Source: Streptacidiphilus sp. PB12-B1b (GTDB lineage Bacteria > Actinomycetota > Actinomycetes > Streptomycetales > Streptomycetaceae). Taken from it: 64,000 bases of DNA. Below the pieces are notes generated by a model. The model had not been told where the DNA came from. It did not search any database and was given only the letters and a program-made list of their open reading frames with translations. Both the position numbers and the translations under genes were made by a program. Each line of letters begins with the position of its first letter. The first letter of the stretch is position 1. This document shows positions 1 to 64,000 of the stretch, piece after piece. The stretch is from positions 6,758,001 through 6,822,000 of the forward strand of contig NZ_CP048405.1 of the NCBI RefSeq assembly GCF_014084125.1, in the 5' to 3' direction.

Positions 1-405
1 GACTCCACCGTGGACCCGGCCGCCGTGCGCAAGGTCGTGATCACCTCCGGCAAGTTCTACTACGACCTGGAGGCGGCCCGGACCGAGCGCGGCATCACCG
101 ACACCGCGATCGTCCGCGTCGAGCGGCTGTACCCGCTGCCCATCGCCGAGCTCCAGGAGGAGCTGCAGCGCTACGGCAACGAGGTGCAGTACGTCTGGGC
201 CCAGGAGGAGCCCTCCAACCAGGGCGCGTGGCCGTTCATCGCGCTGAACCTGGTGGACCACCTGGACGTGGTCGTCGGCCGCAACGCCAACGGCTCCCGG
301 CTGCGCCGCGTCGCCCGCCCGGCCTCCTCCGCCCCGGCGGTCGGCTCGGCCAAGCGCCACGCGGTCGAGCAGGCCCAGCTGGTCGAGGACGTCTTCTCGA
401 TCTGA
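1..405 (+). CDS. sucA: 2-oxoglutarate dehydrogenase E1 (SucA/Kgd type), C-terminal end only
   Basis: This is the 3' end of the gene; the reading frame is open from base 1, so the start lies outside the window. The visible 134 residues are the C-terminal transketolase-like part of the thiamine-diphosphate E1 component of 2-oxoglutarate dehydrogenase. They include KVVITSGKFYYDLEAAR, the RVERLYPLP stretch and the WAQEEPSNQGAW segment, all typical of SucA/Kgd. In actinobacteria this polypeptide is usually a fused decarboxylase/succinyltransferase of the TCA cycle, but the N-terminal part is not visible here. It is followed by a strong hairpin and a DUF6104 gene, the usual streptomycete arrangement. 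Confidence 0.93.
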   Translation, partial: DSTVDPAAVRKVVITSGKFYYDLEAARTERGITDTAIVRVERLYPLPIAELQEELQRYGNEVQYVWAQEEPSNQGAWPFIALNLVDHLDVVVGRNANGSRLRRVARPASSAPAVGSAKRHAVEQAQLVEDVFSI

Positions 406-425
406 TCCTGGTTCCCCCCGCCGTA

Positions 426-477
426 CGGCGAAGGCCCGGGCGCCCCTCCCCACCAGGAGGGCCCCGGGCCTTCGCCG
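426..477 (+). terminator. Terminator hairpin after sucA
   Basis: A perfect 15-bp stem pairs CGGCGAAGGCCCGGG (426-440) with 463-477 and extends inward over GCCC/GGGC-type pairs. It begins 20 nt after the sucA stop. There is no U-tract, as is common in GC-rich actinomycetes. Confidence 0.8.
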
Positions 478-524
478 TCGCCGCACCCCCACCCCCTACC
501 ACCGTCACCCGTACCGGAGAGCGC

Positions 525-704
525 ATGTACTTCACCGACCGAGGCATCGAGGAGCTGCAGAGCCGTCGCGGCGAGGAGGAGGTCAGCTTCGACTGGCTGG
601 CCGACCGGCTGCAGGAGTTCGTGGACCTGAACCCGGAGTTCGAGGTCCCGGTCGAGCGGCTGGCCACCTGGCTGGCCCGGCTGGACGACGAGGACGAGGA
701 GTAG
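525..704 (+). CDS. DUF6104 family small acidic protein
   Basis: A 59-residue acidic protein starting MYFTDRGIEELQSRRGEEE and ending in a run of Asp/Glu (LDDEDEE). It matches the DUF6104 family, short proteins conserved in streptomycetes directly downstream of sucA. The ATG at 525 has a GGAGA ribosome-binding site five bases upstream. No membrane segment, signal peptide or cysteine cluster is visible. The function is unknown; position and conservation suggest a house-keeping role, possibly linked to the dehydrogenase complex, but that is inference. Confidence 0.85.
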   Translation: MYFTDRGIEELQSRRGEEEVSFDWLADRLQEFVDLNPEFEVPVERLATWLARLDDEDEE

Positions 705-712
705 CACGCGGC

Positions 713-769
713 TTGACTTCCCAGCGACGCGATATATCGTGAATACCAGAAGACGCGATACATGACGCG
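713..769 (+). promoter_or_regulatory. Promoter with overlapping CGATATATCG palindrome, probable PadR operator
   Basis: A -35-like TTGACT (713-718) is followed by GACGCGATATATCGTG (726-741), whose core CGATATATCG (730-739) is a perfect palindrome covering the expected -10 region. A degenerate copy, GACGCGATACATGACGCG, lies at 752-769. The element stands directly in front of the DUF4097-PadR operon. AT-rich ATAT-centred palindromes are typical of PadR-family operators, so autorepression by the downstream PadR protein is the likely reading (inference). Confidence 0.6.
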
Positions 770-800
770 TCCTCTCGCCTTCGCATTCGGGGAGTCAGGC

Positions 801-1724
801 ATGTCCGAGCAGTGGACCATCGACGCACCGCAGAAGCTCACCCTCGACCAGGACGTCCGGCGGCTGCGCGTGCGCACCGTCGCCGGCGAGGTCAACGTCG
901 TCGCCGCCGAGGGGCCCGCGCGGCTGGAGGTCAGCGAGATCGAGGGGCCGCCGCTCAGGGTCGTCCTGAAGGGCGGCGAGCTCACCGTCTCCTACGAGGA
1001 CCTGGCCTGGAAGGACTTCCAGTGGAAGGGCCTGTCGCACGTGATCGGGCTGTGGCGGACCAAGCGGCGGGCGGTGGTCTCGCTGGCCGTCCCGGCGGGC
1101 ACCACCGTCGAGCTGGGCTCGGCCTCCTCCGAGACGGTCATCTCCGGCATCACCGCCCCGGTGACCGTGCACAGCGCCAGCGGGGCCATCACCCTGGTCC
1201 GGCTGGCAGGCAAGGTCGAGGCCAACAGCGCCTCCGGCAACGTCCAGGCGCAGTCGGTCTCCGGTGACCTCAAGGTCAACACGGTCTCCGGCGAACTGAC
1301 CGTCTTCGAGGGCGCCAGCGGCCGACTCAAGGCCAACTCGGTGAGCGGGGCCATGACCCTGGACCTGGCCCACGACAACGCCACCGACGTCAGCCTGAAC
1401 AACGTCTCCGGCGAGGTCGCGGTGCGGCTGCCCGCGCCGACCGACGCCAAGGTGAACGCCAACACCACCAGCGGCGACATCTCCAGCGCCTTCGACGAGC
1501 TGCGGGTCGGCGGCACCTGGGGCGCCAAGCAGATCACCGGCACCCTGGGCGCCGGCACCGGCACCCTGAAGATCACCACGGTCTCCGGCTCGGTCGCGCT
1601 GCTGCGCCGCCCCGCCACCGAGGACGACGCCCCGGCCGACGCGCCGCTCGCCCTCGACCCGGCCGACGGCATCGACTTCGGCAAGGACGACAAGGTCGAC
1701 ACCGACCAGGAGGACCAGGCATGA
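801..1724 (+). CDS. DUF4097 family beta-strand repeat protein
   Basis: A 307-residue protein built from short repeating beta-strand units such as ASGAITLVR, ASGNVQAQS, VSGDLKVNT and VSGELTVFE. This solenoid pattern defines the DUF4097/adhesin-like family. No signal peptide or membrane segment is visible. The C-terminus is acidic and probably disordered. The ATG at 801 is chosen because GGGGAG lies at 789-794; an upstream in-frame ATG at 762 has no such site and lies inside the operator region. The stop overlaps the start of the padR gene (ATGA), so the two are co-transcribed and probably translationally coupled. Such pairs are often envelope-stress-linked, but the biochemical role is unknown. 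Confidence 0.85.
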   Translation: MSEQWTIDAPQKLTLDQDVRRLRVRTVAGEVNVVAAEGPARLEVSEIEGPPLRVVLKGGELTVSYEDLAWKDFQWKGLSHVIGLWRTKRRAVVSLAVPAGTTVELGSASSETVISGITAPVTVHSASGAITLVRLAGKVEANSASGNVQAQSVSGDLKVNTVSGELTVFEGASGRLKANSVSGAMTLDLAHDNATDVSLNNVSGEVAVRLPAPTDAKVNANTTSGDISSAFDELRVGGTWGAKQITGTLGAGTGTLKITTVSGSVALLRRPATEDDAPADAPLALDPADGIDFGKDDKVDTDQEDQA

Positions 1725-2791
1725 GCCCCGTATTCGCGCACGGCCGACTGCGGCTGTACCTGCTCAAGCTCCTGGACGAGGCCCCGCGCCACGGCTACGA
1801 GGTGATCCGGCTGCTGGAGGAGCGCTTCCACGGCCTGTACGCGCCCTCCGCCGGGACGGTCTACCCCCGGCTGGCCAAGCTGGAGCAGGAGGGCCTGGTC
1901 GCGCACACCGTCGAGGGCGGCCGCAAGGTCTACCGGATCACCGACGCCGGGCGCGCCGAACTCAGCGACCGCGCAACGGAGTTGGACGCCCTGGAGGCGG
2001 AGATCCGGGACTCCGTCTCGCAGCTCGCCGACCAAATCCGGGAGGATGTCCGCGACTCCGCGCAGGATCTGCGCGAGGAGATGCGGCGGGCCGCCAAGGA
2101 GTCCAAGCGGCAGACCAAGAACACCTCCAAGGGCTGGGGGCCCGACCCGGTCTGGGGCGCCGAGGGCCCCTGGCCCGGCATGGACAAGGAGGCCTGGCAG
2201 CGCGCCAAGGAGGAGTGGCGGCAGGCCAAGGAGCAGGCCAGGGAGCAGACCCGGCAGGCCAAGGAGCAGGCCCGCAGCGCCCGCGAGGAGGCCCGGGCCG
2301 CCCGCGAGCAGACCCGGGCGGTACGCGACCAGGTCCGCGCCGAGGCGCACCGGGTCGGCGAGCAGATGCGCGCCCACGCCAAGAACGGCGACTGGCCGAC
2401 CGGCCTCGCCGAGGGCCTGGCCGAGCTGACCCGCACCCTCTCCGGCCTGGCCGACCCGGCCCGCTGGGGCGCGTCGGCCGAGCCCGGGGCGCAGTCGGGC
2501 TCCGACTGCCGTGGGCAGGGCGCGGCGCGGACCGGGGAGCGGACGGCGGCCGAGCGGGTGGACCTGGACCCCGACCGGGTCGATCCGGACAAGGACGGAG
2601 CAGCCCCGGAGCCCCTGCCGGACTGGGCCGAGACCGACGCGTCCGGCGATCCGCTGCGCGAGCTGCTGGGGCTGCTGGACCGGTTCCGGGACGAGGTGCG
2701 CGACCACGCCCGGGACGAGGGCGTGACGCCCGCCGCCCTGGCCCGGGCCCGCGCGGTGCTGGCCGCCGCTGCCCGCAGGCTGCGCGACTGA
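1721..2791 (+). CDS. PadR family transcriptional regulator with long helical C-terminal extension
   Basis: Residues 1-75 form the PadR winged helix (LYLLKLLDEAPRHGYEVIRLLEE, then GTVYPRLAKLEQEGLV and the YRITDAGRAEL wing). The rest of the 356 residues is unusual. A long heptad-rich, highly charged stretch (about 85-215, many KEQAR/REEAR-type repeats) predicts an extended coiled coil, followed by a linker and a C-terminal helix. A typical PadR protein has 110-180 residues, so this is about twice the normal length. It overlaps the DUF4097 gene by four bases. It most likely represses its own operon through the palindrome at 726-741 (inference). Confidence 0.88.
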   Translation: MSPVFAHGRLRLYLLKLLDEAPRHGYEVIRLLEERFHGLYAPSAGTVYPRLAKLEQEGLVAHTVEGGRKVYRITDAGRAELSDRATELDALEAEIRDSVSQLADQIREDVRDSAQDLREEMRRAAKESKRQTKNTSKGWGPDPVWGAEGPWPGMDKEAWQRAKEEWRQAKEQAREQTRQAKEQARSAREEARAAREQTRAVRDQVRAEAHRVGEQMRAHAKNGDWPTGLAEGLAELTRTLSGLADPARWGASAEPGAQSGSDCRGQGAARTGERTAAERVDLDPDRVDPDKDGAAPEPLPDWAETDASGDPLRELLGLLDRFRDEVRDHARDEGVTPAALARARAVLAAAARRLRD

Positions 2792-2812
2792 CGCCGCCGC
2801 CGGACCCGCACG

Positions 2813-2845
2813 AGGACGCCCCCGCCGAAACGGCGGGGGCGTCCT
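2813..2845. terminator. Bidirectional terminator between padR and tetR
   Basis: AGGACGCCCCCGCCG (2813-2827) pairs perfectly with 2831-2845 around an AAA loop. It lies 21 nt after the padR stop and 21 nt from the convergent tetR stop, so it can serve both genes. Confidence 0.85.
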
Positions 2846-2866
2846 GCGGTGCGTCCGGCCTGCGCC

Positions 2867-3511
2867 TCAGGCGGGCACGCGCTCCCGGTCGGCCGCCCGC
2901 AGCGCCTCCACCATGGCCGTCACGCCATGGCACAACGCCTCCTCCGGGCTCTCCCCGGCGGCGCGGCGCCCGGCCGCGGCCCTCGCCGCTGCCCGCGAGG
3001 CCCCCGGGTGGTGCGCCAGGCGGGTGGCCCCGCCCTCCCCGGCCGGTCCTGGCCCGGACTGCTCCTCGGCCGTCCGGCCCAGGACCAGGGCGATGAAGGC
3101 CCCGGCCGCGCGCGAGGCGTGCACCAGGCCGAACCCGGCCTGGTGCAGCACCACCACGGTCCGTTCGAAGCAGGCGCCGAGCGAGCCCGCGCGGCGCAGG
3201 TCGGCGCCGAGCGCCAGCCGGGCGCCGTCGGTGTGCGCCAGCAGTTCCCGGCGCAGCACCTCGGCGGTGTGCAGCAGCCACTGCGGCCACTCCCCGGGCT
3301 CGACCGGGGGGTCGAGATCGGGCAGCGAGGGGGCGAGCATGAGGTCCGTCATCCGGTCCATCAGCGCCCGCCTGGTGGTGAAGTGCCGGTACAGCGCCGG
3401 AGCCGGGACGTTCAGCTCCTGTGCGACCCGGCGCAGCGAGAGCCGCTCCAGGCCCTCCTCGTCCAGCAGCCGCAGGGCCGTGCGCGTAGCCAGGTCCCGG
3501 TCGATCGCCAT
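2867..3511 (-). CDS. TetR/AcrR family transcriptional regulator
   Basis: A 214-residue protein. Residues 8-45 form the TetR helix-turn-helix (ALRLLDEEGLERLSLRRVAQ, then PAPALYRHFTTRRALMDRM). The remainder is an all-helical domain resembling the tetracycline-repressor C-terminal domain, with an Ala/Arg-rich stretch near residues 160-185. The gene is upstream of, and co-directional with, the medium-chain dehydrogenase but separated from it by 118 nt. The ligand and targets cannot be read from the sequence. Regulation of the adjacent oxidoreductase is possible but not shown. Confidence 0.85.
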   Translation of the reverse strand: MAIDRDLATRTALRLLDEEGLERLSLRRVAQELNVPAPALYRHFTTRRALMDRMTDLMLAPSLPDLDPPVEPGEWPQWLLHTAEVLRRELLAHTDGARLALGADLRRAGSLGACFERTVVVLHQAGFGLVHASRAAGAFIALVLGRTAEEQSGPGPAGEGGATRLAHHPGASRAAARAAAGRRAAGESPEEALCHGVTAMVEALRAADRERVPA

Positions 3512-3629
3512 CGTCTGCGCACTCCTGTCCCGCCGTGGTGCCCCCGACCGACGTCGGTCAGCTTATGTGTCAGGGGGGAACCGGGCAGCTCAGGACGCGC
3601 CGACGTCACGGCGTCACAGTGTCACGGCC

Positions 3630-4589
3630 TCACGGCCGCAGCACGATCTTGCCGAAGACGTCGCCCTCGGCCAGCCGGGCGAGGCCCGCCCGGGCCTCGG
3701 TGAGCGGCAGCACGCTGTCGACGACCGGCCGCAGGCCGGTGTTGGCGCAGAACGAGAGCAGCCCGGCCAGCTCCTCCTTGGTGCCCATGGTGGAGCCGAC
3801 GACCCGCAGCTCCAGGAAGAAGATCCGGGTCAGCTCGGCCGGCGGGTTGGGGCCGCTGGTGGCGCCGGAGATGACGATGGTGCCGCCCGGGCGCAGCGAC
3901 TTGACCGAGTGCGACCAGGTGGCGGCGCCGACGGTCTCCATCACCGCGTCCACCCGCTCGGGCAGCCGGGCGCCGCTCTCGAAGACCGCGTCCGCGCCCA
4001 GCTCCAGCGCCCGGGCCCGCTTGGCCTCGTCCCGGCTGGTGGCCCAGACCCGCAGCCCGGCCGCCCGGCCGAGGGCGATCAGCGCGGTGGAGACGCCGCC
4101 GCCCGCGCCCTGCACCAGGACGGTGTCGCCGGGCTTGACCCCGGCGTTGGTGAACAGCATCCGGTAGGCGGTGAGCCAGGCCGTGGGCAGGCAGGCGGCC
4201 TGCTCGAAGGAGAGCTCGGGCGGCTTGGGCAGCAGGTTCCAGGTCGGCACGGCGACCCGCTCGGCGAAGGTGCCCTGGTAGCGCTCGGTGAGGATGGACC
4301 TCGGCTCGTCCGGCCCGACGCCGTGGCCGCTCTGGCCGACGACGGAGTGCAGCACGACCTCGTTGCCGTGCTCGTCGGTCCCGGCCGCGTCGCAGCCGAG
4401 GATCATCGGCAGCCGGCCGGGCGGCAGGCCGACCCCGCGCAGCGACCACAGGTCGTGGTGGTTCAGGCTGGCGGCCCGGACGGTGACCACGCTCCAGCCG
4501 GGGCGTGCCTCCGGCTCCGGGCGTTCACCCAGCTCCAGCCCGCTGAGCGGGTCGTCGGCGTCAATGCGGGCGGCGTAGGCAGCGAACAT
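3630..4589 (-). CDS. Zinc-independent medium-chain dehydrogenase / quinone oxidoreductase family protein
   Basis: A 319-residue NAD(P)H-dependent oxidoreductase of the MDR superfamily. The N-terminal GroES-like fold includes LNHHDLWSLRGVGLPPG and PMILGCDAAGTD. The Rossmann domain carries the nucleotide-binding VLVQGAGGGVSTALIALGR. The catalytic-zinc motif GHE and the structural four-cysteine cluster of classical alcohol dehydrogenases are absent, which points to the quinone-oxidoreductase/enoyl-reductase branch. The substrate is unknown. It stands alone between tetR and the malic enzyme gene, about 130 nt from the latter's stop, and may have its own promoter. Confidence 0.85.
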   Translation of the reverse strand: MFAAYAARIDADDPLSGLELGERPEPEARPGWSVVTVRAASLNHHDLWSLRGVGLPPGRLPMILGCDAAGTDEHGNEVVLHSVVGQSGHGVGPDEPRSILTERYQGTFAERVAVPTWNLLPKPPELSFEQAACLPTAWLTAYRMLFTNAGVKPGDTVLVQGAGGGVSTALIALGRAAGLRVWATSRDEAKRARALELGADAVFESGARLPERVDAVMETVGAATWSHSVKSLRPGGTIVISGATSGPNPPAELTRIFFLELRVVGSTMGTKEELAGLLSFCANTGLRPVVDSVLPLTEARAGLARLAEGDVFGKIVLRP

Positions 4590-4679
4590 GGTCCGACCCT
4601 AGGGCGGTCGCGCCGCCGGGCGGAACGGCGGCGCGGTGTGACATACGTCCGGTGGCGTCCCGCGCGGACGCCGTGCCCG

Positions 4680-4714
4680 CCGGCCGGGCGGGGCCGCGAC
4701 CCCCGCCCGGCCGG
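4680..4714 (-). terminator. Terminator hairpin after malic enzyme gene
   Basis: CCGGCCGGGCGGGG (4680-4693) pairs perfectly with 4701-4714 around a 7-nt loop, immediately downstream of the malic enzyme stop at 4723 on the minus strand. Confidence 0.75.
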
Positions 4715-4722
4715 CCCGGGCG

Positions 4723-5919
4723 TCAGAGCCGGGCCACGCCCTCGGCGCGGGCGGCGGCGGCGACGGCCCGGGTGACCGCCGGTGCCACCCGGGCGTCGAA
4801 CGGGCTGGGGATGACCTGCGCGGCCGTGAGGTCGTCGCCGACCAGGCCGGCCAGGGCGTCGGCGGCGGCGATCTTCATGCCCTCGGTGATCCGGCTGGCC
4901 CGGACCTGCAGCGCCCCGGCGAAGATGCCCGGGAAGGCCAGCACGTTGTTGATCTGGTTGGGGAAGTCGCTGCGGCCGGTGGCGACCACGGCCGCGTACT
5001 TGTGCGCGACCTCCGGGTGGACCTCGGGGTCGGGGTTGGCCATGGCGAAGATGAAGCAGTCCTTGGCCATGGTGGCCACCGCCTCCTCCGGGACCGTCCC
5101 GCCGGAGACGCCGATGAACACGTCGGCGCCGGCCAGCACGTCCACCAGCGACCCGGCCAGGCCGCCGCGGTTGGTCAGCTCGGCGATCTCGCGCTTGACG
5201 TCGGTCAGGTCGGTCCGGCCCACGTGCACCGCGCCCTGGCGGTCGCACAGCACCACGTCGCCGATGCCCGCGCCGACCAGGATCTTGGCGATGGCGATCC
5301 CGGCCGCGCCCGCACCGGAGATCACCGCGCGCAGGTCGGCCAGGGTGCGGTCGGTGAGCCGGGCGGCGTTGCGCAGCGCGGCCAGGGTGACCACGGCGGT
5401 GCCGTGCTGGTCGTCGTGGAAGACCGGGATGGACAGCGCCTCCTGCAGGCGGCGCTCGATCTCGAAGCAGCGGGGGGCGGAGATGTCCTCCAGGTTGACC
5501 CCGCCGAACGACGGCGCCAGCCGCACCACGGTCTCGACGATCTCGTCGACGTCGGTGGTGGCCAGCGCGATCGGGACCGCGTCCACGCCGCCGAACTGCT
5601 TGAAGAGGATCGCCTTGCCCTCCATGACCGGCAGCGAGGCCTCCGGGCCGATGTCGCCGAGGCCCAGCACTGCGGTGCCGTCGGTGACCACGGCGACCAC
5701 ATTGGACTTCCAGGTGTAGTCGTTGACCAGCTCCGGGTTGTCGGCGATCGCGGTGCAGACCCGGGCCACGCCGGGCGTGTAGGCCAGGGACAGGTCGTCC
5801 GCGTCGCGCACCGGCACAGTCGCAGTGATCTCCATCTTGCCGCCGCGGTGCAGCGCGAAGGCAGGATCGATCGGGTCCTGGTCGTTCAGGGGACGGGGGC
5901 TGATGATCTCGGCTGCCAC
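4723..5919 (-). CDS. NAD(P)-dependent malic enzyme
   Basis: A 398-residue enzyme that oxidatively decarboxylates malate to pyruvate, linking the TCA cycle with pyruvate and NAD(P)H supply. Diagnostic segments are LSLAYTPGVARVC, the NVVAVVTDGTAVLGLGDIGP nucleotide/malate region, the metal-site segment PVFHDDQHGTAVV, the Rossmann ISGAGAAGIAIAK and the FPNQINNVLAFPGIFAGAL signature. The GTG at 5919 is preferred because GAAGAGG lies just upstream, and it yields an N-terminus (VAAEIISPRP) like other streptomycete enzymes; the frame continues open to 5982. The short single-domain bacterial form lacks the phosphotransacetylase extension. Cofactor preference cannot be decided by eye. Confidence 0.93.
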   Translation of the reverse strand: MAAEIISPRPLNDQDPIDPAFALHRGGKMEITATVPVRDADDLSLAYTPGVARVCTAIADNPELVNDYTWKSNVVAVVTDGTAVLGLGDIGPEASLPVMEGKAILFKQFGGVDAVPIALATTDVDEIVETVVRLAPSFGGVNLEDISAPRCFEIERRLQEALSIPVFHDDQHGTAVVTLAALRNAARLTDRTLADLRAVISGAGAAGIAIAKILVGAGIGDVVLCDRQGAVHVGRTDLTDVKREIAELTNRGGLAGSLVDVLAGADVFIGVSGGTVPEEAVATMAKDCFIFAMANPDPEVHPEVAHKYAAVVATGRSDFPNQINNVLAFPGIFAGALQVRASRITEGMKIAAADALAGLVGDDLTAAQVIPSPFDARVAPAVTRAVAAAARAEGVARL

Positions 5920-6447
5920 GATGACCTCTTCGTCGTCGTTCGTGGAGGCCGCCGCCGCGCGGGAGCGGCGTCGGCCTCGCATTGAGGGTGGGTTGAGCTG
6001 TGGTGTCTCCGGTCGGTGCCGCTCCCGACACTAGCCGGGGCGCTGCTGCCGCACCGTTGTCTTTTCGTCCGCGCAACGAGCCCTTCACTCGCCCGACGCT
6101 CGTTCGATCCGCCCGCACAGACGGAGGGACACGCACTCGTACGAGCGGGGCCAGCAGAAGGGTCGCCCAACGCACTCGAGGGCGGCTTGGGACAGGTGGT
6201 GCGGCCGAGCAGGCGGGACTGGATGGTGCCTCGGCTCCGGAGCCTGTGTGACGGCTTCCGGTCCTGCGCACCACCCGGATCGGTCCCGATCCGGTGGCCT
6301 GCTCATGCGACGGGGGTCACCCGTTACCGGATTTTGGCACAGAACCCCCGCCGAGCGGGAGCCGGGGGCTGACATGTCCGGATTCCGGCGGTCTGCGCCC
6401 ACCCGGCCGGGGCCCGGCGGAACCGCTCTGGAACACTGTGGCCCGGC

Positions 6448-6486
6448 TTCGGCTCCGGTCCCTCCACAGTGGGGACCGGAGCCGAA
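6448..6486. repeat. Large perfect inverted repeat (14-bp arms, 11-nt loop)
   Basis: TTCGGCTCCGGTCC (6448-6461) is exactly complementary to 6473-6486. The loop ctccacagtgg contains a further CCA/TGG pairing. It lies 90 nt upstream of the CGNR start and about 530 nt from the malic enzyme start. It has no U-tract. It could be a terminator of a leader transcript, an attenuator or a protein-binding dyad. Confidence 0.6.
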
Positions 6487-6509
6487 CGACGCCGCAATGC
6501 AACGCCCTC

Positions 6510-6540
6510 GTAATACCCTTGTGTCATGGTGGGTCATTAC
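6510..6540. promoter_or_regulatory. Dyad GTAATACCC...GGGTCATTAC, candidate operator near the CGNR promoter
   Basis: GTAATACCC (6510-6518) faces GGGTCATTAC (6531-6540), an inverted repeat with one extra base, around a 12-nt spacer. It overlaps a -10-like TACCCT (6514-6519) and ends 36 nt before the GTG start of the CGNR regulator. Its position suggests an operator, possibly autoregulatory; this is inference. Confidence 0.35.
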
Positions 6541-6575
6541 CGACCGCGCCCCGGCAGATCATCGAGGGACATCCC

Positions 6576-7148
6576 GTGGAACTGGCCTCCTATGCGGACA
6601 TGGCCGTGCGCCTGGTGAACACCGAGGAGCCCGCCCGGCACCGGGACGGGCTGACCACGGTCGAGGCGGTCCGGGCGCTGTTCGGCCGGGGCAGCCGGGG
6701 GCTGCGGCTCGCCGACGAGTCCGACCTGCCCCGGCTGCGCTCGGTCCGGCTGCGGTTGCGGGCCGTCTTCGAGTCGGCCGCCGAGGGCGACGAGTCGCGC
6801 GCGGTGAACCTGCTCAACGAGCTGCTCACCGAGTACCCGATCAGCCCGATCATCTCCGGTCACGGCCTGCTGGACGACGGCGGCCGGCCGCAGTGGCACC
6901 TGCACATCGCCGAGAACGCCAACACCGCCACCGCGCTGTACGCGGCCGTGGCCGGGATGGGCCTGGCCGTCCACCTGACCGAGCAGGGCGTGGACCGGCT
7001 CGGCATCTGCCAGGCCGCGCCCTGCCGCAACGCCTACCTGGACACCTCCACCAACCGCTCCCGCCGCTACTGCTCGGACCGCTGCGCCACCCGGGCCAAC
7101 GTCGCCGCCTACCGCGCCCGCAAGCGCGAGGCCGCCTCGGCGCAGTAG
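6576..7148 (+). CDS. CGNR zinc-finger / ABATE domain putative stress-induced regulator
   Basis: A 190-residue protein with an N-terminal ABATE-like helical domain (ASYADMAVRLVNTEEPAR to about residue 130). At its C-terminus is a CGNR-type zinc finger with the spacing C-x4-C-x18-C-x3-C, seen in QAAPCRNAYLDTSTNRSRRYC and SDRC, followed by a basic tail. The eponymous CGNR tetrad appears here as CRNA. Family members are thought to be DNA-binding regulators. The GTG at 6576 is preceded by GAGGGA about 7 nt upstream. An ATG further upstream at 6534 is out of line with conserved homologues. Confidence 0.85.
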   Translation: MELASYADMAVRLVNTEEPARHRDGLTTVEAVRALFGRGSRGLRLADESDLPRLRSVRLRLRAVFESAAEGDESRAVNLLNELLTEYPISPIISGHGLLDDGGRPQWHLHIAENANTATALYAAVAGMGLAVHLTEQGVDRLGICQAAPCRNAYLDTSTNRSRRYCSDRCATRANVAAYRARKREAASAQ

Positions 7149-7173
7149 CGCCGGGCTCCGGCCGCGGGGCCGG

Positions 7174-7629
7174 TCAGCCGGGCGGGAGCGCGCCCAACCG
7201 GCGGGCGAAGGCGTACGGGGTGCGCCGCAGCAGCGGGCCCCACCAGCGCGCCGGGGCCAGCCAGGAGGGGCGGGGGGCGAGCCGGCACAGCACCCGGCCG
7301 AGCACCAGCTCGTCCGGGACGACGCCGAAGTCCCGGCTGTCGCCCTCGACCCGGCTGTTGTCGGACAGCAGCCACCAGCCGCCGGTCCTGCGTTCGGCCG
7401 CACGCTTCACCACCAGCAGCTCCTGCCGCAGCGGGTGCCGGGCGACCACGATGGCCCCGGGCCGCAGACGCGCGCCGTACCGGCACAGCAGCCGGTCGCC
7501 GTGACCAAGGGTGGGCGCCATGGACGGGCCGTCAACGTCCAGCAGCCCGTACCCCGCTGGCCTGCTTCCCCCTTCCGGGGGCTCCTGCGGCAGAGCCCCC
7601 GGAGCACGGTCGTTGATCTGCTCTGCCAT
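7174..7629 (-). CDS. sodX: Nickel-type superoxide dismutase maturation protease SodX
   Basis: A 151-residue S26-family (signal-peptidase-like) serine protease. The catalytic serine lies in DVDGPSMAPTLGHGD (Ser36) and the catalytic lysine in LLVVKRAAERR (Lys75), with the GWWLLSDN..EGDSRDFG box following. It has no N-terminal membrane anchor, as expected for the cytoplasmic enzyme that removes the propeptide of Ni-SOD so that His1 can bind nickel. It is divergent from sodN with 173 bp between the starts, the usual streptomycete pairing. The ATG at 7629 has AAGGG upstream; the frame is open to 7728 but without a better start. Confidence 0.93.
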   Translation of the reverse strand: MAEQINDRAPGALPQEPPEGGSRPAGYGLLDVDGPSMAPTLGHGDRLLCRYGARLRPGAIVVARHPLRQELLVVKRAAERRTGGWWLLSDNSRVEGDSRDFGVVPDELVLGRVLCRLAPRPSWLAPARWWGPLLRRTPYAFARRLGALPPG

Positions 7630-7740
7630 GCCGTTCACCCTTGCCTGCCGTGCGTCGGACCGTCGGATCCATCTTCGCCGACCGGGGCGCCAAGTCCACG
7701 GTTCGTACAGCTTTTGCCCTAGGACCACGGGGCAGACGGG

Positions 7741-7767
7741 TTGTCGGGACCCGAACGGGAGTAATCT
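7741..7767 (+). promoter_or_regulatory. Candidate sodN promoter
   Basis: A -10 hexamer TAATCT (7762-7767) lies 35 nt upstream of the sodN start, with a weak -35 TTGTCG (7741-7746) at 15-bp spacing. In S. coelicolor sodN is controlled by nickel through Nur and a sodF-derived RNA; no such site was identified here. Confidence 0.45.
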
Positions 7768-7802
7768 CGTCCCGGGAAGACGATCACAGGAAAGGGACTC
7801 TC

Positions 7803-8198
7803 ATGTTCTCTCGGCTCTTTGCACCGCGGGTCACTGTCCATGCCCACTGCGACCTGCCGTGCGGTGTCTACGACCCGGCCCAGGCCCGCATCGAGGCGGA
7901 GTCGGTGAAGGCCACGCAGGAGAAGTACCAGGCCAACGAAGACCCGCACTTCCGCGCCCGCGCCACGGTCATCAAGGAGGAGCGCGCCGAGCTGGCGAAG
8001 CACCACGTCTCGGTGCTGTGGTCCGACTACTTCAAGGCCCCGCACTTCGAGGCGTACCCGCAGCTCCACCAGCTGGTCAACGACACCCTGAAGGCGCTCA
8101 GCGCGGCCAAGGCGTCGACCGACCCGGCCACGGGCCAGAAGGCCCTGGACCTCATCGCCGAGGTCGAGAAGATCTTCTGGGAGACCAAGAAGGCCTGA
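7803..8198 (+). CDS. sodN: Superoxide dismutase, nickel type
   Basis: A 131-residue precursor of the cytoplasmic nickel superoxide dismutase, which converts superoxide to oxygen and hydrogen peroxide. The nickel hook HCDLPCGVYDPAQ begins at His15, so a 14-residue propeptide is removed by SodX to expose His1, Cys2 and Cys6 (residues 15, 16 and 20 here). The mature 117 residues form the usual four-helix bundle, and the length matches the family. The ATG at 7803 has GGAAAGGGA as ribosome-binding site. It is divergent from sodX. All nickel ligands are present, so the enzyme should be active. Confidence 0.98.
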   Translation: MFSRLFAPRVTVHAHCDLPCGVYDPAQARIEAESVKATQEKYQANEDPHFRARATVIKEERAELAKHHVSVLWSDYFKAPHFEAYPQLHQLVNDTLKALSAAKASTDPATGQKALDLIAEVEKIFWETKKA

Positions 8199-8265
8199 TC
8201 AGCGCTCAGCTCCTCCGGTCGGCCGGGCCGTTGCCCGCGCCGGCCGGCGGCCGTTCCGGCGGCGG

Positions 8266-9864
8266 TCACTCCTCGCCGTGGTCGACCAGGGCCTCCTCGA
8301 AGTCCAGCCGCCGCATCAGCCCGCGCAGCAGATCGTCGTCGATCCGGTCGGCGTCCCGCAGCCGGACGAAGACGGCCCGCTCGGCGGCGACCGCCTCCTT
8401 GCCCAGCCGCCGGTAGACGGCGTCCGCCGACTCCCCGGTGTCCTCGTGCACCGCCGCGCCCAGCCGCTCCCAGACCGCGTTCCGGCGCCGGTCCAGCGCC
8501 CGGCGCAGCCGCTCCTCCAGCGGCTCGGGCAGCCGGTTGCGCGGATCGGCCAGCAGTTCGTCCAGCCGGGCCTGGGCCGCCGCCGAGGCGTCGTTCTGGG
8601 CCTGCGCCTCGACCAGCACCTCCCGCTGCCGGTCCGGCGCGGGCAGCGGCAGCGCCCGGACCAGGGCCGGCAGGGTCAGCCCCTGCACCAGCAGGGTGCC
8701 GATGACCACCACGAAGGTCAGGTAGAGGATCAGGTCCCGGTCCGGGAAGGCCGCCCCGCCGTCGGCGGTGTGCGGGATCGAGAAGGCCACGGCCAGGGAG
8801 ACCACGCCGCGCATCCCGGCCCAGGCGATCACCAGCGGCCTGGTCCAGTGCGGACGGCCCTCGCGCTCCCTGACCCGGGCGCTGAGCAGCCCCGGCAGGT
8901 AGGTGGCCGGCCAGCACCAGGCGAAGCGGACCACGATCACCGCGCCCAGCAGCAGCGCCGCCCACAGCAGCAGCTCCCCGGCCGGGTAGCCGCCCAGCGC
9001 CCGCAGCACCACCGGCAGCTGCAGCCCGATCAGCGCGAAGACGGCCGACTCCAGGACGAAGGCGACCATCGTCCAGACCGCGTCCTCCTGCAGCCGCAGC
9101 GCGAAGTCCACGGTGTGGGCGTGGTGGCCCAGGTAGAGGCCGACGACGACCACGGCGACCACCCCGGAGGCGTGGAACGCCTCGGCGGCCGCGTAGGCGG
9201 CGAACGGCACCAGCAGCGAGAAGGTGTTGAGCAGCAGCGGATCGCGGATCCGGGTGCGCGCCCACTGCAACGGCACCATCAGCACCAGGCCCACCGCGAC
9301 GCCGCCGAGCGCGGCCAGCGCGAACTCGCCCAGCGCCGAGCCCCAGGAGAAGCCCTCGCCGACGGCGGCGGCCAGGGCCACCCGGTAGGCGGTGATGGCG
9401 GTGGCGTCGTTGGCCAGGCTCTCCCCCTGGAGGATGGTGACCAGCTTGGACGGCAGCCCCACCTTGCGGGCGATGGCGGTGGCGGCCACGGCGTCGGGCG
9501 GGGCGACCACCGCGCCGAGGACGAAGGCGGCCGGGATGGGCAGCCCGGGGATCACCGCGTGGGCGATCAGCCCCACCGCGAAGGTGCTGAACAGGACGTA
9601 GCCGAAGGAGAGCAGCGCCACCGAGCGGACGTTGGCGCGCAGGCCGCGGTAGGAGCTGTCCAGCGCGGAGGTGTACAGCAGCGGGGGCAGCAGCAGCGGC
9701 AGCACCAGCTCCGGGTCGAGGGTGTAGTCGGGCACGCCGGGCAGGTACGAGGCGGCCAGGCCGGCCGCGACCAGCAGCAGCGGCGCGGACAGCCCGGTGC
9801 GGCGGGCGACCCCGGCTACGGTCGCGCTGCCGGCGACGAGCAGCAGCAGGGCGCTGGTGGCCAT
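8266..9864 (-). CDS. Na+/H+ antiporter, CPA1 family
   Basis: A 532-residue membrane protein with about twelve hydrophobic segments in residues 1-420, then a 110-residue hydrophilic helical tail rich in Ala, Arg and Glu. Diagnostic parts are LGAVVAPPDAVAATAIARK (the conserved ND/PD-type helix), LQGESLANDATAI and WAGMRGVVSLAVAFSIP, which together define the monovalent cation:proton antiporter-1 (NhaP-like) family. It should exchange Na+ or K+ for protons at the cytoplasmic membrane in pH and salt homeostasis. The ATG at 9864 fits the start of the first membrane helix. It converges on sodN, with only 67 nt between the stops. Confidence 0.92.
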   Translation of the reverse strand: MATSALLLLVAGSATVAGVARRTGLSAPLLLVAAGLAASYLPGVPDYTLDPELVLPLLLPPLLYTSALDSSYRGLRANVRSVALLSFGYVLFSTFAVGLIAHAVIPGLPIPAAFVLGAVVAPPDAVAATAIARKVGLPSKLVTILQGESLANDATAITAYRVALAAAVGEGFSWGSALGEFALAALGGVAVGLVLMVPLQWARTRIRDPLLLNTFSLLVPFAAYAAAEAFHASGVVAVVVVGLYLGHHAHTVDFALRLQEDAVWTMVAFVLESAVFALIGLQLPVVLRALGGYPAGELLLWAALLLGAVIVVRFAWCWPATYLPGLLSARVREREGRPHWTRPLVIAWAGMRGVVSLAVAFSIPHTADGGAAFPDRDLILYLTFVVVIGTLLVQGLTLPALVRALPLPAPDRQREVLVEAQAQNDASAAAQARLDELLADPRNRLPEPLEERLRRALDRRRNAVWERLGAAVHEDTGESADAVYRRLGKEAVAAERAVFVRLRDADRIDDDLLRGLMRRLDFEEALVDHGEE

Positions 9865-10022
9865 GGCTCCGTCCTGGGCTGGTGCGGGCGGCCGGCGGAC
9901 CGGCGGGCCGGTGGGGCTGCCGAAGCGGCGCGGCGGGGGCGTACGGGCCCCGCAGGGCCACCGAAGCACAGCGGCGCGCGGCGGGCCCGGCGGCGCGCGG
10001 GGCGGGCGCGTACGCTGGGCGC

Positions 10023-10292
10023 ATGCCCGGAGGAACCGGCTGCTCGCACACCGCCGACCTGCCCTCGCCCGAGCCCGCGCCGCAGACCGCGACCTGCCTG
10101 CGCTGCGTGGCCCTCGGCCAGCGGCCGGTGCAGCTGCGCGCCTGCCTGACCTGCGGCCTGGTCGGCTGCTGCGACTCCTCGCCGGGACAGCACGCCACCG
10201 GGCACGCCCGCGAGTCCGGGCACCCGGTGATGCGGACGGTCGAGCCGGGCGAGTCCTGGCGCTGGTGCTATCTGCACAGCTCGCTCGTGTGA
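10023..10292 (+). CDS. UBP-type zinc finger protein
   Basis: An 89-residue protein consisting almost entirely of one ZnF-UBP domain. It has paired Cys/His ligands: CSHTAD near residue 7, CLRC, CLTCGLVGCCDS, then HATGHARESGHPV with the conserved GH. In eukaryotes this fold binds ubiquitin C-termini. In actinobacteria small stand-alone versions occur next to antiporters and the ligand is unknown. The ATG at 10023 is chosen because the frame upstream is low-complexity and without a start signal. It is divergent from the antiporter gene with 158 bp between the starts. Confidence 0.85.
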   Translation: MPGGTGCSHTADLPSPEPAPQTATCLRCVALGQRPVQLRACLTCGLVGCCDSSPGQHATGHARESGHPVMRTVEPGESWRWCYLHSSLV

Positions 10293-10322
10293 TCGCCGCG
10301 GCGGCCGCCGTAGGCTGGTCAC

Positions 10323-10799
10323 ATGATCCGAACCGCCACCGCCGCTGACGTCCCCGCCATCCACGCCATGGTCCGCGAGCTCGCCGACTACGAGCGGGCC
10401 CTCGACGAAGCCGTGGCGACCGAGCAGCAGGTGCGGGACGCCCTGTTCGGCCCGCACCCGGCCGCCTTCGCACACATCGCCGAGGATGACACGACCGGGT
10501 CGGTCGTCGGCTTCGCCCTGTGGTTCCTGAACTTCTCCACCTGGAAGGGCGTGCACGGCCTCTACCTGGAGGACCTGTACGTCCGCCCGGAGGCCCGCGG
10601 CGGCGGCCACGGCAAGGCGCTGCTGGCGACGCTGGCGCGGATCTGCACGGAGCGCGGCTACGAGCGGCTGGAGTGGTCGGTGCTGGACTGGAACCAGCCC
10701 TCGATCGGCTTCTACAAGGCGCTGGGCGCGTTCCCCATGGACGAGTGGACGGTCTTCCGGCTCACCGGTGAACCCCTGGCCCTGCTCGGGGCGAACTGA
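10323..10799 (+). CDS. GNAT family N-acetyltransferase (diamine acetyltransferase-like)
   Basis: A 158-residue single-domain acetyltransferase that uses acetyl-CoA. Motif A is LEDLYVRPEARGGGHGKALLATLARI, with the acetyl-CoA pyrophosphate-binding R-x-x-G-x-G/A signature, followed by WSVLDWNQPSIGFYKALGA. These features resemble the spermidine/thialysine (SAT1-like) branch, suggesting a small amine substrate (inference). It lies 30 nt downstream of the UBP zinc-finger gene in the same direction, probably in one transcript. Confidence 0.87.
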   Translation: MIRTATAADVPAIHAMVRELADYERALDEAVATEQQVRDALFGPHPAAFAHIAEDDTTGSVVGFALWFLNFSTWKGVHGLYLEDLYVRPEARGGGHGKALLATLARICTERGYERLEWSVLDWNQPSIGFYKALGAFPMDEWTVFRLTGEPLALLGAN

Positions 10800-11042
10800 G
10801 AGCCGGTTCACGCCAGTTCGGCCGGGCGAGCGGTTTCGGCCAGCCCCGCCGGACACGCTCCGTACCCGACGGCATACCATGAGTAACCAGCCGTCGGAGC
10901 CCCGGCTGCGGCCTCGGCCGGAGCGGCGACATCGCGGCGCGGATCGCGGTAGCGTCACCCGGGCATACAGCAGAGCACAGCACTGTGAGAACCGCGGCGG
11001 CGGCACCGCCCCCGGCGCGGCGCAACACCATCGGAGGTGAGG

Positions 11043-11456
11043 GTGTCCCAGAACGACGGCGAGCCCGACGCTAAGGACTTCGTCGAAGTCCGGCTGCCAG
11101 CGGCGGGTGCCTACCTCTCGGTCCTGCGCACCGCGACCGCAGGGCTCGCGGCCAGGCTCGACTTCACCCTGGACGAGATCGAGGACCTGCGGATCGCGGT
11201 CGACGAGGCCTGCGCGATCCTGCTCCAGCAGGCGGTGCCGGGCAGCGTGCTGCGCTGTGTGTTCCGCCTGGTCGGCGATTCACTGAGAGTCACCGTGTCG
11301 GCCCCGACCACCGACGGGCGCGCGCCCGAGCGCGACACCTTCGCCTGGACGGTGCTGTCGGCACTGGCGGGCGAGGTCGAGGCGACGGTCGCGGAGGACC
11401 GGACGGTCGGCATCAGCCTGCACAAGAAGCGCGGTGCCGGCCCCGGCCAGCCGTGA
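11043..11456 (+). CDS. ushX: Anti-sigma regulatory factor (RsbW-type), SigH antagonist
   Basis: A 137-residue GHKL-type ATP-binding protein of the RsbW/SpoIIAB family. The N-box segment is IEDLRIAVDEACAILLQQA, and a VTVSAPT strand and a C-terminal GISLHKKR follow. It is expected to bind and silence a SigB-type sigma factor until released by an anti-anti-sigma factor or another signal. It lies 106 nt upstream of the SigB-family gene in the same direction, as in the S. coelicolor ushX (prsH)-sigH locus. The GTG at 11043 is chosen for a perfect GGAGG (11033-11037) at 5-nt spacing; a GTG at 11037 would overlap that site. Confidence 0.82.
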   Translation: MSQNDGEPDAKDFVEVRLPAAGAYLSVLRTATAGLAARLDFTLDEIEDLRIAVDEACAILLQQAVPGSVLRCVFRLVGDSLRVTVSAPTTDGRAPERDTFAWTVLSALAGEVEATVAEDRTVGISLHKKRGAGPGQP

Positions 11457-11562
11457 GGACGGCGCACATGGGAAACACTGCCGCGTGTCCGGCGCGTTCA
11501 AGCTGACAGGCACCGGTAGAAATCAAGACTGATCCCGGAACGGAACGGAGCGGGGGATCGCC

Positions 11563-12720
11563 GTGAGTGATCTTGAGCGCGCGAGCGGTACGGGGCTGCA
11601 GGCCGCCGGACCGGGGTACGGCTCGGGCAGACCCGTCCTGCCAGGCCAGGTTGGAGTGTCGTCATCCCCGGAGTCCGCACACGCCGGGGCCGAGCAGGCG
11701 GAGGACAGGGTGTTCGCAGACGATCCCGAACGTCCCAAAGGTCCCGACGGTTCTGATGAGCCGACCGCGGCCGTGGTCGGCGAGACGGACGGCCTGGACA
11801 AGGCGGACAGCCTGGACACGGCCGAGCCCGGCGCCGATTCCGCCGCCCCGGCGCGGGCCGCCGGGCCGGACGCCGACGTCGAGCACGCCGACACCGAGCA
11901 CGCCGCCGCCCAGGAGCCGCACATCTGGGGCGGCGGTCGGCCGCTCACCGCGCCGCGCCACGGCGCCCCCGACCGGGAGGCCGCCCGCGCGCTGTTCGTG
12001 CAGCTCGCGGCGCTCCCCCGGGAGTCCCCGGAGCGGGTCGAGCTGCGCAACCAGCTGGTGCGGATGCACATCCCGCTGGTCGAGCACCTGGCCCGGCGGT
12101 TCCGCAACCGCGGCGAGCCGCTGGACGACCTGACCCAGGTCGCCACCATCGGCCTGATCAAGTCGGTGGACCGGTTCGACGTGGACCGGGGCGTGGAGTT
12201 CTCCACCTACGCCACCCCCACCATCGTCGGCGAGATCAAGCGGCACTTCCGCGACAAGGGCTGGGCGGTCCGGGTGCCGCGCCGGCTGCAGGAGCTGCGG
12301 CTGGCGCTGACCACGGCCACTGGCGAGCTGTCCCAGCAGCACGGCCGCTCCCCCACCGTGCACGAGCTGGCCGAGCGGCTCGGCATCTCCGAGGAGGAGG
12401 TGCTGGAGGGCCTGGAGTCCGCCAACGCCTACAGCACCCTGTCGCTGGACGTCCCGGACACCGACGACGAGTCCCCGGCCGTCGCCGACACCCTCGGCGC
12501 GGAGGACGACGCCCTGGAGGGCGTGGAGTACCGGGAGTCGCTGAAGCCGTTGCTGGCCCAGCTGCCGCAGCGCGAGCAGCGGATCCTGGTGCTGCGGTTC
12601 TTCCGCAACATGACCCAGTCGCAGATCGCGGCCGAGGTCGGCATCTCGCAGATGCACGTCTCCCGGCTGCTCGCCCGCACCCTGGCCCAGCTGCGCGACC
12701 GGCTGCTGATCGAGGAGTGA
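11563..12720 (+). CDS. sigH: SigB/SigF/SigG family RNA polymerase sigma factor, probably SigH
   Basis: A 385-residue stress sigma factor. Regions 2 to 4 occupy residues 145-385: MHIPLVEHLARRFRNRGEPL, the DLTQVATIGLIKSVDRFD core-binding/-10 region, TYATPTIVGEIKRHFRDKGW, the region 3 RVPRRLQELRL and the region 4 helix-turn-helix QSQIAAEVGISQMHVSRLLA. The first 120 residues are an acidic, low-complexity extension. Such an extension is known for S. coelicolor SigH, which exists as several size forms controlled by its antagonist, osmotic stress and proteolysis. GTG at 11563 has GGGGGA upstream. The following lipid kinase and WblE match the order around SCO5243-SCO5240 as I recall it. Confidence 0.85.
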   Translation: MSDLERASGTGLQAAGPGYGSGRPVLPGQVGVSSSPESAHAGAEQAEDRVFADDPERPKGPDGSDEPTAAVVGETDGLDKADSLDTAEPGADSAAPARAAGPDADVEHADTEHAAAQEPHIWGGGRPLTAPRHGAPDREAARALFVQLAALPRESPERVELRNQLVRMHIPLVEHLARRFRNRGEPLDDLTQVATIGLIKSVDRFDVDRGVEFSTYATPTIVGEIKRHFRDKGWAVRVPRRLQELRLALTTATGELSQQHGRSPTVHELAERLGISEEEVLEGLESANAYSTLSLDVPDTDDESPAVADTLGAEDDALEGVEYRESLKPLLAQLPQREQRILVLRFFRNMTQSQIAAEVGISQMHVSRLLARTLAQLRDRLLIEE

Positions 12721-12729
12721 CACCGCCCC

Positions 12730-12752
12730 GGCGGGCCCGCACCGGGCCCGCC
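12730..12752. terminator. Terminator between sigH and convergent membrane-protein gene
   Basis: GGCGGGCCC (12730-12738) pairs with GGGCCCGCC (12744-12752) around a 5-nt loop in the 40-bp gap between the two convergent stops. Confidence 0.6.
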
Positions 12753-12760
12753 ACCGGCCG

Positions 12761-13258
12761 CTAGGACCGGCCGGGCCCCGCCTGCGCGCCGGTGTTCCGC
12801 GCCCCGGCGTCCGGTGCATCGACGTTCTGTGCCCCGGCGTCCTGCTCCGGCCAGAGCGCGGCCGTGCTGCGCGGGTGCAGCAGCAGCACGATGCCCGCGA
12901 CCCCGAACAGGCCGACCGCGATGCCCAGCGGCAGGTCGCCGCCGCCGTGGCGCACCGCCACGTACGCGACGGCCAGGCAGAGCGTGTCCATCATCACCGC
13001 CGGGCTGCGGCCCCAGCGCCGGCGCCGCAGCAGCGCCCGCCCGGCGAACAGCGGCAGCATGCCCAGGATCACCACGATGCCGCCGCCGAAGGCGGTGCCG
13101 CCCAGGTCGGACCGGGTGTGCGAGGTGACCGCGGTGACCATGAGGTACACCCCGTAGAGGGCGATCACGACGCCCTGGAGCACGGCCGTGGCAGCCCCGG
13201 CCGTGAGCGTCCAGGGACGGGCGGCGGGGGGCGCGGGAAGGGCGGAGTCTGCAGTCAC
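12761..13258 (-). CDS. Conserved actinobacterial integral membrane protein, function unknown
   Basis: A 165-residue protein with four hydrophobic segments, at about residues 17-45, 58-75, 88-103 and 108-127. A short arginine-rich cytoplasmic loop (LLRRRRWGRS) lies between the second and third. The C-terminal 35 residues are a low-complexity tail with repeating DAGA/NTGA elements, probably disordered. I do not recognise a characterised family. Proteins like this are common between sigH and the lipid kinase gene in streptomycetes. It is divergent from the lipid kinase gene with 101 bp between the starts. Confidence 0.75.
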   Translation of the reverse strand: MTADSALPAPPAARPWTLTAGAATAVLQGVVIALYGVYLMVTAVTSHTRSDLGGTAFGGGIVVILGMLPLFAGRALLRRRRWGRSPAVMMDTLCLAVAYVAVRHGGGDLPLGIAVGLFGVAGIVLLLHPRSTAALWPEQDAGAQNVDAPDAGARNTGAQAGPGRS

Positions 13259-13359
13259 GCGTCCAGGCTAACCGGCCCGGCGCGGGCCCGGTCGGCGGCC
13301 CGCCCGTCGGCGGCCGGGGGCTCGAAAGCACCCAGCCTGCCGGTAGGTAAGCTGAACGT

Positions 13360-14307
13360 ATGCGCGCCCTCCTGGTCTTCAACCCGAAGGCCACCACCAC
13401 CAGTGGCCGGACCAGGGACGTGCTCGCACACGCGCTGGCCAGCACCCTCAAGCTGGAGATCGCCGGTACCGAGTACCGCGGCCACGCCCGCGACCTGGCC
13501 CGGGAGGCCACCGCCTCCGGCAGCATCGACCTGGTGGTCGCCCTGGGCGGCGACGGCACCGTCAACGAGATCGTCAACGGGCTGCTCGCCGACGGCCCCG
13601 CCGAGGACCTGCCCCGGCTGGCCGTGGTGCCCGGCGGCAGCACCAACGTCTTCGCCCGGGCGCTCGGACTGCCCAACGACCCGGTCGAGGCCACCAGCGT
13701 GCTGCTGGAGGCGATCGCGGCCGGCAGCGAGCGCACCATCGGCCTGGGCAGGGCGAGCACCGAGGGCCTGCCGGAGCGCTGGTTCACCTTCACCGCGGGC
13801 TTCGGCTTCGACGCCGGGGTGGTCGGCCGGGTCGAGCAGCACCGCCGCAGCGGCCGGCGCTCCACCCATGCGCTCTACGTCAACCAGGCGGTGCGGCACT
13901 ACTTCGGGGTCAAGGAGCACCGCAAGGCCGGCCCGATCACGCTGAGTGTTCCGGGGCAGGATCCGGTGGACGGCCTGGTCGTCTCGATAGTCTCCAACAC
14001 CTCCCCCTGGACCTTCCTGGGCAATCGACCGGTGTACGCCTCGCCCGAGGCCACGTTCGACGCGGACCTGGACATCTTCGGTCTGACCCGGATGTCACTC
14101 GTTCAGACGCTGCGCACCATCCCTCAGCTTCTGGACGCCTCGGCGGCGGGTCCACGGGGCAAACATGTGGTCGCTTATCACGACCTCGGCGAATTCACCT
14201 TGCATTCGCAGGAACCACTGCCATTTCAGGTCGACGGAGACCACCTTGGAGAGCGGAACCAAGTCAGGTTCTCAGGCGTACGCCGCGCACTGCGTGTGAT
14301 TGTGTGA
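13360..14307 (+). CDS. Diacylglycerol kinase family lipid kinase
   Basis: A 315-residue protein of the DAGK/LCB5/YegS family. The ATP-binding signature VVALGGDGTVNEIVNGLL lies near residues 58-75, followed by VVPGGSTNVFARALGLP. The N-terminal FNPKATTTSG and the C-terminal QVDGDHLGER beta-sandwich are also typical. It phosphorylates a lipid or polyprenyl substrate, probably at the membrane face; the exact substrate is unknown. The ATG at 13360 is preceded by GGTAAG. It lies upstream of wblE, an arrangement conserved in streptomycetes. Confidence 0.9.
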   Translation: MRALLVFNPKATTTSGRTRDVLAHALASTLKLEIAGTEYRGHARDLAREATASGSIDLVVALGGDGTVNEIVNGLLADGPAEDLPRLAVVPGGSTNVFARALGLPNDPVEATSVLLEAIAAGSERTIGLGRASTEGLPERWFTFTAGFGFDAGVVGRVEQHRRSGRRSTHALYVNQAVRHYFGVKEHRKAGPITLSVPGQDPVDGLVVSIVSNTSPWTFLGNRPVYASPEATFDADLDIFGLTRMSLVQTLRTIPQLLDASAAGPRGKHVVAYHDLGEFTLHSQEPLPFQVDGDHLGERNQVRFSGVRRALRVIV

Positions 14308-14339
14308 CTAGAGGGGGCCTTTCGCCTTCTTCTCGAACG

Positions 14340-14374
14340 CACACCCCCTTCACTCCATAGAAGTACGGGGTGTG
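14340..14374 (+). terminator. Hairpin after lipid kinase gene
   Basis: CACACCCC (14340-14347) pairs with GGGGTGTG (14367-14374), and CTTC (14348-14351) with GAAG (14360-14363) inside it, leaving an 8-nt loop. It lies 33 nt beyond the lipid kinase stop. Confidence 0.55.
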
Positions 14375-14567
14375 ACCTAGCCGACACCAATGAATCAAAA
14401 TTTACTTCCCGAAGGGGGTTGTATCCGGGGTCGAGGTTTGCGAACCTTTACCTGGCGATCGGGACAGTCCGTCACCGGACACCCGCCCAAGTCGCCCGAA
14501 CCCACCGCAACGCTGCGAGCACCCGTATGCCGACCCACCTGTCGGCCCTGTGTCCGCCCATGGGTTC

Positions 14568-14581
14568 GTGAAAGCGTTCAC
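14568..14581. promoter_or_regulatory. Candidate Crp-type operator upstream of wblE
   Basis: GTGAAAGCGTTCAC is a perfect GTGA-N6-TCAC palindrome, the core of the Crp/cAMP-receptor consensus. It is centred about 67 nt upstream of the wblE ATG in the 334-bp intergenic region. Mycobacterial whiB1 is known to be controlled by a Crp protein (Rv3676). No clear -10 hexamer was identified to place it relative to a promoter. Confidence 0.5.
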
Positions 14582-14641
14582 ATTCACAAGCAACCAGGTG
14601 TCTGTGGGGGTAAACCCGCAGGCAGGAGGAGTTGGATCACC

Positions 14642-14893
14642 ATGGACTGGCGCCACCGCGCTGTCTGCCGGGAAGAGGACCCCGAGCTGTTCTTCCCCAT
14701 CGGCAACACGGGGCCGGCCCTGCTGCAGATCGAGGAGGCGAAGGCCGTGTGCCGTCGCTGCCCCGTCATGGAAAGCTGCCTGCAGTGGGCCCTGGAGACC
14801 GGTCAGGACGCCGGCGTCTGGGGCGGTATGAGCGAGGACGAGCGCCGCGCGATGAAGCGCCGTGCCGCCCGCAACCGTGCCCGCACGGCCTGA
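14642..14893 (+). CDS. wblE: WhiB family iron-sulfur regulator WblE (WhiB1 orthologue)
   Basis: An 83-residue protein almost identical in pattern to streptomycete WblE and mycobacterial WhiB1. Four cysteines coordinate a [4Fe-4S] cluster: the one in AVCREEDPELFFP, then the pair in AVCRRCPVMESC, with the last closing the C-x2-C-x5-C set. The G(V/I)WGG turn (GVWGGMSEDERR) and a basic tail (MKRRAARNRAR) follow. WhiB1-type proteins are nitric-oxide-sensitive and bind the principal sigma factor to regulate transcription. The ATG at 14642 has GGAGGAG upstream, and the leader is long (334 bp to the previous gene). In mycobacteria whiB1 is adjacent to pdtaS; here a synthetase gene separates them. Confidence 0.95.
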   Translation: MDWRHRAVCREEDPELFFPIGNTGPALLQIEEAKAVCRRCPVMESCLQWALETGQDAGVWGGMSEDERRAMKRRAARNRARTA

Positions 14894-14918
14894 CACGCAC
14901 TCAAGCACCGCCGGGGGT

Positions 14919-14955
14919 CCGGGGGTTGTGCCTCTTCGGAGCACCACACCCCCGG
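14919..14955 (+). terminator. Probable wblE terminator hairpin
   Basis: CCGGGGG (14919-14925) pairs with CCCCCGG (14949-14955); the inner GTGC/GCAC pairs interrupted by bulges extend the stem. It begins 26 nt after the wblE stop. Confidence 0.5.
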
Positions 14956-15178
14956 AACGGCAGTACCGCGAAGCACAGCGCACCACCTGTTCCACGCAGC
15001 CGCACGTCTGATCAGCCCTTGATCGAGTGCGCCGAGCCGCCCAGGCGAGCACGACGGCGTACTTTCCGAGGCAACGCACGCCACTCGTGGTGCTCTGCGG
15101 GCCCGACAGTTTGATACCGTCGGATCCGAGGGCAGCCACTCGTGCGATGCACGCGGGCCCGGCCCGCACCCAGAGCCC

Positions 15179-15213
15179 CTGCTCCGGCCGACTCCCCCCG
15201 ACGGCCGGAGCAG
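15179..15213. terminator. Hairpin in the wblE-pls convergent region
   Basis: CTGCTCCGGCCG (15179-15190) pairs perfectly with 15202-15213 around an 11-nt loop. Either direction is possible. Confidence 0.6.
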
Positions 15214-15219
15214 GTCTGA

Positions 15220-15257
15220 GAGGCCCTGCCGACCCTCCCCCCGGTCGGCAGGGCCTC
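15220..15257 (-). terminator. Terminator of the Pls/PosA synthetase gene
   Basis: GAGGCCCTGCCGACC (15220-15234) pairs perfectly with 15243-15257 around an 8-nt loop, directly downstream of the minus-strand stop at 15261. Confidence 0.8.
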
Positions 15258-15260
15258 GCT

Positions 15261-18200
15261 TCATCTCCGGGCCCGGTCCTGCGGCCAGTCGGCGACCGGG
15301 TTGCCCAGCCAGCGTCCGCCGCCGGGCAGCCGCTCCCCGCGCATCACCAGCGAGGACGGCCCCACCACCGCGCGTTCGCCCAGCTCCGCGCCCAGCAGCA
15401 CGATGGAGTGCGGGCCGACGGTCGCCCCCGCGCCGACGGTCACCGCGTCCATCCGCAGCAGCCGGTCGTGGAACAGGTGCGTCTGCAGCACCACGCCCCG
15501 GTTGAGCGAGGCGCCCGCGCCCACCCGCACCAGGTCCAGCTCCGGCAGCCAGTGGGTCTCACACCACACCCCGCGGCCGATCCCGGCGCCGAGGCTGCGC
15601 AGCCACAGGTTCAGGAACGGCGTGCCGACCAGCGCGCTCCCGAGCCAGGGCATGGCCAGCTCCTCGACCCAGCTGTCGAAGAGTTCGTTGCGCCAGACGA
15701 AGGAACTCCACAGCGGCCGCTGCCCCGCGCGGTAGCGGCCGAGCAGCAGCCATTTGGCCGCAGTCGTCAGCAGGCAGGCCGTCAGGCCGCAGCCGAGCAG
15801 CAGCAGGCCGCCGCCGAGCACCAGCGGCAGCGGCCCCGGGGAGGCCGCCAGCAGCGCCTGCAGGCCGCACACGGCCGCGTCGCCGAGCAGGACGCTCAGC
15901 AGCACCGGGACCACCCGGCACAGCTCGACCGCCGCCCGCGCCCACACCAGCCGCCGCGGCGGGTCGTAGGTGCGGGCGGCGTCGGCCCGCTCCGGGACGC
16001 GCCGGACCGGGAACCCCGGCCGGCCCAGCCATGAGCCGCCGGGCCCGGCGTCCAGGTGTCCCGGCGGCGGGACGTCGGAGAGGACGCCCACCAGGGAGTC
16101 GTCCGGCAGGGCCCGGTCGGGGCCGACGATGCCGGAGTTGCCGACGAAGGAGCGCCGGCCGACCCGCGCCGAGCCCAGCCGCAGCCAGCCGCCGCGCACC
16201 TCGAACGGCGCCAGCAGGGTGTCGTCAGCCAGGAAGGCGTAGTCGTCCACCCGCATCAGCCCGGGCAGCCCGAGCACGGTGGACGCCTCGACCCGGCGGC
16301 CGACGTCCGCGCCCAGCAGCCGCAGCCAGCCCGGCGTCAACAGGCTTGCGTAGAGCGGGAAGAGGACGCTCCGGGCGGTGCCGGTAAGGTTGAGCACGGC
16401 CCAGGAGCACCAGGCGGCGCGGCCGAGCGCGGGGTGCAGGCCGGGCGTCAGCGGCCGGGAGAGCAGCCGGACCAGGGCCGCCGTCAGCAGCGCGTAGAGG
16501 GCCAGCGAGAGCAGCGACAGCGGCCCCGAGGCGGCCAGCAGCCGCAGCCCGGCCCCGCCGAGCGTGCGCTGGTGCGCGACCAGGCGGTAGAGCAGCAGCA
16601 GCGCCGGGAGCGCGGACAGCAGCGGCAGGCCCTGGAGCAGCGGCAGCGAGAGCCCGTAGGCCAGCTCCCAGGCGCGCGAGCGGCGGTGGCGCGGGTTCGG
16701 CCAACGGGCGGCGGCCGACGCGCCGTCAGCGCCGTTGCCGGGCACCGGCGGCTGCGGCCGGGCCGGTACGCCGTGCCAGTGCTGCCCGGACGGCACCCGG
16801 CCGGTGACGCAGCTGCCGGGGGCGATCTCGGCGCCCGCCCCGACGTCCGCCCCGGGCATCAGCACGGCGCGGGTGCCGATCCGCGCGCCGGGTCCGACCC
16901 TCACCGCGCCGAGGTGCAGCCGGTCGCCGTCGAGCCACCAGCCGGCGGCGTCCACCTCCGGTTCCAGCGAGCAGCCCGCGCCGAACTCGGCCAGCCCGGT
17001 GACCGGCGGCAGGGTGTGCAGGTGCACGTCCGGGCCGACCCGGCAGCCCAGCATCCGGGCGTAGCGCCGGGCCAGCGGGGTGCCGACGACGGCGGCCACG
17101 CTGAAGGCGGCGACCAGCCGTTCGGCGGTCCACAGCCGCAGGTGGGCCGCGCCGCCGCGGGGGTGGCTGCCCGGGCGCAGGCCCAGGGTGAGCAGCCGGG
17201 CCCCGCCCGCGCCGACGGAGGCCCGGCCGAAGGCGCTGGAGAGCAGCAGCCAGCCGACCCCGAGCAGCCACCAGGGGGTGTGCACGGTCCAGGGCAGCGG
17301 CCCGACCAGGTTGTCCAGGGCGGCCAGCGGCAGCAGCAGGCGCACGGCGGTGACCGCCTGCAGCGCCGTCAGCACGGCGGCCTGGACGGCCCCGGCGCGC
17401 AGCGGCACCGACCGCACCGGGCCCGGGGCAGCGTCGGCACCGGCATCGAGCCCGTCGGCACCGGCCCCGGCGGCCTCGGCGGCCCGGCCCCGGTCCAGGT
17501 GGGCGGCCAGATCGGCGAGCCGGGGCCGGTGGTAGACGTCGGCGACGGACGCGCCGGGGTGGCGTTCGCGCAGCAGCGAGACCAGCCGGGCGGCGGCGAG
17601 GCTGGTGCCGCCCAGGGCGAAGAAGTCGCTGTCCGCCCCGGCCGGGACGCCGAGCAGCTCGCGCCAGCGCTCGGCCAGCCAGCCGGCCGTGCCGGACAGC
17701 TCCCCGGCGGCGGGCGCGTCGGCGCCCGGGAGCGGCCAGGGCAGGGCCGCCCGGTCCACCTTGCCGGAGGTGCGGATGGGCAGCTCCGGCAGGAAGGCGA
17801 GCACCGGCAGCAGCGCGGGCGGCAGCCGCTGGGCCAGCCGCTCCCGCAGCGCCTGCGCCGAGGGCGCGGCGGCACCCGGCTCCGGCACCAGGTAGCCGAC
17901 CAGGACCTGCCCGCCCGCCGGGGTGGTGCGCACCGCGGCGGACGCCGCCCGGACGCCGGGAAGGGCGGCCAGGGCGGCGTCGATCTCGCCGAGCTCGATC
18001 CGCCGCCCGCCGAGCTTGACCTGCTCGTCCGCGCGGCCGACGTAGACCAGGCCCTCGGGGTCGGCCCGGACCAGGTCGCCGCTGCGGTAGCAGCGGGGGC
18101 CGGGCAGGGCGGGGTGCGGCCGGAACCTCTCGGCGTCCTTGGCCGGGTCAAGGTAGCGGGCGGCGCCCACTCCCCCGATCAGCAGTTCGCCCACCTCGCC

Positions 18201-19289
18201 CCAGGCGACGGGTTCGCCCCCGGGGCCGACCACGGCCAGCTCCCAACCGTCGAGCGGCTCGCCGATGCGTACCGGCTGCCCGGCGCGCATCCGCGAGCCG
18301 CAGGCCACCACGGTGGTCTCGGTGGGCCCGTAGGTGTTCCAGAACTCGCGGCCGGGCGCGTCCAGCCGCTCCACCAGCTCGGCCGGGCACGCCTCGCCGC
18401 CGACGATCAGCAGCCTGATCCGGTCCAGTGCGGCGGCCGGCCACAGCGCGGCCAGCGTGGGCACGGTGGAGACGGCGGTGATCCCGCGCTCGGCCAGCCA
18501 GGGGCCGAGGTCCGCCCCGGCCCGGACCAGCGAGCGCGGCGCCGGGACCAGGCAGCCGCCGCTGCGCCAGGCCAGCCACATCTCCTCGCAGGAGGCGTCG
18601 AAGGCCACCGAGAGGCCGGCCAGCACCCGGTCGCCGGGGCCCAGCGGGGCGTCCCGCAGGAACAGCCCGGCCTCGGCGTCGACGAAGGCGGCGGCCGAGC
18701 GGTGGGTGACCGCGACGCCCTTGGGGCGCCCGGTGGTGCCGGAGGTGAAGATGATCCAGGCGTCGTCGTCCGGGCCGGGCGGCCGGGAGCCGCCGCCGGC
18801 CGGGGCGGGCCCGGGAGTGAACGTTCCTCCTTCGCCCAGCACCGCGCACACCCCGGCGTCGGCCCAGATCAGCTCGGCGCGCTCGTCCGGGTCGTCCACG
18901 TCCACCGGGACGTAGGCCGCGCCCGCGCAGAGCACGCCGAGGACGGCGGTGTACAGCCCGGCGGTGCCGGACGGCCTCCGGACGCCGACCCGGTCGCCGG
19001 GGCCGACGCCGCGCCGGGCCAGCTCGGCGGCGAGCGCGCCGGCCGCCGCGCGCAGGCCGCGGTAGTCCAGGGCCGCGCCGTCCCCGGCGTCCAGCGCCGG
19101 GGCGAGCGGGTACCGGCGGACGGTGTCGTCCAGGACGTCCACCAGGGTCCGGGCGGGCGCGGGGGCCCGGGAGGGCCACACCGCCCCGGCCGCCCGTCCG
19201 GGCTGCTGGCGCTGGTCTGTGAGAGTCGCCGTGGTGAGAGTCGCCGCGGTGGGGTTCGCCGCGGCGAGGGTCAGATTGTCAGGATCCAC
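15261..19289 (-). CDS. Pls/PosA family non-ribosomal peptide synthetase (poly-amino-acid synthetase-like)
   Basis: A 1342-residue one-protein synthetase with the architecture of epsilon-poly-L-lysine synthetase Pls. Residues 45-530 are an adenylation domain: A3 FTSGTTGRPKG at 181-191, FDASCEEMW in the substrate pocket, NTYGPTETT, YRSGDLVR and the GKVDRAALPWP catalytic lysine. Residues 540-610 are a carrier domain with the phosphopantetheine serine in FFALGGTSLAAA (Ser563). From about 630 three pairs of membrane helices alternate with three soluble domains carrying left-handed-beta-helix-like repeats, as in Pls. There is no thioesterase or condensation HHxxxDG motif. It should activate one amino acid and polymerise it at the membrane. 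The acidic Glu in FDASCEE hints at a basic substrate (inference). The GTG at 19289 has only a weak ribosome-binding site. It is flanked by wblE and pdtaS, not by a degradation gene. Confidence 0.88.
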   Translation of the reverse strand: MDPDNLTLAAANPTAATLTTATLTDQRQQPGRAAGAVWPSRAPAPARTLVDVLDDTVRRYPLAPALDAGDGAALDYRGLRAAAGALAAELARRGVGPGDRVGVRRPSGTAGLYTAVLGVLCAGAAYVPVDVDDPDERAELIWADAGVCAVLGEGGTFTPGPAPAGGGSRPPGPDDDAWIIFTSGTTGRPKGVAVTHRSAAAFVDAEAGLFLRDAPLGPGDRVLAGLSVAFDASCEEMWLAWRSGGCLVPAPRSLVRAGADLGPWLAERGITAVSTVPTLAALWPAAALDRIRLLIVGGEACPAELVERLDAPGREFWNTYGPTETTVVACGSRMRAGQPVRIGEPLDGWELAVVGPGGEPVAWGEVGELLIGGVGAARYLDPAKDAERFRPHPALPGPRCYRSGDLVRADPEGLVYVGRADEQVKLGGRRIELGEIDAALAALPGVRAASAAVRTTPAGGQVLVGYLVPEPGAAAPSAQALRERLAQRLPPALLPVLAFLPELPIRTSGKVDRAALPWPLPGADAPAAGELSGTAGWLAERWRELLGVPAGADSDFFALGGTSLAAARLVSLLRERHPGASVADVYHRPRLADLAAHLDRGRAAEAAGAGADGLDAGADAAPGPVRSVPLRAGAVQAAVLTALQAVTAVRLLLPLAALDNLVGPLPWTVHTPWWLLGVGWLLLSSAFGRASVGAGGARLLTLGLRPGSHPRGGAAHLRLWTAERLVAAFSVAAVVGTPLARRYARMLGCRVGPDVHLHTLPPVTGLAEFGAGCSLEPEVDAAGWWLDGDRLHLGAVRVGPGARIGTRAVLMPGADVGAGAEIAPGSCVTGRVPSGQHWHGVPARPQPPVPGNGADGASAAARWPNPRHRRSRAWELAYGLSLPLLQGLPLLSALPALLLLYRLVAHQRTLGGAGLRLLAASGPLSLLSLALYALLTAALVRLLSRPLTPGLHPALGRAAWCSWAVLNLTGTARSVLFPLYASLLTPGWLRLLGADVGRRVEASTVLGLPGLMRVDDYAFLADDTLLAPFEVRGGWLRLGSARVGRRSFVGNSGIVGPDRALPDDSLVGVLSDVPPPGHLDAGPGGSWLGRPGFPVRRVPERADAARTYDPPRRLVWARAAVELCRVVPVLLSVLLGDAAVCGLQALLAASPGPLPLVLGGGLLLLGCGLTACLLTTAAKWLLLGRYRAGQRPLWSSFVWRNELFDSWVEELAMPWLGSALVGTPFLNLWLRSLGAGIGRGVWCETHWLPELDLVRVGAGASLNRGVVLQTHLFHDRLLRMDAVTVGAGATVGPHSIVLLGAELGERAVVGPSSLVMRGERLPGGGRWLGNPVADWPQDRARR
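19219..19274. repeat. 15-bp tandem repeat at the 5' end of the synthetase gene
   Basis: About 3.7 imperfect copies of GTGAGAGTCGCCGCG with a 15-bp period (19219, 19234, 19249, 19264). On the coding strand they give five-residue Thr/Ala/Leu units in the N-terminal 25 residues, ahead of the adenylation domain. A multiple of three keeps the frame if copy number changes. Confidence 0.65.
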
Positions 19290-19397
19290 GCCTAGTACAC
19301 GAGGGACTACCGTCCGAAGTTGTGCCGAAGCCGATGAGAAGTGGGTTAATCCCGAGAAAGCCGACGTGTACGCGTATGTCGGGACCTGGCCGGGCGG

Positions 19398-20888
19398 TCA
19401 GTGCCCGACCGTGACCGGCACCTCCAGCAGCACCCGTGTCCCGCCCGGCTCGGCCGCCACCATGTCGAAGCGGCCGCCCAGCTCGCCGACGACCAGGGTA
19501 CGGACGATCTGCAGCCCCAGATTGCCCTGCTGCTGGGGGTCGAAGCCCTCCGGCAGGCCGCGTCCGTCGTCGGTGACGGTGATCAGCAGCAGCTCCTCGC
19601 GCGCGCCGGGCTCGCGCCGCCGCACCGCCGAGACCCCGACCGTCCCGCCCGCCTTGGGGCCGTAGGCGTGCTCCAGGGCGTTCTGCAGGATCTCGGTGAG
19701 CACCATGGCCAGGGGGGTGGCGACGTCCGCCGGGAGGATGCCGAAGGAGCCGCTGCGCCGGGCGGTGACCAGGCCGTCCTGGGACAGCTCCATCACCATG
19801 GTCAGCACCCGGTCGGCGATCTCGTCGAAGGCGACGTGCTCGTCCAGGTTCTGCGACAGGGTCTCGTGGACGATGGCGATCGAGCCCACCCGGCGCACGG
19901 CCTCGTCCAGCGCGCCCTTGGCCGCCTCGGAGTCCATCCGGCGGGACTGGAGCCGCAGCAGCGCGGCCACCGTCTGCAGGTTGTTCTTCACCCGGTGATG
20001 GATCTCGCGGATGGTGGCGTCCTTGGTCATCAGCTCGCGCTCGCGCCGCCGCAGCTCGGTGACGTCGCGCAGCAGCACCAGCGAGCCGGTGTGCACGCCC
20101 TTGGGCTTCAGCGGGATGGCCCGCAGCTGCACCACGCCCTCGGTGGACTCCACCTCCACCTGCCGCGGGGCCCAGCCGCTGGCCAGCTTGACCAGCGCTT
20201 CGTCCACCGGGCCGCGGGTCTGCGGCGGGGCCAGCTCGGCGGTGGTCCGGCCGAGGTGCAGCCCGACCAGGTCGGCGGCGAGGCCGAGCCGGTGGTAGGC
20301 GGAGAGCGCGTTGGGGCTGGCGTAGGTGACCACGCCGTCGGCGTCCAGCCGGAGCAGGCCGTCGCCGGCCCGCGGCGAGGCGTCCATGTCGACTTGCTCG
20401 CCGGGGAAGGGAAACGTTCCGGCGGCGATCATCTGGGCCAGGTCGGAGGCGCTCTGCAGGTAGGTCAGCTCCAGCCGGCTGGGGGTGCGCACGGTCAGCA
20501 GGTTGGTGTTGCGGGCGATCACCCCGAGCACCCGGCCCTCCCGCCGGACCGGGATGGACTCCACCCGCACCGGGACGTCCTCCCGCCACTCCGGGTCGCC
20601 CTCGCGGACGATCCGGCCCTCGTCCAGCGCCACGTCCAGCATCGGCCGGCGGCCGCGCGGGACCAGGTGCCCGACCATGTCGTCCAGGTACGAGGTGGGG
20701 CCGGTATTGGGCCGCATCTGCGCCAGCGAGACGTAGCGGGTGCCGTCCCGGGTGGGCACCCACAGCACCAGGTCGGCGAAGGAGAGGTCGGAGAGCAGCT
20801 GCCACTCGGACACCAGGAGGTGGATCCACTCCACGTCGGCGCTGTCCAGGGAGGTGTGGTGGCGCACCAGCTCGTTCAGGGAAGGCAT
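19398..20888 (-). CDS. pdtaS: PdtaS-type sensor histidine kinase with PAS domain
   Basis: A 496-residue soluble kinase. Residues 1-160 resemble the GAF-like N-terminal sensor of PdtaS. A PAS domain follows at about 180-285 (GLLRLDADGVVTYASPNALSAY). A HisKA_2/HWE-type dimerisation domain carries IREIHHRVKNNLQT (phospho-acceptor His297 or His298). The ATPase domain includes EILQNALEHAYGP and TDDGRGLPEGF. No membrane helix is seen. In mycobacteria PdtaS signals to the antiterminator PdtaR and its gene is next to whiB1. The ATG at 20888 is clear of upstream frame. Two DasR-like boxes lie 77-107 bp upstream, which is unexpected for this gene. Confidence 0.9.
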   Translation of the reverse strand: MPSLNELVRHHTSLDSADVEWIHLLVSEWQLLSDLSFADLVLWVPTRDGTRYVSLAQMRPNTGPTSYLDDMVGHLVPRGRRPMLDVALDEGRIVREGDPEWREDVPVRVESIPVRREGRVLGVIARNTNLLTVRTPSRLELTYLQSASDLAQMIAAGTFPFPGEQVDMDASPRAGDGLLRLDADGVVTYASPNALSAYHRLGLAADLVGLHLGRTTAELAPPQTRGPVDEALVKLASGWAPRQVEVESTEGVVQLRAIPLKPKGVHTGSLVLLRDVTELRRRERELMTKDATIREIHHRVKNNLQTVAALLRLQSRRMDSEAAKGALDEAVRRVGSIAIVHETLSQNLDEHVAFDEIADRVLTMVMELSQDGLVTARRSGSFGILPADVATPLAMVLTEILQNALEHAYGPKAGGTVGVSAVRRREPGAREELLLITVTDDGRGLPEGFDPQQQGNLGLQIVRTLVVGELGGRFDMVAAEPGGTRVLLEVPVTVGH

Positions 20889-20965
20889 TCTCCGACCCTA
20901 TCCGGCAGAGCCCGTGGTCAGCGTGCGGCCGGGCGCCGGGCGGCCGGAACAGATTGCCGGAGGCA

Positions 20966-20995
20966 TGGTCTAGACAAGCCAATTGGTCTAGTCCA
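20966..20995. promoter_or_regulatory. Two tandem DasR-box-like palindromes upstream of pdtaS
   Basis: TGGTCTAGACAA (20966-20977) and TGGTCTAGTCCA (20984-20995) each differ from the DasR core TGGTCTAGACCA at one position. They are 18 bp apart. The only nearby start codon downstream on the minus strand is pdtaS (20888). No GlcNAc gene such as nagB, often found next to dasD in streptomycetes, is present here. Confidence 0.75.
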
Positions 20996-21243
20996 CAATG
21001 GGAGTCAGCACCAAGGAGAACCGCCGCCGCGCTATCTGCCCTGACCGCGCCCGGCACCTCTCCCGCTTGAAGAAGCCGGCCGGCACCGTCCCGCGCCCCT
21101 GAGGGTCCGCACACCCTCTGCGCAGCGGACGCGGCCCCCGGCTGTGCCTCGGGCCGCGGTGCCGGACAGGTTGAGGGTCCTGTCCCGGCGCCACGGCCCT
21201 TGCGCTTTCGAGGTGCGGCCTCCTCGCCTCCCCGCGAGAGGCG

Positions 21244-21282
21244 ACCGGGCCCCGCCGCTCTGCCCGCGCGGCGGGGCCCGGT
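21244..21282 (-). terminator. Terminator after the second das binding-protein gene
   Basis: ACCGGGCCCCGCCGC (21244-21258) pairs perfectly with 21268-21282 around a 9-nt loop. It begins 34 nt beyond the minus-strand stop at 21316. Confidence 0.85.
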
Positions 21283-21315
21283 GCCGTCCTCGGCCGGACG
21301 CGCCCCGGCCCCGGG

Positions 21316-22587
21316 TCAGCCGCCGCCGAGCCGCGCGGTGATCTCCGCGTCCGCCTTGTCGGCCGCCTGCGCCTGGTTCTCACCCTCCAGCACCGGGGTG
21401 AGGAAGTCGGTGGTGATCGGGTTGGTCCCGGCCTCGACATCGCCCCAGTCGGGGACGAGCGGGGTGTAGCCGGCGTAGGGCGCAGCCAGGCTCTCCGCCT
21501 CGCCGTAGGCGTTGCCCCGCAGCGCCGGGTACAGGCCGGCCTTGTTCGGCAGGAAGCCCGACGCCTTGGCGAAGGCCGACTCGTTGGCGGCGTCCAGGGC
21601 GATCCGCACGAAGCCCAGGGCCAGCGTCCGGTCGGTGGTGTTCTGGGCCACGGCCAGGTTGGAGCCGCCGAGGAAGGTCTTGGCCGGGACGCCCTTGTCA
21701 GGCCCGGGGATCGGGAACCAGCCGATGTCGTCGGCCATGCCCGGACTGGCCTGCAGCACCGTGCCGGCCTCGTAGCCCAGGGCGATCATCGAGGCGACGT
21801 GCCCCTTGGCGAACTCGTCGGCCTGGACCGGGTGCGCCTCGTCGTTGTCCTTGGGCGCCTTGCCGAACGCCTGGAGCAGCCGGAACAGCGTGGCCGCGTT
21901 GAGCCCGGCCGGGGAGTCCAGGTTGCCCACCCACCGGTTGCCCCTGCGGGCGATGATGCCGGCCCCGGCCTGCTGCAGGAAGCCGTCGAAGGCGTACCAG
22001 TCCTGGCCGGGCAGCCAGAGCGCCGAGCTGACGCCGGGGGTGTCCTGCAGCACCCGCAGATCGCTGATCCACTGCGCCTGGGTGGACGGCGGGCTGAGCC
22101 TGGCCTTGGCCCAGAGCGCCTTGTTGTACATCACCACCCGCAGCCCGGCGAACCAGGGCGCGGCGTACTGCACGCCGCCGACCAGGGTCGAGGCGTTCAT
22201 GGCGGAGGACCAGTCGGCGCCGCCGAGCTGCTTGCGGTACGGGCCGAGGTTCAGCAGCCCGCCGATGGAGGCGTAGTAGGAGGTCTGGGTGTTGCCGATG
22301 TCCACCACGTCCGGCGGGGTCAGCGCGGAGAGCGCCTCGGACAGCCGCTCCTGGATGCCGGACCAGGACTGCTGGACGACGTTCAGCCGGGCCCCCGGGT
22401 AGGCGGCCTCGAACTGCGCCGTCACGGCCGCCTGCCAGGAGGCGGGGGCGTCCCCCTGCATCAGCCACACGGTCAGGGTCTGCCCGGCGTAGCCGTGGGC
22501 CGCGCCGCCGCCCGAGCCGGACCCGCAGGCGGTCACGGCCGCCAGCGTGGCGGCCGTGCCGAGAGCGACCAGAAGCCGACGATTCAT
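21316..22587 (-). CDS. ABC transporter sugar-binding lipoprotein, DasA paralogue
   Basis: A 423-residue extracellular solute-binding protein (family 1) for a CUT1-type sugar importer. It has a lipoprotein signal (AATLAAVTACGSGSG, lipobox VTAC) and then a mature domain closely parallel to the DasA protein encoded at 26430-27716. Shared stretches include DVVDIGNTQTSYY, the YAFDGFLQQAGA region, KTFLGGSNLAVA and NPITTDFLTPVLEG. It probably binds a chitooligosaccharide. The ATG at 22587 has GGAGG upstream. It has its own promoter region with a DasR-like box at 22704, and no permease genes follow, so it probably feeds the DasBC permeases with MsiK (inference). Confidence 0.88.
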   Translation of the reverse strand: MNRRLLVALGTAATLAAVTACGSGSGGGAAHGYAGQTLTVWLMQGDAPASWQAAVTAQFEAAYPGARLNVVQQSWSGIQERLSEALSALTPPDVVDIGNTQTSYYASIGGLLNLGPYRKQLGGADWSSAMNASTLVGGVQYAAPWFAGLRVVMYNKALWAKARLSPPSTQAQWISDLRVLQDTPGVSSALWLPGQDWYAFDGFLQQAGAGIIARRGNRWVGNLDSPAGLNAATLFRLLQAFGKAPKDNDEAHPVQADEFAKGHVASMIALGYEAGTVLQASPGMADDIGWFPIPGPDKGVPAKTFLGGSNLAVAQNTTDRTLALGFVRIALDAANESAFAKASGFLPNKAGLYPALRGNAYGEAESLAAPYAGYTPLVPDWGDVEAGTNPITTDFLTPVLEGENQAQAADKADAEITARLGGG

Positions 22588-22703
22588 GCCATCCTCCGCT
22601 TGAACGCAGGGGGCGCCCCGCCCGCCGCCCGGGCGGCCGCTGCCGGATGCCGGGCCCTCGAGGACGCTCCCCCCGGGGCGTGCCGATCCGAATGCAGGAA
22701 GCT

Positions 22704-22715
22704 TGGACTAGACCA
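22704..22715. promoter_or_regulatory. DasR-box-like palindrome upstream of the second das binding protein
   Basis: TGGACTAGACCA differs from the DasR core TGGTCTAGACCA at one position. It lies 117 bp upstream of the start at 22587, in the 323-bp gap after dasD. Confidence 0.75.
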
Positions 22716-22842
22716 TTTGGGGCGTCAATAACCCGGTGTGACGCATGGGTCAACCGTTACCGGACCGACGCCGGGCGTAGGCCGGACCTTGGGATTCCGC
22801 CCGCCGTACGGCCGCCATCCGCCCCAACTCCCGCTGCCACAA

Positions 22843-22888
22843 AGGGCGTTCCCCGCCCCGGCTGCAGTGGCCGGAACGGGGGAACGCC
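22843..22888 (-). terminator. Terminator after dasD
   Basis: GGGCGTTCCCC (22843-22853) pairs perfectly with GGGGAACGCCC (22878-22888), with CCGG/CCGG pairing inside the loop. It lies just downstream of the minus-strand stop at 22911 and closes the das operon. Confidence 0.8.
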
Positions 22889-22910
22889 CCTCAGTAGATC
22901 CGATGGCGCG

Positions 22911-24464
22911 TCAGAAGCGGTTCCCCGGAAGGCCGGTGAGCACCTCGACCGCGGCCAGCCCGCAGACCCGGGCGGCGCCGTGGGTGGCGATGTGCAGCGC
23001 GCCGATCGGCTCCGCCTGCGGCACCCCCATCTCCACCACGGCCGCATCCGGGCGCAGTTGCAGCAGCCCGCGCAGGGCGGCGTCCATCCACGCGTGCCGG
23101 TGCGCGTCGCGCACGACCACCACCACCCGGCGCCCGGCGGCGTCCTGCCGGATCTGCTCCAGCAGCCCCGGCAGCAGCTCGGGCGCGGCCTCGCGGGGCC
23201 CGGCGCTGCGGGTCCTGGTGCCGGGCAGCCGGGTCGCCAGCATCCCGGCGACACCCCAGGGGGTCTCCTGGCCGACCGCGATGTTGGCGACCGGGCTGAG
23301 CGACAGCACATAGGGCCGGTCGGTGATCGGCTCGAAGACCGCCCCGGACGGGAGGGTGACGCGCAGCGCCCGGCGGGCGGCGCGCAGCCCGATGGACAGG
23401 TCCGGCGCGATCCGGCCCCCGGTGCGGGCCCGGGCGGCGGTCCACGCGCCCAGCCTGCGGACCCGCCCGGCGGCCTCGGCCAGCCGCTGCTCCGGCAGTT
23501 CGCCCGAGCGGACGGCCGCCACCAGGGCGTCCCGCAGCTGGAGCACCGTCTCCTCGTCGCTGAGCCCGCCGCCGACGCAGATCGCGTCCACCCCGGCGGC
23601 GACCGCGAGCACGGTGCCGCGCGCGGTGCCGTAGGTGTGGGCGATCGCGCCCATCTCGATGCCGTCGGTGACGATCAGGCCGTCGTAGCCGAGGCCGCCC
23701 TCGGCGGCCGGGCGCCGCAACAGGTCCAGGATCGGCCGGCTGAGCGTGGCCGGGCGGGAGCCGTCCAGGGCCGGGACCATGATGTGCGCGGTCATCACGG
23801 CCTTGGCCCCGGCCGCGATGGCGGCCTTGAACGGCACCAGGTCGCGCGAGCGCAGCAGGTCCACGTCGATGTCGACCACCGGCAGGCCGAGGTGCGAGTC
23901 GACGGCGGTGTCGCCGTGCCCGGGGAAGTGCTTGGCGCAGGCGGCCACGCCGACCGACTGGAGCCCCTCCACCCAGGCGGCGGTGTGCCGGGCGCACAGG
24001 TCCGGGTCGGCCCCGAAGGAGCGCACCCCGATCACCGGGTTGCCCGGGTTGGAGTTGACGTCGGCCGAGGGCGCCCAGTTGTAGTTGACGCCGCACTCGG
24101 CGAGCGCGCGGCCCAGCTCGCGGGCGACGTCCCGGGTCAGCCCGGGGTCGTCGATGGCGCCCAGGGCGAGGTTGCCCGGCCAGGAGGAGCCGTTGCCGGA
24201 CTCCAGCCGGGTGACGTCGCCGCCCTCCTCGTCGACGGCCACCAGGATCTCGGGGTTCTCCGCGCGCAGCTCCGCGGTCAGCGCGGCCAGTTGCTGCTGG
24301 TCGGTGACGTTGCGGGAGAACAGGGCCACCGAGCCGAGCCCCGCGGCCACGTGGTGGCGGAGCCAGTCCGGCGGGGTGGTGCCCACGAAGCCGGGCTGCA
24401 GCACCGCCAGCGCGTCGCGGTGCAGCGTGTCCGAGGTCCTCGCGGTCCTTTCGATGATGCTCAC
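22911..24464 (-). CDS. dasD: Beta-N-acetylglucosaminidase, glycoside hydrolase family 3
   Basis: A 517-residue intracellular GH3 enzyme that removes N-acetylglucosamine from chitooligosaccharides, or 1,6-anhydromuropeptides (NagZ-like). The family signature ACAKHFPGHGDTAVDSH (catalytic His of the loop) and IVTDGIEMGAIAHTYG (nucleophile Asp) are present, with VDEEGGDVTRLE upstream. No signal peptide is seen, so it acts on imported sugars. It is the last gene of the das operon: GTG at 24464 starts one base before the end of dasC (TGACGTG arrangement). It is probably under DasR control from the dasA promoter. Confidence 0.92.
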   Translation of the reverse strand: MSIIERTARTSDTLHRDALAVLQPGFVGTTPPDWLRHHVAAGLGSVALFSRNVTDQQQLAALTAELRAENPEILVAVDEEGGDVTRLESGNGSSWPGNLALGAIDDPGLTRDVARELGRALAECGVNYNWAPSADVNSNPGNPVIGVRSFGADPDLCARHTAAWVEGLQSVGVAACAKHFPGHGDTAVDSHLGLPVVDIDVDLLRSRDLVPFKAAIAAGAKAVMTAHIMVPALDGSRPATLSRPILDLLRRPAAEGGLGYDGLIVTDGIEMGAIAHTYGTARGTVLAVAAGVDAICVGGGLSDEETVLQLRDALVAAVRSGELPEQRLAEAAGRVRRLGAWTAARARTGGRIAPDLSIGLRAARRALRVTLPSGAVFEPITDRPYVLSLSPVANIAVGQETPWGVAGMLATRLPGTRTRSAGPREAAPELLPGLLEQIRQDAAGRRVVVVVRDAHRHAWMDAALRGLLQLRPDAAVVEMGVPQAEPIGALHIATHGAARVCGLAAVEVLTGLPGNRF

Positions 24465-24465
24465 G

Positions 24466-25296
24466 TCAGCCCTTCACCGCGCCGGCCGTGAGGCCGCCGA
24501 CCGCCCGGCGCTGCATGATGATGAACAGCACCAGCACCGGCACCGCGAACAGCGTCGCGGCGGCCATGGTGGCGCCCCAGTCGTCGCCGAACTGGGTCTG
24601 GAACGAGGTGATCCACAGCGCCAGGGTGTAGTGCGGGGAGTCCGTCTCCAGCACCAGCACCAGCGGGAACTCGCCCCAGGCGGTGATGAAGCCGAACAGC
24701 GAGGTGGCCATCAGCCCGGGGGCCAGCAGCGGGAAGATGATCCGCCAGAACGCCTGGACCCGGTTGCAGCCGTCGATCAGCGCCGACTCCTCCAGCTCCT
24801 TGGGGATGGCCCCGACGAAGTTGCGCAGCGTCCAGACGGTGAACGGCAGGATCATCACCATGTAGAACAGCATCAGCGGGAGGATCTGGTCCAGCATGTT
24901 GTTGTTGCGGACGATCATGTAGACCGAGATCTGCAGCACTGCCCAGGGCGCCATCTGCGCGACCATGACCACCAGGATGAACGCCTTGCGCCCGCGGAAC
25001 CGCATCCGGGCGATGGCCACCGAGGCCATCAGCGCGATCACCAGCGAGATCAGCACCGCGCCGAGGGTGGCGGTGAGGCTGTTGACCCAGAAGTTGCTGA
25101 AGTCGTTGACCTTGGTGACGGTCCTGAAGTGCGCGAAGGTCAGGTCGGTCGGGAAGAACACCGGGGTCTTGCTGAACAAATCCTTGGCCGGGGTGAAGGC
25201 CGTGACGATCATCCAGTAGACCGGGAAGATGAACACGACCGCCAGGACCAGGGCGATGGTGTTGAAGGTGATCCGGGTTGCGAGCGAGCGCCTCAC
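24466..25296 (-). CDS. dasC: ABC sugar transporter permease DasC
   Basis: A 276-residue inner-membrane permease of the carbohydrate uptake (MalG-like) type. It has six membrane segments and the cytoplasmic EAA loop in KELEESALIDGCNRVQAFWR, which contacts the shared ATPase (MsiK in streptomycetes; not encoded here). It imports (GlcNAc)2-type chitin fragments together with DasB and the DasA binding proteins. The start is GTG at 25296, overlapping the dasB stop as GTGA, with AGGAGG upstream. The frame is open much further upstream, but that part has no membrane-protein character and lies inside dasB. Confidence 0.92.
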   Translation of the reverse strand: MRRSLATRITFNTIALVLAVVFIFPVYWMIVTAFTPAKDLFSKTPVFFPTDLTFAHFRTVTKVNDFSNFWVNSLTATLGAVLISLVIALMASVAIARMRFRGRKAFILVVMVAQMAPWAVLQISVYMIVRNNNMLDQILPLMLFYMVMILPFTVWTLRNFVGAIPKELEESALIDGCNRVQAFWRIIFPLLAPGLMATSLFGFITAWGEFPLVLVLETDSPHYTLALWITSFQTQFGDDWGATMAAATLFAVPVLVLFIIMQRRAVGGLTAGAVKG

Positions 25297-26333
25297 AGCT
25301 CGTCCTCCTGCTTCAGGATGATGCGGAAGTAGAACGACATCATCAGGCAGAGCATGACGATGGTGACCACCGCGACGGCGGAGCCCATGCCGTACGCCTG
25401 CTGCCCCACGCCCACCTCGTAGGCGTAGACCGGCAGGGTCACGGTCTTGCCGACCGGGTTGCCGCCGGTGATCTCCAGCACCTGGGTGAGCGCGCCGAAG
25501 ACCCAGATGATCTCCAGGAAGACGGTGCCGTAGAAGAACGGCTTCAGCATCGGGAAGATCACCGAGCGGAAGATCCGCAGCGGTCCCGCGCCGTCCAGCC
25601 GGGCGGCCTCGTACAGCTCGTTGGAGATGGTGGTCAGGCCCGCGTAGACGTTGAAGGCGACGAAGGGTATCGACTGCCAGACGATGCACAGGACGACCAC
25701 GGAGAAGGCCGAGTACTCGTTGGACATCCAGTCGAAGTGCGCCATGCTCTTCCAGCCCAGCTGGGCGAGGGTCCAGTCGACCACGCCGGTCTGCTGGTCG
25801 AAGAGCCACTGGAAGACGGTGGTCGCGGCGAGCACCGGCACGGCCCAGGCGAAGACCAGCGCGATCGACAGCACGAAGCGGATCTTGGTGCCGAGCCGGT
25901 TCAGCAGCAGCCCGATCAGCGTGCCGCCGACCATGATCAGCACCACGTTGACGGCGGTGAACACCACCGTGCGCTCGAAGACCTGCCAGAAGGTCGAGCT
26001 GGAGAGGATCGACTGGTAGTTGTCGAAGCCGGTCCAGCGGGTCACGTGCCCGATCAGCTCGAAGGCGTTGAGGCGCTGGAAGGAGATGAGGATCTCGTCG
26101 ATGGACGGCCAGACCAGCAGCACCAGCATGGCCACCAGGGCCGGCAGCAGCAGCAGGTAGGGCGTGACGGCCGAGTTGGTACTGCCGTTCGAGCGACGCT
26201 TCGGTCTGCTGCCTGCCGTCTTCGCGGCCTTTCCTGCCCCCACCACCGTGTCACCGGACGTCCCGGGCGCGGCGACGGCCGTGCCGCCGTCGTCCCGGAG
26301 CCCGGTCTGCGCTCCCTTGGATGGCATCGCCAT
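25293..26333 (-). CDS. dasB: ABC sugar transporter permease DasB
   Basis: A 346-residue permease of the MalF type. After a 55-residue hydrophilic Ser/Gly/Lys-rich N-terminus come six membrane helices. The EAA loop is NELYEAARLDGAGPLRIFRSVIFP. It forms the membrane channel with DasC. The ATG at 26333 is preferred because GAGAGG lies immediately upstream; a GTG at 26342 would also be in frame. It is separated from dasA by 96 bp containing a large stem-loop, which probably lowers dasBC expression relative to the binding protein. Confidence 0.9.
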   Translation of the reverse strand: MAMPSKGAQTGLRDDGGTAVAAPGTSGDTVVGAGKAAKTAGSRPKRRSNGSTNSAVTPYLLLLPALVAMLVLLVWPSIDEILISFQRLNAFELIGHVTRWTGFDNYQSILSSSTFWQVFERTVVFTAVNVVLIMVGGTLIGLLLNRLGTKIRFVLSIALVFAWAVPVLAATTVFQWLFDQQTGVVDWTLAQLGWKSMAHFDWMSNEYSAFSVVVLCIVWQSIPFVAFNVYAGLTTISNELYEAARLDGAGPLRIFRSVIFPMLKPFFYGTVFLEIIWVFGALTQVLEITGGNPVGKTVTLPVYAYEVGVGQQAYGMGSAVAVVTIVMLCLMMSFYFRIILKQEDEL

Positions 26334-26375
26334 GCCTCTCACTTCTGTCAGGCCCTGTGCGGATCAGCGGGCGGC

Positions 26376-26413
26376 GCCGCCCGCCCCGGCAGTCTCTCCC
26401 CGGGGCGGGCGGC
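26376..26413 (-). terminator. Stem-loop between dasA and dasB, likely partial terminator or mRNA stabiliser
   Basis: GCCGCCCGCCCCGG (26376-26389) pairs perfectly with 26400-26413 around a 10-nt loop, 16 nt beyond the dasA stop. In binding-protein operons such structures keep the first message in excess over the permease message. Confidence 0.75.
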
Positions 26414-26429
26414 ACACAGGCGGTTGCTA

Positions 26430-27716
26430 CTACTGCTGCTGGTTCAGACGGGTGGCGATCTGGGCGTCGGCAGCGGCAGCGGAGGACGCCGGGCTCTTGC
26501 CCTCCAGCACGGGGGTCAGGAAGAGCGTGGTGATCGGGTTGGGCGCGTTCTCCACGTTGGCCCAGGTCGGGACGAGCGGGGTGTAGCCGGCCTCGGGCGC
26601 GGCCTGCTCGTACGCCTCGGCGTAGGCGTTGCCGGCCAGCGCGGAGTAGTCGGCGGAGGTGTTGGGGAGGAAGCCGGAGTCCTTGGCGAACATGGACTCG
26701 TTCTTCTGGTCCAGGGCGATCTTGAGGAAGCTCTGGGCCAGCGTGGCGTTCTGGCTCTTGGCGGAGATGGCAAGGTTGGAGCCGCCGAGGAAGGTCTTGC
26801 CGGGGGTGCCGGCGGTGTCGCTGGGGATCGGGAACCAGCCGATCTCGTTGGCCAGCGAGGGGGCGGCGGCGGCGATGGTGGCCTGCTCGTAGCCCATGGC
26901 GATCATGGTCGCCACGTTGCCCTTCTCGAAGAAGCTGTCCTGGTTGGTCTCGGTCTGGTCCTTGGGGGCCGTGCCGTACGCCTGCAGCGTCTTGAACTGC
27001 TGGGCCGCGGCCAGCGCCGCCGGGGAGCTGAGCGTGCCGGTCCAGGTGCCGCCGGACTGGGTGGCGATGTTGGCGCCCGCCTGCTGCAGCAGACCGTCGA
27101 AGAAGTACCAGTACTGCCCGGGCAGGTACAGCGCGGACTGGACGCCCGAGGTGGTCTTCAGCTTGTTCAGGTCGGAGATGTACTCGGCCATGGTGGTGGG
27201 GGTCGAGGTCAGACCGGCCGCAGCCCACAGCTTCTTGTTGTACATGACCGCACGGCCGCCGGCGTACCACGGCGCGGCGTACTGCTTGCCGTTGTAGACG
27301 GCCGAGCCGTTCATCGAGGCGGTCCAGCCGTCGCCGCCCAGCGCGGACTTGAGGGCGGTGATGTCCATCAGGCCGCCGGCCGCCGCGTAGTAGGGGGTCT
27401 GCGTGTTGCCGATGTCGATGACGTCCGGCGGGTTGTTCTGCGAGAGGGCCGCGGTGACCTTCTGCACGATGTTGGTCCACTGCTGGATCTGGATGTTCAG
27501 CTTCACGCCCGGGTTGGCGGCCTTGAAGTCCGCCGTGACGCTGCTGACCCAGCCGGCCGGGTTGTCGCCGGTCATCAGCCAGACCGTGAGGGTCTTGCCG
27601 CTGGCAGAGGTGGAGCTGCTGCCACTGGTGGCGGTGCTCTTGGACGAGCTGCTACACGCGGCGACACTGAACAGCAGCGCGGCGGTGCCGATTGCTGCGA
27701 TGAGACGACGGTTCAC
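26430..27716 (-). CDS. dasA: Chitooligosaccharide-binding lipoprotein DasA
   Basis: A 428-residue solute-binding lipoprotein. Residues 1-20 are a lipoprotein signal with lipobox VAAC (FSVAACSSSS), then a Ser/Thr linker, then the type 1 periplasmic-binding fold (TLTVWLMTGDNPAGW, DVIDIGNTQTPYY, KTFLGGSNLAIS, NPITTLFLTPVLEG). In S. coelicolor DasA binds chitobiose and its loss affects development. The GTG at 27716 has AGGAGG at ideal spacing; the frame extends twelve codons further but without a start signal. It heads the dasABCD operon, divergent from dasR, with two DasR-like boxes 115-150 bp upstream. Confidence 0.94.
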   Translation of the reverse strand: MNRRLIAAIGTAALLFSVAACSSSSKSTATSGSSSTSASGKTLTVWLMTGDNPAGWVSSVTADFKAANPGVKLNIQIQQWTNIVQKVTAALSQNNPPDVIDIGNTQTPYYAAAGGLMDITALKSALGGDGWTASMNGSAVYNGKQYAAPWYAGGRAVMYNKKLWAAAGLTSTPTTMAEYISDLNKLKTTSGVQSALYLPGQYWYFFDGLLQQAGANIATQSGGTWTGTLSSPAALAAAQQFKTLQAYGTAPKDQTETNQDSFFEKGNVATMIAMGYEQATIAAAAPSLANEIGWFPIPSDTAGTPGKTFLGGSNLAISAKSQNATLAQSFLKIALDQKNESMFAKDSGFLPNTSADYSALAGNAYAEAYEQAAPEAGYTPLVPTWANVENAPNPITTLFLTPVLEGKSPASSAAAADAQIATRLNQQQ

Positions 27717-27830
27717 GCCATCCTCCTGGGATGCCCGGATCCCCCCATGCAATCCGGTGAGCGGCCCCCGCGATGAGCAGGTTGAGGGTGCCGCGACCCG
27801 GGGATGAGTCAGGGAGCGTTTTGGTTGATG

Positions 27831-27866
27831 TGGTGTAGACCAGTGCCTGGAGCTTGGCCTAGACCA
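27831..27866. promoter_or_regulatory. Two DasR-box-like palindromes upstream of dasA
   Basis: TGGTGTAGACCA (27831-27842) and TGGCCTAGACCA (27855-27866) each have one mismatch to TGGTCTAGACCA and are 24 bp apart. They lie 115-150 bp upstream of the dasA start, a position suited to repression by DasR and release by glucosamine-6-phosphate. Confidence 0.85.
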
Positions 27867-28038
27867 ATGCGAGTGTCAACGGGTTGCAGATGAATGGGAA
27901 GCAGCTGTTATCAAGCCGACACCCGGCAAGCGTCAACGTGTGATCCGGTGGTACACCCTCTGACCTGGACCGGTCGAGGGCTCCGAAAATGGGGGCTTGC
28001 CAAGACGCCCTGTCAACCCCTAGACCATGGGATGCGCT

Positions 28039-28050
28039 TGGCCTGGACCA
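28039..28050. promoter_or_regulatory. Weak DasR-box-like palindrome upstream of dasR
   Basis: TGGCCTGGACCA has two mismatches to TGGTCTAGACCA. It lies 168 bp upstream of the dasR ATG and may mediate autoregulation. Confidence 0.5.
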
Positions 28051-28217
28051 ATCAAAGGATTCGTCCACACCGGGGCTGCCGTTTTCGTTCGTTCCGCCGA
28101 CGGCAGGGGCCCTGACAGCACCGGCGCACGCATGCTTCACAGAGGAAGACATGCCACCATGTGCCGCAGGACGACGGTGCAGCGGCGCCGACCACGGGAC
28201 AGGAAGCAGGAGCGGCA

Positions 28218-28979
28218 ATGACGACCGAAGGGGGCCCCGGCGTGGAGCCGTCCATGGAGGGCGCGATCAGCGCGCGCGTCCCCAAGTACTACCGGCTCAA
28301 GAAACACCTGCTGCAGATCACGCAGACCCAGGCGCCAGGAACCCCGGTACCGCCCGAGCGGACCCTGGCCCTGGAGTTCGAGACCTCGCGGACGACGGTA
28401 CGGCAGGCGCTTCAGGAGCTGGTGGTCGAAGGCCGGTTGGAGCGCATCCAGGGCAAGGGCACCTTCGTGGCCAAGCCCAAGGTGTCGCAGGCGCTCCAGC
28501 TCACCTCGTACACCGAGGACATGCGCGCCCAGGGGCTGGAGCCCGCCTCCCGGCTGCTGGAGGTCGGCTACGTCACCGCCGACGAGCGGCTGGCCGGGCT
28601 GCTGGACATCCGCCCGGGCGGACGGGTGCTCCGGGTGGAGCGACTGCGGCTGGCCAACGGCGACCCGATGGCCATCGAGGCGGCGCACCTCTCCGCCAAG
28701 CGCTTCCCCGCGCTGCGGCGGAACCTGGTGAAGTACAACTCGCTGTACTCCGCGCTGAGCGAGGTGTACGGGGTGCACGTCGCCGAGGCCGAGGAGACCA
28801 TCGAGACCTCGCTGGCCACCCCGGCCGAGGCCGGGCAGCTGGGCACCGACGTCGGCCTGCCGATGCTGCTGCTCTCCCGGCACTCCTTCGACGACGCGGG
28901 CGAGCCGGTGGAGTGGGTGCGCTCGGTCTACCGCGGCGACCGGTACAAGTTCACCGCCCGGCTGCAGCGCCCCAGCTGA
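28218..28979 (+). CDS. dasR: GntR/HutC family regulator DasR
   Basis: A 253-residue GntR regulator. The N-terminal winged helix ([55 protein letters not shown]) and the UTRA/HutC effector domain ([17 protein letters not shown] to the C-terminus) closely match S. coelicolor DasR. DasR is the global repressor of chitin and GlcNAc use that also links nutrient status to development and antibiotic production; GlcN-6-P releases it. ATG at 28218 has CAGGAG upstream. It is divergent from dasABCD, as in other streptomycetes, and several palindromes of the DasR type lie nearby. Confidence 0.96.
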
Positions 28980-28995
28980 CCAGCGCCCCCGGCCC

Positions 28996-29032
28996 GACGG
29001 CCCGGCCCGGCGGACCCCGCCGCCGGGCCGTC
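28996..29032 (+). terminator. dasR terminator hairpin
   Basis: GACGGCCCGGC (28996-29006) pairs perfectly with GCCGGGCCGTC (29022-29032), starting 17 nt after the dasR stop. Confidence 0.75.
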
Positions 29033-29278
29033 GCCGTCCCCCGGCCGCGACACGCCCGGGGCCGGAACGACGGCCCGCGCCGCTGCAGGCTGCGGCCGCG
29101 GCGGGGCCGCACCCGGGCCGACCGGCGTCCGGGGACTCGCGCACGCCCCTGCGGTCACTCCCTTCACCACCCAACGCGCCACCTTTGCGCCCCCGCTCGG
29201 ACCTCCGGCTCCCGCACACTGGGACGGCGGCCCGCGCGCACCCGCTCCGGGCCGACCGAGCCCACAGGGGGGCCTCCC

Positions 29279-30040
29279 GTGGAACTGACCAACCACCGCA
29301 GCACCCAGAGCAGTGCGCAGGGCGGCCACGCCACCCGCGCGGCGACGCTCCCGCTCTCGCTCACCGTCGTCCGGCACGGCCAGTCCACCGCGAACGCCGC
29401 CTTCGAGGCCGCCGAGGCGGTCGGGGCGCTGGACGTCGGCATCGGCTGCCGCGACGCCGACCTGCGGCTGACCGCGCTCGGCCGCAGCCAGGCCGAGGCG
29501 CTGGGCCGGTGGATCGCCTCCCGCGGCGGCGGCCCGGTGCCGCAGAGCCTGTGGGTGTCCCCTTACCTACGCGCCCAGGAGACCGCCGAGGCGGTGCTCG
29601 CCGCCTTCGATGACGCCGGGCTGCCGCTGCCCGACGTCCGCACCGACGAGCGGCTGCGCGACCGCGAACTCGGCGTCCTGGAGATGCTGACCTCGGCCGC
29701 GATCGAACTGCACCACCCCGGCGAGGCCGCCCGCCGCCGCCTGCTCGGCGAGCTGCGCTGGCGTCCGCCCGGCGGCGAGTCCTGCGCGGACGTGGCCCTG
29801 CGGCTGCGCAGCCTGCTGCGCGACCTCTACGAGGAGGAGCCCGACCGGCGGGTACTGCTGGTGGCGCACGATGCGGTGGTGCTCATGCTGCGGCACATCA
29901 TCGACGGCCTGGACGAGGCCGAGCTGATCGAGGTGGCCGGAACCGGCGCGGTCGGCAACACCTCGGTCACCCGCTGGTCCCGCAGCGGGGAGGGGCGGCT
30001 GCAGCTGGACTGCTACGCCACCACCCCGCACCTGGAGTGA
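29279..30040 (+). CDS. Histidine phosphatase (phosphoglycerate-mutase-like) superfamily protein
   Basis: A 253-residue protein with the phospho-histidine motif SLTVVRHGQSTANAAFE near residue 33 and the second catalytic histidine in VLLVAHDAVVLMLRHIIDG. The loop between holds RLRDRELGVLEMLT, as in bacterial dPGM-like phosphatases. The substrate cannot be deduced; broad-specificity phosphomonoesterase activity is as likely as mutase activity. The GTG at 29279 has AGGGGGG upstream. The frame is open for more than 1 kb upstream across dasR, but that portion is a composition effect. It has no operon partner. Confidence 0.85.
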   Translation: MELTNHRSTQSSAQGGHATRAATLPLSLTVVRHGQSTANAAFEAAEAVGALDVGIGCRDADLRLTALGRSQAEALGRWIASRGGGPVPQSLWVSPYLRAQETAEAVLAAFDDAGLPLPDVRTDERLRDRELGVLEMLTSAAIELHHPGEAARRRLLGELRWRPPGGESCADVALRLRSLLRDLYEEEPDRRVLLVAHDAVVLMLRHIIDGLDEAELIEVAGTGAVGNTSVTRWSRSGEGRLQLDCYATTPHLE

Positions 30041-30110
30041 CCCCGGCCCGGACGGGCTGAGCCCCGGCCCGGACGTCCGGTCCGGACGCCCGACCCGCCC
30101 CGGCGTCGCG

Positions 30111-30938
30111 TCAGCCGGCGAGCAGCGTGACCAGGGCGATGCCGCCGACCACGGCCGGGGCGATGATCCACCAGGTCCAGCGCACCTGGGCGGCGCCGTT
30201 CGTCGGCTCCCCGGCCAGCTCGCGGATCTCGTTCAGCTGGTCCACCACGCCGTCGGCCCAGGCGCGGGTCGGGTCGGCGGTGGGGCCGCCGCTCAGGCCG
30301 CGCGAGCGCAGGCCGGGGCCGCCCACCGGGTGGTCCTGGCCGCCGCCGAAGCGCCCGCGCCGGGAGGACGTCTGCGGCGTGCTGTCGCCGAGCTGCCTCA
30401 TCGCCCGGCGGTTGCCACGCTTGCGCTGCCGCAGCGAGACCGGGATCGCCCACACCTGGTACTTGCGGCCGCCGGTGCGCAGCTCCACCGAGAGCGCCGA
30501 CTGCAGCGACTCCACATCGGTCCAGGCCACGGTGATGGTCCGCAGCGGGTTGCGCACCACCAGCCGGTCGGCGTTGGCGCGCACGCACGGCCAGATGGTG
30601 TAGGCGCCGATCAGCGGCACCAGGAAGAGGATGGCCGCCACGCCCTCCAGCGGCGCGCGGTGGCGGCCGTCGACGATGGCGTCGATGGCCAGCCACAACA
30701 CCAGCACGATGATCAGACCACCGGCGAGGACGCTCGGCGTCGAGCGGAAGACCAGGTCCCCGTAGGCCGGGGCGCTGCTCCCGGCGCCCGTCCCGCTGCC
30801 GGAGGCGGGGGACGCGGCCGGGGCGGCCTTGCGCGGGGCGGCCTCGGCGGCGGACGGCTCCGCAGGGGTCTCCTGGGCGGGGGTCTGCTCGCCGGACGGC
30901 TCCTGGCCAGGCCGGTTCTGCTGCTGGGCGTCGCTCAT
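30111..30938 (-). CDS. PH-domain (bPH/YdbS-like) membrane protein
   Basis: A 275-residue protein. The first 55 residues are a disordered Pro/Ala/Glu-rich segment. Two membrane helices follow (GGLIIVLVLWLAIDAIV, AAILFLVPLIGAYTIWP), then a small bacterial pleckstrin-homology-like domain (RADADRLVVRNPLRTITVAW-like strand, WTDVESL). A long Gly/Arg linker leads to a final membrane helix (WWIIAPAVVGGIALVTLLAG). The ATG at 30938 starts MSDAQQQNRPG. The function is unknown. It is divergent from deoC. Confidence 0.8.
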   Translation of the reverse strand: MSDAQQQNRPGQEPSGEQTPAQETPAEPSAAEAAPRKAAPAASPASGSGTGAGSSAPAYGDLVFRSTPSVLAGGLIIVLVLWLAIDAIVDGRHRAPLEGVAAILFLVPLIGAYTIWPCVRANADRLVVRNPLRTITVAWTDVESLQSALSVELRTGGRKYQVWAIPVSLRQRKRGNRRAMRQLGDSTPQTSSRRGRFGGGQDHPVGGPGLRSRGLSGGPTADPTRAWADGVVDQLNEIRELAGEPTNGAAQVRWTWWIIAPAVVGGIALVTLLAG

Positions 30939-31102
30939 GGTTCCCGATTCTGCACCAACCGACCCCGATGCTCGCTCCCGGCCAGGTTTCGGTATGGCAT
31001 CGACCGCCACATAAAGGGACGTACCACCCACCGCCGTGGGCCCGGACGCCGGGGCGGTAAATTCAGACCGCCAGGGCGGAGACGAAATGCTACGCGTGTA
31101 GA

Positions 31103-31117
31103 TATGCTCAGCTGGTG
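31103..31117 (+). promoter_or_regulatory. Candidate leaderless promoter of deoC
   Basis: A -10 hexamer TATGCT (31103-31108) is followed after six bases by the GTG start (31115), so transcription would begin at or next to the start codon. No Shine-Dalgarno precedes the GTG. A CTAC-N4-GTAG dyad (31090-31101) lies just upstream. Confidence 0.5.
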
Positions 31118-32137
31118 AGCATGCCCCTCTCTCCCCCAGCCGCGCCGCCACCGGCGCCCCCCGCCGCCGGCACCGCCGACGGCGGCCCCGCCCGCCTGGC
31201 CGGGGTCACCGCTTCGGACGCCGCCCTGCGGCGCTTCCTGCACGGGCTCCCCGGCGTCGACGCCGTCGGCCTGCAGGCCCGCGCCGCCGCGCTCGGCACC
31301 CGGTCGATCAAGACCACTGCCAAGGCGTACGCCATCGACCTCGCCATCTCCATGATCGACCTGACCACGCTGGAGGGTGCGGACACCCCCGGCAAGGTGC
31401 GGTCGCTCTGCGCCAAGGCCCTGCGTCCCGATCCGAGCGACCCCACCGCCCCCAGCGCCGCCGCCGTCTGCGTCTACCCCGACATGGCGGGCATCGCCCG
31501 CGCGGCGGTGGCCGGCAGCGGCGTCCAGGTCGCCGCCGTCGCCACCGCCTTCCCGTCCGGCCGCGCCGGGCTGCCGGTGAAGCTCGCCGACACCGCCGAG
31601 GCGGTCGCCGCGGGCGCGGACGAGATCGACATGGTGATCGACCGGGGGGCCTTCCTCTCCGGCCGCTACCTGGAGGTCTTCGAGATGATCCAGGCAGTCA
31701 AGGCCGCCTGCGTCCGCCCGGACGGCAGCGCCGCGCACCTCAAGGTGATCTTCGAGACCGGCGAGCTGCAGACGTACGACAACGTCCGCCGCGCCTCCTG
31801 GCTGGCCATGGCCGCCGGCGCCGACTTCATCAAGACCTCCACCGGCAAGGTCGCCGTCAACGCCACCCTGCCGGTGACGCTGGTGCTGATGGAGGCGGTC
31901 CGCGACTTCCGCGCGGCGACCGGCGTCCAGATCGGCGTGAAGCCCGCCGGCGGCATCCGCACCAGCAAGGACGCCCTGAAGTACCTGGTCGCGGTGAACG
32001 AGACGCTCGGCGACGACTGGCTCTCCCCCGACTGGTTCCGGTTCGGCGCCTCCAGCCTGCTGAACGACCTGCTGATGCAGCGCCAGAAGCTGACCACCGG
32101 CCGGTACTCCGGCCCCGACTACGTGACGGTGGACTGA
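31115..32137 (+). CDS. deoC: Deoxyribose-phosphate aldolase
   Basis: A 340-residue class I aldolase that splits 2-deoxyribose-5-phosphate into acetaldehyde and glyceraldehyde-3-phosphate. The Schiff-base lysine is in ADFIKTSTGK, with DEIDMVIDRGAFLSG and KPAGGIRTSKDAL completing the active site. An Ala/Pro-rich N-terminal extension of about 30 residues makes it longer than the short bacterial form and similar to eukaryotic and actinobacterial DeoC. GTG at 31115 is probably leaderless; an in-frame ATG two codons later is an alternative. It is followed after three bases by an aldehyde dehydrogenase that could oxidise the acetaldehyde product, so the operon makes metabolic sense. Confidence 0.94.
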   Translation: MSMPLSPPAAPPPAPPAAGTADGGPARLAGVTASDAALRRFLHGLPGVDAVGLQARAAALGTRSIKTTAKAYAIDLAISMIDLTTLEGADTPGKVRSLCAKALRPDPSDPTAPSAAAVCVYPDMAGIARAAVAGSGVQVAAVATAFPSGRAGLPVKLADTAEAVAAGADEIDMVIDRGAFLSGRYLEVFEMIQAVKAACVRPDGSAAHLKVIFETGELQTYDNVRRASWLAMAAGADFIKTSTGKVAVNATLPVTLVLMEAVRDFRAATGVQIGVKPAGGIRTSKDALKYLVAVNETLGDDWLSPDWFRFGASSLLNDLLMQRQKLTTGRYSGPDYVTVD

Positions 32138-32140
32138 GCC

Positions 32141-33710
<1,570 letters not shown>

Positions 33711-33718
<8 letters not shown>

Positions 33719-34616
33719 ACCCCTGCTCCGCCTCCCCGTCTTCAAGACCTACAAGCTGTTCGTCGGCGGGGCCTTCCCCCGCTCCGAGAGCGGACTGGTG
33801 TACGAGGTGACCGACCACAGGACCGGCGACTGGATCGCCAACGCGCCGAAGGGCACCCGCAAGGACACCCGTGACGCCGTCGCCGCCGCCCGCCGCGCCG
33901 CCGCCGGCTGGGCCGGGGCCACCGCCTACAACCGGGGCCAGATCCTCTACCGCGCCGCCGAGATGCTCCAGGGCCGCCGGGCGCAGTTCGCCGACGAGGT
34001 GGCCGCCGCCGAGGGCGTCGGCGCCAAGAAGGCCGCCGCGCTGGTGGACGCCGCCGTCGACCGCTGGGTCTGGTACGCGGGCTGGACCGACAAGGTCGCC
34101 CAGATCGCAGGCTCGGCCAACCCGGTGGCCGGCCCCTACTTCAACCTGTCCACGCCCGAGCCCACCGGCGTGGTCGGGGTGCTGGCGCCGCACTCCGGCA
34201 CCGGCTTCTCGCTGCTCGGGCTGGTGTCCGTGCTGGCCCCGGTGATCGCCACCGGCAACACCGCGGTGGTCGCCCTGGCGCCCGGCGCGCCGCTGCCCGG
34301 GCTGTCCCTGGGCGAGGTGCTGGCCACCTCCGACCTGCCCGGCGGCGTGGTCAACCTGATCTCCGGCGAGACCGAGTCGATCGCCCCGACGCTGGCCTCG
34401 CACAGCGATGTGAACGCGCTGGACCTGTCCGGGGCAAATCCGTCCGAAGGCCCCGGCTCGGCGCGGGCGCTGGAGACGCTCGCAGCGGATACCCTTAAAC
34501 GAGTACGGCGTCCAGCCCCCGGCCCCGACGGCGAGGACTGGACCGCCGCTCCGGGCACCGACCGCCTGCTGGCCTTCCTGGAGACCAAGACGGTCTGGCA
34601 CCCGATGGGAATCTGA
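33711..34616 (+). CDS. Truncated, probably non-catalytic aldehyde dehydrogenase-like protein
   Basis: A 301-residue protein homologous to the N-terminal cofactor-binding part of aldehyde dehydrogenases (KTYKLFVGGAFPRSESG, TGVVGVLAPHSGTGFSLLGL, VIATGNTAVVALAPGAP). It lacks the C-terminal half with the catalytic cysteine. The cofactor lysine of the KPAE motif is also replaced (ALAPGAP). The last 60 residues do not resemble the family's catalytic domain. The ATG at 33711 overlaps the preceding dehydrogenase gene by eight bases, so the two are translated together and may form a hetero-oligomer in which this chain is structural or regulatory (inference). Confidence 0.82.
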
Positions 34617-34743
34617 GGCCCCCGCGGCCCCGGAGACCCCCGCGAGCCGGGCGGCCCTCACCCACCCCCCCTGGGTCCGGTCGCCCGTTGAGAACGGGCA
34701 CGCGCTCCTCCCCCCGAGTGCGTGTCCGTTCGCGCGCCCCACG

Positions 34744-34823
34744 ACACACCGGCGCCACCACGCACCGGCACCGCCACGCACCGGCACCAGGACGCACCGG
34801 CCCGGCGACACATCGGCCCCGGC
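34744..34823. repeat. 16-bp tandem repeat, five imperfect copies
   Basis: Copies begin at 34744, 34760, 34776, 34792 and 34808. The best-conserved unit is ACGCACCGGCACCGCC; copies two to four share ACGCACCGGC exactly. The array is intergenic and a unit of 16 is not a multiple of three. Confidence 0.75.
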
Positions 34824-34845
34824 GCACTGCCCCCGGCGTACGGAA

Positions 34846-34892
34846 ACAGGACGGGTGCGGCTCCCTCCCCCGAGGTGCCGCACCCGTCCTGT
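34846..34892. terminator. Bidirectional terminator between the dehydrogenase operon and sigQ
   Basis: ACAGGACGGGTGCGGC (34846-34861) pairs perfectly with 34877-34892 around a 15-nt loop, in the gap between convergent genes. Confidence 0.8.
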
Positions 34893-35061
34893 CGTTGCCG
34901 CCGCCGGTCGGCGGTCCCCCCGGACCGTCCCCCGGACCGGCAGCGGCTCCCCCTGCTCCCCCGTCCCCCGGAACTCCCCGGGCCTGCGACCCCGTGATCC
35001 CCCCGGACCACGCGGACCCCGCGGTGGTGCTCCTCCGGCGACGTGCGCCGACCGCCCCCGT

Positions 35062-35765
35062 TCAGGCGACCAGCTCGCCGAAAGCCATACCCAGGTCGCC
35101 GTCGGCCGACGCCAGGGTCTCGTCCTCGCGCAGCCGGCGCAGGGCGCGCCAGATGCTGCTCTTGACCGTCCCGACGCTGATGTTCAGCACATCCGCGATC
35201 TCCGGGTCGGTGCGTCCCTCGTAGTAGCGCAGCACCAGCATGGTGCGCTGGTTCTCCGGCAGCTTGGCCAGCGCCTGCCACAGGACGGCGCGCAGCTCGG
35301 TGCCGCCCATGGCGTCGGTGTCGCCGACCGTCTCCGGCATCTCCTCGGTCGGGTATTCGTTGACCTTGCGGCGGCGCCACGCGGAGATGTGCAGGTTGGT
35401 CATGGTGCGGCGCATGTAGCCGCCGACCGCGGCCTTGTCGGTGATCCGGTCCCACGCCCGGTAGGTGCTGAAGAGTGCGCTCTGCAGCAGGTCCTCGGCG
35501 GCGTAGCGGTCACCGGTGAGGTGATACGCGGTGGCGTACAGGGCGGCGCGGCGCTCCCGGACGTACGCCGAGAACTCCTCGTCGTTGCTGGTGCCGCTGC
35601 GGGCACCGGCGGCGGCCGGGGTCTCCCCCTGCGCGCCGCCCTGTACGGCACTGCTCCCCCTGCCGCCGTGCCCGCGAACCCCTTGGGCGTCCCCTTGCCC
35701 GTCGGGAGCTCGCGGACCGTGGTTCCGAGAACCACACCCCGCAGCGACAGCGTCATGGTGTTCAT
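35062..35765 (-). pseudogene. sigQ: SigE-family ECF sigma factor SigQ, reading frame broken near the N-terminus as sequenced
   Basis: The C-terminal 180 codons encode a complete SigE-family ECF sigma factor: region 2 is EEFSAYVRERRAALYATAYH, LTGDRYAAEDLLQSALF and TYRAWDRI, and region 4 is LRYYEGRTDPEIADVLNISV. That frame, however, has no ATG, GTG or TTG upstream of region 2; its first ATG (35415) lies inside region 2. A plausible start, MNTMTLSLRGVVLG (ATG at 35765), is in another frame. One extra G in either of two G5 runs (35656-35660 or 35625-35629, coding strand) joins the two. The gene is divergent from afsQ1-afsQ2, as sigQ is in S. coelicolor. It may be a real mutation or a sequencing error. 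Confidence 0.75.
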
Positions 35766-35973
35766 GGAGGTGGTGCTGTGCGCGCCGTGCGCTCCGTGGC
35801 GGTGCTGCGGCGGGCGTCCAGGTCGCGCGGTTCGAAGTGCCGTGACGCTCCGGCCCTCGGTGACTGCGTTCATGATGCGCTCCCTGGTGGTTTTGGTGCT
35901 GGTGTTGCCGGGGTCCCCCGACTCCGACAACCAGAAGCCTGCCTGGCTCGCGTCATGGCGGTGTCCGCCGACT

Positions 35974-35989
35974 GTCACAGCACTGTCAC
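35974..35989. promoter_or_regulatory. AfsQ1 box between sigQ and afsQ1
   Basis: GTCACAGCACTGTCAC is an exact GTNAC-N6-GTNAC direct repeat with 11-bp period, the published AfsQ1-binding consensus. It lies 111 bp upstream of the afsQ1 start and 209 bp upstream of the probable sigQ start, where AfsQ1 controls sigQ in S. coelicolor. Confidence 0.8.
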
Positions 35990-36099
35990 AGAGCTCCGGT
36001 CGGCAGTGACCTCCGCGCCGTGCCCCCACCGGGCGAACACGGATGCGAAGAATCGGACAGGGTCGATCACCGGCAGCCCGATGGTCCAGAATGGCGGGC

Positions 36100-36777
36100 G
36101 TGTCACATCTGCTGCTCATCGAGGACGACGACGCCATCCGGACCGGTCTTGAACTGGCCCTCACCAGGCAGGGCCACCAGGTATCGGCCGCCGCCTCGGG
36201 CGAGGACGGCCTGAAACTGTTCAAGGAGAAGCGCCCCGACCTGATCGTCCTGGACGTCATGCTGCCCGGCATCGACGGCTTCGAGGTCTGCCGCCGCATC
36301 CGCCGCACCGACCAGCTGCCGATCATCCTGCTGACCGCCCGCAGCGACGACATCGACGTGGTCGTCGGCCTGGAGTCGGGCGCGGACGACTACGTCGTCA
36401 AGCCCGTGCAGCCGCGGGTGCTGGACGCCCGGATCCGGGCGGTGCTGCGGCGCGGCGAGCGCGAGAGCACCGACTCGCTCACCTACGGCGACGTGGTGAT
36501 CGACCGCAGCGCCATGACCGTCACCAAGGCCGGACAGGACCTCCAGCTGACCCCCACCGAGCTGCGGCTGCTGCTGGAGCTCAGCAACCGCCCCGGCCAG
36601 GCCCTCTCCCGGCAGCAGCTGCTGCGGCTGGTCTGGGAGCACGACTACCTGGGCGACTCCCGGCTGGTGGACGCCTGCGTCCAGCGGCTGCGGGCCAAGG
36701 TCGAGGACGTCCCCTCCGCGCCCACGCTGATCCGCACCGTCCGCGGCGTGGGCTACCGGCTGGACCCGCCCCAGTAG
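36100..36777 (+). CDS. afsQ1: Response regulator AfsQ1
   Basis: A 225-residue OmpR-family regulator. The receiver domain has the acidic pair in LLLIEDDDAI, phospho-acceptor Asp52 in LIVLDVMLPGIDG and the lysine of DDYVVKPVQPRVLD. The winged-helix output domain ends in LIRTVRGVGYRLDPPQ. The sequence matches AfsQ1, which controls antibiotic production, nitrogen-linked genes and sigQ. GTG at 36100 gives the same N-terminus and length as S. coelicolor AfsQ1; an in-frame ATG at 36091 is the alternative. It is followed by afsQ2 after 43 bp. Confidence 0.94.
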   Translation: MSHLLLIEDDDAIRTGLELALTRQGHQVSAAASGEDGLKLFKEKRPDLIVLDVMLPGIDGFEVCRRIRRTDQLPIILLTARSDDIDVVVGLESGADDYVVKPVQPRVLDARIRAVLRRGERESTDSLTYGDVVIDRSAMTVTKAGQDLQLTPTELRLLLELSNRPGQALSRQQLLRLVWEHDYLGDSRLVDACVQRLRAKVEDVPSAPTLIRTVRGVGYRLDPPQ

Positions 36778-36820
36778 GCTCTGCGGCGACCGCGACCACT
36801 CCCCACCCTGCGAAGGCGAC

Positions 36821-38461
36821 GTGACAGACCGTTCGAAGGCCACCCGGCCCAGGCCCGGGCTGGGGCTGCTGCGCCGCCTGCAGACCACCTCGCTGCGGAT
36901 ACGGCTCATCGTCGTCTTCGCGCTGGTGGCGCTGGCCGCCGCGGTGTCGGTGTCCGGCATCTCGTACTGGCTCAACCGCGACGCCGTGCTCAAGCGCACC
37001 CAGGACGCCGCGCTCAGCGACTTCCGCAGCGCCCTGGACCGGACCGTCACCGCCCTGCCGCTCCAGCCCAGCTGCGACGAGCTGCACCAGGCCGCGACAC
37101 TGATGGCCGACACCGGCCTGCAGTACGACGTGGTGCTGGTGCAGAGCGGCTGCGTGGCGACCTCGGCCCGGGGCATCACCATGTCCATGGTGCCCGCGAC
37201 GCTGGTCACCTCGGTCGGGCAGCCCTGCGCGCACTGCGCCACCGGGCCCGGCCAGTACCACCTGTTCTGGCAGCGGACCACGCTGGACGGCACGCCCTAC
37301 CTGATCGGCGGGGTGCAGGTGCAGCCGGTCGGCCCCACGGCGTACATGTTCAAGTCCCTGGACGACGAGCGCAGCGACCTGGACTCGCTGGCCTGGTCGC
37401 TCAGCATCGCCACCCTGCTCGCCCTGGTCGGCTCGGCGCTGCTGGCCCAGCTGGCCGCGTCCACGGTGCTGCGCCCGGTGGCCCGGCTGGGCGAGGCCGC
37501 CCGGCAGCTGGGCGCCGGACGCCTGGACACCCGGCTGGAGATCAGCGGCGCGGCCGAGCTGGCCGACCTGTCGCAGACCTTCAACCAGACCGCGGAGTCG
37601 CTCCAGGCCCAGGTCGAGGAGCTCAGCGCGCGCGAGCACGCCAGCCGCCGGTTCGTCGCCGACATGTCGCACGAGCTGCGCACCCCGCTGACCGCCATGA
37701 CCGCCGTCACCGACATCCTGGAGGACGAGGCGGACACCCTCGACCCGATGATCGCCCCGGCGGTGCGGCTGGTCGTCAACGAGACCCGCAGGCTCACCGA
37801 CCTGGTCGAGAACCTGATGGAGGTCACCCGCTTCGACGCCGGCACGGCCAAGGTCGTCCTCGACGACGTCGACGTCTCCGACCTGATCACCTCCTGCATC
37901 GACACCCGCGCCTGGCTGGACGCGGTCGAGCTGGACGCGCCGCGCGGCATCGTCGCCCGGGTGGACCCGCGCCGGGTGGACGTGGTGCTGGCCAACCTCA
38001 TCGGCAACGCGCTCAAGCACGGCGGCTCGCCGGTCCGGGTCCGGGTCCGGGTCGAGCGGGACGAGCTGGTGGTGACCGTCACCGACAGCGGCCCGGGCAT
38101 CCCCGAGGACGTCCTGCCGCACGTCTTCGACCGCTTCTTCAAGGCGGACGCCGCCCGCCGCCGCTCCGAGGGCAGCGGCCTGGGCCTGTCCATCGCCTCG
38201 GAGAACGCCCGCATCCACGGCGGCACCATCACCGCCGCCAACTCCGCCGAGGGCGGGGCCTGCTTCACCCTGCGGCTGCCGATGACCTCGGCCGTCGAGC
38301 CCGGCCACCCGCTGGCGGCGGACGGCGGACCCCGGCGCACCGGCCCCGCGCCCGCGCCGGGCGCGGCACCGGGCACGGACAGCGGCAGCACGGGCAGCGG
38401 CGGCGGCACGGGCGGCGGCGCGCCGGGCACCGACAGCAGTTCGAAGGGCACCACAGCGTGA
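36821..38461 (+). CDS. afsQ2: Sensor histidine kinase AfsQ2
   Basis: A 546-residue membrane kinase. It has a basic N-terminus, a first membrane helix at about 30-52, and an extracellular sensor domain (about 53-185) with several cysteines (QPSCDEL, VQSGCVA, QPCAHCATG). A second helix lies at about 190-215, then HAMP. The HisKA phospho-acceptor is His284 in ADMSHELRTPLTAM. The ATPase domain has NLIGNALKHGG, TDSGPGIPEDV and GSGLGLSIASENARIHGG. The C-terminal 55 residues are Gly/Ser-rich and disordered. It phosphorylates AfsQ1. The extracellular cysteine content is high and could form disulfides or bind metal. Its stop overlaps the next gene (GTGA). Confidence 0.93.
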   Translation: MTDRSKATRPRPGLGLLRRLQTTSLRIRLIVVFALVALAAAVSVSGISYWLNRDAVLKRTQDAALSDFRSALDRTVTALPLQPSCDELHQAATLMADTGLQYDVVLVQSGCVATSARGITMSMVPATLVTSVGQPCAHCATGPGQYHLFWQRTTLDGTPYLIGGVQVQPVGPTAYMFKSLDDERSDLDSLAWSLSIATLLALVGSALLAQLAASTVLRPVARLGEAARQLGAGRLDTRLEISGAAELADLSQTFNQTAESLQAQVEELSAREHASRRFVADMSHELRTPLTAMTAVTDILEDEADTLDPMIAPAVRLVVNETRRLTDLVENLMEVTRFDAGTAKVVLDDVDVSDLITSCIDTRAWLDAVELDAPRGIVARVDPRRVDVVLANLIGNALKHGGSPVRVRVRVERDELVVTVTDSGPGIPEDVLPHVFDRFFKADAARRRSEGSGLGLSIASENARIHGGTITAANSAEGGACFTLRLPMTSAVEPGHPLAADGGPRRTGPAPAPGAAPGTDSGSTGSGGGTGGGAPGTDSSSKGTTA

Positions 38462-38898
38462 AGCACAGCAGCACCACCTTCCCCGCGCGGATCGCCGCCG
38501 CGGTCCTGGCCGTGGCCCTCGCCGCGCTGGTCAGCGGCTGCGGCATCCGCGACACCACCCTGCCGGTGGACGCGGGCGAGGGCGCCTCCCGCACCGCCTG
38601 CCCGCCGTCGCCCGGGGCGAGCCTGTCGAATCTGGGACGCGAGGGGTACCCTTCCCCTGCCGCAGACTGGGGGCTGCCGGTCGCGTCCGGAGGCGGCCGG
38701 GCGGGATCGGCCGTCCCGCCGTCGCTCCCCGGCTCCGCGCCGACCCCCAGCCCCAGCCCGACCCCGACCGCGACGCCGACCGCGACGCCCGACGACGGAG
38801 GCACCCTGTCCTGTCTCCAGCCGACGGCGACGGCCACCGCCACGGACACCGCCACCACCGGCGCGACGCCCGCCGCCGCGCCGACCGCCACCCGCTGA
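38458..38898 (+). CDS. Small lipoprotein downstream of afsQ2
   Basis: A 146-residue exported lipoprotein with an n-region, hydrophobic core and lipobox LVSGC (Cys23 to be lipidated), then a low-complexity Pro/Thr/Ala-rich tail with TPTATPTATP-type repeats. It overlaps the afsQ2 stop, so it belongs to the afsQ1-afsQ2 operon. A lipoprotein gene at this place is standard in streptomycetes (SCO4905 in S. coelicolor) and may influence the sensor, by analogy with CseA. There is no enzymatic domain. The middle part is not recognisable, and the gene appears less conserved than its neighbours. Confidence 0.8.
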   Translation: MKHSSTTFPARIAAAVLAVALAALVSGCGIRDTTLPVDAGEGASRTACPPSPGASLSNLGREGYPSPAADWGLPVASGGGRAGSAVPPSLPGSAPTPSPSPTPTATPTATPDDGGTLSCLQPTATATATDTATTGATPAAAPTATR

Positions 38899-38993
38899 CA
38901 CGCGTGAACCAGAGTTCAGCCCCCGGCCCAGGCGGGGGAACCGCAATGACGACGTTGCGCGTCCTTCTCGGCGTGCATCGAGGAGGCACCGTC

Positions 38994-39608
38994 GTGGGTA
39001 CGGGAATCGGCCACAGGTCAGTCAGACCGGGCCATGTCGACGACCACCCGACCGGCCCGGACCGGACCGACACCGCCACAGCCACAGCCGCAGTCCCGGA
39101 CGATCCGGCCGACGTGAACCCGGGCAGCCGCCGACTGGGCCTGCTGCTGATCGCCGTCCACCTGGGCCTGGTGCTCTGGCTGGCGTTCCGGCCGATCTCG
39201 GCCGCGTGGATGGCCGACACCAACCTCACCCCGTTCGCCACCGTCCGCTCCGAACTGACCGTCGGCACCGCCCACGCCTACCTGGAACTGCTCCGGGGCC
39301 TGCTGCAGCTGGCCCCGCTCGGGGTACTGCTGCCGCTGGCCGGCGGACGCCGGGATGCGGCCCTGCTGCCGTCCTTCCTGCGCACCGTCTTCGCGGGCCT
39401 GCTCGTCGCCACCGGCGTGGAACTGCTGCAGTCCACCCTGAGCAGCCACCTGCTGGACGTGGACGACGTGCTCCTGGCGGGCATCGGCATCGGCCTGGTG
39501 CACCTGCTCGTCGTCCCGGCGGCCCGAGCCACCCTGCGCCGCCGCGACCGCCTACGCGCAACCCCGCCCCTCCGCCCCACCTTCGAAATCGCCCCCTCCC
39601 CCCACTGA
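38994..39608 (+). CDS. VanZ family membrane protein
   Basis: A 204-residue protein with a disordered N-terminus of about 45 residues and then four membrane helices (LGLLLIAVHLGLVLWLAF, ELLRGLLQLAPLGVLLPLAG, LRTVFAGLLVATGVELLQ, DVDDVLLAGIGIGLVHLLV). The conserved VELLQ-x-(6-8)-R/H-x2-DVDDVLLNxxG-type motif of VanZ proteins is seen as VELLQSTLSSHLLDVDDVLL. Family members give low-level glycopeptide or lipoglycopeptide tolerance; the mechanism is unknown. GTG at 38994 is chosen for AGGAGG at 38981-38986; ATG 38946 and GTG 38904 are alternatives in frame. Confidence 0.8.
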   Translation: MGTGIGHRSVRPGHVDDHPTGPDRTDTATATAAVPDDPADVNPGSRRLGLLLIAVHLGLVLWLAFRPISAAWMADTNLTPFATVRSELTVGTAHAYLELLRGLLQLAPLGVLLPLAGGRRDAALLPSFLRTVFAGLLVATGVELLQSTLSSHLLDVDDVLLAGIGIGLVHLLVVPAARATLRRRDRLRATPPLRPTFEIAPSPH

Positions 39609-39928
39609 CCCCCGAGCAGCCCGCAGAAGCGCCCCGCGCGCTGACTGCCCCACGCACAGACACCCCCCGCACGGGCGGCCCGCGTGCCGACGGCCCCGGC
39701 ACCCACACCCGGGCTCGCGCAGTAGCGCCCCGCGCGGCCGACCCCCAACCCCGCCCCCGAGGCGATCCCTGAGCTGACCCCCGAGCCGTCCCCCACGCCG
39801 GGTCATCCCCGAGGCGGTGCGGCTGGGGGCGGTGGATCGTCGTCCGGGCTGACGCCCGGGGCCGGGCCGGGCGGGAGGCTTGAGGCAGCACGAAGGACCG
39901 CCTTCGGACGACCAACGGGAGACCTGCC
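39609..39928. other. Intergenic region, no feature assigned
   Basis: A 320-bp cytosine-rich stretch between the VanZ-like and PspC-like genes. I see no gene, no strong hairpin and no clear promoter hexamers, although a promoter for the PspC-like gene must lie near its 3' end. Confidence 0.5.
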
Positions 39929-40123
39929 ATGACCGCCACCGCCGCCACCCTGCGCCGCCCCCGCCACAACCGCGTCATCGGCGGCGTCTGCGCCGGGATA
40001 GCCGCCCGCTTCGGCCTGGCCCCGCTCACCGTCCGGCTGCTGTTCCTGGCCTCCTGCCTGCTGCCCGGCCCGCAGTTCCTGGTCTACCTGGCGCTGTGGG
40101 TGCTGCTGCCGCAGGAATCGTGA
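39929..40123 (+). CDS. PspC domain membrane protein
   Basis: A 64-residue protein that is essentially one PspC domain: a short basic N-terminus, HNRVIGGVCAGIAARFGLAPLTVRLLF, and a membrane helix ending in YLALWVLLPQES. PspC proteins sense envelope stress in proteobacteria. In actinomycetes small stand-alone copies are common and their partner is usually unknown. The ATG at 39929 has GGGAGA upstream. A strong terminator follows 19 nt after the stop, so it is monocistronic. Confidence 0.88.
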   Translation: MTATAATLRRPRHNRVIGGVCAGIAARFGLAPLTVRLLFLASCLLPGPQFLVYLALWVLLPQES

Positions 40124-40142
40124 GGCCGCGGCGCGCACAGCG

Positions 40143-40178
40143 GGTCGGACCCGCCTCCGGGGGGAGGCGGGTCCGACC
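40143..40178. terminator. Terminator between pspC-like gene and the secreted-protein gene
   Basis: GGTCGGACCCGCCTCC (40143-40158) pairs perfectly with 40163-40178 around a GGGG loop, between convergent genes. Confidence 0.9.
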
Positions 40179-40218
40179 GCGTTCCAGCTCCGACCGCGTT
40201 CCGCTCCGGCCGTGCCGG

Positions 40219-40650
40219 TCAGCCGAGGGGCGAGTGCACCGGCAGGCCGCCGAGCGCGCCCAGCGCCCCCGCCGCGGGCAGGGCCGGCAGGCTCGCCGCG
40301 CCGGGCAGGCTGCCCAGGCTCGGGGCGCCGCCGAGGCCGCGGGTGGTGGGGGCCTTGGCGCGCAGCCCGGGGAGGTTCTGCGAGGCCTGCTGCACCGAGG
40401 GGGCGGCGGTGTCGACCAGGTCCTGCGCCGTCCCGGTCACCTCGTGGACGCTGCCGCTCCTGGACGTGAGCGCCTGCGCGCCGTCGGCCAGCGGGGCCTT
40501 GGCCAGGCCCTGGAGCGGGACGCCGCTGGTGGGCAGGCCGGTCAGCGGGGTGCCGGTCTGCTCGGCGGCGACGGCGGGAGTGATCGCGGCTGCGGCGATC
40601 GCCACGCCGAGCACGGCGGTACCGGCGGCCTTGAGCGTTGCCTTGTTCAT
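40219..40650 (-). CDS. Secreted low-complexity protein of unknown function
   Basis: A 143-residue protein with a clear Sec signal peptide (MNKATLKAAG, hydrophobic core, cleavage after ITPAVA). The mature 115 residues are rich in Gly, Leu, Pro, Ala and Ser (GLPTSGVPLQGLAKAPL, SLPGAASLPALPAAGALGALGG) without cysteines or known motifs. Proteins of this kind are exported by many streptomycetes and may be cell-wall-associated. The ATG at 40650 has GAGGAA upstream. No family was recognised. Confidence 0.7.
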   Translation of the reverse strand: MNKATLKAAGTAVLGVAIAAAAITPAVAAEQTGTPLTGLPTSGVPLQGLAKAPLADGAQALTSRSGSVHEVTGTAQDLVDTAAPSVQQASQNLPGLRAKAPTTRGLGGAPSLGSLPGAASLPALPAAGALGALGGLPVHSPLG

Positions 40651-40824
40651 GGCGGATTCCTCGCGTCGGGATTCGAGTGGGGACAGCGTTCGGTCCACGG
40701 ATGGCTACTCCGCGTGTCCGACGTGCCGCACAACGTATCCACGTGGTGCCGACTCACCCAAATCGGTGTCCCCTGATCGGATGAGCGGCGCCCGCCGCCC
40801 GGAGCGCCGCCACAGCGGCAATGC

Positions 40825-41769
40825 TCAACTGTGCAAGGGAAGTTGGTCCCGCACCGAGAGCACGTAGGAGCGGAATGCCTGGACCGGCGGGGTGAGCGGA
40901 CGGCCCGTCACCCACACCAGCGACAGCTCCCGGCGCGCGCCCGGCGAGGTCAGCTGCAGCTCGGCCACCTCCGGCCGGGGCGCGGTCGCCGGGGGCAGCA
41001 CCGCGACGCCCAGCCCCGCCGCGACCATCCCGCGCAGCGTCTCGGCCTCCTCGCCCTCGAAGGAGACCCGCGGCGTGAACCCGGCCTCGGTGCACAGGGT
41101 GTCGGTGATCCGGCGCAGCCCGTACCCGGGCTCCAGCATCACGAAGGCGTCCCCGGCGACCTCCGCCAGCCGTACCCGCTGCCGCCCGGCCAGCCGGTGC
41201 TCGGCCGGGACGACCAGCCGCAGCCGCTGCTCGCCGAGCCGCCGCGCGGTCAGCTCCGGGCCCTCCGGGCGCGGCGACACCAGGCACAGGTCCAGCTCGC
41301 CGCCGCGCAGCCGCTGCAGCATGGAGTCGGTGTAGTCCTGCACCAGCTGGAACCGCACCCGGGGGTTCTCCACCCGGAACCCCCGCAGCAGCATCGGCAC
41401 CGCCTCCGAGCCCATGGTGTGCAGGAAGCCGAAGGCCACCCGCCCGGCGACCGGATCGGCCTCGGCCCGGGCCGCCTCGGCGCCGCGCTCGACCTCGCCC
41501 AGGGCGCGTTCCACGGCCGTCCGGAAGACCTCACCGGCCCGGGTCAGCCGTACCGTACGCCCCTCCCGGGCCAGCAGCGCGACCCCCAGCTCGGCTTCGA
41601 GCCTGGCCACGGCCCGGCTCAGGGTCGGCTGCGGCATGCCCAACTCGGCTGCGGCGCGCGTCACATGCTCCAGCCGGGCGACAGCGGCGAACTGCGCCAG
41701 CAGCGGTGCCAGCAGCACCGCCGGGGCCTGCGGCGACAGCTCCGCAGTCGACGATGCTGTGACGTCCAT
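40825..41769 (-). CDS. LysR family transcriptional regulator
   Basis: A 314-residue regulator. An N-terminal winged helix occupies about residues 15-80 (FAAVARLEHVTRAAAELGMPQPTLSRAVARLEAELGVALLAR, RTVRLTRAGEVF), then the two-lobed effector domain (LDLCLVSPRPEGPEL, RLRLVVPAEHRLAG, AGLGVAVLPPATAP). The ATG at 41769 is provisional because no Shine-Dalgarno is evident; an in-frame ATG at 41829 would add 20 residues. It is divergent from an MFS transporter gene whose -35 region contains an ATGC-N7-GCAT dyad fitting the LysR T-N11-A rule, so it probably controls that transporter. Confidence 0.88.
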   Translation of the reverse strand: MDVTASSTAELSPQAPAVLLAPLLAQFAAVARLEHVTRAAAELGMPQPTLSRAVARLEAELGVALLAREGRTVRLTRAGEVFRTAVERALGEVERGAEAARAEADPVAGRVAFGFLHTMGSEAVPMLLRGFRVENPRVRFQLVQDYTDSMLQRLRGGELDLCLVSPRPEGPELTARRLGEQRLRLVVPAEHRLAGRQRVRLAEVAGDAFVMLEPGYGLRRITDTLCTEAGFTPRVSFEGEEAETLRGMVAAGLGVAVLPPATAPRPEVAELQLTSPGARRELSLVWVTGRPLTPPVQAFRSYVLSVRDQLPLHS

Positions 41770-41838
41770 GTCTCGGTGCTGTTGCAGCTCCCGCGCTGAC
41801 CTGTGTTCATTCCTCACAGCATCAATCATCGCCGTTCC

Positions 41839-41853
41839 ATGCATTGGACGCAT
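41839..41853. promoter_or_regulatory. LysR-type T-N11-A dyad overlapping the MFS promoter
   Basis: ATGC (41839-41842) and GCAT (41850-41853) flank ATTGGAC, giving a TGC-N7-GCA, T-N11-A palindrome. The -35 hexamer TTGGAC (41844-41849) lies exactly within it. Confidence 0.6.
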
Positions 41854-41882
41854 CAAAGCGGCGGATCTACGTTCGGTGCATG
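41844..41882 (+). promoter_or_regulatory. Leaderless promoter of the MFS transporter gene
   Basis: TTGGAC (41844-41849), an 18-bp spacer, TACGTT (41868-41873) and an ATG six bases later (41880). No Shine-Dalgarno precedes the ATG, so the mRNA is probably leaderless. Confidence 0.6.
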
Positions 41883-43256
41883 CCCTCTGCGACCAGGGGG
41901 GCATCCGACGAGCAGCAGCCGGGTGCCCCCGTCTCCCCTGCCGACGCGGCCCAGGCCGCTCCCCCGACCTCCCTTCCCCACACCGCGCCGAAGCCGACCC
42001 CCGCGCCCGCGCCCGCATCGGCATCCGCGCCCGACGCGGACCTGCGCCACCTGCCCGGCAGCCGCGGCCTGCGCCGCACCCAGCTGGCGCTGTTCGGCGC
42101 GGGCCTGGCGACCTTCCTGCTGCTGTACTCCACCCAGGCGCTGCTGCCGGCGCTCTCGGCCTCGATGCGGCTGACCCCGGCGCAGGCCAGCCTCACCGTC
42201 TCGGCCGCCGCGATCGGCCTGGCCCTGGCGGTGATCCCGGCCAGCGCGCTGTCCGAGAAGTACGGCCGGACCGCGGTGATGACCTGCTCGGTGTTCACCG
42301 CCGTCGCCCTGGCCGCGGTCATCCCCTTCTCCCCGGATCTGGCGGTACTCACCACGCTCCGGGCGGTGCAGGGCGTGGCCCTGGCCGGGCTGCCCGCGAC
42401 CGCCATGGCCTACCTGGCGGAGGAGGTCCACCCCTCGGCGCTGGCCTCGGCCATGGGGCTGTACGTCGCCGGGAACAGCATCGGCGGCATGAGCGGGCGA
42501 CTGGTCTCCGGCATCGTCGCCGGCTCCTTCGGCTGGCGCTGGGGGCTGGCCTCGGTCGCGGTGCTGGCGCTGCTGTGCGCGGTCGCGTTCCGGGTGCTCA
42601 TCCCCCGGGCCCGGCACTTCCGCCCGGGCCCGATCAATCCGGCGGCGCTGCTGCGGACGGTCGGCTCGCACCTGCGCAATCCGCTGCTGGGGCGGCTGTT
42701 CGTGCTCGGCATGCTGTTCATGACGGTCTTCGGCGCGGTCTACACGGTCATGGGCTACCGGCTGGTCGCCGCGCCCTTCGACCTGCCGCAGGGCCTGGCC
42801 AGCTCGATCTTCGCGGTCTACCTGGTGGGGACGTTCGCGTCCGCCCTCTCGGCCCGGATCACCGGCCGCTTCGGCCGCCGCGGCACGCTCTACCTGGCCG
42901 TCGGGACGACCTCGGCCGGGCTGCTGCTGACCCTGCCGGACTCACTGCCCACCGCCCTGCTCGGGCTGGTGCTGATCACCGCGGGCTTCTTCACCGGCCA
43001 CTGCGTGGCCTCCGCCTCGGTCGGCCGGGCGGTCACCCGCGGCCGGGCCCAGGCGTCCGCGCTGTACCTGGCCGCCTACTACCTCGGCAACAGCCTGGGC
43101 GGGACGCTGGGCGCGGGCGCCTACCACGCGGGCGGCTGGACCGACACCGTCTACGTCGGCCTGGCAGCCATGGCCCTCGCCGCAGCCGTCACCCTCTACG
43201 CCACCGCCCGCGCCCACGCGGTGACCCGAACCAGAGTCCTGGCCACCGCGCGCTGA
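41880..43256 (+). CDS. MFS transporter
   Basis: A 458-residue major facilitator with an unusual 65-residue hydrophilic Ala/Pro-rich N-terminus followed by twelve membrane helices. The loop 2-3 signature is SALSEKYGRTAVM, and RAVQGVALAGLPATAMAYLAEE marks helix 4. The pattern resembles the YnfM/AraJ-like drug or metabolite exporters. The substrate is unknown. It is divergently oriented to the LysR gene and is probably its target. ATG at 41880 follows a promoter with leaderless geometry. Confidence 0.88.
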   Translation: MPSATRGASDEQQPGAPVSPADAAQAAPPTSLPHTAPKPTPAPAPASASAPDADLRHLPGSRGLRRTQLALFGAGLATFLLLYSTQALLPALSASMRLTPAQASLTVSAAAIGLALAVIPASALSEKYGRTAVMTCSVFTAVALAAVIPFSPDLAVLTTLRAVQGVALAGLPATAMAYLAEEVHPSALASAMGLYVAGNSIGGMSGRLVSGIVAGSFGWRWGLASVAVLALLCAVAFRVLIPRARHFRPGPINPAALLRTVGSHLRNPLLGRLFVLGMLFMTVFGAVYTVMGYRLVAAPFDLPQGLASSIFAVYLVGTFASALSARITGRFGRRGTLYLAVGTTSAGLLLTLPDSLPTALLGLVLITAGFFTGHCVASASVGRAVTRGRAQASALYLAAYYLGNSLGGTLGAGAYHAGGWTDTVYVGLAAMALAAAVTLYATARAHAVTRTRVLATAR

Positions 43257-43268
43257 CGGGGGTGCCGG

Positions 43269-44549
43269 TCAGACTGCGATGCGGTCCAGGATGAGGGGTT
43301 CGGGGGTGTAGGGGGTGCCCGGGGCGTCGACGGTGATGCCGCCCTCCAGGGCCTCCAGGGCGTAGGCGAAGCGCTCCGGGGTGTCCGTGTGCAGGGTCAG
43401 CAGCCGCTGGCCGGCGGTCACCTCGGCGCCGGGCTTGGCGTGGATCTCCACGCCGGCGCCGGCCTGCACCGGGTCCTCCTTGCGGGCCCGGCCGGCGCCC
43501 AGGCGCCAGGCGGCGACGCCGACGGCGTAGGCGTCCAGGCCGGTGAGCACCCCGGTGGCCGGGGCGGTGACGACGTGCTGCTCGCGGGCGACTGGCAGCG
43601 GGGCGTCCACGTCGCCGCCCTGGGCGGTGATCATGCGGCGCCAGTGGTCCATGGCCGAGCCGTCCTTGAGGGCGGTCTCCGGGTCCTTGCCGCTGACCCC
43701 GGCGGCGGCGAGCATCTCCCGGGCCAGGGCCACGGTCAGCTCCACCAGGTCGGCGGGGCCGCCTCCGGCCAGCACCTCGACCGACTCGCGGACCTCCAGG
43801 GCGTTGCCGGCGGTCAGGCCGAGCGGGACGGACATCCCGGTGAGCAGCGCGACGGTGTTGACTCCGGCGGCGGTGCCCAGGCCCACCATGGTCCGGGCCA
43901 GCTCCCGGGCCTGGTCGAGGGACTTCATGAAGGCCCCGGTGCCGACCTTGACGTCCAGCACCAGCGCGCCGGTGCCCTCCGCGATCTTCTTGGACATGAT
44001 GGAGCTGGCGATCAGCGGGATGGACTCGACCGTCCCGGTGACGTCGCGCAGGGCGTAGAGCTTGCGGTCGGCGGGGGCCAGGCCGTCGCCGGCGGCGCAG
44101 ATGACGGCCCCGGTGTCGCGCAGGACGGTCATCATCTCGTCGTTGCTGAGCGCGGCCCGCCAGCCGGGGATCGACTCCAGCTTGTCCAGGGTGCCGCCGG
44201 TGTGGCCGAGGCCGCGCCCGGAGAGCTGGGGCACGGCCGCGCCGCAGGCGGCGACCAGCGGGGCCAGCGGCAGCGTGGTCTTGTCGCCGACGCCGCCGGT
44301 GGAGTGCTTGTCGCTGGTGGGCAGCGGCAGCGAGGAGAAGTCCATCCGGACGCCGGTGCGGATCATCGCCTCGGTCCAGCGGCTGATCTCGCGCGGCACC
44401 ATGCCGTTCAGCAGGATCGCCATGGCCAGCGCCGACATCTGCTCGTCCGCGACCTCGCCGCGGGTGTAGGCGTCGATGACCCAGTCGATCTGCTTGTCGG
44501 TCAGTTCGGCGCGGTCGCGCTTGGCGCGGATGACGGAGACGGCGTCCAT
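43269..44549 (-). CDS. deoA: Thymidine phosphorylase
   Basis: A 426-residue pyrimidine-nucleoside phosphorylase that converts thymidine and phosphate to thymine and 2-deoxyribose-1-phosphate. Diagnostic parts are FSSLPLPTSDKHSTGGVGDK (phosphate-binding glycines), SGRGLGHTGGTLDKLESIPG (family signature) and DVKVGTGAFMKS. Length fits the family. ATG at 44549 has GAGGAG upstream. It lies 92 bp downstream of cdd in the same direction. Together with deoC at 31.1 kb it completes deoxynucleoside breakdown apart from a phosphopentomutase, which is not in the window. Confidence 0.96.
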   Translation of the reverse strand: MDAVSVIRAKRDRAELTDKQIDWVIDAYTRGEVADEQMSALAMAILLNGMVPREISRWTEAMIRTGVRMDFSSLPLPTSDKHSTGGVGDKTTLPLAPLVAACGAAVPQLSGRGLGHTGGTLDKLESIPGWRAALSNDEMMTVLRDTGAVICAAGDGLAPADRKLYALRDVTGTVESIPLIASSIMSKKIAEGTGALVLDVKVGTGAFMKSLDQARELARTMVGLGTAAGVNTVALLTGMSVPLGLTAGNALEVRESVEVLAGGGPADLVELTVALAREMLAAAGVSGKDPETALKDGSAMDHWRRMITAQGGDVDAPLPVAREQHVVTAPATGVLTGLDAYAVGVAAWRLGAGRARKEDPVQAGAGVEIHAKPGAEVTAGQRLLTLHTDTPERFAYALEALEGGITVDAPGTPYTPEPLILDRIAV

Positions 44550-44641
44550 GGAGGGCTCCTCGGCGGGTTCGGGCGGTGCGACCGGCGGTACAGCGACCGG
44601 CCGGGCAACTCTACGCGCGTCACGCGCGCCGATGGAAGGCG

Positions 44642-45052
44642 CTACAGCCGTTCCGGACCGAAGGCGTCCGGCAGCAGTTCCGACAGCGGCCTGATCCCGG
44701 AGACCGACTCCACCAGCAGGTCGGGGCCGCCGTGCTCCCACAGCAGCTGCCGGCAGCGGCCGCAGGGCATCAGCACCGCGCCGCTGCCGTCGCAGCAGGT
44801 GAAGGCGGTCAGCCGGCCGCCGCCGCTCGCGTGCAGGGCGGAGACCAGCCCGCACTCGGCGCACAGGGTCACCCCGTAGGAGGCGTTCTCGACGTTGCAG
44901 CCGCTGACCGTGCGGCCGTCGTCCACCAGCGCCGCCGCGCCCACCGGGTACTTGGAGTACGGCGCGTAGGCGCGCTCCATCGCGGCCTTGGCCGCGGCGC
45001 GCAGCGCCTCCCAGTCGACGGCGTCCACACTCAGCTGCTGACCGTCGCTCAC
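44642..45052 (-). CDS. cdd: Cytidine deaminase
   Basis: A 136-residue homotetrameric-type cytidine deaminase. The zinc-binding motif is seen as GCNVENASYGVTLCAE (Cys of CAE with catalytic Glu) and PCGRCRQLLWE, with AYAPYSKYPVGAAAL at the N-terminus. It converts cytidine and deoxycytidine to uridines for salvage. GTG at 45052 is chosen for AGGAGG immediately upstream; the frame extends five more codons. It lies upstream of deoA and probably shares its transcript. Confidence 0.95.
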   Translation of the reverse strand: MSDGQQLSVDAVDWEALRAAAKAAMERAYAPYSKYPVGAAALVDDGRTVSGCNVENASYGVTLCAECGLVSALHASGGGRLTAFTCCDGSGAVLMPCGRCRQLLWEHGGPDLLVESVSGIRPLSELLPDAFGPERL

Positions 45053-45170
45053 GACGGGCCTCCTCACCTACGGGTCACCGTTGCCGGCGCTTCCGGCGCG
45101 CACCCGCGTGCGCGCCGCTGCCGAACAGTAACGCGCGTAGACCGTTCAGCCCAGCTCGACCGATCCCAGC

Positions 45171-46391
45171 TCAGCCCAGCGCCAGCTGGGCGAACAGCTC
45201 CAGGCCCACGCCGATGGCGTCCTCGTCCACGTCGAAGGTTCCCTGGTGCAGGTCGCGGGTGGCGGTGTCGCCGACCGGCCGGACGCCGAGCCGGGCCAGC
45301 GCGCCGGGCACGTGCTCCAGGTACCAGGAGAAGTCCTCGCCGCCCAGGCTCTGCTCGGTGCCCTCCACCCGGCCGGGGCCGAAGCCGCGCTCCATGGCCT
45401 CGCCGATCAGCTGGACCGAGCTTTCCTCGTTGACCACCGGCGGCACACCTCGGTGGTAGTCCAGCACCCACTTGGCCCGGTAGGTCTCGGCGACCTGGCC
45501 GACCAGCTCCTCCAGCGCGCCCGGGGTCTCCCGCCAGCCCTCCAGCTCCAGGCAGCGGACGGTGCCCTCCAGCTCGGCGTGCTGCGGGATGGCGTTGACC
45601 GCCGAGCCGCTGGCGATCCGGCCCCACACCAGGCTGACGCCCCAGCGCGGGTCCATCCGCCGGCCCAGCGCGCTGGGCAGCTCGGCGGCGGTCTTGGCGA
45701 CCGCCATCACCAGGTCGGTGGTCAGGTGCGGACGGGCGGTGTGGCCGCCGGGGCCGTCCAGGGTGACCAGCAGCCGGTCGCAGGCGGAGGTGATCGCGCC
45801 GACCTTCAGCCCGATCCGGCCCACCTCGACCTTGGGGTCGCAGTGCACGGCGAAGATCCGGCCGACGCCCTCCATGGCACCGGCCGCGATCATGTCCAGC
45901 GCCCCGCCGGGCATGACCTCCTCGGCGGGCTGGAACAGCAGCCGCACCGGGTGGGCCAGCGCGCCGGACCCGGCGGCCTCCGCCAGCACCAGCCCGAGGC
46001 CCAGCACGATCGCGGTGTGGACGTCGTGCCCGCAGGCGTGCGCCCGCCCGGGGACGGTGGAGCGGTAGGGCACGGAGGCGGGCTTGGCGTCGTCGATCGG
46101 CAGGGCGTCGATGTCGGCCCGGAACGCCGTCAGCGGCGTACCGGCCGGGGTGCCCTCGGGGACGATGTCGCAGATCAGGCCCGTCCCGCCGGGCAGGACC
46201 CGGGGGGCGAGCCCGGCCTGCTCCAGCCGGGCCCTGATCAGCTCGGTGCTGCGGAACTCCTGCCGCCCCAGCTCCGGATGCATGTGCAGGTCGCGGCGGA
46301 TGCCGATCAGCTCCGGCAGCAGCGCGCGGACGCGGCTGCCGTGGTCGAAGGGGGCTGCCGGGACGGATGGAACGTCAACAGGATGGCTCAC
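45171..46391 (-). CDS. M20 family metallopeptidase / amidohydrolase
   Basis: A 406-residue zinc-dependent amidohydrolase of the M20D (hippurate hydrolase/IAA-amino-acid hydrolase-like) group. Metal ligands are visible in HACGHDVHTAIVLG, QPAEEVMPGGALDM, the HTARPH dimer-interface motif and SLGGEDFSWYLEHVPG, with DLHMHPELG at the N-terminus. The substrate is probably an N-acyl amino acid or a small amide. GTG at 46391 is chosen over the upstream open frame because it gives the usual length; the ribosome-binding site is weak. It lies 118 bp upstream of cdd in the same direction. Confidence 0.9.
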   Translation of the reverse strand: MSHPVDVPSVPAAPFDHGSRVRALLPELIGIRRDLHMHPELGRQEFRSTELIRARLEQAGLAPRVLPGGTGLICDIVPEGTPAGTPLTAFRADIDALPIDDAKPASVPYRSTVPGRAHACGHDVHTAIVLGLGLVLAEAAGSGALAHPVRLLFQPAEEVMPGGALDMIAAGAMEGVGRIFAVHCDPKVEVGRIGLKVGAITSACDRLLVTLDGPGGHTARPHLTTDLVMAVAKTAAELPSALGRRMDPRWGVSLVWGRIASGSAVNAIPQHAELEGTVRCLELEGWRETPGALEELVGQVAETYRAKWVLDYHRGVPPVVNEESSVQLIGEAMERGFGPGRVEGTEQSLGGEDFSWYLEHVPGALARLGVRPVGDTATRDLHQGTFDVDEDAIGVGLELFAQLALG

Positions 46392-46696
46392 CCCGACAAG
46401 GCTACGGCCGAGTGGCGCGCGGGGCAGGCGATCACCGGAAAAAGTACCGCCGGACGGGGATGAAGTCGCCCGCACGGCGCATACGCCGCCCCCTGATGGG
46501 TATGACATCCCGTTACCGCCTCCCCATGATCCGCTCGTCGGACACCCGGCCAACGAGCTCGCCCGGCAAAGGGCACGGCCGCGTCGGCGTGATCTGGATC
46601 ACCCCGGTCGGCCCGGTGGCCACCGCTCCGCCGCCCACGGCGCCCCGCTGCCTACGATGGCCCGGGCACCTGTACGAGACCGGAGGAGCAGCACTG
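46392..46696. other. Divergent intergenic region between the M20 and SDR genes
   Basis: A 305-bp region that must hold promoters for both flanking genes. I see no gene, strong hairpin or recognisable operator. Confidence 0.5.
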
Positions 46697-47464
46697 ATGG
46701 CGGGTCGTTTCAGCAACAGGGTCGCCGTGGTCACCGGCGCCAGCAGCGGCATCGGCGCGGCCACCGCCCGGCGGCTCGCCGAGGAGGGCTTCAGCGTGGC
46801 CCTGGTCGCCCGCCGGACCGAGCGGATCGAGGCGCTGGCCAAGGAGATCACCGCGGCCGGCGGCCGGGCCTGCGCACACACCCTGGACGTCACCGACCGG
46901 GCCGCCGTGGACGCCTTCGCCGCCTCGCTGGAGCGGGTGGACGTCCTGGTCAACAACGCCGGCGGGGCCTACGGTGCGGACAGCGTGGAGAGCGGCGACC
47001 CGGCCGACTGGCGGCGGATGTTCGAGGTCAACGTCATCGGGGTGCTGCACGTGACGCAGGCGCTGCTGCCCGCGCTGCGGGCCAGCGGCGACGGCGTGGT
47101 GGTGGTCCTCTCCTCGACCGCCGCGTTCGTCCCGTACGAGGGCGGCGGCGGCTACGTCGCGGCCAAGGCCGGCGAGCACGCCATCGCCGGGACGCTGCGA
47201 CTGGAGCTGGTCGGCCAGCCGATCCGGATCGTCGAGATCGCCCCCGGCATGGTGCGCACCGAGGAGTTCTCGCTGACCCGGCTGGGCGGCGACGCCGAGA
47301 AGGCGGCGGCGGTGTACGCGGGCGTGGCCGAGCCGCTGACCGCGGACGACGTGGCCGACACCATCGCCTGGGCGGTCACCCGCCCGCCGCACGTCAACGT
47401 GGACCTGCTGGTGCTGCGCCCGCGCGCGCAGGCCGCCGCGCACAAGGTGCACCGCGAGGGCTGA
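46697..47464 (+). CDS. Short-chain dehydrogenase/reductase (YdfG-like)
   Basis: A 255-residue NADP-dependent SDR oxidoreductase. The cofactor motif VAVVTGASSGIGAATARRL is at residues 9-27, with LVNNAGGAYG, then the catalytic Ser in VVLSSTAAF and the YVAAKAGEHA Tyr/Lys pair. The arginine-rich LVARRTERIE after the second strand favours NADP. It resembles serine/3-hydroxy acid dehydrogenases of the YdfG type; the substrate is uncertain. ATG at 46697 has GGAGGAG upstream. Confidence 0.9.
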   Translation: MAGRFSNRVAVVTGASSGIGAATARRLAEEGFSVALVARRTERIEALAKEITAAGGRACAHTLDVTDRAAVDAFAASLERVDVLVNNAGGAYGADSVESGDPADWRRMFEVNVIGVLHVTQALLPALRASGDGVVVVLSSTAAFVPYEGGGGYVAAKAGEHAIAGTLRLELVGQPIRIVEIAPGMVRTEEFSLTRLGGDAEKAAAVYAGVAEPLTADDVADTIAWAVTRPPHVNVDLLVLRPRAQAAAHKVHREG

Positions 47465-47689
47465 CGGCCCGGCGCGGCCGTCCCATCATTCGGCCGCAAG
47501 AGTCTCGACTTGATAGCCAATTCGAGTGAATCCTTGTCCTGGGCAGGGAACTGCCCGAAGCCCGGTCTGCCTTGCGGCAGAAGGCCTCCGGGGCCCTCGT
47601 CACCCGTACGGGAGCCTCCGCACCACGGAACCGCACGCGTCACCACGCCGTCGCAGCCGTCGCACGCAGGACAGGGCACCACGGTGAGA

Positions 47690-48274
47690 ATGCACTACCG
47701 TCGCCGCTCCGCGCCCTTCCTGCAACCGTCGACCGAGGAGGACCCCCTGGCCAGTGACATTCCGGCCCAGCCGGAAGCCGCGACAACCGGGTTGCAGAGG
47801 CTGAACCAGGCCACCCCCGGCGCCGCCGAGGAGGCCCTGCTGGCCTGCTGCGGCAGCCGCCGCTGGGCGCTGCGGCTGGCCGCGCACCGCCCCTACCCCG
47901 ACACCTCGGCGCTGCTGGCCGCCGCCAGCGAGGCGTCGTACGACATGTCCTTCGCGGACCTCACCGAGGCGCTGGCCGACGAGAGCTGCATGCCGCAGCC
48001 GCTGCTGGGGGTGCGGGCCCCCGGGAGCCAGGCGGCGCACACCGCGCTGCGGGCGGCCCACGCCGCCTACGAGGCCCGGTTCGGCCATGTCTTCGTGGTC
48101 TCGCTGGACGACTGCCCGGCCGACGAGATGCTGGACCGCGTGCTGGTCAGCCTGCGCGAGCGGCTCGCCAGCGACCACGACGAGGAGCGCAGCACCACCG
48201 CCGAGGAACTGCGGCGGATCGCGCTGAGCCGGCTGGAGCACCTGGTCGCGTCTCACGCCTCGGCGGCAACGTGA
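47690..48274 (+). CDS. uraD: OHCU decarboxylase (uric acid catabolism)
   Basis: A 194-residue protein whose core matches 2-oxo-4-hydroxy-4-carboxy-5-ureidoimidazoline decarboxylase, the last enzyme from urate to S-allantoin. LLACCGSRRWALRLAAHRPYPD, a SYDMSFADLTEALADE helix and AHAAYEARFGHVFVVSLDD are characteristic. The usual catalytic histidine appears in AAHRPYP. The substrate-binding Glu region follows the family only loosely in the middle. The N-terminal 35 residues are a variable extension. The start is uncertain: ATG 47690 or GTG 47684. No urate oxidase gene lies nearby. Confidence 0.75.
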   Translation: MHYRRRSAPFLQPSTEEDPLASDIPAQPEAATTGLQRLNQATPGAAEEALLACCGSRRWALRLAAHRPYPDTSALLAAASEASYDMSFADLTEALADESCMPQPLLGVRAPGSQAAHTALRAAHAAYEARFGHVFVVSLDDCPADEMLDRVLVSLRERLASDHDEERSTTAEELRRIALSRLEHLVASHASAAT

Positions 48275-48370
48275 GACGTCCGGGGTGATCTCTGACACAT
48301 CCGCACCAGGGCGGAAGGCCCGGATCGGGTGGGAATCACGACAGAATCCCGGGTGGGAGCCGCCCGGGAG

Positions 48371-48398
48371 TTGACAGGTCACGGCCCCGGGTTAGGCC
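48371..48398 (+). promoter_or_regulatory. Candidate sdhCDAB promoter
   Basis: TTGACA (48371-48376) is followed after 16 bp by TAGGCC (48393-48398), in the 274-bp region upstream of sdhC. The -35 is perfect; the -10 is weak. Confidence 0.45.
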
Positions 48399-48548
48399 GC
48401 ACGAGGCTCTTTGATCACAGGGTAGACCCCCGGCGGGCTGGCAACGCCGCAGCGTGGCTACGATGGCGAGGGCCGGTGGACCATACCCGGCCGGGCCGAC
48501 CGACGCTGATGCCGGACGAGCCCCCGCCCCGCTTCCGGAGGGTTTTCC

Positions 48549-48926
48549 GTGCCGGCTGGAACGCTGTACCGCGGCCGGGAAGGCATGTGGTCGTGGGTGG
48601 CTCATCGAGTCACCGGTGTCCTCATCTTCTTCTTCCTGTTCGCCCACGTCCTCGACACCGCTCTCGTACGCGTCTCCCCGCAGGCGTACAACAGCGTCAT
48701 TGCGACGTACAAGACCTGGCCCGTCAACCTGATGGAGTACGGCCTCACGGCCGCCATCCTGTTCCACGCGCTGAACGGCCTGCGCGTCATCGCGGTGGAC
48801 TTCTGGGCGAGAGGCCCGAAGTACCAGCGCCAGATGCTCTGGTCGGTCGTTACCCTGTGGGTCCTCCTCATGGCGGGTGCGTTCTACCCGATCCTGCGCG
48901 TGACCCTCCGCACTTGGTTCGGGTGA
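48549..48926 (+). CDS. sdhC: Succinate dehydrogenase cytochrome b556 subunit SdhC
   Basis: A 125-residue membrane anchor with three helices. The family motif RGREGMWSWVAHRVTGVLIFFFLFAHVLDTAL includes the Ser and Arg near the quinone site and the haem-ligand His region, and FHALNGLRVIAVDF forms the second haem-ligand motif. GTG at 48549 has GGAGGG upstream. It is the first gene of sdhCDAB, complex II of the respiratory chain. Confidence 0.94.
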   Translation: MPAGTLYRGREGMWSWVAHRVTGVLIFFFLFAHVLDTALVRVSPQAYNSVIATYKTWPVNLMEYGLTAAILFHALNGLRVIAVDFWARGPKYQRQMLWSVVTLWVLLMAGAFYPILRVTLRTWFG

Positions 48927-48934
48927 GGCGAGAA

Positions 48935-49390
48935 ATGGCTATCGACAGCAACATCGAGCTCACCGAGGCCGCCGACCCCGGCGCCTTCCTGATCGAGCCG
49001 CCCCGCACCCGCACCAAGCGGACCGGACGCAGGTCCCGGACCAACTTCGAGATGCTGGCGTGGCTGTTCATGCGCCTGTCCGGCATCGTGCTGGTCTTCC
49101 TGGTCCTCGGCCACCTGATCATCCAGCTGCTGCTGGACGGCGGGGTCTCGAAGATCAGCTTCGCTTTCGTGGCCGGCCGCTGGGCCTCGCCGTTCTGGCA
49201 GGTCTGGGACCTGCTGATGCTGTGGCTGGCGATGCTCCACGGCGCGAACGGCATGCGCACGGTCATCAACGACTACGCGGAGCGGGACACCACCCGGTTC
49301 TGGCTGAAGGTGCTGCTGGTGACCGCCACGGTCTTCACCGTGCTGCTCGGCAGCCTGGTCATCTTCACCTTCGACCCGACAATCAGCTGA
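48935..49390 (+). CDS. sdhD: Succinate dehydrogenase hydrophobic membrane anchor SdhD
   Basis: A 151-residue subunit with a 45-residue cytoplasmic N-terminus and three membrane helices ([59 protein letters not shown]). Two histidines (VLGHLI and MLHGANG) are placed to ligate haem. ATG at 48935 starts eight bases after the sdhC stop, so the two are translated together. Confidence 0.93.
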
Positions 49391-49418
49391 GCGCGGACGG
49401 ACGAGGCAGCCAACAGAC

Positions 49419-51172
<1,754 letters not shown>

Positions 51173-51173
<1 letters not shown>

Positions 51174-51952
51174 TGAGCACCCCCACGATCGACTCCCCGC
51201 ACCACTCGGCCGGCCTGGACGCCGCCGAGTCCGGCAAGGTCGAGCTGGTCACGATCACCCTCCGGATCCGCCGGTTCAACCCGGAGGAGCACCCGGACGC
51301 GGTGTGGGTGGACTACCAGCTCACCGTCGACCCCAAGATCCGCGTCCTGGACGCGATCAACACGGTCAAGTGGGAGCAGGACGGCACGCTGACGTACCGC
51401 CGTTCCTGCGCCCACGGCGTCTGCGGCTCGGACGCCATGCGGATCAACGGCAAGAACCGGCTGGCCTGCAAGACGCTGATCAAGGACGTCAACCCGGAGA
51501 AGCCGATCACGATCGAGCCCATCAAGGGGCTCACGGTCCTCAAGGACCTGGTCGTGGACATGGACCCGTTCTTCCAGGCGTACCGCGACGTCATGCCGTT
51601 CCTGATCACCACCGGCAACGCCCCCACCCGGGAGCGGATCCAGTCGGAGGAGGACGTGCAGCGCTTCGAGGACACCACCAAGTGCATCCTCTGCGCGGCG
51701 TGCACCACCTCCTGCCCGGTGTTCTGGAACGATGGGCAGTACTTCGGCCCGGCGGCCATCGTCAACGCCCACCGCTTCATCTTCGACTCGCGCGACGAGG
51801 GCGGGGAGCAGCGGCTGGAGATCCTGAACGACCGCGAGGGTGTGTGGCGCTGCCGCACCACCTTCAACTGCACGGACGCCTGCCCGCGCGGTATCGAGGT
51901 CACCAAGGCGATCCAGGAAGTCAAGCGCGCCCTGGTGACGCGCCGCTTCTGA
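51173..51952 (+). CDS. sdhB: Succinate dehydrogenase iron-sulfur subunit SdhB
   Basis: A 259-residue subunit with an N-terminal [2Fe-2S] ferredoxin domain (RRSCAHGVCGSDAM and the later NRLACKTL) and a C-terminal domain with the [4Fe-4S]-type motif CILCAACTTSCPVFW and the CTDACPRGIEVTK motif. It passes electrons from SdhA to the membrane anchor. The ATG overlaps the SdhA stop by one base. A strong terminator lies 42 nt downstream and ends the operon. Confidence 0.97.
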
Positions 51953-51994
51953 GCCCTGCCCGCCCGGCTCGACCTGCTTGACCTGCTCGAACGA

Positions 51995-52035
51995 CGAAGG
52001 CCCGCCGTCCCGTGGAACCGGACGGCGGGCCTTCG
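51995..52035. terminator. Terminator after sdhB
   Basis: CGAAGGCCCGCCGTCC (51995-52010) pairs perfectly with 52020-52035 around a 9-nt loop, between convergent genes. Confidence 0.9.
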
Positions 52036-52055
52036 CCATGTGCGTCGGCCGTGCG

Positions 52056-52331
52056 CTACTCCGCCGCGGCCTCGCCCGCCCGGGCCGCCGCGGCGCGCTG
52101 GGAGCGCAGCGCGCGGACGCCCACCCAGCCGACCATGACGCCGAGGACCAGCGAGGTCAGCGCGAGGGTGGCATGGATCCAGAAGTACGCGGTGGGGCGC
52201 GAGTGGTCGCCGTGGACGAAGGCCAGGCCCTCGCCGTCGGCCCACAGGTTCTTGAAGAACGTCACCCAGATCCAGACGCTCCAGACACCGAAGGCGGTCA
52301 GGAACCAGGAGGCGCGGCGGCTCAGTTTCAT
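52056..52331 (-). CDS. SCO4848-family small membrane protein
   Basis: A 91-residue protein with two membrane helices (SWFLTAFGVWSVWIWVTFFKNLW and FWIHATLALTSLVLGVMVGWVGVRAL), separated by a short charged loop (GEGLAFVHGDHSRPTA), and an Ala/Arg-rich tail. It matches the SCO4848 family conserved between sdhCDAB and a D-Ala-D-Ala carboxypeptidase in streptomycetes. Its function is unknown. ATG at 52331 starts at the expected MKLSRRASWF. It is divergent from the carboxypeptidase gene with 79 bp between the starts. Confidence 0.85.
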   Translation of the reverse strand: MKLSRRASWFLTAFGVWSVWIWVTFFKNLWADGEGLAFVHGDHSRPTAYFWIHATLALTSLVLGVMVGWVGVRALRSQRAAAARAGEAAAE

Positions 52332-52410
52332 GCCCCCAGTATGAGAGGGCCGACCGGGGGTCTTCCGGCGGGTCCGGTGAGCGATCCGATGGATCGGGTA
52401 CCGTCGGTCC

Positions 52411-53622
52411 GTGCGTCTAGACAATCGTCTCGTATGGATGGCAGCACCCCTGTGCGCCGCGGTGGTCCTCGGCGGCCCGGCCTCGGCCGCCTCCGCCGCC
52501 GCCCCGGCCTCCGCCAAGGCGGCCCCCCGTCCGCCCGCCGTGATGTCCTCGGTGGGCGGCGCCCAACTGGCCCTCGCCGGGGTGCGCAGCGAGCCGCTGC
52601 CCGGCTCCCCGGCACTGCCGGCCGACCTGTCGGCGCTGGCGTGGATCGTCTCCGACGCCGGCAGCGGCGACGTGCTGGCGGCCAAGGACGCCCACTGGCA
52701 GCTGCCCCCGGCGAGCACGCTGAAGACGCTGTTCGCGGACACCGTGCTGCCCAGGATTCCCGCCTCGGAGACCCATCTGGTGACCGCGGCGGACCTGGCC
52801 GGGATGGGCCAGGGCAGCAGCGAGGTCGGGGTGGTGCCCGGGCAGACCTACAAGGTGTCCGACCTGTGGCTGGGGGTGTTCCTGCGCTCCGGCAACGACG
52901 CGGTGCACGTGCTGGCGGCGATGAACGGCGGCGTACCGGCCACCGTCACCGCCATGCAGGCGCAGGCGCGGGCGCTGGGCGCGGACGACACCCATGTGGT
53001 GACCCCGGACGGCTACGACGAACCCGGACAGGTCTCCTCGGCGTACGACCTGAGCCTGTTCGCCCGGGCCGGGCTGCGGAACCCGCAGTTCGCCGCGTAC
53101 TGCGCGACGGCCTCGGCGGAGTTCCCCGGCGGGCCGAGCACCCGGAACAAGCCCTTCGAGATCGACAACACCGACCGGATGCTGTCCGGCATCGACGGTG
53201 TCAGCCGCTATCCGGGACTGATCGGGGTGAAGAACGGCTACACCACCAACGCCGGGAACACCCTGGTGGTGGCGGCCCGGCGGGGCGGCCGGACGATCCT
53301 GGTGACCGTGATGAACCCGCAGAGCGGCAAGTTCAACGCCGTCTACGGCGAGGCCCGGGAGCTGCTGGACTGGGGCTTCGCCGCCGACGGCCGGGTACGC
53401 CCGGTCGGCAGCCTGAACCCGGCCCCGGCGGCGCCCTCGGCGGCCGGGGCGCACCGGGGCAGGGTGCCCGGCTCCAAGCGTCCCGGCGCCGGGGCGCTGA
53501 CCGCGTCGGACGCGGGCAACGCCCCGGGCACGCTCGGCTGGACGGCGGCCTGCGGGGCCGCGGCCCTGGCCATCGCCACCGGCGCGGTGCTGGTGGTGCG
53601 CAGGCGCCGCCGCACCGGCTGA
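52411..53622 (+). CDS. D-alanyl-D-alanine carboxypeptidase (peptidase S11), membrane-anchored
   Basis: A 403-residue low-molecular-mass penicillin-binding protein. A signal peptide (about residues 1-30, RLVWMAAPLCAAVVLGGPASA) leads to the S11 domain with SxxK in PPASTLKTLFAD, SxN in FLRSGNDAVHVLAA and KTG as VKNGYTTNAG, where KNG replaces KTG. It trims the stem-peptide D-Ala of peptidoglycan. The C-terminus has a linker and a membrane helix before RRRRRTG, so the enzyme is anchored from the C-terminal side. GTG at 52411 is the likeliest start. KNG for KTG is seen in some actinomycete homologues but should reduce beta-lactam affinity (inference). Confidence 0.9.
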   Translation: MRLDNRLVWMAAPLCAAVVLGGPASAASAAAPASAKAAPRPPAVMSSVGGAQLALAGVRSEPLPGSPALPADLSALAWIVSDAGSGDVLAAKDAHWQLPPASTLKTLFADTVLPRIPASETHLVTAADLAGMGQGSSEVGVVPGQTYKVSDLWLGVFLRSGNDAVHVLAAMNGGVPATVTAMQAQARALGADDTHVVTPDGYDEPGQVSSAYDLSLFARAGLRNPQFAAYCATASAEFPGGPSTRNKPFEIDNTDRMLSGIDGVSRYPGLIGVKNGYTTNAGNTLVVAARRGGRTILVTVMNPQSGKFNAVYGEARELLDWGFAADGRVRPVGSLNPAPAAPSAAGAHRGRVPGSKRPGAGALTASDAGNAPGTLGWTAACGAAALAIATGAVLVVRRRRRTG

Positions 53623-53640
53623 CCCGCCGCCCGCAGGCTG

Positions 53641-53886
53641 CTACTTCGGGTCGGTGGTGGCGTCCGACTCGGCCGCGCCGGCGGCGCTCTCGGCGGCGGC
53701 GACCTTCTGCGCCATCTGCTGCGCCAGGCTGCCCGACGGCCCGCCGGTGGCGGCTGCGGCCGGTCCGCCGGTGGCAGCCGCGCCCGCGGGCACGGTGGCC
53801 GCCTGGCTGCCGTGGCCGGAGCAGCCGGTGAGGGCGAGGGCCGCTGCGGCGCAGGCCGCCACGGCCAGGGCGGTGGTCCGGCGCAT
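53641..53886 (-). CDS. Small putative lipoprotein
   Basis: An 81-residue exported protein. The signal has the lipobox LTGC (Cys22) after RRTTALAVAACAAAALAL, followed by SGHGSQ and a repetitive Ala/Gly/Thr segment (AAATGGPAAAATGGP). It ends in an Ala/Glu/Asp-rich helix. It starts 3 bp after the stop of the next upstream gene, so the two exported-protein genes are one operon. No domain is recognised. A role linked to the neighbouring two-component system is possible from position only. Confidence 0.65.
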   Translation of the reverse strand: MRRTTALAVAACAAAALALTGCSGHGSQAATVPAGAAATGGPAAAATGGPSGSLAQQMAQKVAAAESAAGAAESDATTDPK

Positions 53887-53888
53887 CG

Positions 53889-54335
53889 TCACTTGTCCTT
53901 GCCGTTGTCGTTGGCGGCGCACCAGGTCTTCACCGAGGCCAGGTCGGACTGGCGCTGGTGCAGCATCGGCACCAGCGACTGCCGGTAGGTCAGCCGGTCC
54001 TGCAGATAGGTCTCGATCGCGGTGTGACCGGCGTTCTTGGCGTCCTGGACGCGCTGCGAGAGCCGGGCGACCGAGCCGACCTCGGTGGCCGGGCCGTCCA
54101 GGCGGGCGAGGTCGCGGGTGATGCGCTGCTGCACCCGGCCGGCCCGCAGGCAGACGGCGTGGGCCCCGTCCGACTTCGGCCCGGCGGCGGGGCTGCTCGC
54201 GGCCGGGCTCCCGACCGCCGTGCTCCCGGCCGCCGGGCTGCTCGCGGCGAAGGCCGGGGCGCTCGCACCGAGCAGCGACCCCGCGAGGGCGAGGGCGGCG
54301 ACGCCCGAGACGACGGAGGTTCGTCGGATGGACAT
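53889..54335 (-). CDS. Exported protein of unknown function
   Basis: A 148-residue protein with a Sec signal peptide (RRTSVVSGVAALALAGSLLGASAPAFA). A Ser/Ala/Gly-rich linker follows, then a mature helical domain of about 95 residues containing two cysteines (AHAVCLRAGRV and VKTWCAAND) likely to form a disulfide. The pattern RVQQRITRDLARLDGP to SLVPMLHQRQSDLASV resembles small helical secreted proteins common in streptomycetes, without known function. ATG at 54335 has GGAGG upstream. The gene lies downstream of the histidine kinase gene in the same direction, separated by 155 bp. Confidence 0.72.
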   Translation of the reverse strand: MSIRRTSVVSGVAALALAGSLLGASAPAFAASSPAAGSTAVGSPAASSPAAGPKSDGAHAVCLRAGRVQQRITRDLARLDGPATEVGSVARLSQRVQDAKNAGHTAIETYLQDRLTYRQSLVPMLHQRQSDLASVKTWCAANDNGKDK

Positions 54336-54490
54336 GGGAGGTCTCCTCCTGCTCGTCGGGACGCGGTTGACGCCCCGTCTGCCCAGGAGGCTAGGAGGGA
54401 TCCTTGTGGAAACCCTGTGGCGGACCCCGGCTCGACCCCGGCCCGCATCACCGCAGGTCAGGGCCGGTTGCGGGGTCAGGGCCGGTGGGA

Positions 54491-55969
54491 TCAGGGCCGG
54501 TAGGCCAGCCAGTCGCGGCGCAGCCGCAGGGTGGCCGCGGCGGCCGGCTCCTGGGCCAGCGGCAGCCGTACCTCGACCCGGGTGCCGAGCGGCTGCGTCC
54601 AGCCGGGCGGCGGGGGCGGGTCGGTGATCCGCACCGTGCCGTGGTGCAGCGCGACCTGCTGGGCGACCAGGGTCAGGCCCAGCCCCGAGCCGGGGCTGCC
54701 GGGCCCGCGCCGGAACCGGGCGAAGACGGATTCGCGCTGGTCGGCGGGGATGCCGGGGCCGGTGTCGTCCACGGTCAGCAGCGCCTCGCCGCCGCTGCGG
54801 CGCAGGCTGACGCAGACCCGTGGCGGCGGCCCCTGGCGGGGATCCCGGCGGGCGCCGTGGACCAGGGCGTTGCCGATCAGGTTGTCCACCACCATCCGCA
54901 GGCCCGGCTCCCAGCCGTGCAGCCGCAGCGAGTGCGCGGAGCTGACCTCGATGTCGGCGTGCGGGCGGAGCCGGCGGGCGTCGGCGACCGAGGCCTCGAC
55001 GAGTTCGGCGAGGTCCAGCGCGGTGAAGGCGTCGGCCTGGACCAGGTCGCCCTGGGCCAGCGAGCGCAGCGCGGTGAGCAGGCCGAGCATGCGGGCGTGC
55101 TCGGCCTGGAGGTCGTCCAGCACCTCGGCGCGGTCCTGCGGGGCGAGGTCGGGGTGGGCCAGGACGTCCAGGTTGGTGCGCATGCTCATCAGCGGGGTGC
55201 GCAGTTCGTGCGAGGCGGAGGCGGCGAAGGCCCGGGCGGTCTCCAGCGCCTCGGCGGTACGGGCGGCCTGGTCGTCGTAGCGGCTGAGCACGGTCTGCAG
55301 GGTCAGCGCCAGGTCGTCCACCTCGGTGACCCGGGTCGGCCGGTGCTGCAGCCGGGCGGCCGGGTCGTCCGGGTCGAGCCCGCTGGTGCGGCGCTGCAAC
55401 TGCCGCAGCGGGCGGGCGGCCAGTTCGGCGATGGGGAACGCCAGCAGGCCGCCGACCGGGGCGGCGATCAGCGCGACCAGCAGGATGCGGCGGCGCACGG
55501 TCGCCGCCTCGTCCTTGACGGCGGAGGCGGGCGAGAACAGCCACAGGGTGCCCGCGGGCTGACCCCCGGCGGCGGCGACCGGCTGGCCCAGCGCCCGCCA
55601 GCCGGTGCCGTCCGCGAGCACGGTCACCGGGTTGCCGGTGGGCACGGGCAGCGCCACCGAGGGGTCGGGCTGCCCGCCCTCGCTGACCAGGGTGGTTCCC
55701 GAGGCGGTGGTGACCCGCACGCCGACGTCCAGCGCGGCGGCGGTGAGCCGGTGCTGCTGGTTGGCCTCCTGCCGGGAGCGCCCGTCGTCGGCGGCGCGCA
55801 GGACGGTCCGGGCGTCCGGCAGCGCGGCGGCGGCGCGCTGCCGCAGCCGGCCGTCCTCCCCGCTGTGCAGGTCGCGGTTGACCAGGCCCAGCAGCAGCAC
55901 CCCGGACAGCAGCACCAGCACCGGCACCAGGGCGGCGGTGACCAGGGCGATCCGGGTGGAGAGCCTCAT
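54491..55969 (-). CDS. Membrane sensor histidine kinase
   Basis: A 492-residue kinase. A first membrane helix lies at about 8-30, an extracellular domain of about 130 residues contains many Ala/Asp, and a second helix lies at about 165-190, followed by HAMP (RPLRQLQRRTSGLD). HisKA has the phospho-acceptor His254 in ASASHELRTPLMSM, and the ATPase domain has NLIGNALVHGARR, VDDTGPGIPAD and GSGLGLTLVAQQVALHHG. The ATG overlaps the regulator's stop (ATGA), so the pair is co-translated. The signal is unknown; nearby envelope genes suggest a cell-surface stimulus (inference). Confidence 0.9.
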   Translation of the reverse strand: MRLSTRIALVTAALVPVLVLLSGVLLLGLVNRDLHSGEDGRLRQRAAAALPDARTVLRAADDGRSRQEANQQHRLTAAALDVGVRVTTASGTTLVSEGGQPDPSVALPVPTGNPVTVLADGTGWRALGQPVAAAGGQPAGTLWLFSPASAVKDEAATVRRRILLVALIAAPVGGLLAFPIAELAARPLRQLQRRTSGLDPDDPAARLQHRPTRVTEVDDLALTLQTVLSRYDDQAARTAEALETARAFAASASHELRTPLMSMRTNLDVLAHPDLAPQDRAEVLDDLQAEHARMLGLLTALRSLAQGDLVQADAFTALDLAELVEASVADARRLRPHADIEVSSAHSLRLHGWEPGLRMVVDNLIGNALVHGARRDPRQGPPPRVCVSLRRSGGEALLTVDDTGPGIPADQRESVFARFRRGPGSPGSGLGLTLVAQQVALHHGTVRITDPPPPPGWTQPLGTRVEVRLPLAQEPAAAATLRLRRDWLAYRP

Positions 55970-56661
55970 CGCGCGCCACCGGCCCGCAGCACGAAGCCGA
56001 CCCCGCGCACGGTCTGCACCAGCCGTGGCCGCCCGCCCGCTTCGAGCTTGCGGCGGAGGTAGCTGACGAAGGTGTCCACGACGTCGGTGCGGACGTCGAA
56101 GTCGTAGCCCCAGACGCGTTCCAGCAGCTGGTCGCGGGTGAGCACGATCCCGGCGTTGCGGGCCAGCACCTCCAGCAGCTCGTACTCGCGCCGGGTGAGG
56201 CCGACCGGCAGGTCCTGGTAGAGCACCTCGCGGGTGTGCGGGTCGACGGTCAGCTCGCCGACCCGCAGCGGGTCGCTGGGCCGGGGCGGCCTGCGGCGCA
56301 GCAGCGCGTGCAGCCGCAGCACCAGCTCCTGCAGCGCGAACGGCTTCACCAGGTAGTCGTCGGCCCCTGCCTGCAGCCCGGCCAGCCGGTCGTCCAGCTG
56401 GTCCAGCGCGGACAGCATCAGCACCGGCGTCTCCTCCCCGGCGGCGCGCAGCCGCCGGCACACCTCGGTGCCGGACAGGTCCGGCATGGAGACGTCGAGC
56501 ACCAGCACGTCCGGCGCGGACCCCCGGTGCGCGGCCAGCGCCGCCTCCCCGCCCTCCGCCAGCTCCACCGAGAACCCGCTGAGCCGCAGCCCCCGCTCCA
56601 GCGACCGCCGGATCGCCGCATCGTCGTCCACCACCAGCACCCTGCCGTGCCGCTCACCCAT
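55966..56661 (-). CDS. OmpR-family response regulator
   Basis: A 231-residue regulator. The receiver has the acidic triad in VLVVDDDAAIRRS, phospho-acceptor Asp56 in VLVLDVSMPDLSG and Lys in DDYLVKPFALQEL. The winged-helix domain holds DVRTDVVDTFVSYLRRKLEAGG and ends with VQTVRGVGFVLRAGGAR. It forms a two-gene operon with the kinase downstream. Its targets are unknown; the co-directional small exported-protein genes at 53.6-54.3 kb are candidates by position only. No DNA repeat was found that I could assign as its operator. Confidence 0.92.
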   Translation of the reverse strand: MGERHGRVLVVDDDAAIRRSLERGLRLSGFSVELAEGGEAALAAHRGSAPDVLVLDVSMPDLSGTEVCRRLRAAGEETPVLMLSALDQLDDRLAGLQAGADDYLVKPFALQELVLRLHALLRRRPPRPSDPLRVGELTVDPHTREVLYQDLPVGLTRREYELLEVLARNAGIVLTRDQLLERVWGYDFDVRTDVVDTFVSYLRRKLEAGGRPRLVQTVRGVGFVLRAGGAR

Positions 56662-56739
56662 CGCCCTCGCCCACTTCCACTCGCCCGAGCCCAGAGCACC
56701 CTCTCAGACCCGGGTAAGGGCGGCCCAGGGGATCCCCGC

Positions 56740-57846
56740 TCAGCCCCGGGGGCGGGTGGGGTGGCGGCGGCGGTGGGCGAGGTGGGTGGTGGCGGCGCCG
56801 GTGGCGAAGGCGGTGGCGAGGGCGGCGAGGAGGGCGGCCGGGCGCGGGGGCGGGAGCGGGCGGGTGCGGCAGGGAGAGGGAGAGGGGGACGGCGGGGCGG
56901 GCGAAGGTGAGGGTGCGGGCGCGGGGGTGGGGGTGGCTTCGGTGGCGGACTGCCAGGCTTCCTGGGCGCGGTCGAGGGCGCGTCGGCGGGCGGCGTCCGG
57001 GTCGGCCGTGGCGGTCCAGGCGGTGCAGTAGAACAGCCAGCGGAAGATGAAGTTGATCCACAGCAGCAGCGCCACCGGGGTGCCGAAGGCGCCGTAGACG
57101 CTCTTGCGGGCGACGTCGCTGAGGTAGGCGGAGAGCAGCTGCTTCAGCAGCTCGAAGCCGACCGCGCCCATCAGCGCGCCCTGCGCCACCACCGTCCGGC
57201 GCTGGTCGCCGATCCGCGGCAGCCCCACCAGTACGTACGCGAACAGCAGCATGTCCGAGCCGATGGCGATCAGCACCGCGGCGGCCGAGAGCAGGAACCG
57301 GCCGACGCTGGAGTGCTGGATCCCCAGCCAGTGGGCGAGCTGCCCGGTGAGCGCGCTGGTGAGCGCCGACGCGCCGAGCGACACCGCGGCGACCGGGCCG
57401 AGGCCGAGCAGCACGCCGACGTCCAGCACCCTGCGCAGCACCGGGTTGCCGGGCTCGGCCGGCAGCCGCCACACGGTGCGGATGGAGACCCGGGTGGTGT
57501 TGACCCAGCCGAGCCCGGAGACCAGCAGCAGCGCTCCGCCGACCACCCCGACCGTCCCGGCGTTGCGCACCAGCGCGTCCAGGTCCAGGGCGTTGGCCAG
57601 CCCGGGGAGCTGGTCCTCGATCCGGTCCTGGAAGTGCCGCACCTGGCTGCCGCTGAGGGCGCTGACGGCGACCGCCATAGCGACGGTGAGCAGCGGGAAC
57701 AGCGCGAGGAAGCCGAAGAAGGTGACGGCCCCGGCCAGTTGGTTCGAGCCGACGTCGTTGAAGTGCTCGAACACCCGGTAGGGACGGGACTTCAGCACCC
57801 AGGCCGCCACCGGGCCGATCATCGGCAGCCGCGTCAACCAGTCCAT
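56740..57846 (-). CDS. YihY/virulence factor BrkB family membrane protein
   Basis: A 368-residue protein with six membrane helices in the YihY/RNase BN-like fold (GAVTFFGFLALFPLLTVAMAV, GVVGGALLLVSGLGWVNTTR, LDVGVLLGLGPVAAVSLG and others) and the RVFEHFNDVGSNQLAGAVTFF start region. The C-terminal 90 residues are an unusual Pro/Ser/Ala-rich cytoplasmic or extracellular tail (TPTPAPAPSPSPAPPSPSPSP) ending in a possible seventh helix and basic residues. The function is not established; homologues act in envelope transport or complement resistance. ATG at 57846 has GGAGG upstream. It is divergent from the large glycosyltransferase gene. Confidence 0.88.
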   Translation of the reverse strand: MDWLTRLPMIGPVAAWVLKSRPYRVFEHFNDVGSNQLAGAVTFFGFLALFPLLTVAMAVAVSALSGSQVRHFQDRIEDQLPGLANALDLDALVRNAGTVGVVGGALLLVSGLGWVNTTRVSIRTVWRLPAEPGNPVLRRVLDVGVLLGLGPVAAVSLGASALTSALTGQLAHWLGIQHSSVGRFLLSAAAVLIAIGSDMLLFAYVLVGLPRIGDQRRTVVAQGALMGAVGFELLKQLLSAYLSDVARKSVYGAFGTPVALLLWINFIFRWLFYCTAWTATADPDAARRRALDRAQEAWQSATEATPTPAPAPSPSPAPPSPSPSPCRTRPLPPPRPAALLAALATAFATGAATTHLAHRRRHPTRPRG

Positions 57847-58067
57847 GTCACCGCACCTCCATGGGTTCGGACCGCCGGCGGCGGGGCCGGAGGCGGGGCG
57901 CGGGGGCTCGTGTCGGAGCGTCCGGCGGCCGGGGCTGACGAGGCATCATGGGCGGGATGCGGCACCTCGCTAGGGTTGATGACGGTACATAACTATAGGT
58001 CCGTATTGGTGGGAACCCTCCGCCGACGCCGCCCAGGCACGACACCCAGGAAAGGCCCGCGCCGCCC
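57847..58067. other. Divergent promoter region with AT-rich patch
   Basis: A 221-bp gap between the BrkB-like and GT2/CDP-glycerol genes. It contains the only clearly AT-rich patch of this region (57975-58010, including TAACTATAGG and GTATTGG), a probable promoter for the glycosyltransferase gene. Hexamer spacing does not give one clear promoter. Confidence 0.4.
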
Positions 58068-61000
58068 ATGGAATCCCGACTCTCCGTCGTCGTCCCCGTC
58101 CACAACGTCGAGGCGTACCTGCAGGAGTGCCTGGAGTCGATCCGGGGGCAGAGCTTCGGGGAGTTCGACGTCGTCCTGATCGACGACGGGTCCACCGACC
58201 GCAGCGCGGAGATCGCCGAGTCCTTCGCCGCCCGCGACCCCCGGTTCCGGCTGTTCCGGCAGCCCAACGAGGGGCTCGGCGCGGCCCGCAACGCAGGACT
58301 GCTGCGGATCTCCCCCGGCAGCGAGTACCTGGCCTTCGTGGACAGCGACGACACCCTGCCGCCGGACGCCTACCGGCTGCTGGTGGACACCCTGGACGGG
58401 ACCGGCTCCGACTTCGCCGCCGGAAACGTCATGCGCTTCCGCTCGGTGGGCTCGGTGGCGTCCCCGATCCACCGCAAGCCCTTCGCGGACACCCTGCTGC
58501 GCACCCACATCACCCGTACGCCCGCCCTGGTCACCGACCGCACCGTGTGGAACAAGGTGTACCGGCGCAGCTTCTGGGACCGGCACACGTTCCGCTACCC
58601 CGAGGGCATCCTGTACGAGGACGCCCCGGTCACCATCCCCGCGCACTTCGCCGCCGAACGCGTGGACGTGCTGCGCACCCCGGTCTACAACTGGCGTGAG
58701 CGCGAGGCCGGCGCGCCCTCCATCACCCAGCGGCGCAACGACACCCGGGGCATGCGCGACCGGATCACCTCCATCGACCTGGTCCGCGCCTTCCTGGGCC
58801 GACAGCGGTCCGCGCAGGCCGCGCAGCACCTGCGGCTGTACGACGAGAACGTCGCCAACGAGGAGCTGCACCTGTTCATCAAGGTGCTGCGCCGCGCCGA
58901 CGAGGAGTTCCGCAGCGCCTACATGGAGGCCGTCGGCGGCCTGCTCGGCCGGATCGACCCGGCCGCGCTGCGCGCCTGCCCCGAGCCCGCCCGGCTGAAG
59001 CTGCACCTGACCGCCGCCGGACGCCTGGACGACCTGCTCGAGCTGCTCGCCTACGAGGAGGAGTACGGCGCCGCCATCCCGCTGCGCGGCGGCCCCCTCG
59101 GCCACCGCGCCGACTACCCCTTCCTGCGCGACCGCCCGCCCGTCCCGGCCGCGGTGCTGAAGGTCGGCCCGGAACTGGCCGTGGAGACCAGGCTGGACGC
59201 GACGGCTTGGCGCGACGGCGTGCTGCAGCTCTCCGGCCGGGCCTGGACCGCGCACCTGGGCGCGGAACGCCGGGCCACCTCGGCCAAGGCCCTGGTGCTG
59301 CGCGAGGTCGGCGGCCGACGCGCCCTGCTGCTGCCCACCCGGACCGTCAGCGGCCCGCAGGCCACCGCGGAGTCCGGGCAGAGCCTGCTCAGCTACGACT
59401 GGGCCGGTTTCGTCGGCCGGCTGGACCCGCTCCGGCTGCGGCACCGGGGCCAGTGGCGGGAGGGCAGTTGGCGGGCGAGCGTGCTGCTGCCCGGCGGCGG
59501 CCGACTGCGCCGCAGCCGGATCCGGACGGCCGGCGCCGGCAGCGCCCGGCACCCCTCGCCGCAGTGGGTGGAGCGGGACGTCCGGATCGTCCCGCAGATC
59601 AGGGACTCCCACCTGTACGTCGAGGTGGAGCGGGTGCGGGCGCGGATCACCGGCGCGGCGGCGCTCGCCGGGGGCATCGAACTGACCGGCACGGTCTGCG
59701 CCGAGACCGCCGCCGCCAACGGCATCAGCGACGGCGACGGCGTCCGGGCCTGGCTGCGGCTGCGGCGCTCGGACGCCCCCGACAGCGCCCCGGTGGACCT
59801 GCCGCTGCACCTGGGCCAACCGGTCGGCGGCGCAAGCCCGTTCCGGGTCCGGCTCACCCCGCAGGCCCTCGGCGACCCCGCCGCGCCCGCCGCGCTCCCC
59901 CGTGACGACCGCTTCTGGGACAGCCAACTCCTGCTCCGGGGCGGCCGGTTGCTGCCCCTGGTGCTGGACGAGCGGGAGAGCCCGGACAGCCTGCAGCAGC
60001 TGTCGTCCGGCCCGGAGGGGGCCCCGCCGCGGGTGCTGCACGTCAAGCGCTCACCGCGCGGCTACCTCCAGGTCTGCGAGCAACTGCCGCGCCCGCTGGT
60101 CGAGTACCTGGCGCCGCTGCCCGACGGCAGCGGCTTCACCCTGGCCGGACGGCTGCCGCTGACCGGCCGTCACCAACTGCAGCTGCGGCTGGCCCGGGAC
60201 TGGAGCGGCGAGGTGCACCACCACCCGGTGGAGGCCGTCGACGGCCACTTCACCGCCCGGCTGCACGGCGCGGCGGACCACTCCTACGCCGGCGACGTCC
60301 CGCTGCAGCCCGGCTCCTGGACCCTGGCCGTGACCGGCTGGCCCGGCTGCCCGGCCCCGGAGCCGCTGCCGCTGCAACTCGCCTCCCGGGCGCACCACCT
60401 GGTCCCGGCCGCGACCACGGTCAAGGGCGCCCGGATGACCCTGGACCGGGTCGGCTACGACCAGCTGTCGCTGACCGTCCACCACACCCTGGACGCCGGG
60501 ACGGCCAACGGCTACCGGCAGCGGCTGCTGCGCACCGTCGACTACCCGGCCGCCCGCCGCCTCCCGCTGCGCGACGCCGTGCTCTACGACGACTTCGGCG
60601 GCAAGCGCTTCGGCGACTCCCCGCGCGCCGTCCACGCCGAACTGGTACGGCGCGGCGCGCCCCTGGAGCACCTGTGGACCGTCTGCGACGGCCAAGTGGA
60701 CCTGCCCGCGACCGCGACCGCGCTGCCGGTGCGCAGCCCCGAGTGGTACGAGGCGCTGGCGCGCTGCCGCTACATCGTCGGCAACACCCACCTGCCGCCG
60801 TGGATCGAGCGCCGCGAGGGCCAGGTCGTCGTCCAGACCTGGCACGGCACCCCGCTCAAGCGGATCGGCCACGACTTCGAGAACACCCTCTTCAGCAGCA
60901 CCGGCTACCTGGACGACCTGGACCGGGAGTCCCGGCAGTGGAGCCTGCTGCTGTCGCCCAACCGGTTCAGCACCCCGATCCTGCGCCGGGCGCTGCGCTT

Positions 61001-61664
61001 CGACGGGGAGATCCTGGAGTCCGGCTACCCCCGCAACGACGCGCTCTGCTCGCCCGACCGGGAGAAGACCGCCGAGCGGGTCCGCCGGGCGCTGCGGCTG
61101 CCGGAGCACAAGCGGGTGGTGCTGTACGCGCCGACCTGGCGGGAGACGCTGGGGCGGCACCGCGGCGGCTTCGCCATGGACCTGCGGATCGACCTGGAGC
61201 ACGCCCGCCGGGAGCTGGCCGGGGACCACGTGCTGCTCGTCCGCACCCACACCCACGTGGTGGAGGCCGTGCCCGGCGCCGACGGGGGCTTCGTCCGCGA
61301 CGTCTCCGCCTACCCGGACGTCACCGACCTGCTGCTGGCCGCCGACGTCCTGGTCACCGACTACTCGTCGCTGATGTTCGACTTCGCGGTCACCGGCAAG
61401 CCGATGCTGTTCTTCACCTACGACCTGGAGGAGTACCGGGACGCCCTGCGCGGCTTCTACCTCGACTTCGAGCGCCGCGCCCCCGGCCCGCTGCTGCGCA
61501 CCTCGGAGCAGCTGGTGCGGGCGCTGCGCGGCCTCGACCGGGCCACCGCCGCCCACGCCGGGGCGTACCGGGCCTTCCGCGCCGACTTCTGCGAGCTGGA
61601 CGACGGCGGCGCGGCGGCGCGGGTGGCCGACCGGATGCTGGAGCTGGGCGCGGCCCGGCGCTGA
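58068..61664 (+). CDS. Bifunctional GT2 glycosyltransferase / CDP-glycerol glycerophosphotransferase
   Basis: A 1198-residue cytoplasmic or peripheral enzyme of teichoic-acid-type polymer synthesis. Residues 1-330 are a GT-A family 2 transferase (SVVVPVHNVEAYLQECLESI, LIDDGSTDRS, the metal-binding FVDSDDTLPPD). A long central part (about 340-830) has a beta-rich, non-catalytic character, resembling the TagF-like immunoglobulin-type insertion of actinomycete members. Residues 850-1195 are the CDP-glycerol:poly(glycerophosphate) transferase with VVQTWHGTPLKRIGHDFE, VVLYAPTWRETL, LVRTHTHVVEAVP and VLVTDYSSLMFDFAVTGKP. It presumably extends a glycerol- or ribitol-phosphate polymer. ATG at 58068 begins directly at the GT2 domain. 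Confidence 0.92.
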   Translation: MESRLSVVVPVHNVEAYLQECLESIRGQSFGEFDVVLIDDGSTDRSAEIAESFAARDPRFRLFRQPNEGLGAARNAGLLRISPGSEYLAFVDSDDTLPPDAYRLLVDTLDGTGSDFAAGNVMRFRSVGSVASPIHRKPFADTLLRTHITRTPALVTDRTVWNKVYRRSFWDRHTFRYPEGILYEDAPVTIPAHFAAERVDVLRTPVYNWREREAGAPSITQRRNDTRGMRDRITSIDLVRAFLGRQRSAQAAQHLRLYDENVANEELHLFIKVLRRADEEFRSAYMEAVGGLLGRIDPAALRACPEPARLKLHLTAAGRLDDLLELLAYEEEYGAAIPLRGGPLGHRADYPFLRDRPPVPAAVLKVGPELAVETRLDATAWRDGVLQLSGRAWTAHLGAERRATSAKALVLREVGGRRALLLPTRTVSGPQATAESGQSLLSYDWAGFVGRLDPLRLRHRGQWREGSWRASVLLPGGGRLRRSRIRTAGAGSARHPSPQWVERDVRIVPQIRDSHLYVEVERVRARITGAAALAGGIELTGTVCAETAAANGISDGDGVRAWLRLRRSDAPDSAPVDLPLHLGQPVGGASPFRVRLTPQALGDPAAPAALPRDDRFWDSQLLLRGGRLLPLVLDERESPDSLQQLSSGPEGAPPRVLHVKRSPRGYLQVCEQLPRPLVEYLAPLPDGSGFTLAGRLPLTGRHQLQLRLARDWSGEVHHHPVEAVDGHFTARLHGAADHSYAGDVPLQPGSWTLAVTGWPGCPAPEPLPLQLASRAHHLVPAATTVKGARMTLDRVGYDQLSLTVHHTLDAGTANGYRQRLLRTVDYPAARRLPLRDAVLYDDFGGKRFGDSPRAVHAELVRRGAPLEHLWTVCDGQVDLPATATALPVRSPEWYEALARCRYIVGNTHLPPWIERREGQVVVQTWHGTPLKRIGHDFENTLFSSTGYLDDLDRESRQWSLLLSPNRFSTPILRRALRFDGEILESGYPRNDALCSPDREKTAERVRRALRLPEHKRVVLYAPTWRETLGRHRGGFAMDLRIDLEHARRELAGDHVLLVRTHTHVVEAVPGADGGFVRDVSAYPDVTDLLLAADVLVTDYSSLMFDFAVTGKPMLFFTYDLEEYRDALRGFYLDFERRAPGPLLRTSEQLVRALRGLDRATAAHAGAYRAFRADFCELDDGGAAARVADRMLELGAARR

Positions 61665-61702
61665 ACGGCGTCGGGCCCCGCCGCTTCAGGGCCCCCGCCG
61701 GG

Positions 61703-62701
61703 TCAGGGCCGGGGGGCCGGGGTGCGGTCGGCCAGCGGGACGAAGGGCAGCGGCTCCCGCTCGCCGAGGAAGACCGTGCGCACCACCCGCTCCGCGGCCC
61801 GGCCGTCGTCGAAGGCGCAGAAGCGGGCCCGGAAGGCGTCCCGCAGCGCGCCCGCCTCGGCCGAGTCCCAGGCGCCGGAGCGGAACAGCTCCGCGAGCTC
61901 CGCCTCGCTGCGGACCGCCGGGCCCGGGGCCTCGCCGGCCCGGCCGGAGAAGAGGTCCAGGTAGACGCCGCGGGTCTGCCGGTACACCTCCCAGTCGTCG
62001 GCGAAGACCACGATCGGGCGGTCCAGGTTGGCGTAGTCGAACATCAGCGAGGAGTAGTCGGTGACCAGTGCGTCCGCCGCCAGCGCCAGCCGCTCCACCG
62101 AGGGGTGCCGGGAGACGTCGATGACGCCCTCGGGGCTGCCGGTGCCGAACGAGGCGTCCTCGTCGTAGAGGTAGTGGCCCCGGTTGAGCAGCACGAACCC
62201 GGGGCCGAGCCGGCGCGCCAGCCGGGCCAGGTCCAGCTGCGGCCGGTAGGTGGCGCGGTAGTCCCGCAGCGTCGGCGCGTACAGCAGCGCGGTCTGTCCG
62301 GGCTCGATGCCCAGCTCCTTGCGGGCCAGCGCGACGTCGGCCGCCGTCGAGGAGTAGAAGACGTCATTGCGCGGGTAGCCGTACTCCAGCGTCCGGAAGG
62401 ACGACGGGTAGACCCGCTCCCAGACCAGCGTGGAGAACCGGTTGGAGCTCAGGCTGTAGTCCCAGCGGTCCACCCGCTCCAGCAGCTTGGGGAAGTCCAG
62501 GCCGCCGGCGGCGGCCGGGTACTCCTGCAGGTCCAGGCCCATCTTCTTGACCGGGGTGCCGTGGTGGGTCTGCAGGTGCACGGTGCCCGGGCGCTTGGGC
62601 GCGCCGTCCGGGAAGTTGACGTTGTTGACGAAGTAGGTGGCCCGGGAGATCGCCTCCCGGTAGCCGCGCGAGCCGGGGCCGACCACGGTCAGGCCCGGGG
62701 G
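61703..62701 (-). pseudogene. CDP-glycerol glycerophosphotransferase domain, 3' part of a frameshifted GT2/CGPTase gene
   Basis: This frame carries the C-terminal domain of a second GT2/CDP-glycerol glycerophosphotransferase. It has LQTHHGTPVKKMGLDLQEYP, LLYAPTLRDYRATYRPQ, VLLNRGHYLYDED and DALVTDYSSLMFDYANLDRP. It has no proper start: upstream codons in the same frame are a shadow of the GT2 domain. Adding one G at the G5 run 62697-62701 joins it to the GT2 frame and gives the expected junction EVPPGLTVVGPGS. GTG at 62686 could re-initiate translation. It is either a real frameshift or a homopolymer sequencing error; if repaired, the gene spans 61703-63903 and encodes about 733 residues. It converges on the preceding gene with 38 bp between the stops. 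Confidence 0.8.
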
Positions 62702-63903
62702 ACCTCCGCGCGCCGCCGGTTCTCGACCACCCACACCGTCCGGACGCCCGGCGCCAGCTCCCGCAGCTTGGCGTGGATCGCCGCCGGGTTGCAGCAGGGC
62801 ACCCGGCCCCAGTAGGAGCCGAAGACGGCCAGCTCGCCGTCGAGCGGCAGCTGCCGCTGCACCCGCTGGTAGGCGCCCAGCACCGATCCGGCCACGGCCC
62901 GCTTGACCTGCGGCTGCGCCTGCCGGGCGGTGCGCTTGGCCTTGCGGGCCAGCCGGCCCACGGCGCCGGACTTCCAGTCGGCGGCCAGCTCCACGGCGGG
63001 CGCCCCGGCCGGGCGGTGCCGGCGCTCCTCCTCGGCGGCGCGGGCGAAGAACTCGGCCCGGTCGGCGGGCGGCACCCGGTCCGGGTGGTTGCCGATGGTC
63101 CGCAGGTGCTCGGCCATCCGCCGGTGCAGCAGCGGCCGCCAGCCCTCCAGCTCCGGGTGCGCGTCCAGGAAGGCGAAGACCAGGTCGTACTGGGCGAAGA
63201 TGTCGAAGTGCTTGCGGCTGACCGTGGCCAGGATGTTCCCGCCCTGGCGGCGCTGCCGGTAGTGCACCACCACCCGGTCCAGCACCGCGATCGTCCCGGC
63301 GGCCAGCATCGACGGGTAGGTCCACGGGGTGTCCTCGTAGTACCCGGCCGGGAACCGCAGCCCGGTCGCGTCCACGAAGGAGCGCTTGTACGCCTTGTTC
63401 CACACCACCATCAGCAGCCCGAGCAGTTCCTCGCGCTCGCCGATGGCGAAGGTCTCGGGCCGCTGCTCGCCGGCGGCCGAGACCGGGGCGAACAGCCCGG
63501 CGTCCCGGCTGCGCACCACCCGGCCGTCCCAGTAGGTGCGGGCGTAGTCGTAGACCAGCACGTCCGGATCGCCGGTCTGCTCCAGCCGGTCGGCGACCGC
63601 CTGCAGCGAGCCGGGGGTGAGCGTGTCGTCGCTGTCCAGGAAGACCAGGTAGTCGCCGGAGGCGGCGTCGATGCCGGCGTTGCGGGCCAGGCCCAGGCCG
63701 ACGTTCTCCGGCAGGTGCAGCACCCGCACCCGCTCGTCCGCACGGGCGTACTCGTCGAAGATCTCCCCGCTGCCGTCGGGCGAGCAGTCGTCAACCCCGA
63801 TCAGTTCGAAATCCGTGAAGGACTGCGCCAGGACGGAGTCGAGACACTCGCCGAGATACGCCTGGACCTGGTACGCGGGGACGATGACGCTCAAACGGGG
63901 CAT
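62689..63903 (-). CDS. GT2 glycosyltransferase domain, 5' part of a frameshifted GT2/CGPTase gene
   Basis: A 404-residue frame encoding a family 2 glycosyltransferase (SVIVPAYQVQAYLGECLDSV, LIGVDDCSPDGSGEI, DYLVFLDSDDTLTPGSL, then YYEDTPWTYPSMLAAGT). A basic helical linker (RLARKAKRTARQAQPQVKRAV) and the start of the next domain (LAVFGSYWGRVPCCNPAAIHAKL, WVVENRRRAEVP) follow. It ends prematurely with RA-stop where homologues continue with PPGLTVVGPG. The remainder lies in the adjacent frame (61703-62701). ATG at 63903 has no Shine-Dalgarno; a -10-like TATCCT (63912-63917, complement) nine bases upstream would fit a nearly leaderless mRNA. It resembles the 58-61.7 kb enzyme but lacks the long central insertion. 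Confidence 0.85.
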   Translation of the reverse strand: MPRLSVIVPAYQVQAYLGECLDSVLAQSFTDFELIGVDDCSPDGSGEIFDEYARADERVRVLHLPENVGLGLARNAGIDAASGDYLVFLDSDDTLTPGSLQAVADRLEQTGDPDVLVYDYARTYWDGRVVRSRDAGLFAPVSAAGEQRPETFAIGEREELLGLLMVVWNKAYKRSFVDATGLRFPAGYYEDTPWTYPSMLAAGTIAVLDRVVVHYRQRRQGGNILATVSRKHFDIFAQYDLVFAFLDAHPELEGWRPLLHRRMAEHLRTIGNHPDRVPPADRAEFFARAAEEERRHRPAGAPAVELAADWKSGAVGRLARKAKRTARQAQPQVKRAVAGSVLGAYQRVQRQLPLDGELAVFGSYWGRVPCCNPAAIHAKLRELAPGVRTVWVVENRRRAEVPRA

Positions 63904-64000
63904 GGCAGGGAAGGATACGCCAGCATCACGAACCTGGGCCTCCCCTCATCAGCGCCTGTAGCATCCATCAGGTCCTGGCGGGGGCGCGCGATATCTCAAA

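Follow-up and report, generated by a model that had tools for sequence, protein, structure and literature searches.

An epsilon-poly-L-lysine synthetase homologue without neighbouring PldII between pdtaS and whiB in Streptacidiphilus

The window analysed here is a stretch of 64,000 nucleotides from Streptacidiphilus sp. PB12-B1b, in which a pls-like open reading frame lies between a pdtaS histidine kinase gene and a whiB-family gene (Table 1). The frame begins with GTG, and this start is backed by a homologous GTGGA in all 11 aligned congener loci. The WhiB domain occupies residues 87-155 of its open reading frame, the true start of that gene being probably further inside. A hairpin follows directly beyond the pls stop, between the convergent pls and whiB genes, and is probably their shared terminator; a consensus scan of positions 14850-19600 detected no sigma-70-like promoter and no T-run terminator. 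The stretch between pdtaS and pls did not fold better than its shuffled versions, and an antiterminator target in this leader was dismissed because its structure was not above chance. About 30 bases, including a ribosome-site-like GACGAGAG, are present in the leaders of the nearest congeners and absent from that of the window gene.

Table 1. Features of the pdtaS-pls-whiB locus (positions in the window)
Feature	Position	Strand	Evidence
Diacylglycerol-kinase-family gene, in conserved neighbourhood	13360..14307	+	PF00781; beside whiB in 19/19 non-genus genomes
whiB-family gene, convergent with pls	14390..14893	+	PF02467, 97 bits
Hairpin, two exact 15-base arms (15220-15234 and 15243-15257)	15220..15257		z -3.2 and -3.9
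pls-like gene, epsilon-poly-L-lysine synthetase homologue, 1342 aa	15261..19289	-	TIGR02353, code, congener-aligned start
Pls/PosA terminal domain, three membrane helix pairs, each with a left-handed beta helix	15294..17387	-	TIGR02353, hydropathy, AlphaFold2, Foldseek
Carrier (thiolation) domain, residues 537-598, with GGTS	17496..17681	-	PF00550, 42.5 bits; serine 563
Adenylation domain, residues 40-523, lysine code DAESIGTVVK	17721..19172	-	phmmer to 7wew residues 26-509, 690 bits
pdtaS-pls intergenic stretch, 108 bases	19290..19397	-	aligned with congeners; folding z +2.0
pdtaS histidine kinase gene, upstream of pls	19398..20888	-	PF12282 GAF_PdtaS, 186 bits; HisKA_2

The product of the pls-like gene matched TIGR02353 with 633.2 bits against a curated cut-off of 423.1, which confirms that it belongs to the Pls/PosA family. 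An earlier note on this DNA had placed a Pls/PosA-type synthetase between otherwise adjacent pdtaS and whiB, on the pdtaS strand, and was right in all of this (TIGR02353, PF12282, PF02467; pls and pdtaS both on the minus strand). AMP-binding (residues 54-378), AMP-binding C (435-510) and carrier regions (537-598, with the conserved serine 563 retained) are followed by the TIGR02353 terminal domain (635-1332). At an E value of 0.001, Pfam reported AMP-binding, AMP-binding_C, PP-binding and Hexapep only, and no canonical condensation or thioesterase domain accompanied the single adenylation and single thiolation domains. Hydropathy averaged over 112 rows placed six membrane stretches, grouped in three pairs, in the C-terminal half; with a stricter cut, the window protein's own profile returned five of the six, missing 676-694. 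The AlphaFold2 model of residues 602-1342 (pLDDT 82.6, pTM 0.87) contained three repeats of a helix pair plus left-handed beta helix, and the top Foldseek matches of the terminal domain were hexapeptide acetyltransferases (best E 1.6e-4). The three membrane helix pairs with acetyltransferase-like soluble domains, as known for the Pls/PosA family, are thus present according to hydropathy, AlphaFold2 and Foldseek.

The adenylation domain was 71% identical over 469 positions to 7wew, the solved structure of this domain from the epsilon-poly-L-lysine synthetase of S. albulus, with which it shares every residue of the code (DAESIGTVVK, 10/10). Code positions 1-3 carry the Asp, Ala and Glu of lysine-type pockets, and position 2 lacks the Met or Phe of poly-ornithine, poly-diaminobutyrate and poly-diaminopropionate synthetases. 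Passages of PMC10522769 associate Ala at this position with lysine, Met with ornithine, and Phe with diaminopropionate or diaminobutyrate; the pocket alignment agreed with the lysine code throughout and differed from the ornithine code and from the Phe of the latter group. Code and A-domain likeness to 7wew therefore suggest L-lysine as the expected substrate and epsilon-poly-L-lysine as the expected product, while the code alone fixes neither the L or D configuration nor the bond type. The earlier note had pointed to an acidic residue in the pocket segment FDASCEEMW, which was found as described, and had supposed an unknown monomer, which was dismissed because all ten code residues are those of the S. 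albulus enzyme. Over 146 rows, in which some genes are counted twice because both a short and a long locus of one gene were included, the code was DAESIGTVVK in 139, truncated in two (both being the second copy of the window's own genome) and different in five, i.e., L128 (DAESVGTVVK), L088 (DAESIGTVIK), L149 (DFECLSVVSK), L129 (truncated contig) and L132 (fragment). L149 was the sole row with Phe at code position 2 and was 42% identical to the window A domain.

Comparison of the locus in related genomes placed pls between pdtaS and whiB in 10 of 12 Streptacidiphilus congeners; of the other two, one had pls fragments at the locus and one had a contig ending there. pdtaS and whiB were directly adjacent in all 19 genomes outside Streptacidiphilus, in agreement with the adjacency given in the earlier note, and an insertion common to the wider family was not seen (0/19). 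The pdtaS-locus rows did not form one clade in the trees, as paralogues from elsewhere in three genomes (G006, G008 and G009) were intermingled with them. This pattern fits a single insertion followed by duplication, without proving it. The gene represents a known enzyme family at a lineage-specific site and is modestly unusual in that this additional synthetase is not coupled to a degrading enzyme.

A tblastn search of the 64 kb returned no PldII-like gene, so that the absence of such a hydrolase near pls, remarked on before, was upheld, and the S. albulus-type arrangement with pldII directly downstream does not occur at this locus. The missing pldII bears on the usual locus type and not on the identity of the enzyme. 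Among the related loci, which were the best 80 of at least 583, the window synthetase fell into a clade of 26 without a neighbouring PldII-like gene (one of the 26 flanks was too short to judge), inside a branch with S. albulus-like Pls. Support for the clade was 97 in a tree of 112 rows, from which 34 of the 146 rows had been dropped as duplicates, fragments or the 7wew chain, and 94 in a second tree of 40 rows, just below the mark of 95 of the latter method. Its sister group was mixed, with PldII at L042 and L043 and none within 8.9 kb at L045. Clade members outside Streptacidiphilus sit away from the pdtaS locus. PldII was encoded elsewhere, beside another pls, in 21 of the 22 searched genomes holding a clade member; G019, a 99% complete genome from another family of the order, holds a clade member, and a PldII-like gene was not detected in it at E 1e-40. 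Around 15 clade loci outside the pdtaS locus (within 7 kb; flanks of L034 and L128 short), ten ORF families were common to at least three loci. Conserved partner genes were dismissed, since nine of the ten families were limited to five closely related Kitasatospora-type loci and the only one crossing genera (L036, L049 and L134) differed in place and strand.

A second TIGR02353 copy with a PldII homologue downstream is present in the same genome (G000:C1:2086839), and the term orphan used in the earlier note holds for the locus and not for the genome. In the assembly, the frame of this classical copy is broken once, perhaps through a sequencing error within a run of C; FDASCEEMW is present ahead of the break. 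The third-position GC of the window frame was 0.97 and its dN/dS against three orthologues was 0.38-0.41, which marks it as a gene under constraint instead of an ORF arisen by chance. Three pairs of the classical copy gave a dN/dS of 0.42-0.48, and comparison of the window gene with L049 and L044, which are more distant, gave 0.56-0.57. The window protein retained 341 of 350 columns that are at least 98% identical across 80 PldII-linked synthetases; it deviated at nine, at positions 450 and 494 alone among the 26 clade members.

In addition to its code and A-domain identity, the window enzyme shares its domain order with S. albulus Pls and falls in the same well-supported branch as the S. albulus-like L044 (93% A-domain identity to 7wew, 57% terminal-domain identity to the window enzyme); it differs in having no downstream pldII and in its chromosomal place. 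The classical copy of the same genome belongs to the same family and has the same last seven code residues as aligned (SIGTVVK), but its terminal domain is 52% identical and it is followed by a PldII homologue. PosA, the delta-poly-L-ornithine synthetase of Acinetobacter baumannii, has the same family and architecture and is likewise a single-gene locus according to passages of PMC10522769, but its code is DMEHNGTVSK. The poly-diaminopropionate and poly-diaminobutyrate synthetases also agree in family and layout, as far as described in PMC8117764 and PMC10522769, but have Phe instead of Ala at code position 2 (PMC10522769).

Based on these results, the gene most probably encodes a membrane-bound epsilon-poly-L-lysine synthetase, a second, PldII-free copy acquired between pdtaS and whiB by an ancestor of the sampled Streptacidiphilus and likely supplying the antimicrobial polycation in addition to the classical copy or under regulation of its own. 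Catalysis, product and chain length are inferred; in the scheme of S. albulus Pls, L-lysine would be activated with ATP by the adenylation domain and bound to the carrier domain as a thioester, and the terminal domain, embedded in the membrane, would link lysines via the epsilon-amino group to give a linear polycation. Any hydrolysis of the polymer would be by PldII from the classical locus. A silent pls gene is known in C. variabile according to PMC8117764, and the presence of the gene is therefore no proof of production. A homopolymer of ornithine, diaminobutyrate, diaminopropionate or beta-lysine is very unlikely. Other diamino acids are used by members of the family, and the code residues are compatible with relaxed substrate choice, PosA binding lysine too (both from passages of PMC10522769), but the published ornithine (DMEHNGTVSK) and beta-lysine (DGESISVVNK) codes and the Phe of the diaminopropionate/diaminobutyrate enzymes (PMC10522769) differ from the window code, which is that of the lysine enzyme at every position, and the Phe-bearing L149 is a distant relative.

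It is also conceivable, if rather doubtful, that the enzyme has a separate task, e.g., making a polycation that is bound to the envelope or timed to development and spared trimming by PldII, the enzyme being controlled by PdtaS/PdtaR or WhiB. The absence of a pldII link throughout the clade (apart from the one short flank), the same-strand position behind pdtaS kept within the genus and the case of G019 would agree with this, as would the S. coelicolor PdtaS/PdtaR system, which lowers antibiotic production and favours differentiation, PdtaR being an RNA antiterminator (as described in parts of PMC9739842). However, clade members outside the genus sit elsewhere without consistent neighbours, the leader structure is not above chance, and PldII is encoded elsewhere in nearly all of the clade-bearing genomes (21/22), so that trimming in trans is possible. 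The broader proposal that the epsilon-polylysine of the whole clade has a non-antibiotic purpose, e.g., as a polycation persisting in the envelope of acid-living actinomycetes, with the Streptacidiphilus copy under the adjoining PdtaS/PdtaR or WhiB, is similarly unlikely, and the redox/stress signalling role drawn from gene position in the earlier note was unsupported. Most improbable is a decaying duplicate without product: a second pls copy exists in the genome and the leader bases with GACGAGAG are missing, but the frame is full-length with its conserved residues retained, is under purifying selection comparable to that on the classical copy and is kept in most congeners, and the copy broken here, possibly by sequencing error, is the classical one.

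Epsilon-polylysine is an industrial food preservative, and Streptacidiphilus are acid-loving soil bacteria that can now be regarded as possible producers; no paper linking Streptacidiphilus with polylysine or poly-L-lysine was found in the collection of papers searched. PMC9606270 calls it unclear what such polymers mean biologically, and PMC9223678 and PMC4361855 treat Pls and PldII as coupled, PldII serving in degradation and self-protection. Lysine-coded synthetases uncoupled from PldII, present beside a coupled copy in most of the searched genomes, offer material to probe the effect of PldII on chain length, and the PldII-free clade also allows one to ask about a second role of the polymer.

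The observation of the earlier note was confirmed and sharpened: the ORF is genuine and is a Pls/PosA-family synthetase, scoring 633 bits against TIGR02353 (cut-off 423). Pfam domains for AMP binding (196 bits) and a carrier (42.5 bits) were recognized. Hydropathy averaged over 112 aligned sequences placed six membrane stretches, arranged in three pairs, in the C-terminal half; five of the six were visible in the window protein alone at a stricter cut. When residues 602-1342 were modelled (AlphaFold2, 32 sequences, mean pLDDT 82.6), three repeats were predicted, each consisting of a pair of long helices and then a left-handed beta helix. The closest solved structures were hexapeptide acetyltransferases (best E 1.6e-4, 11 matches at <=0.001), and the matches to this predicted region were weak but consistent. 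A model of the same kind has been reported for PosA (PMC10522769).

The A domain matched 7wew, the solved A domain of the S. albulus epsilon-poly-L-lysine synthetase, with 690 bits and 71% identity over 469 positions. The ten specificity residues, located by GrsA numbering, read DAESIGTVVK in both proteins, as in 139 of the 146 compared rows. As reported for PosA, activity requires the family-conserved Asp and Glu at code positions 1 and 3, and position 2 governs substrate length, with Ala for lysine, Met for ornithine and Phe for diaminopropionate or diaminobutyrate; the code given there for the beta-lysine enzyme, DGESISVVNK, differs from that of the window protein (PMC10522769). Because the code matches that of the lysine enzyme and agrees with the position-2 rule, L-lysine is, judging from the sequence, highly likely to be the monomer, and the "unknown monomer" of the earlier note is not supported. 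By analogy with the family, the product would be epsilon-poly-L-lysine. A homologue in genome G017 (L149) has the code DFECLSVVSK, with Phe at position 2 like the diaminopropionate-type enzymes.

The last 4 bases of S. albulus pls also belong to pldII, whose product, PldII, is reported to degrade the polymer (PMC4361855, PMC9223678). The same 4-base overlap was found in loci L050 and L052, whose PldII proteins were used as queries in 145 loci. Both contain HELAHQW, a stretch typical of M1 aminopeptidases. A PldII-like gene was present in 98 of these loci, in every case on the same strand as pls and usually no more than 250 bases downstream of it, and in 81 rows of the 112-row tree. None was found in the loci of a 26-row clade including the window gene (support 97 in FastTree with 112 rows; SH-aLRT 94 in IQ-TREE with 40 rows); the downstream sequence covered 1.3 kb or more for 25 rows and only 267 bases, too few to judge, for L128. 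The clade comprises the window gene, ten genes of the pdtaS locus, three more paralogues from Streptacidiphilus, nine genes labelled Kitasatospora or Streptomyces, and another three that belong to a different family of the order. Its sister group is mixed (PldII in L042 and L043, none in L045). One branch further out are the S. albulus-like genes, which have PldII apart from L053, where the flank is cut. Outside the clade four rows gave no match: L045, L088 and, both with cut flanks, L046 and L053. In two congeners (L115, L121), a further PldII-free paralogue lies directly before a gene whose product, judged by eye, resembles a PAS-plus-phosphatase regulator.

The window gene's own genome holds two TIGR02353 copies above the cut-off and a single PldII-like gene (E <=1e-40), immediately downstream of the second pls, near 2.09 Mb. 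Of 22 genomes that have a clade member and were searched for PldII (12 from Streptacidiphilus, counting this one and G011, where the clade copy is only a fragment; eight with the Kitasatospora-type genes; G017; G019), 21 encode it next to another pls, and therefore the clade usually, although not always, co-occurs with a classical pls-pldII pair. The exception was G019, without a PldII-like gene at E 1e-40; in this genome (99% complete, same order), the clade member (L134) is the only Pls above the cut-off. The classical pls of the own genome (G000:C1:2086839-2088860; L005, ~7000-10882) has its frame broken once, where a C run is one base shorter than in three congeners, and the PldII homologue behind it reads as a single frame. 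The break could be genuine or stem from a sequencing error; were it genuine, the genome would have no intact Pls apart from the window gene.

The adjacency of pdtaS and whiB in other genomes was borne out: outside the genus they were direct neighbours, ~150-530 bases apart, in all 19 genomes (15 reached through loci and four of the same order), and the 18 kb retrieved for each contained no match to pls. A full-length pls frame lies between them in 10 of the 12 congeners, counting G001, whose frame contains an N stretch; in G007 (76% complete) the site holds fragments of Pls, and the contig of G011 stops ~340 bases past pdtaS, too early to judge. The insertion is thus specific to the sampled Streptacidiphilus and old within the genus. 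Among the 80 named-genome loci (the best 80 of at least 583), a PdtaS-like ORF flanked pls only in S. carbonis (L035, NZ_BBPM01000037.1; Pls ORF of 1499 residues). Beyond whiB, all 19 genomes also share a diacylglycerol-kinase-family gene and a SigF-type-looking sigma factor gene. The remaining interest lies in two things: a clade of synthetases that have the lysine code and lack PldII, and an insertion next to a conserved kinase that is specific to this genus.

In an alignment of 80 PldII-linked synthetases, 350 columns are at least 98% identical. The window protein keeps 341 of them, among them the carrier serine and the residues of QTHLFHDR; seven of the nine departures recur in other clade members, and positions 450 and 494 are its own. 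The simple NG86 method, whose dS comes out too low at this GC, gave dN/dS of 0.38-0.41 against three orthologues (0.56-0.57 against the distant L049 and L044). For comparison, the classical copy gave 0.42-0.48 (three pairs), pdtaS 0.16-0.20, the kinase gene that lies beyond whiB 0.12-0.17, and the gene for the upstream solute-binding protein 0.44-0.80. Within the genus, purifying selection acts on pls at least as strongly as on the classical copy, and less strongly than on the neighbouring regulatory genes.

PdtaS with PdtaR, an RNA antiterminator, is reported to lower antibiotic production and favour differentiation in S. coelicolor (PMC9739842), and control of pls by the neighbouring PdtaS is at most thinkable on this analogy. 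Shuffled versions of the pdtaS-pls leader folded better than the leader itself (z +2.0), which does not point to a structured target for an antiterminator. In the nearest congeners (L125, L126, L132), some 30 bases that include the motif GACGAGAG precede the GTG; the window (19289-19310) does not have this part of the leader.

Features of the window
Feature	Position	Strand	Remarks
Putative SigF-type sigma factor gene	11563-12720		judged by eye
Hairpin	15220-15257		two exact 15-base arms, between pls and whiB stop codons
Pls/PosA-family ORF (pls)	15261-19289	minus	GTG start, 1342 aa; 108 bases behind pdtaS, same strand; convergent with whiB
Solute-binding protein	21316-22587		same Pfam family as 26430-27752
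Family-3 glycosidase	22911-24464
Solute-binding protein	26430-27752
GntR/UTRA regulator	28161-28979
Large glycosyltransferase-2 + CDP-glycerol glycerophosphotransferase protein	58068-61664
Second glycosyltransferase-2 protein	62689-63903		only first part of domain

Putative permease genes were seen by eye between the two solute-binding proteins (21316-27752), and the stretch 21316-28979 is probably one sugar-uptake locus adjoining pdtaS. The two glycosyltransferase-2 proteins are predicted to act in synthesis of a teichoic-acid-like polymer.
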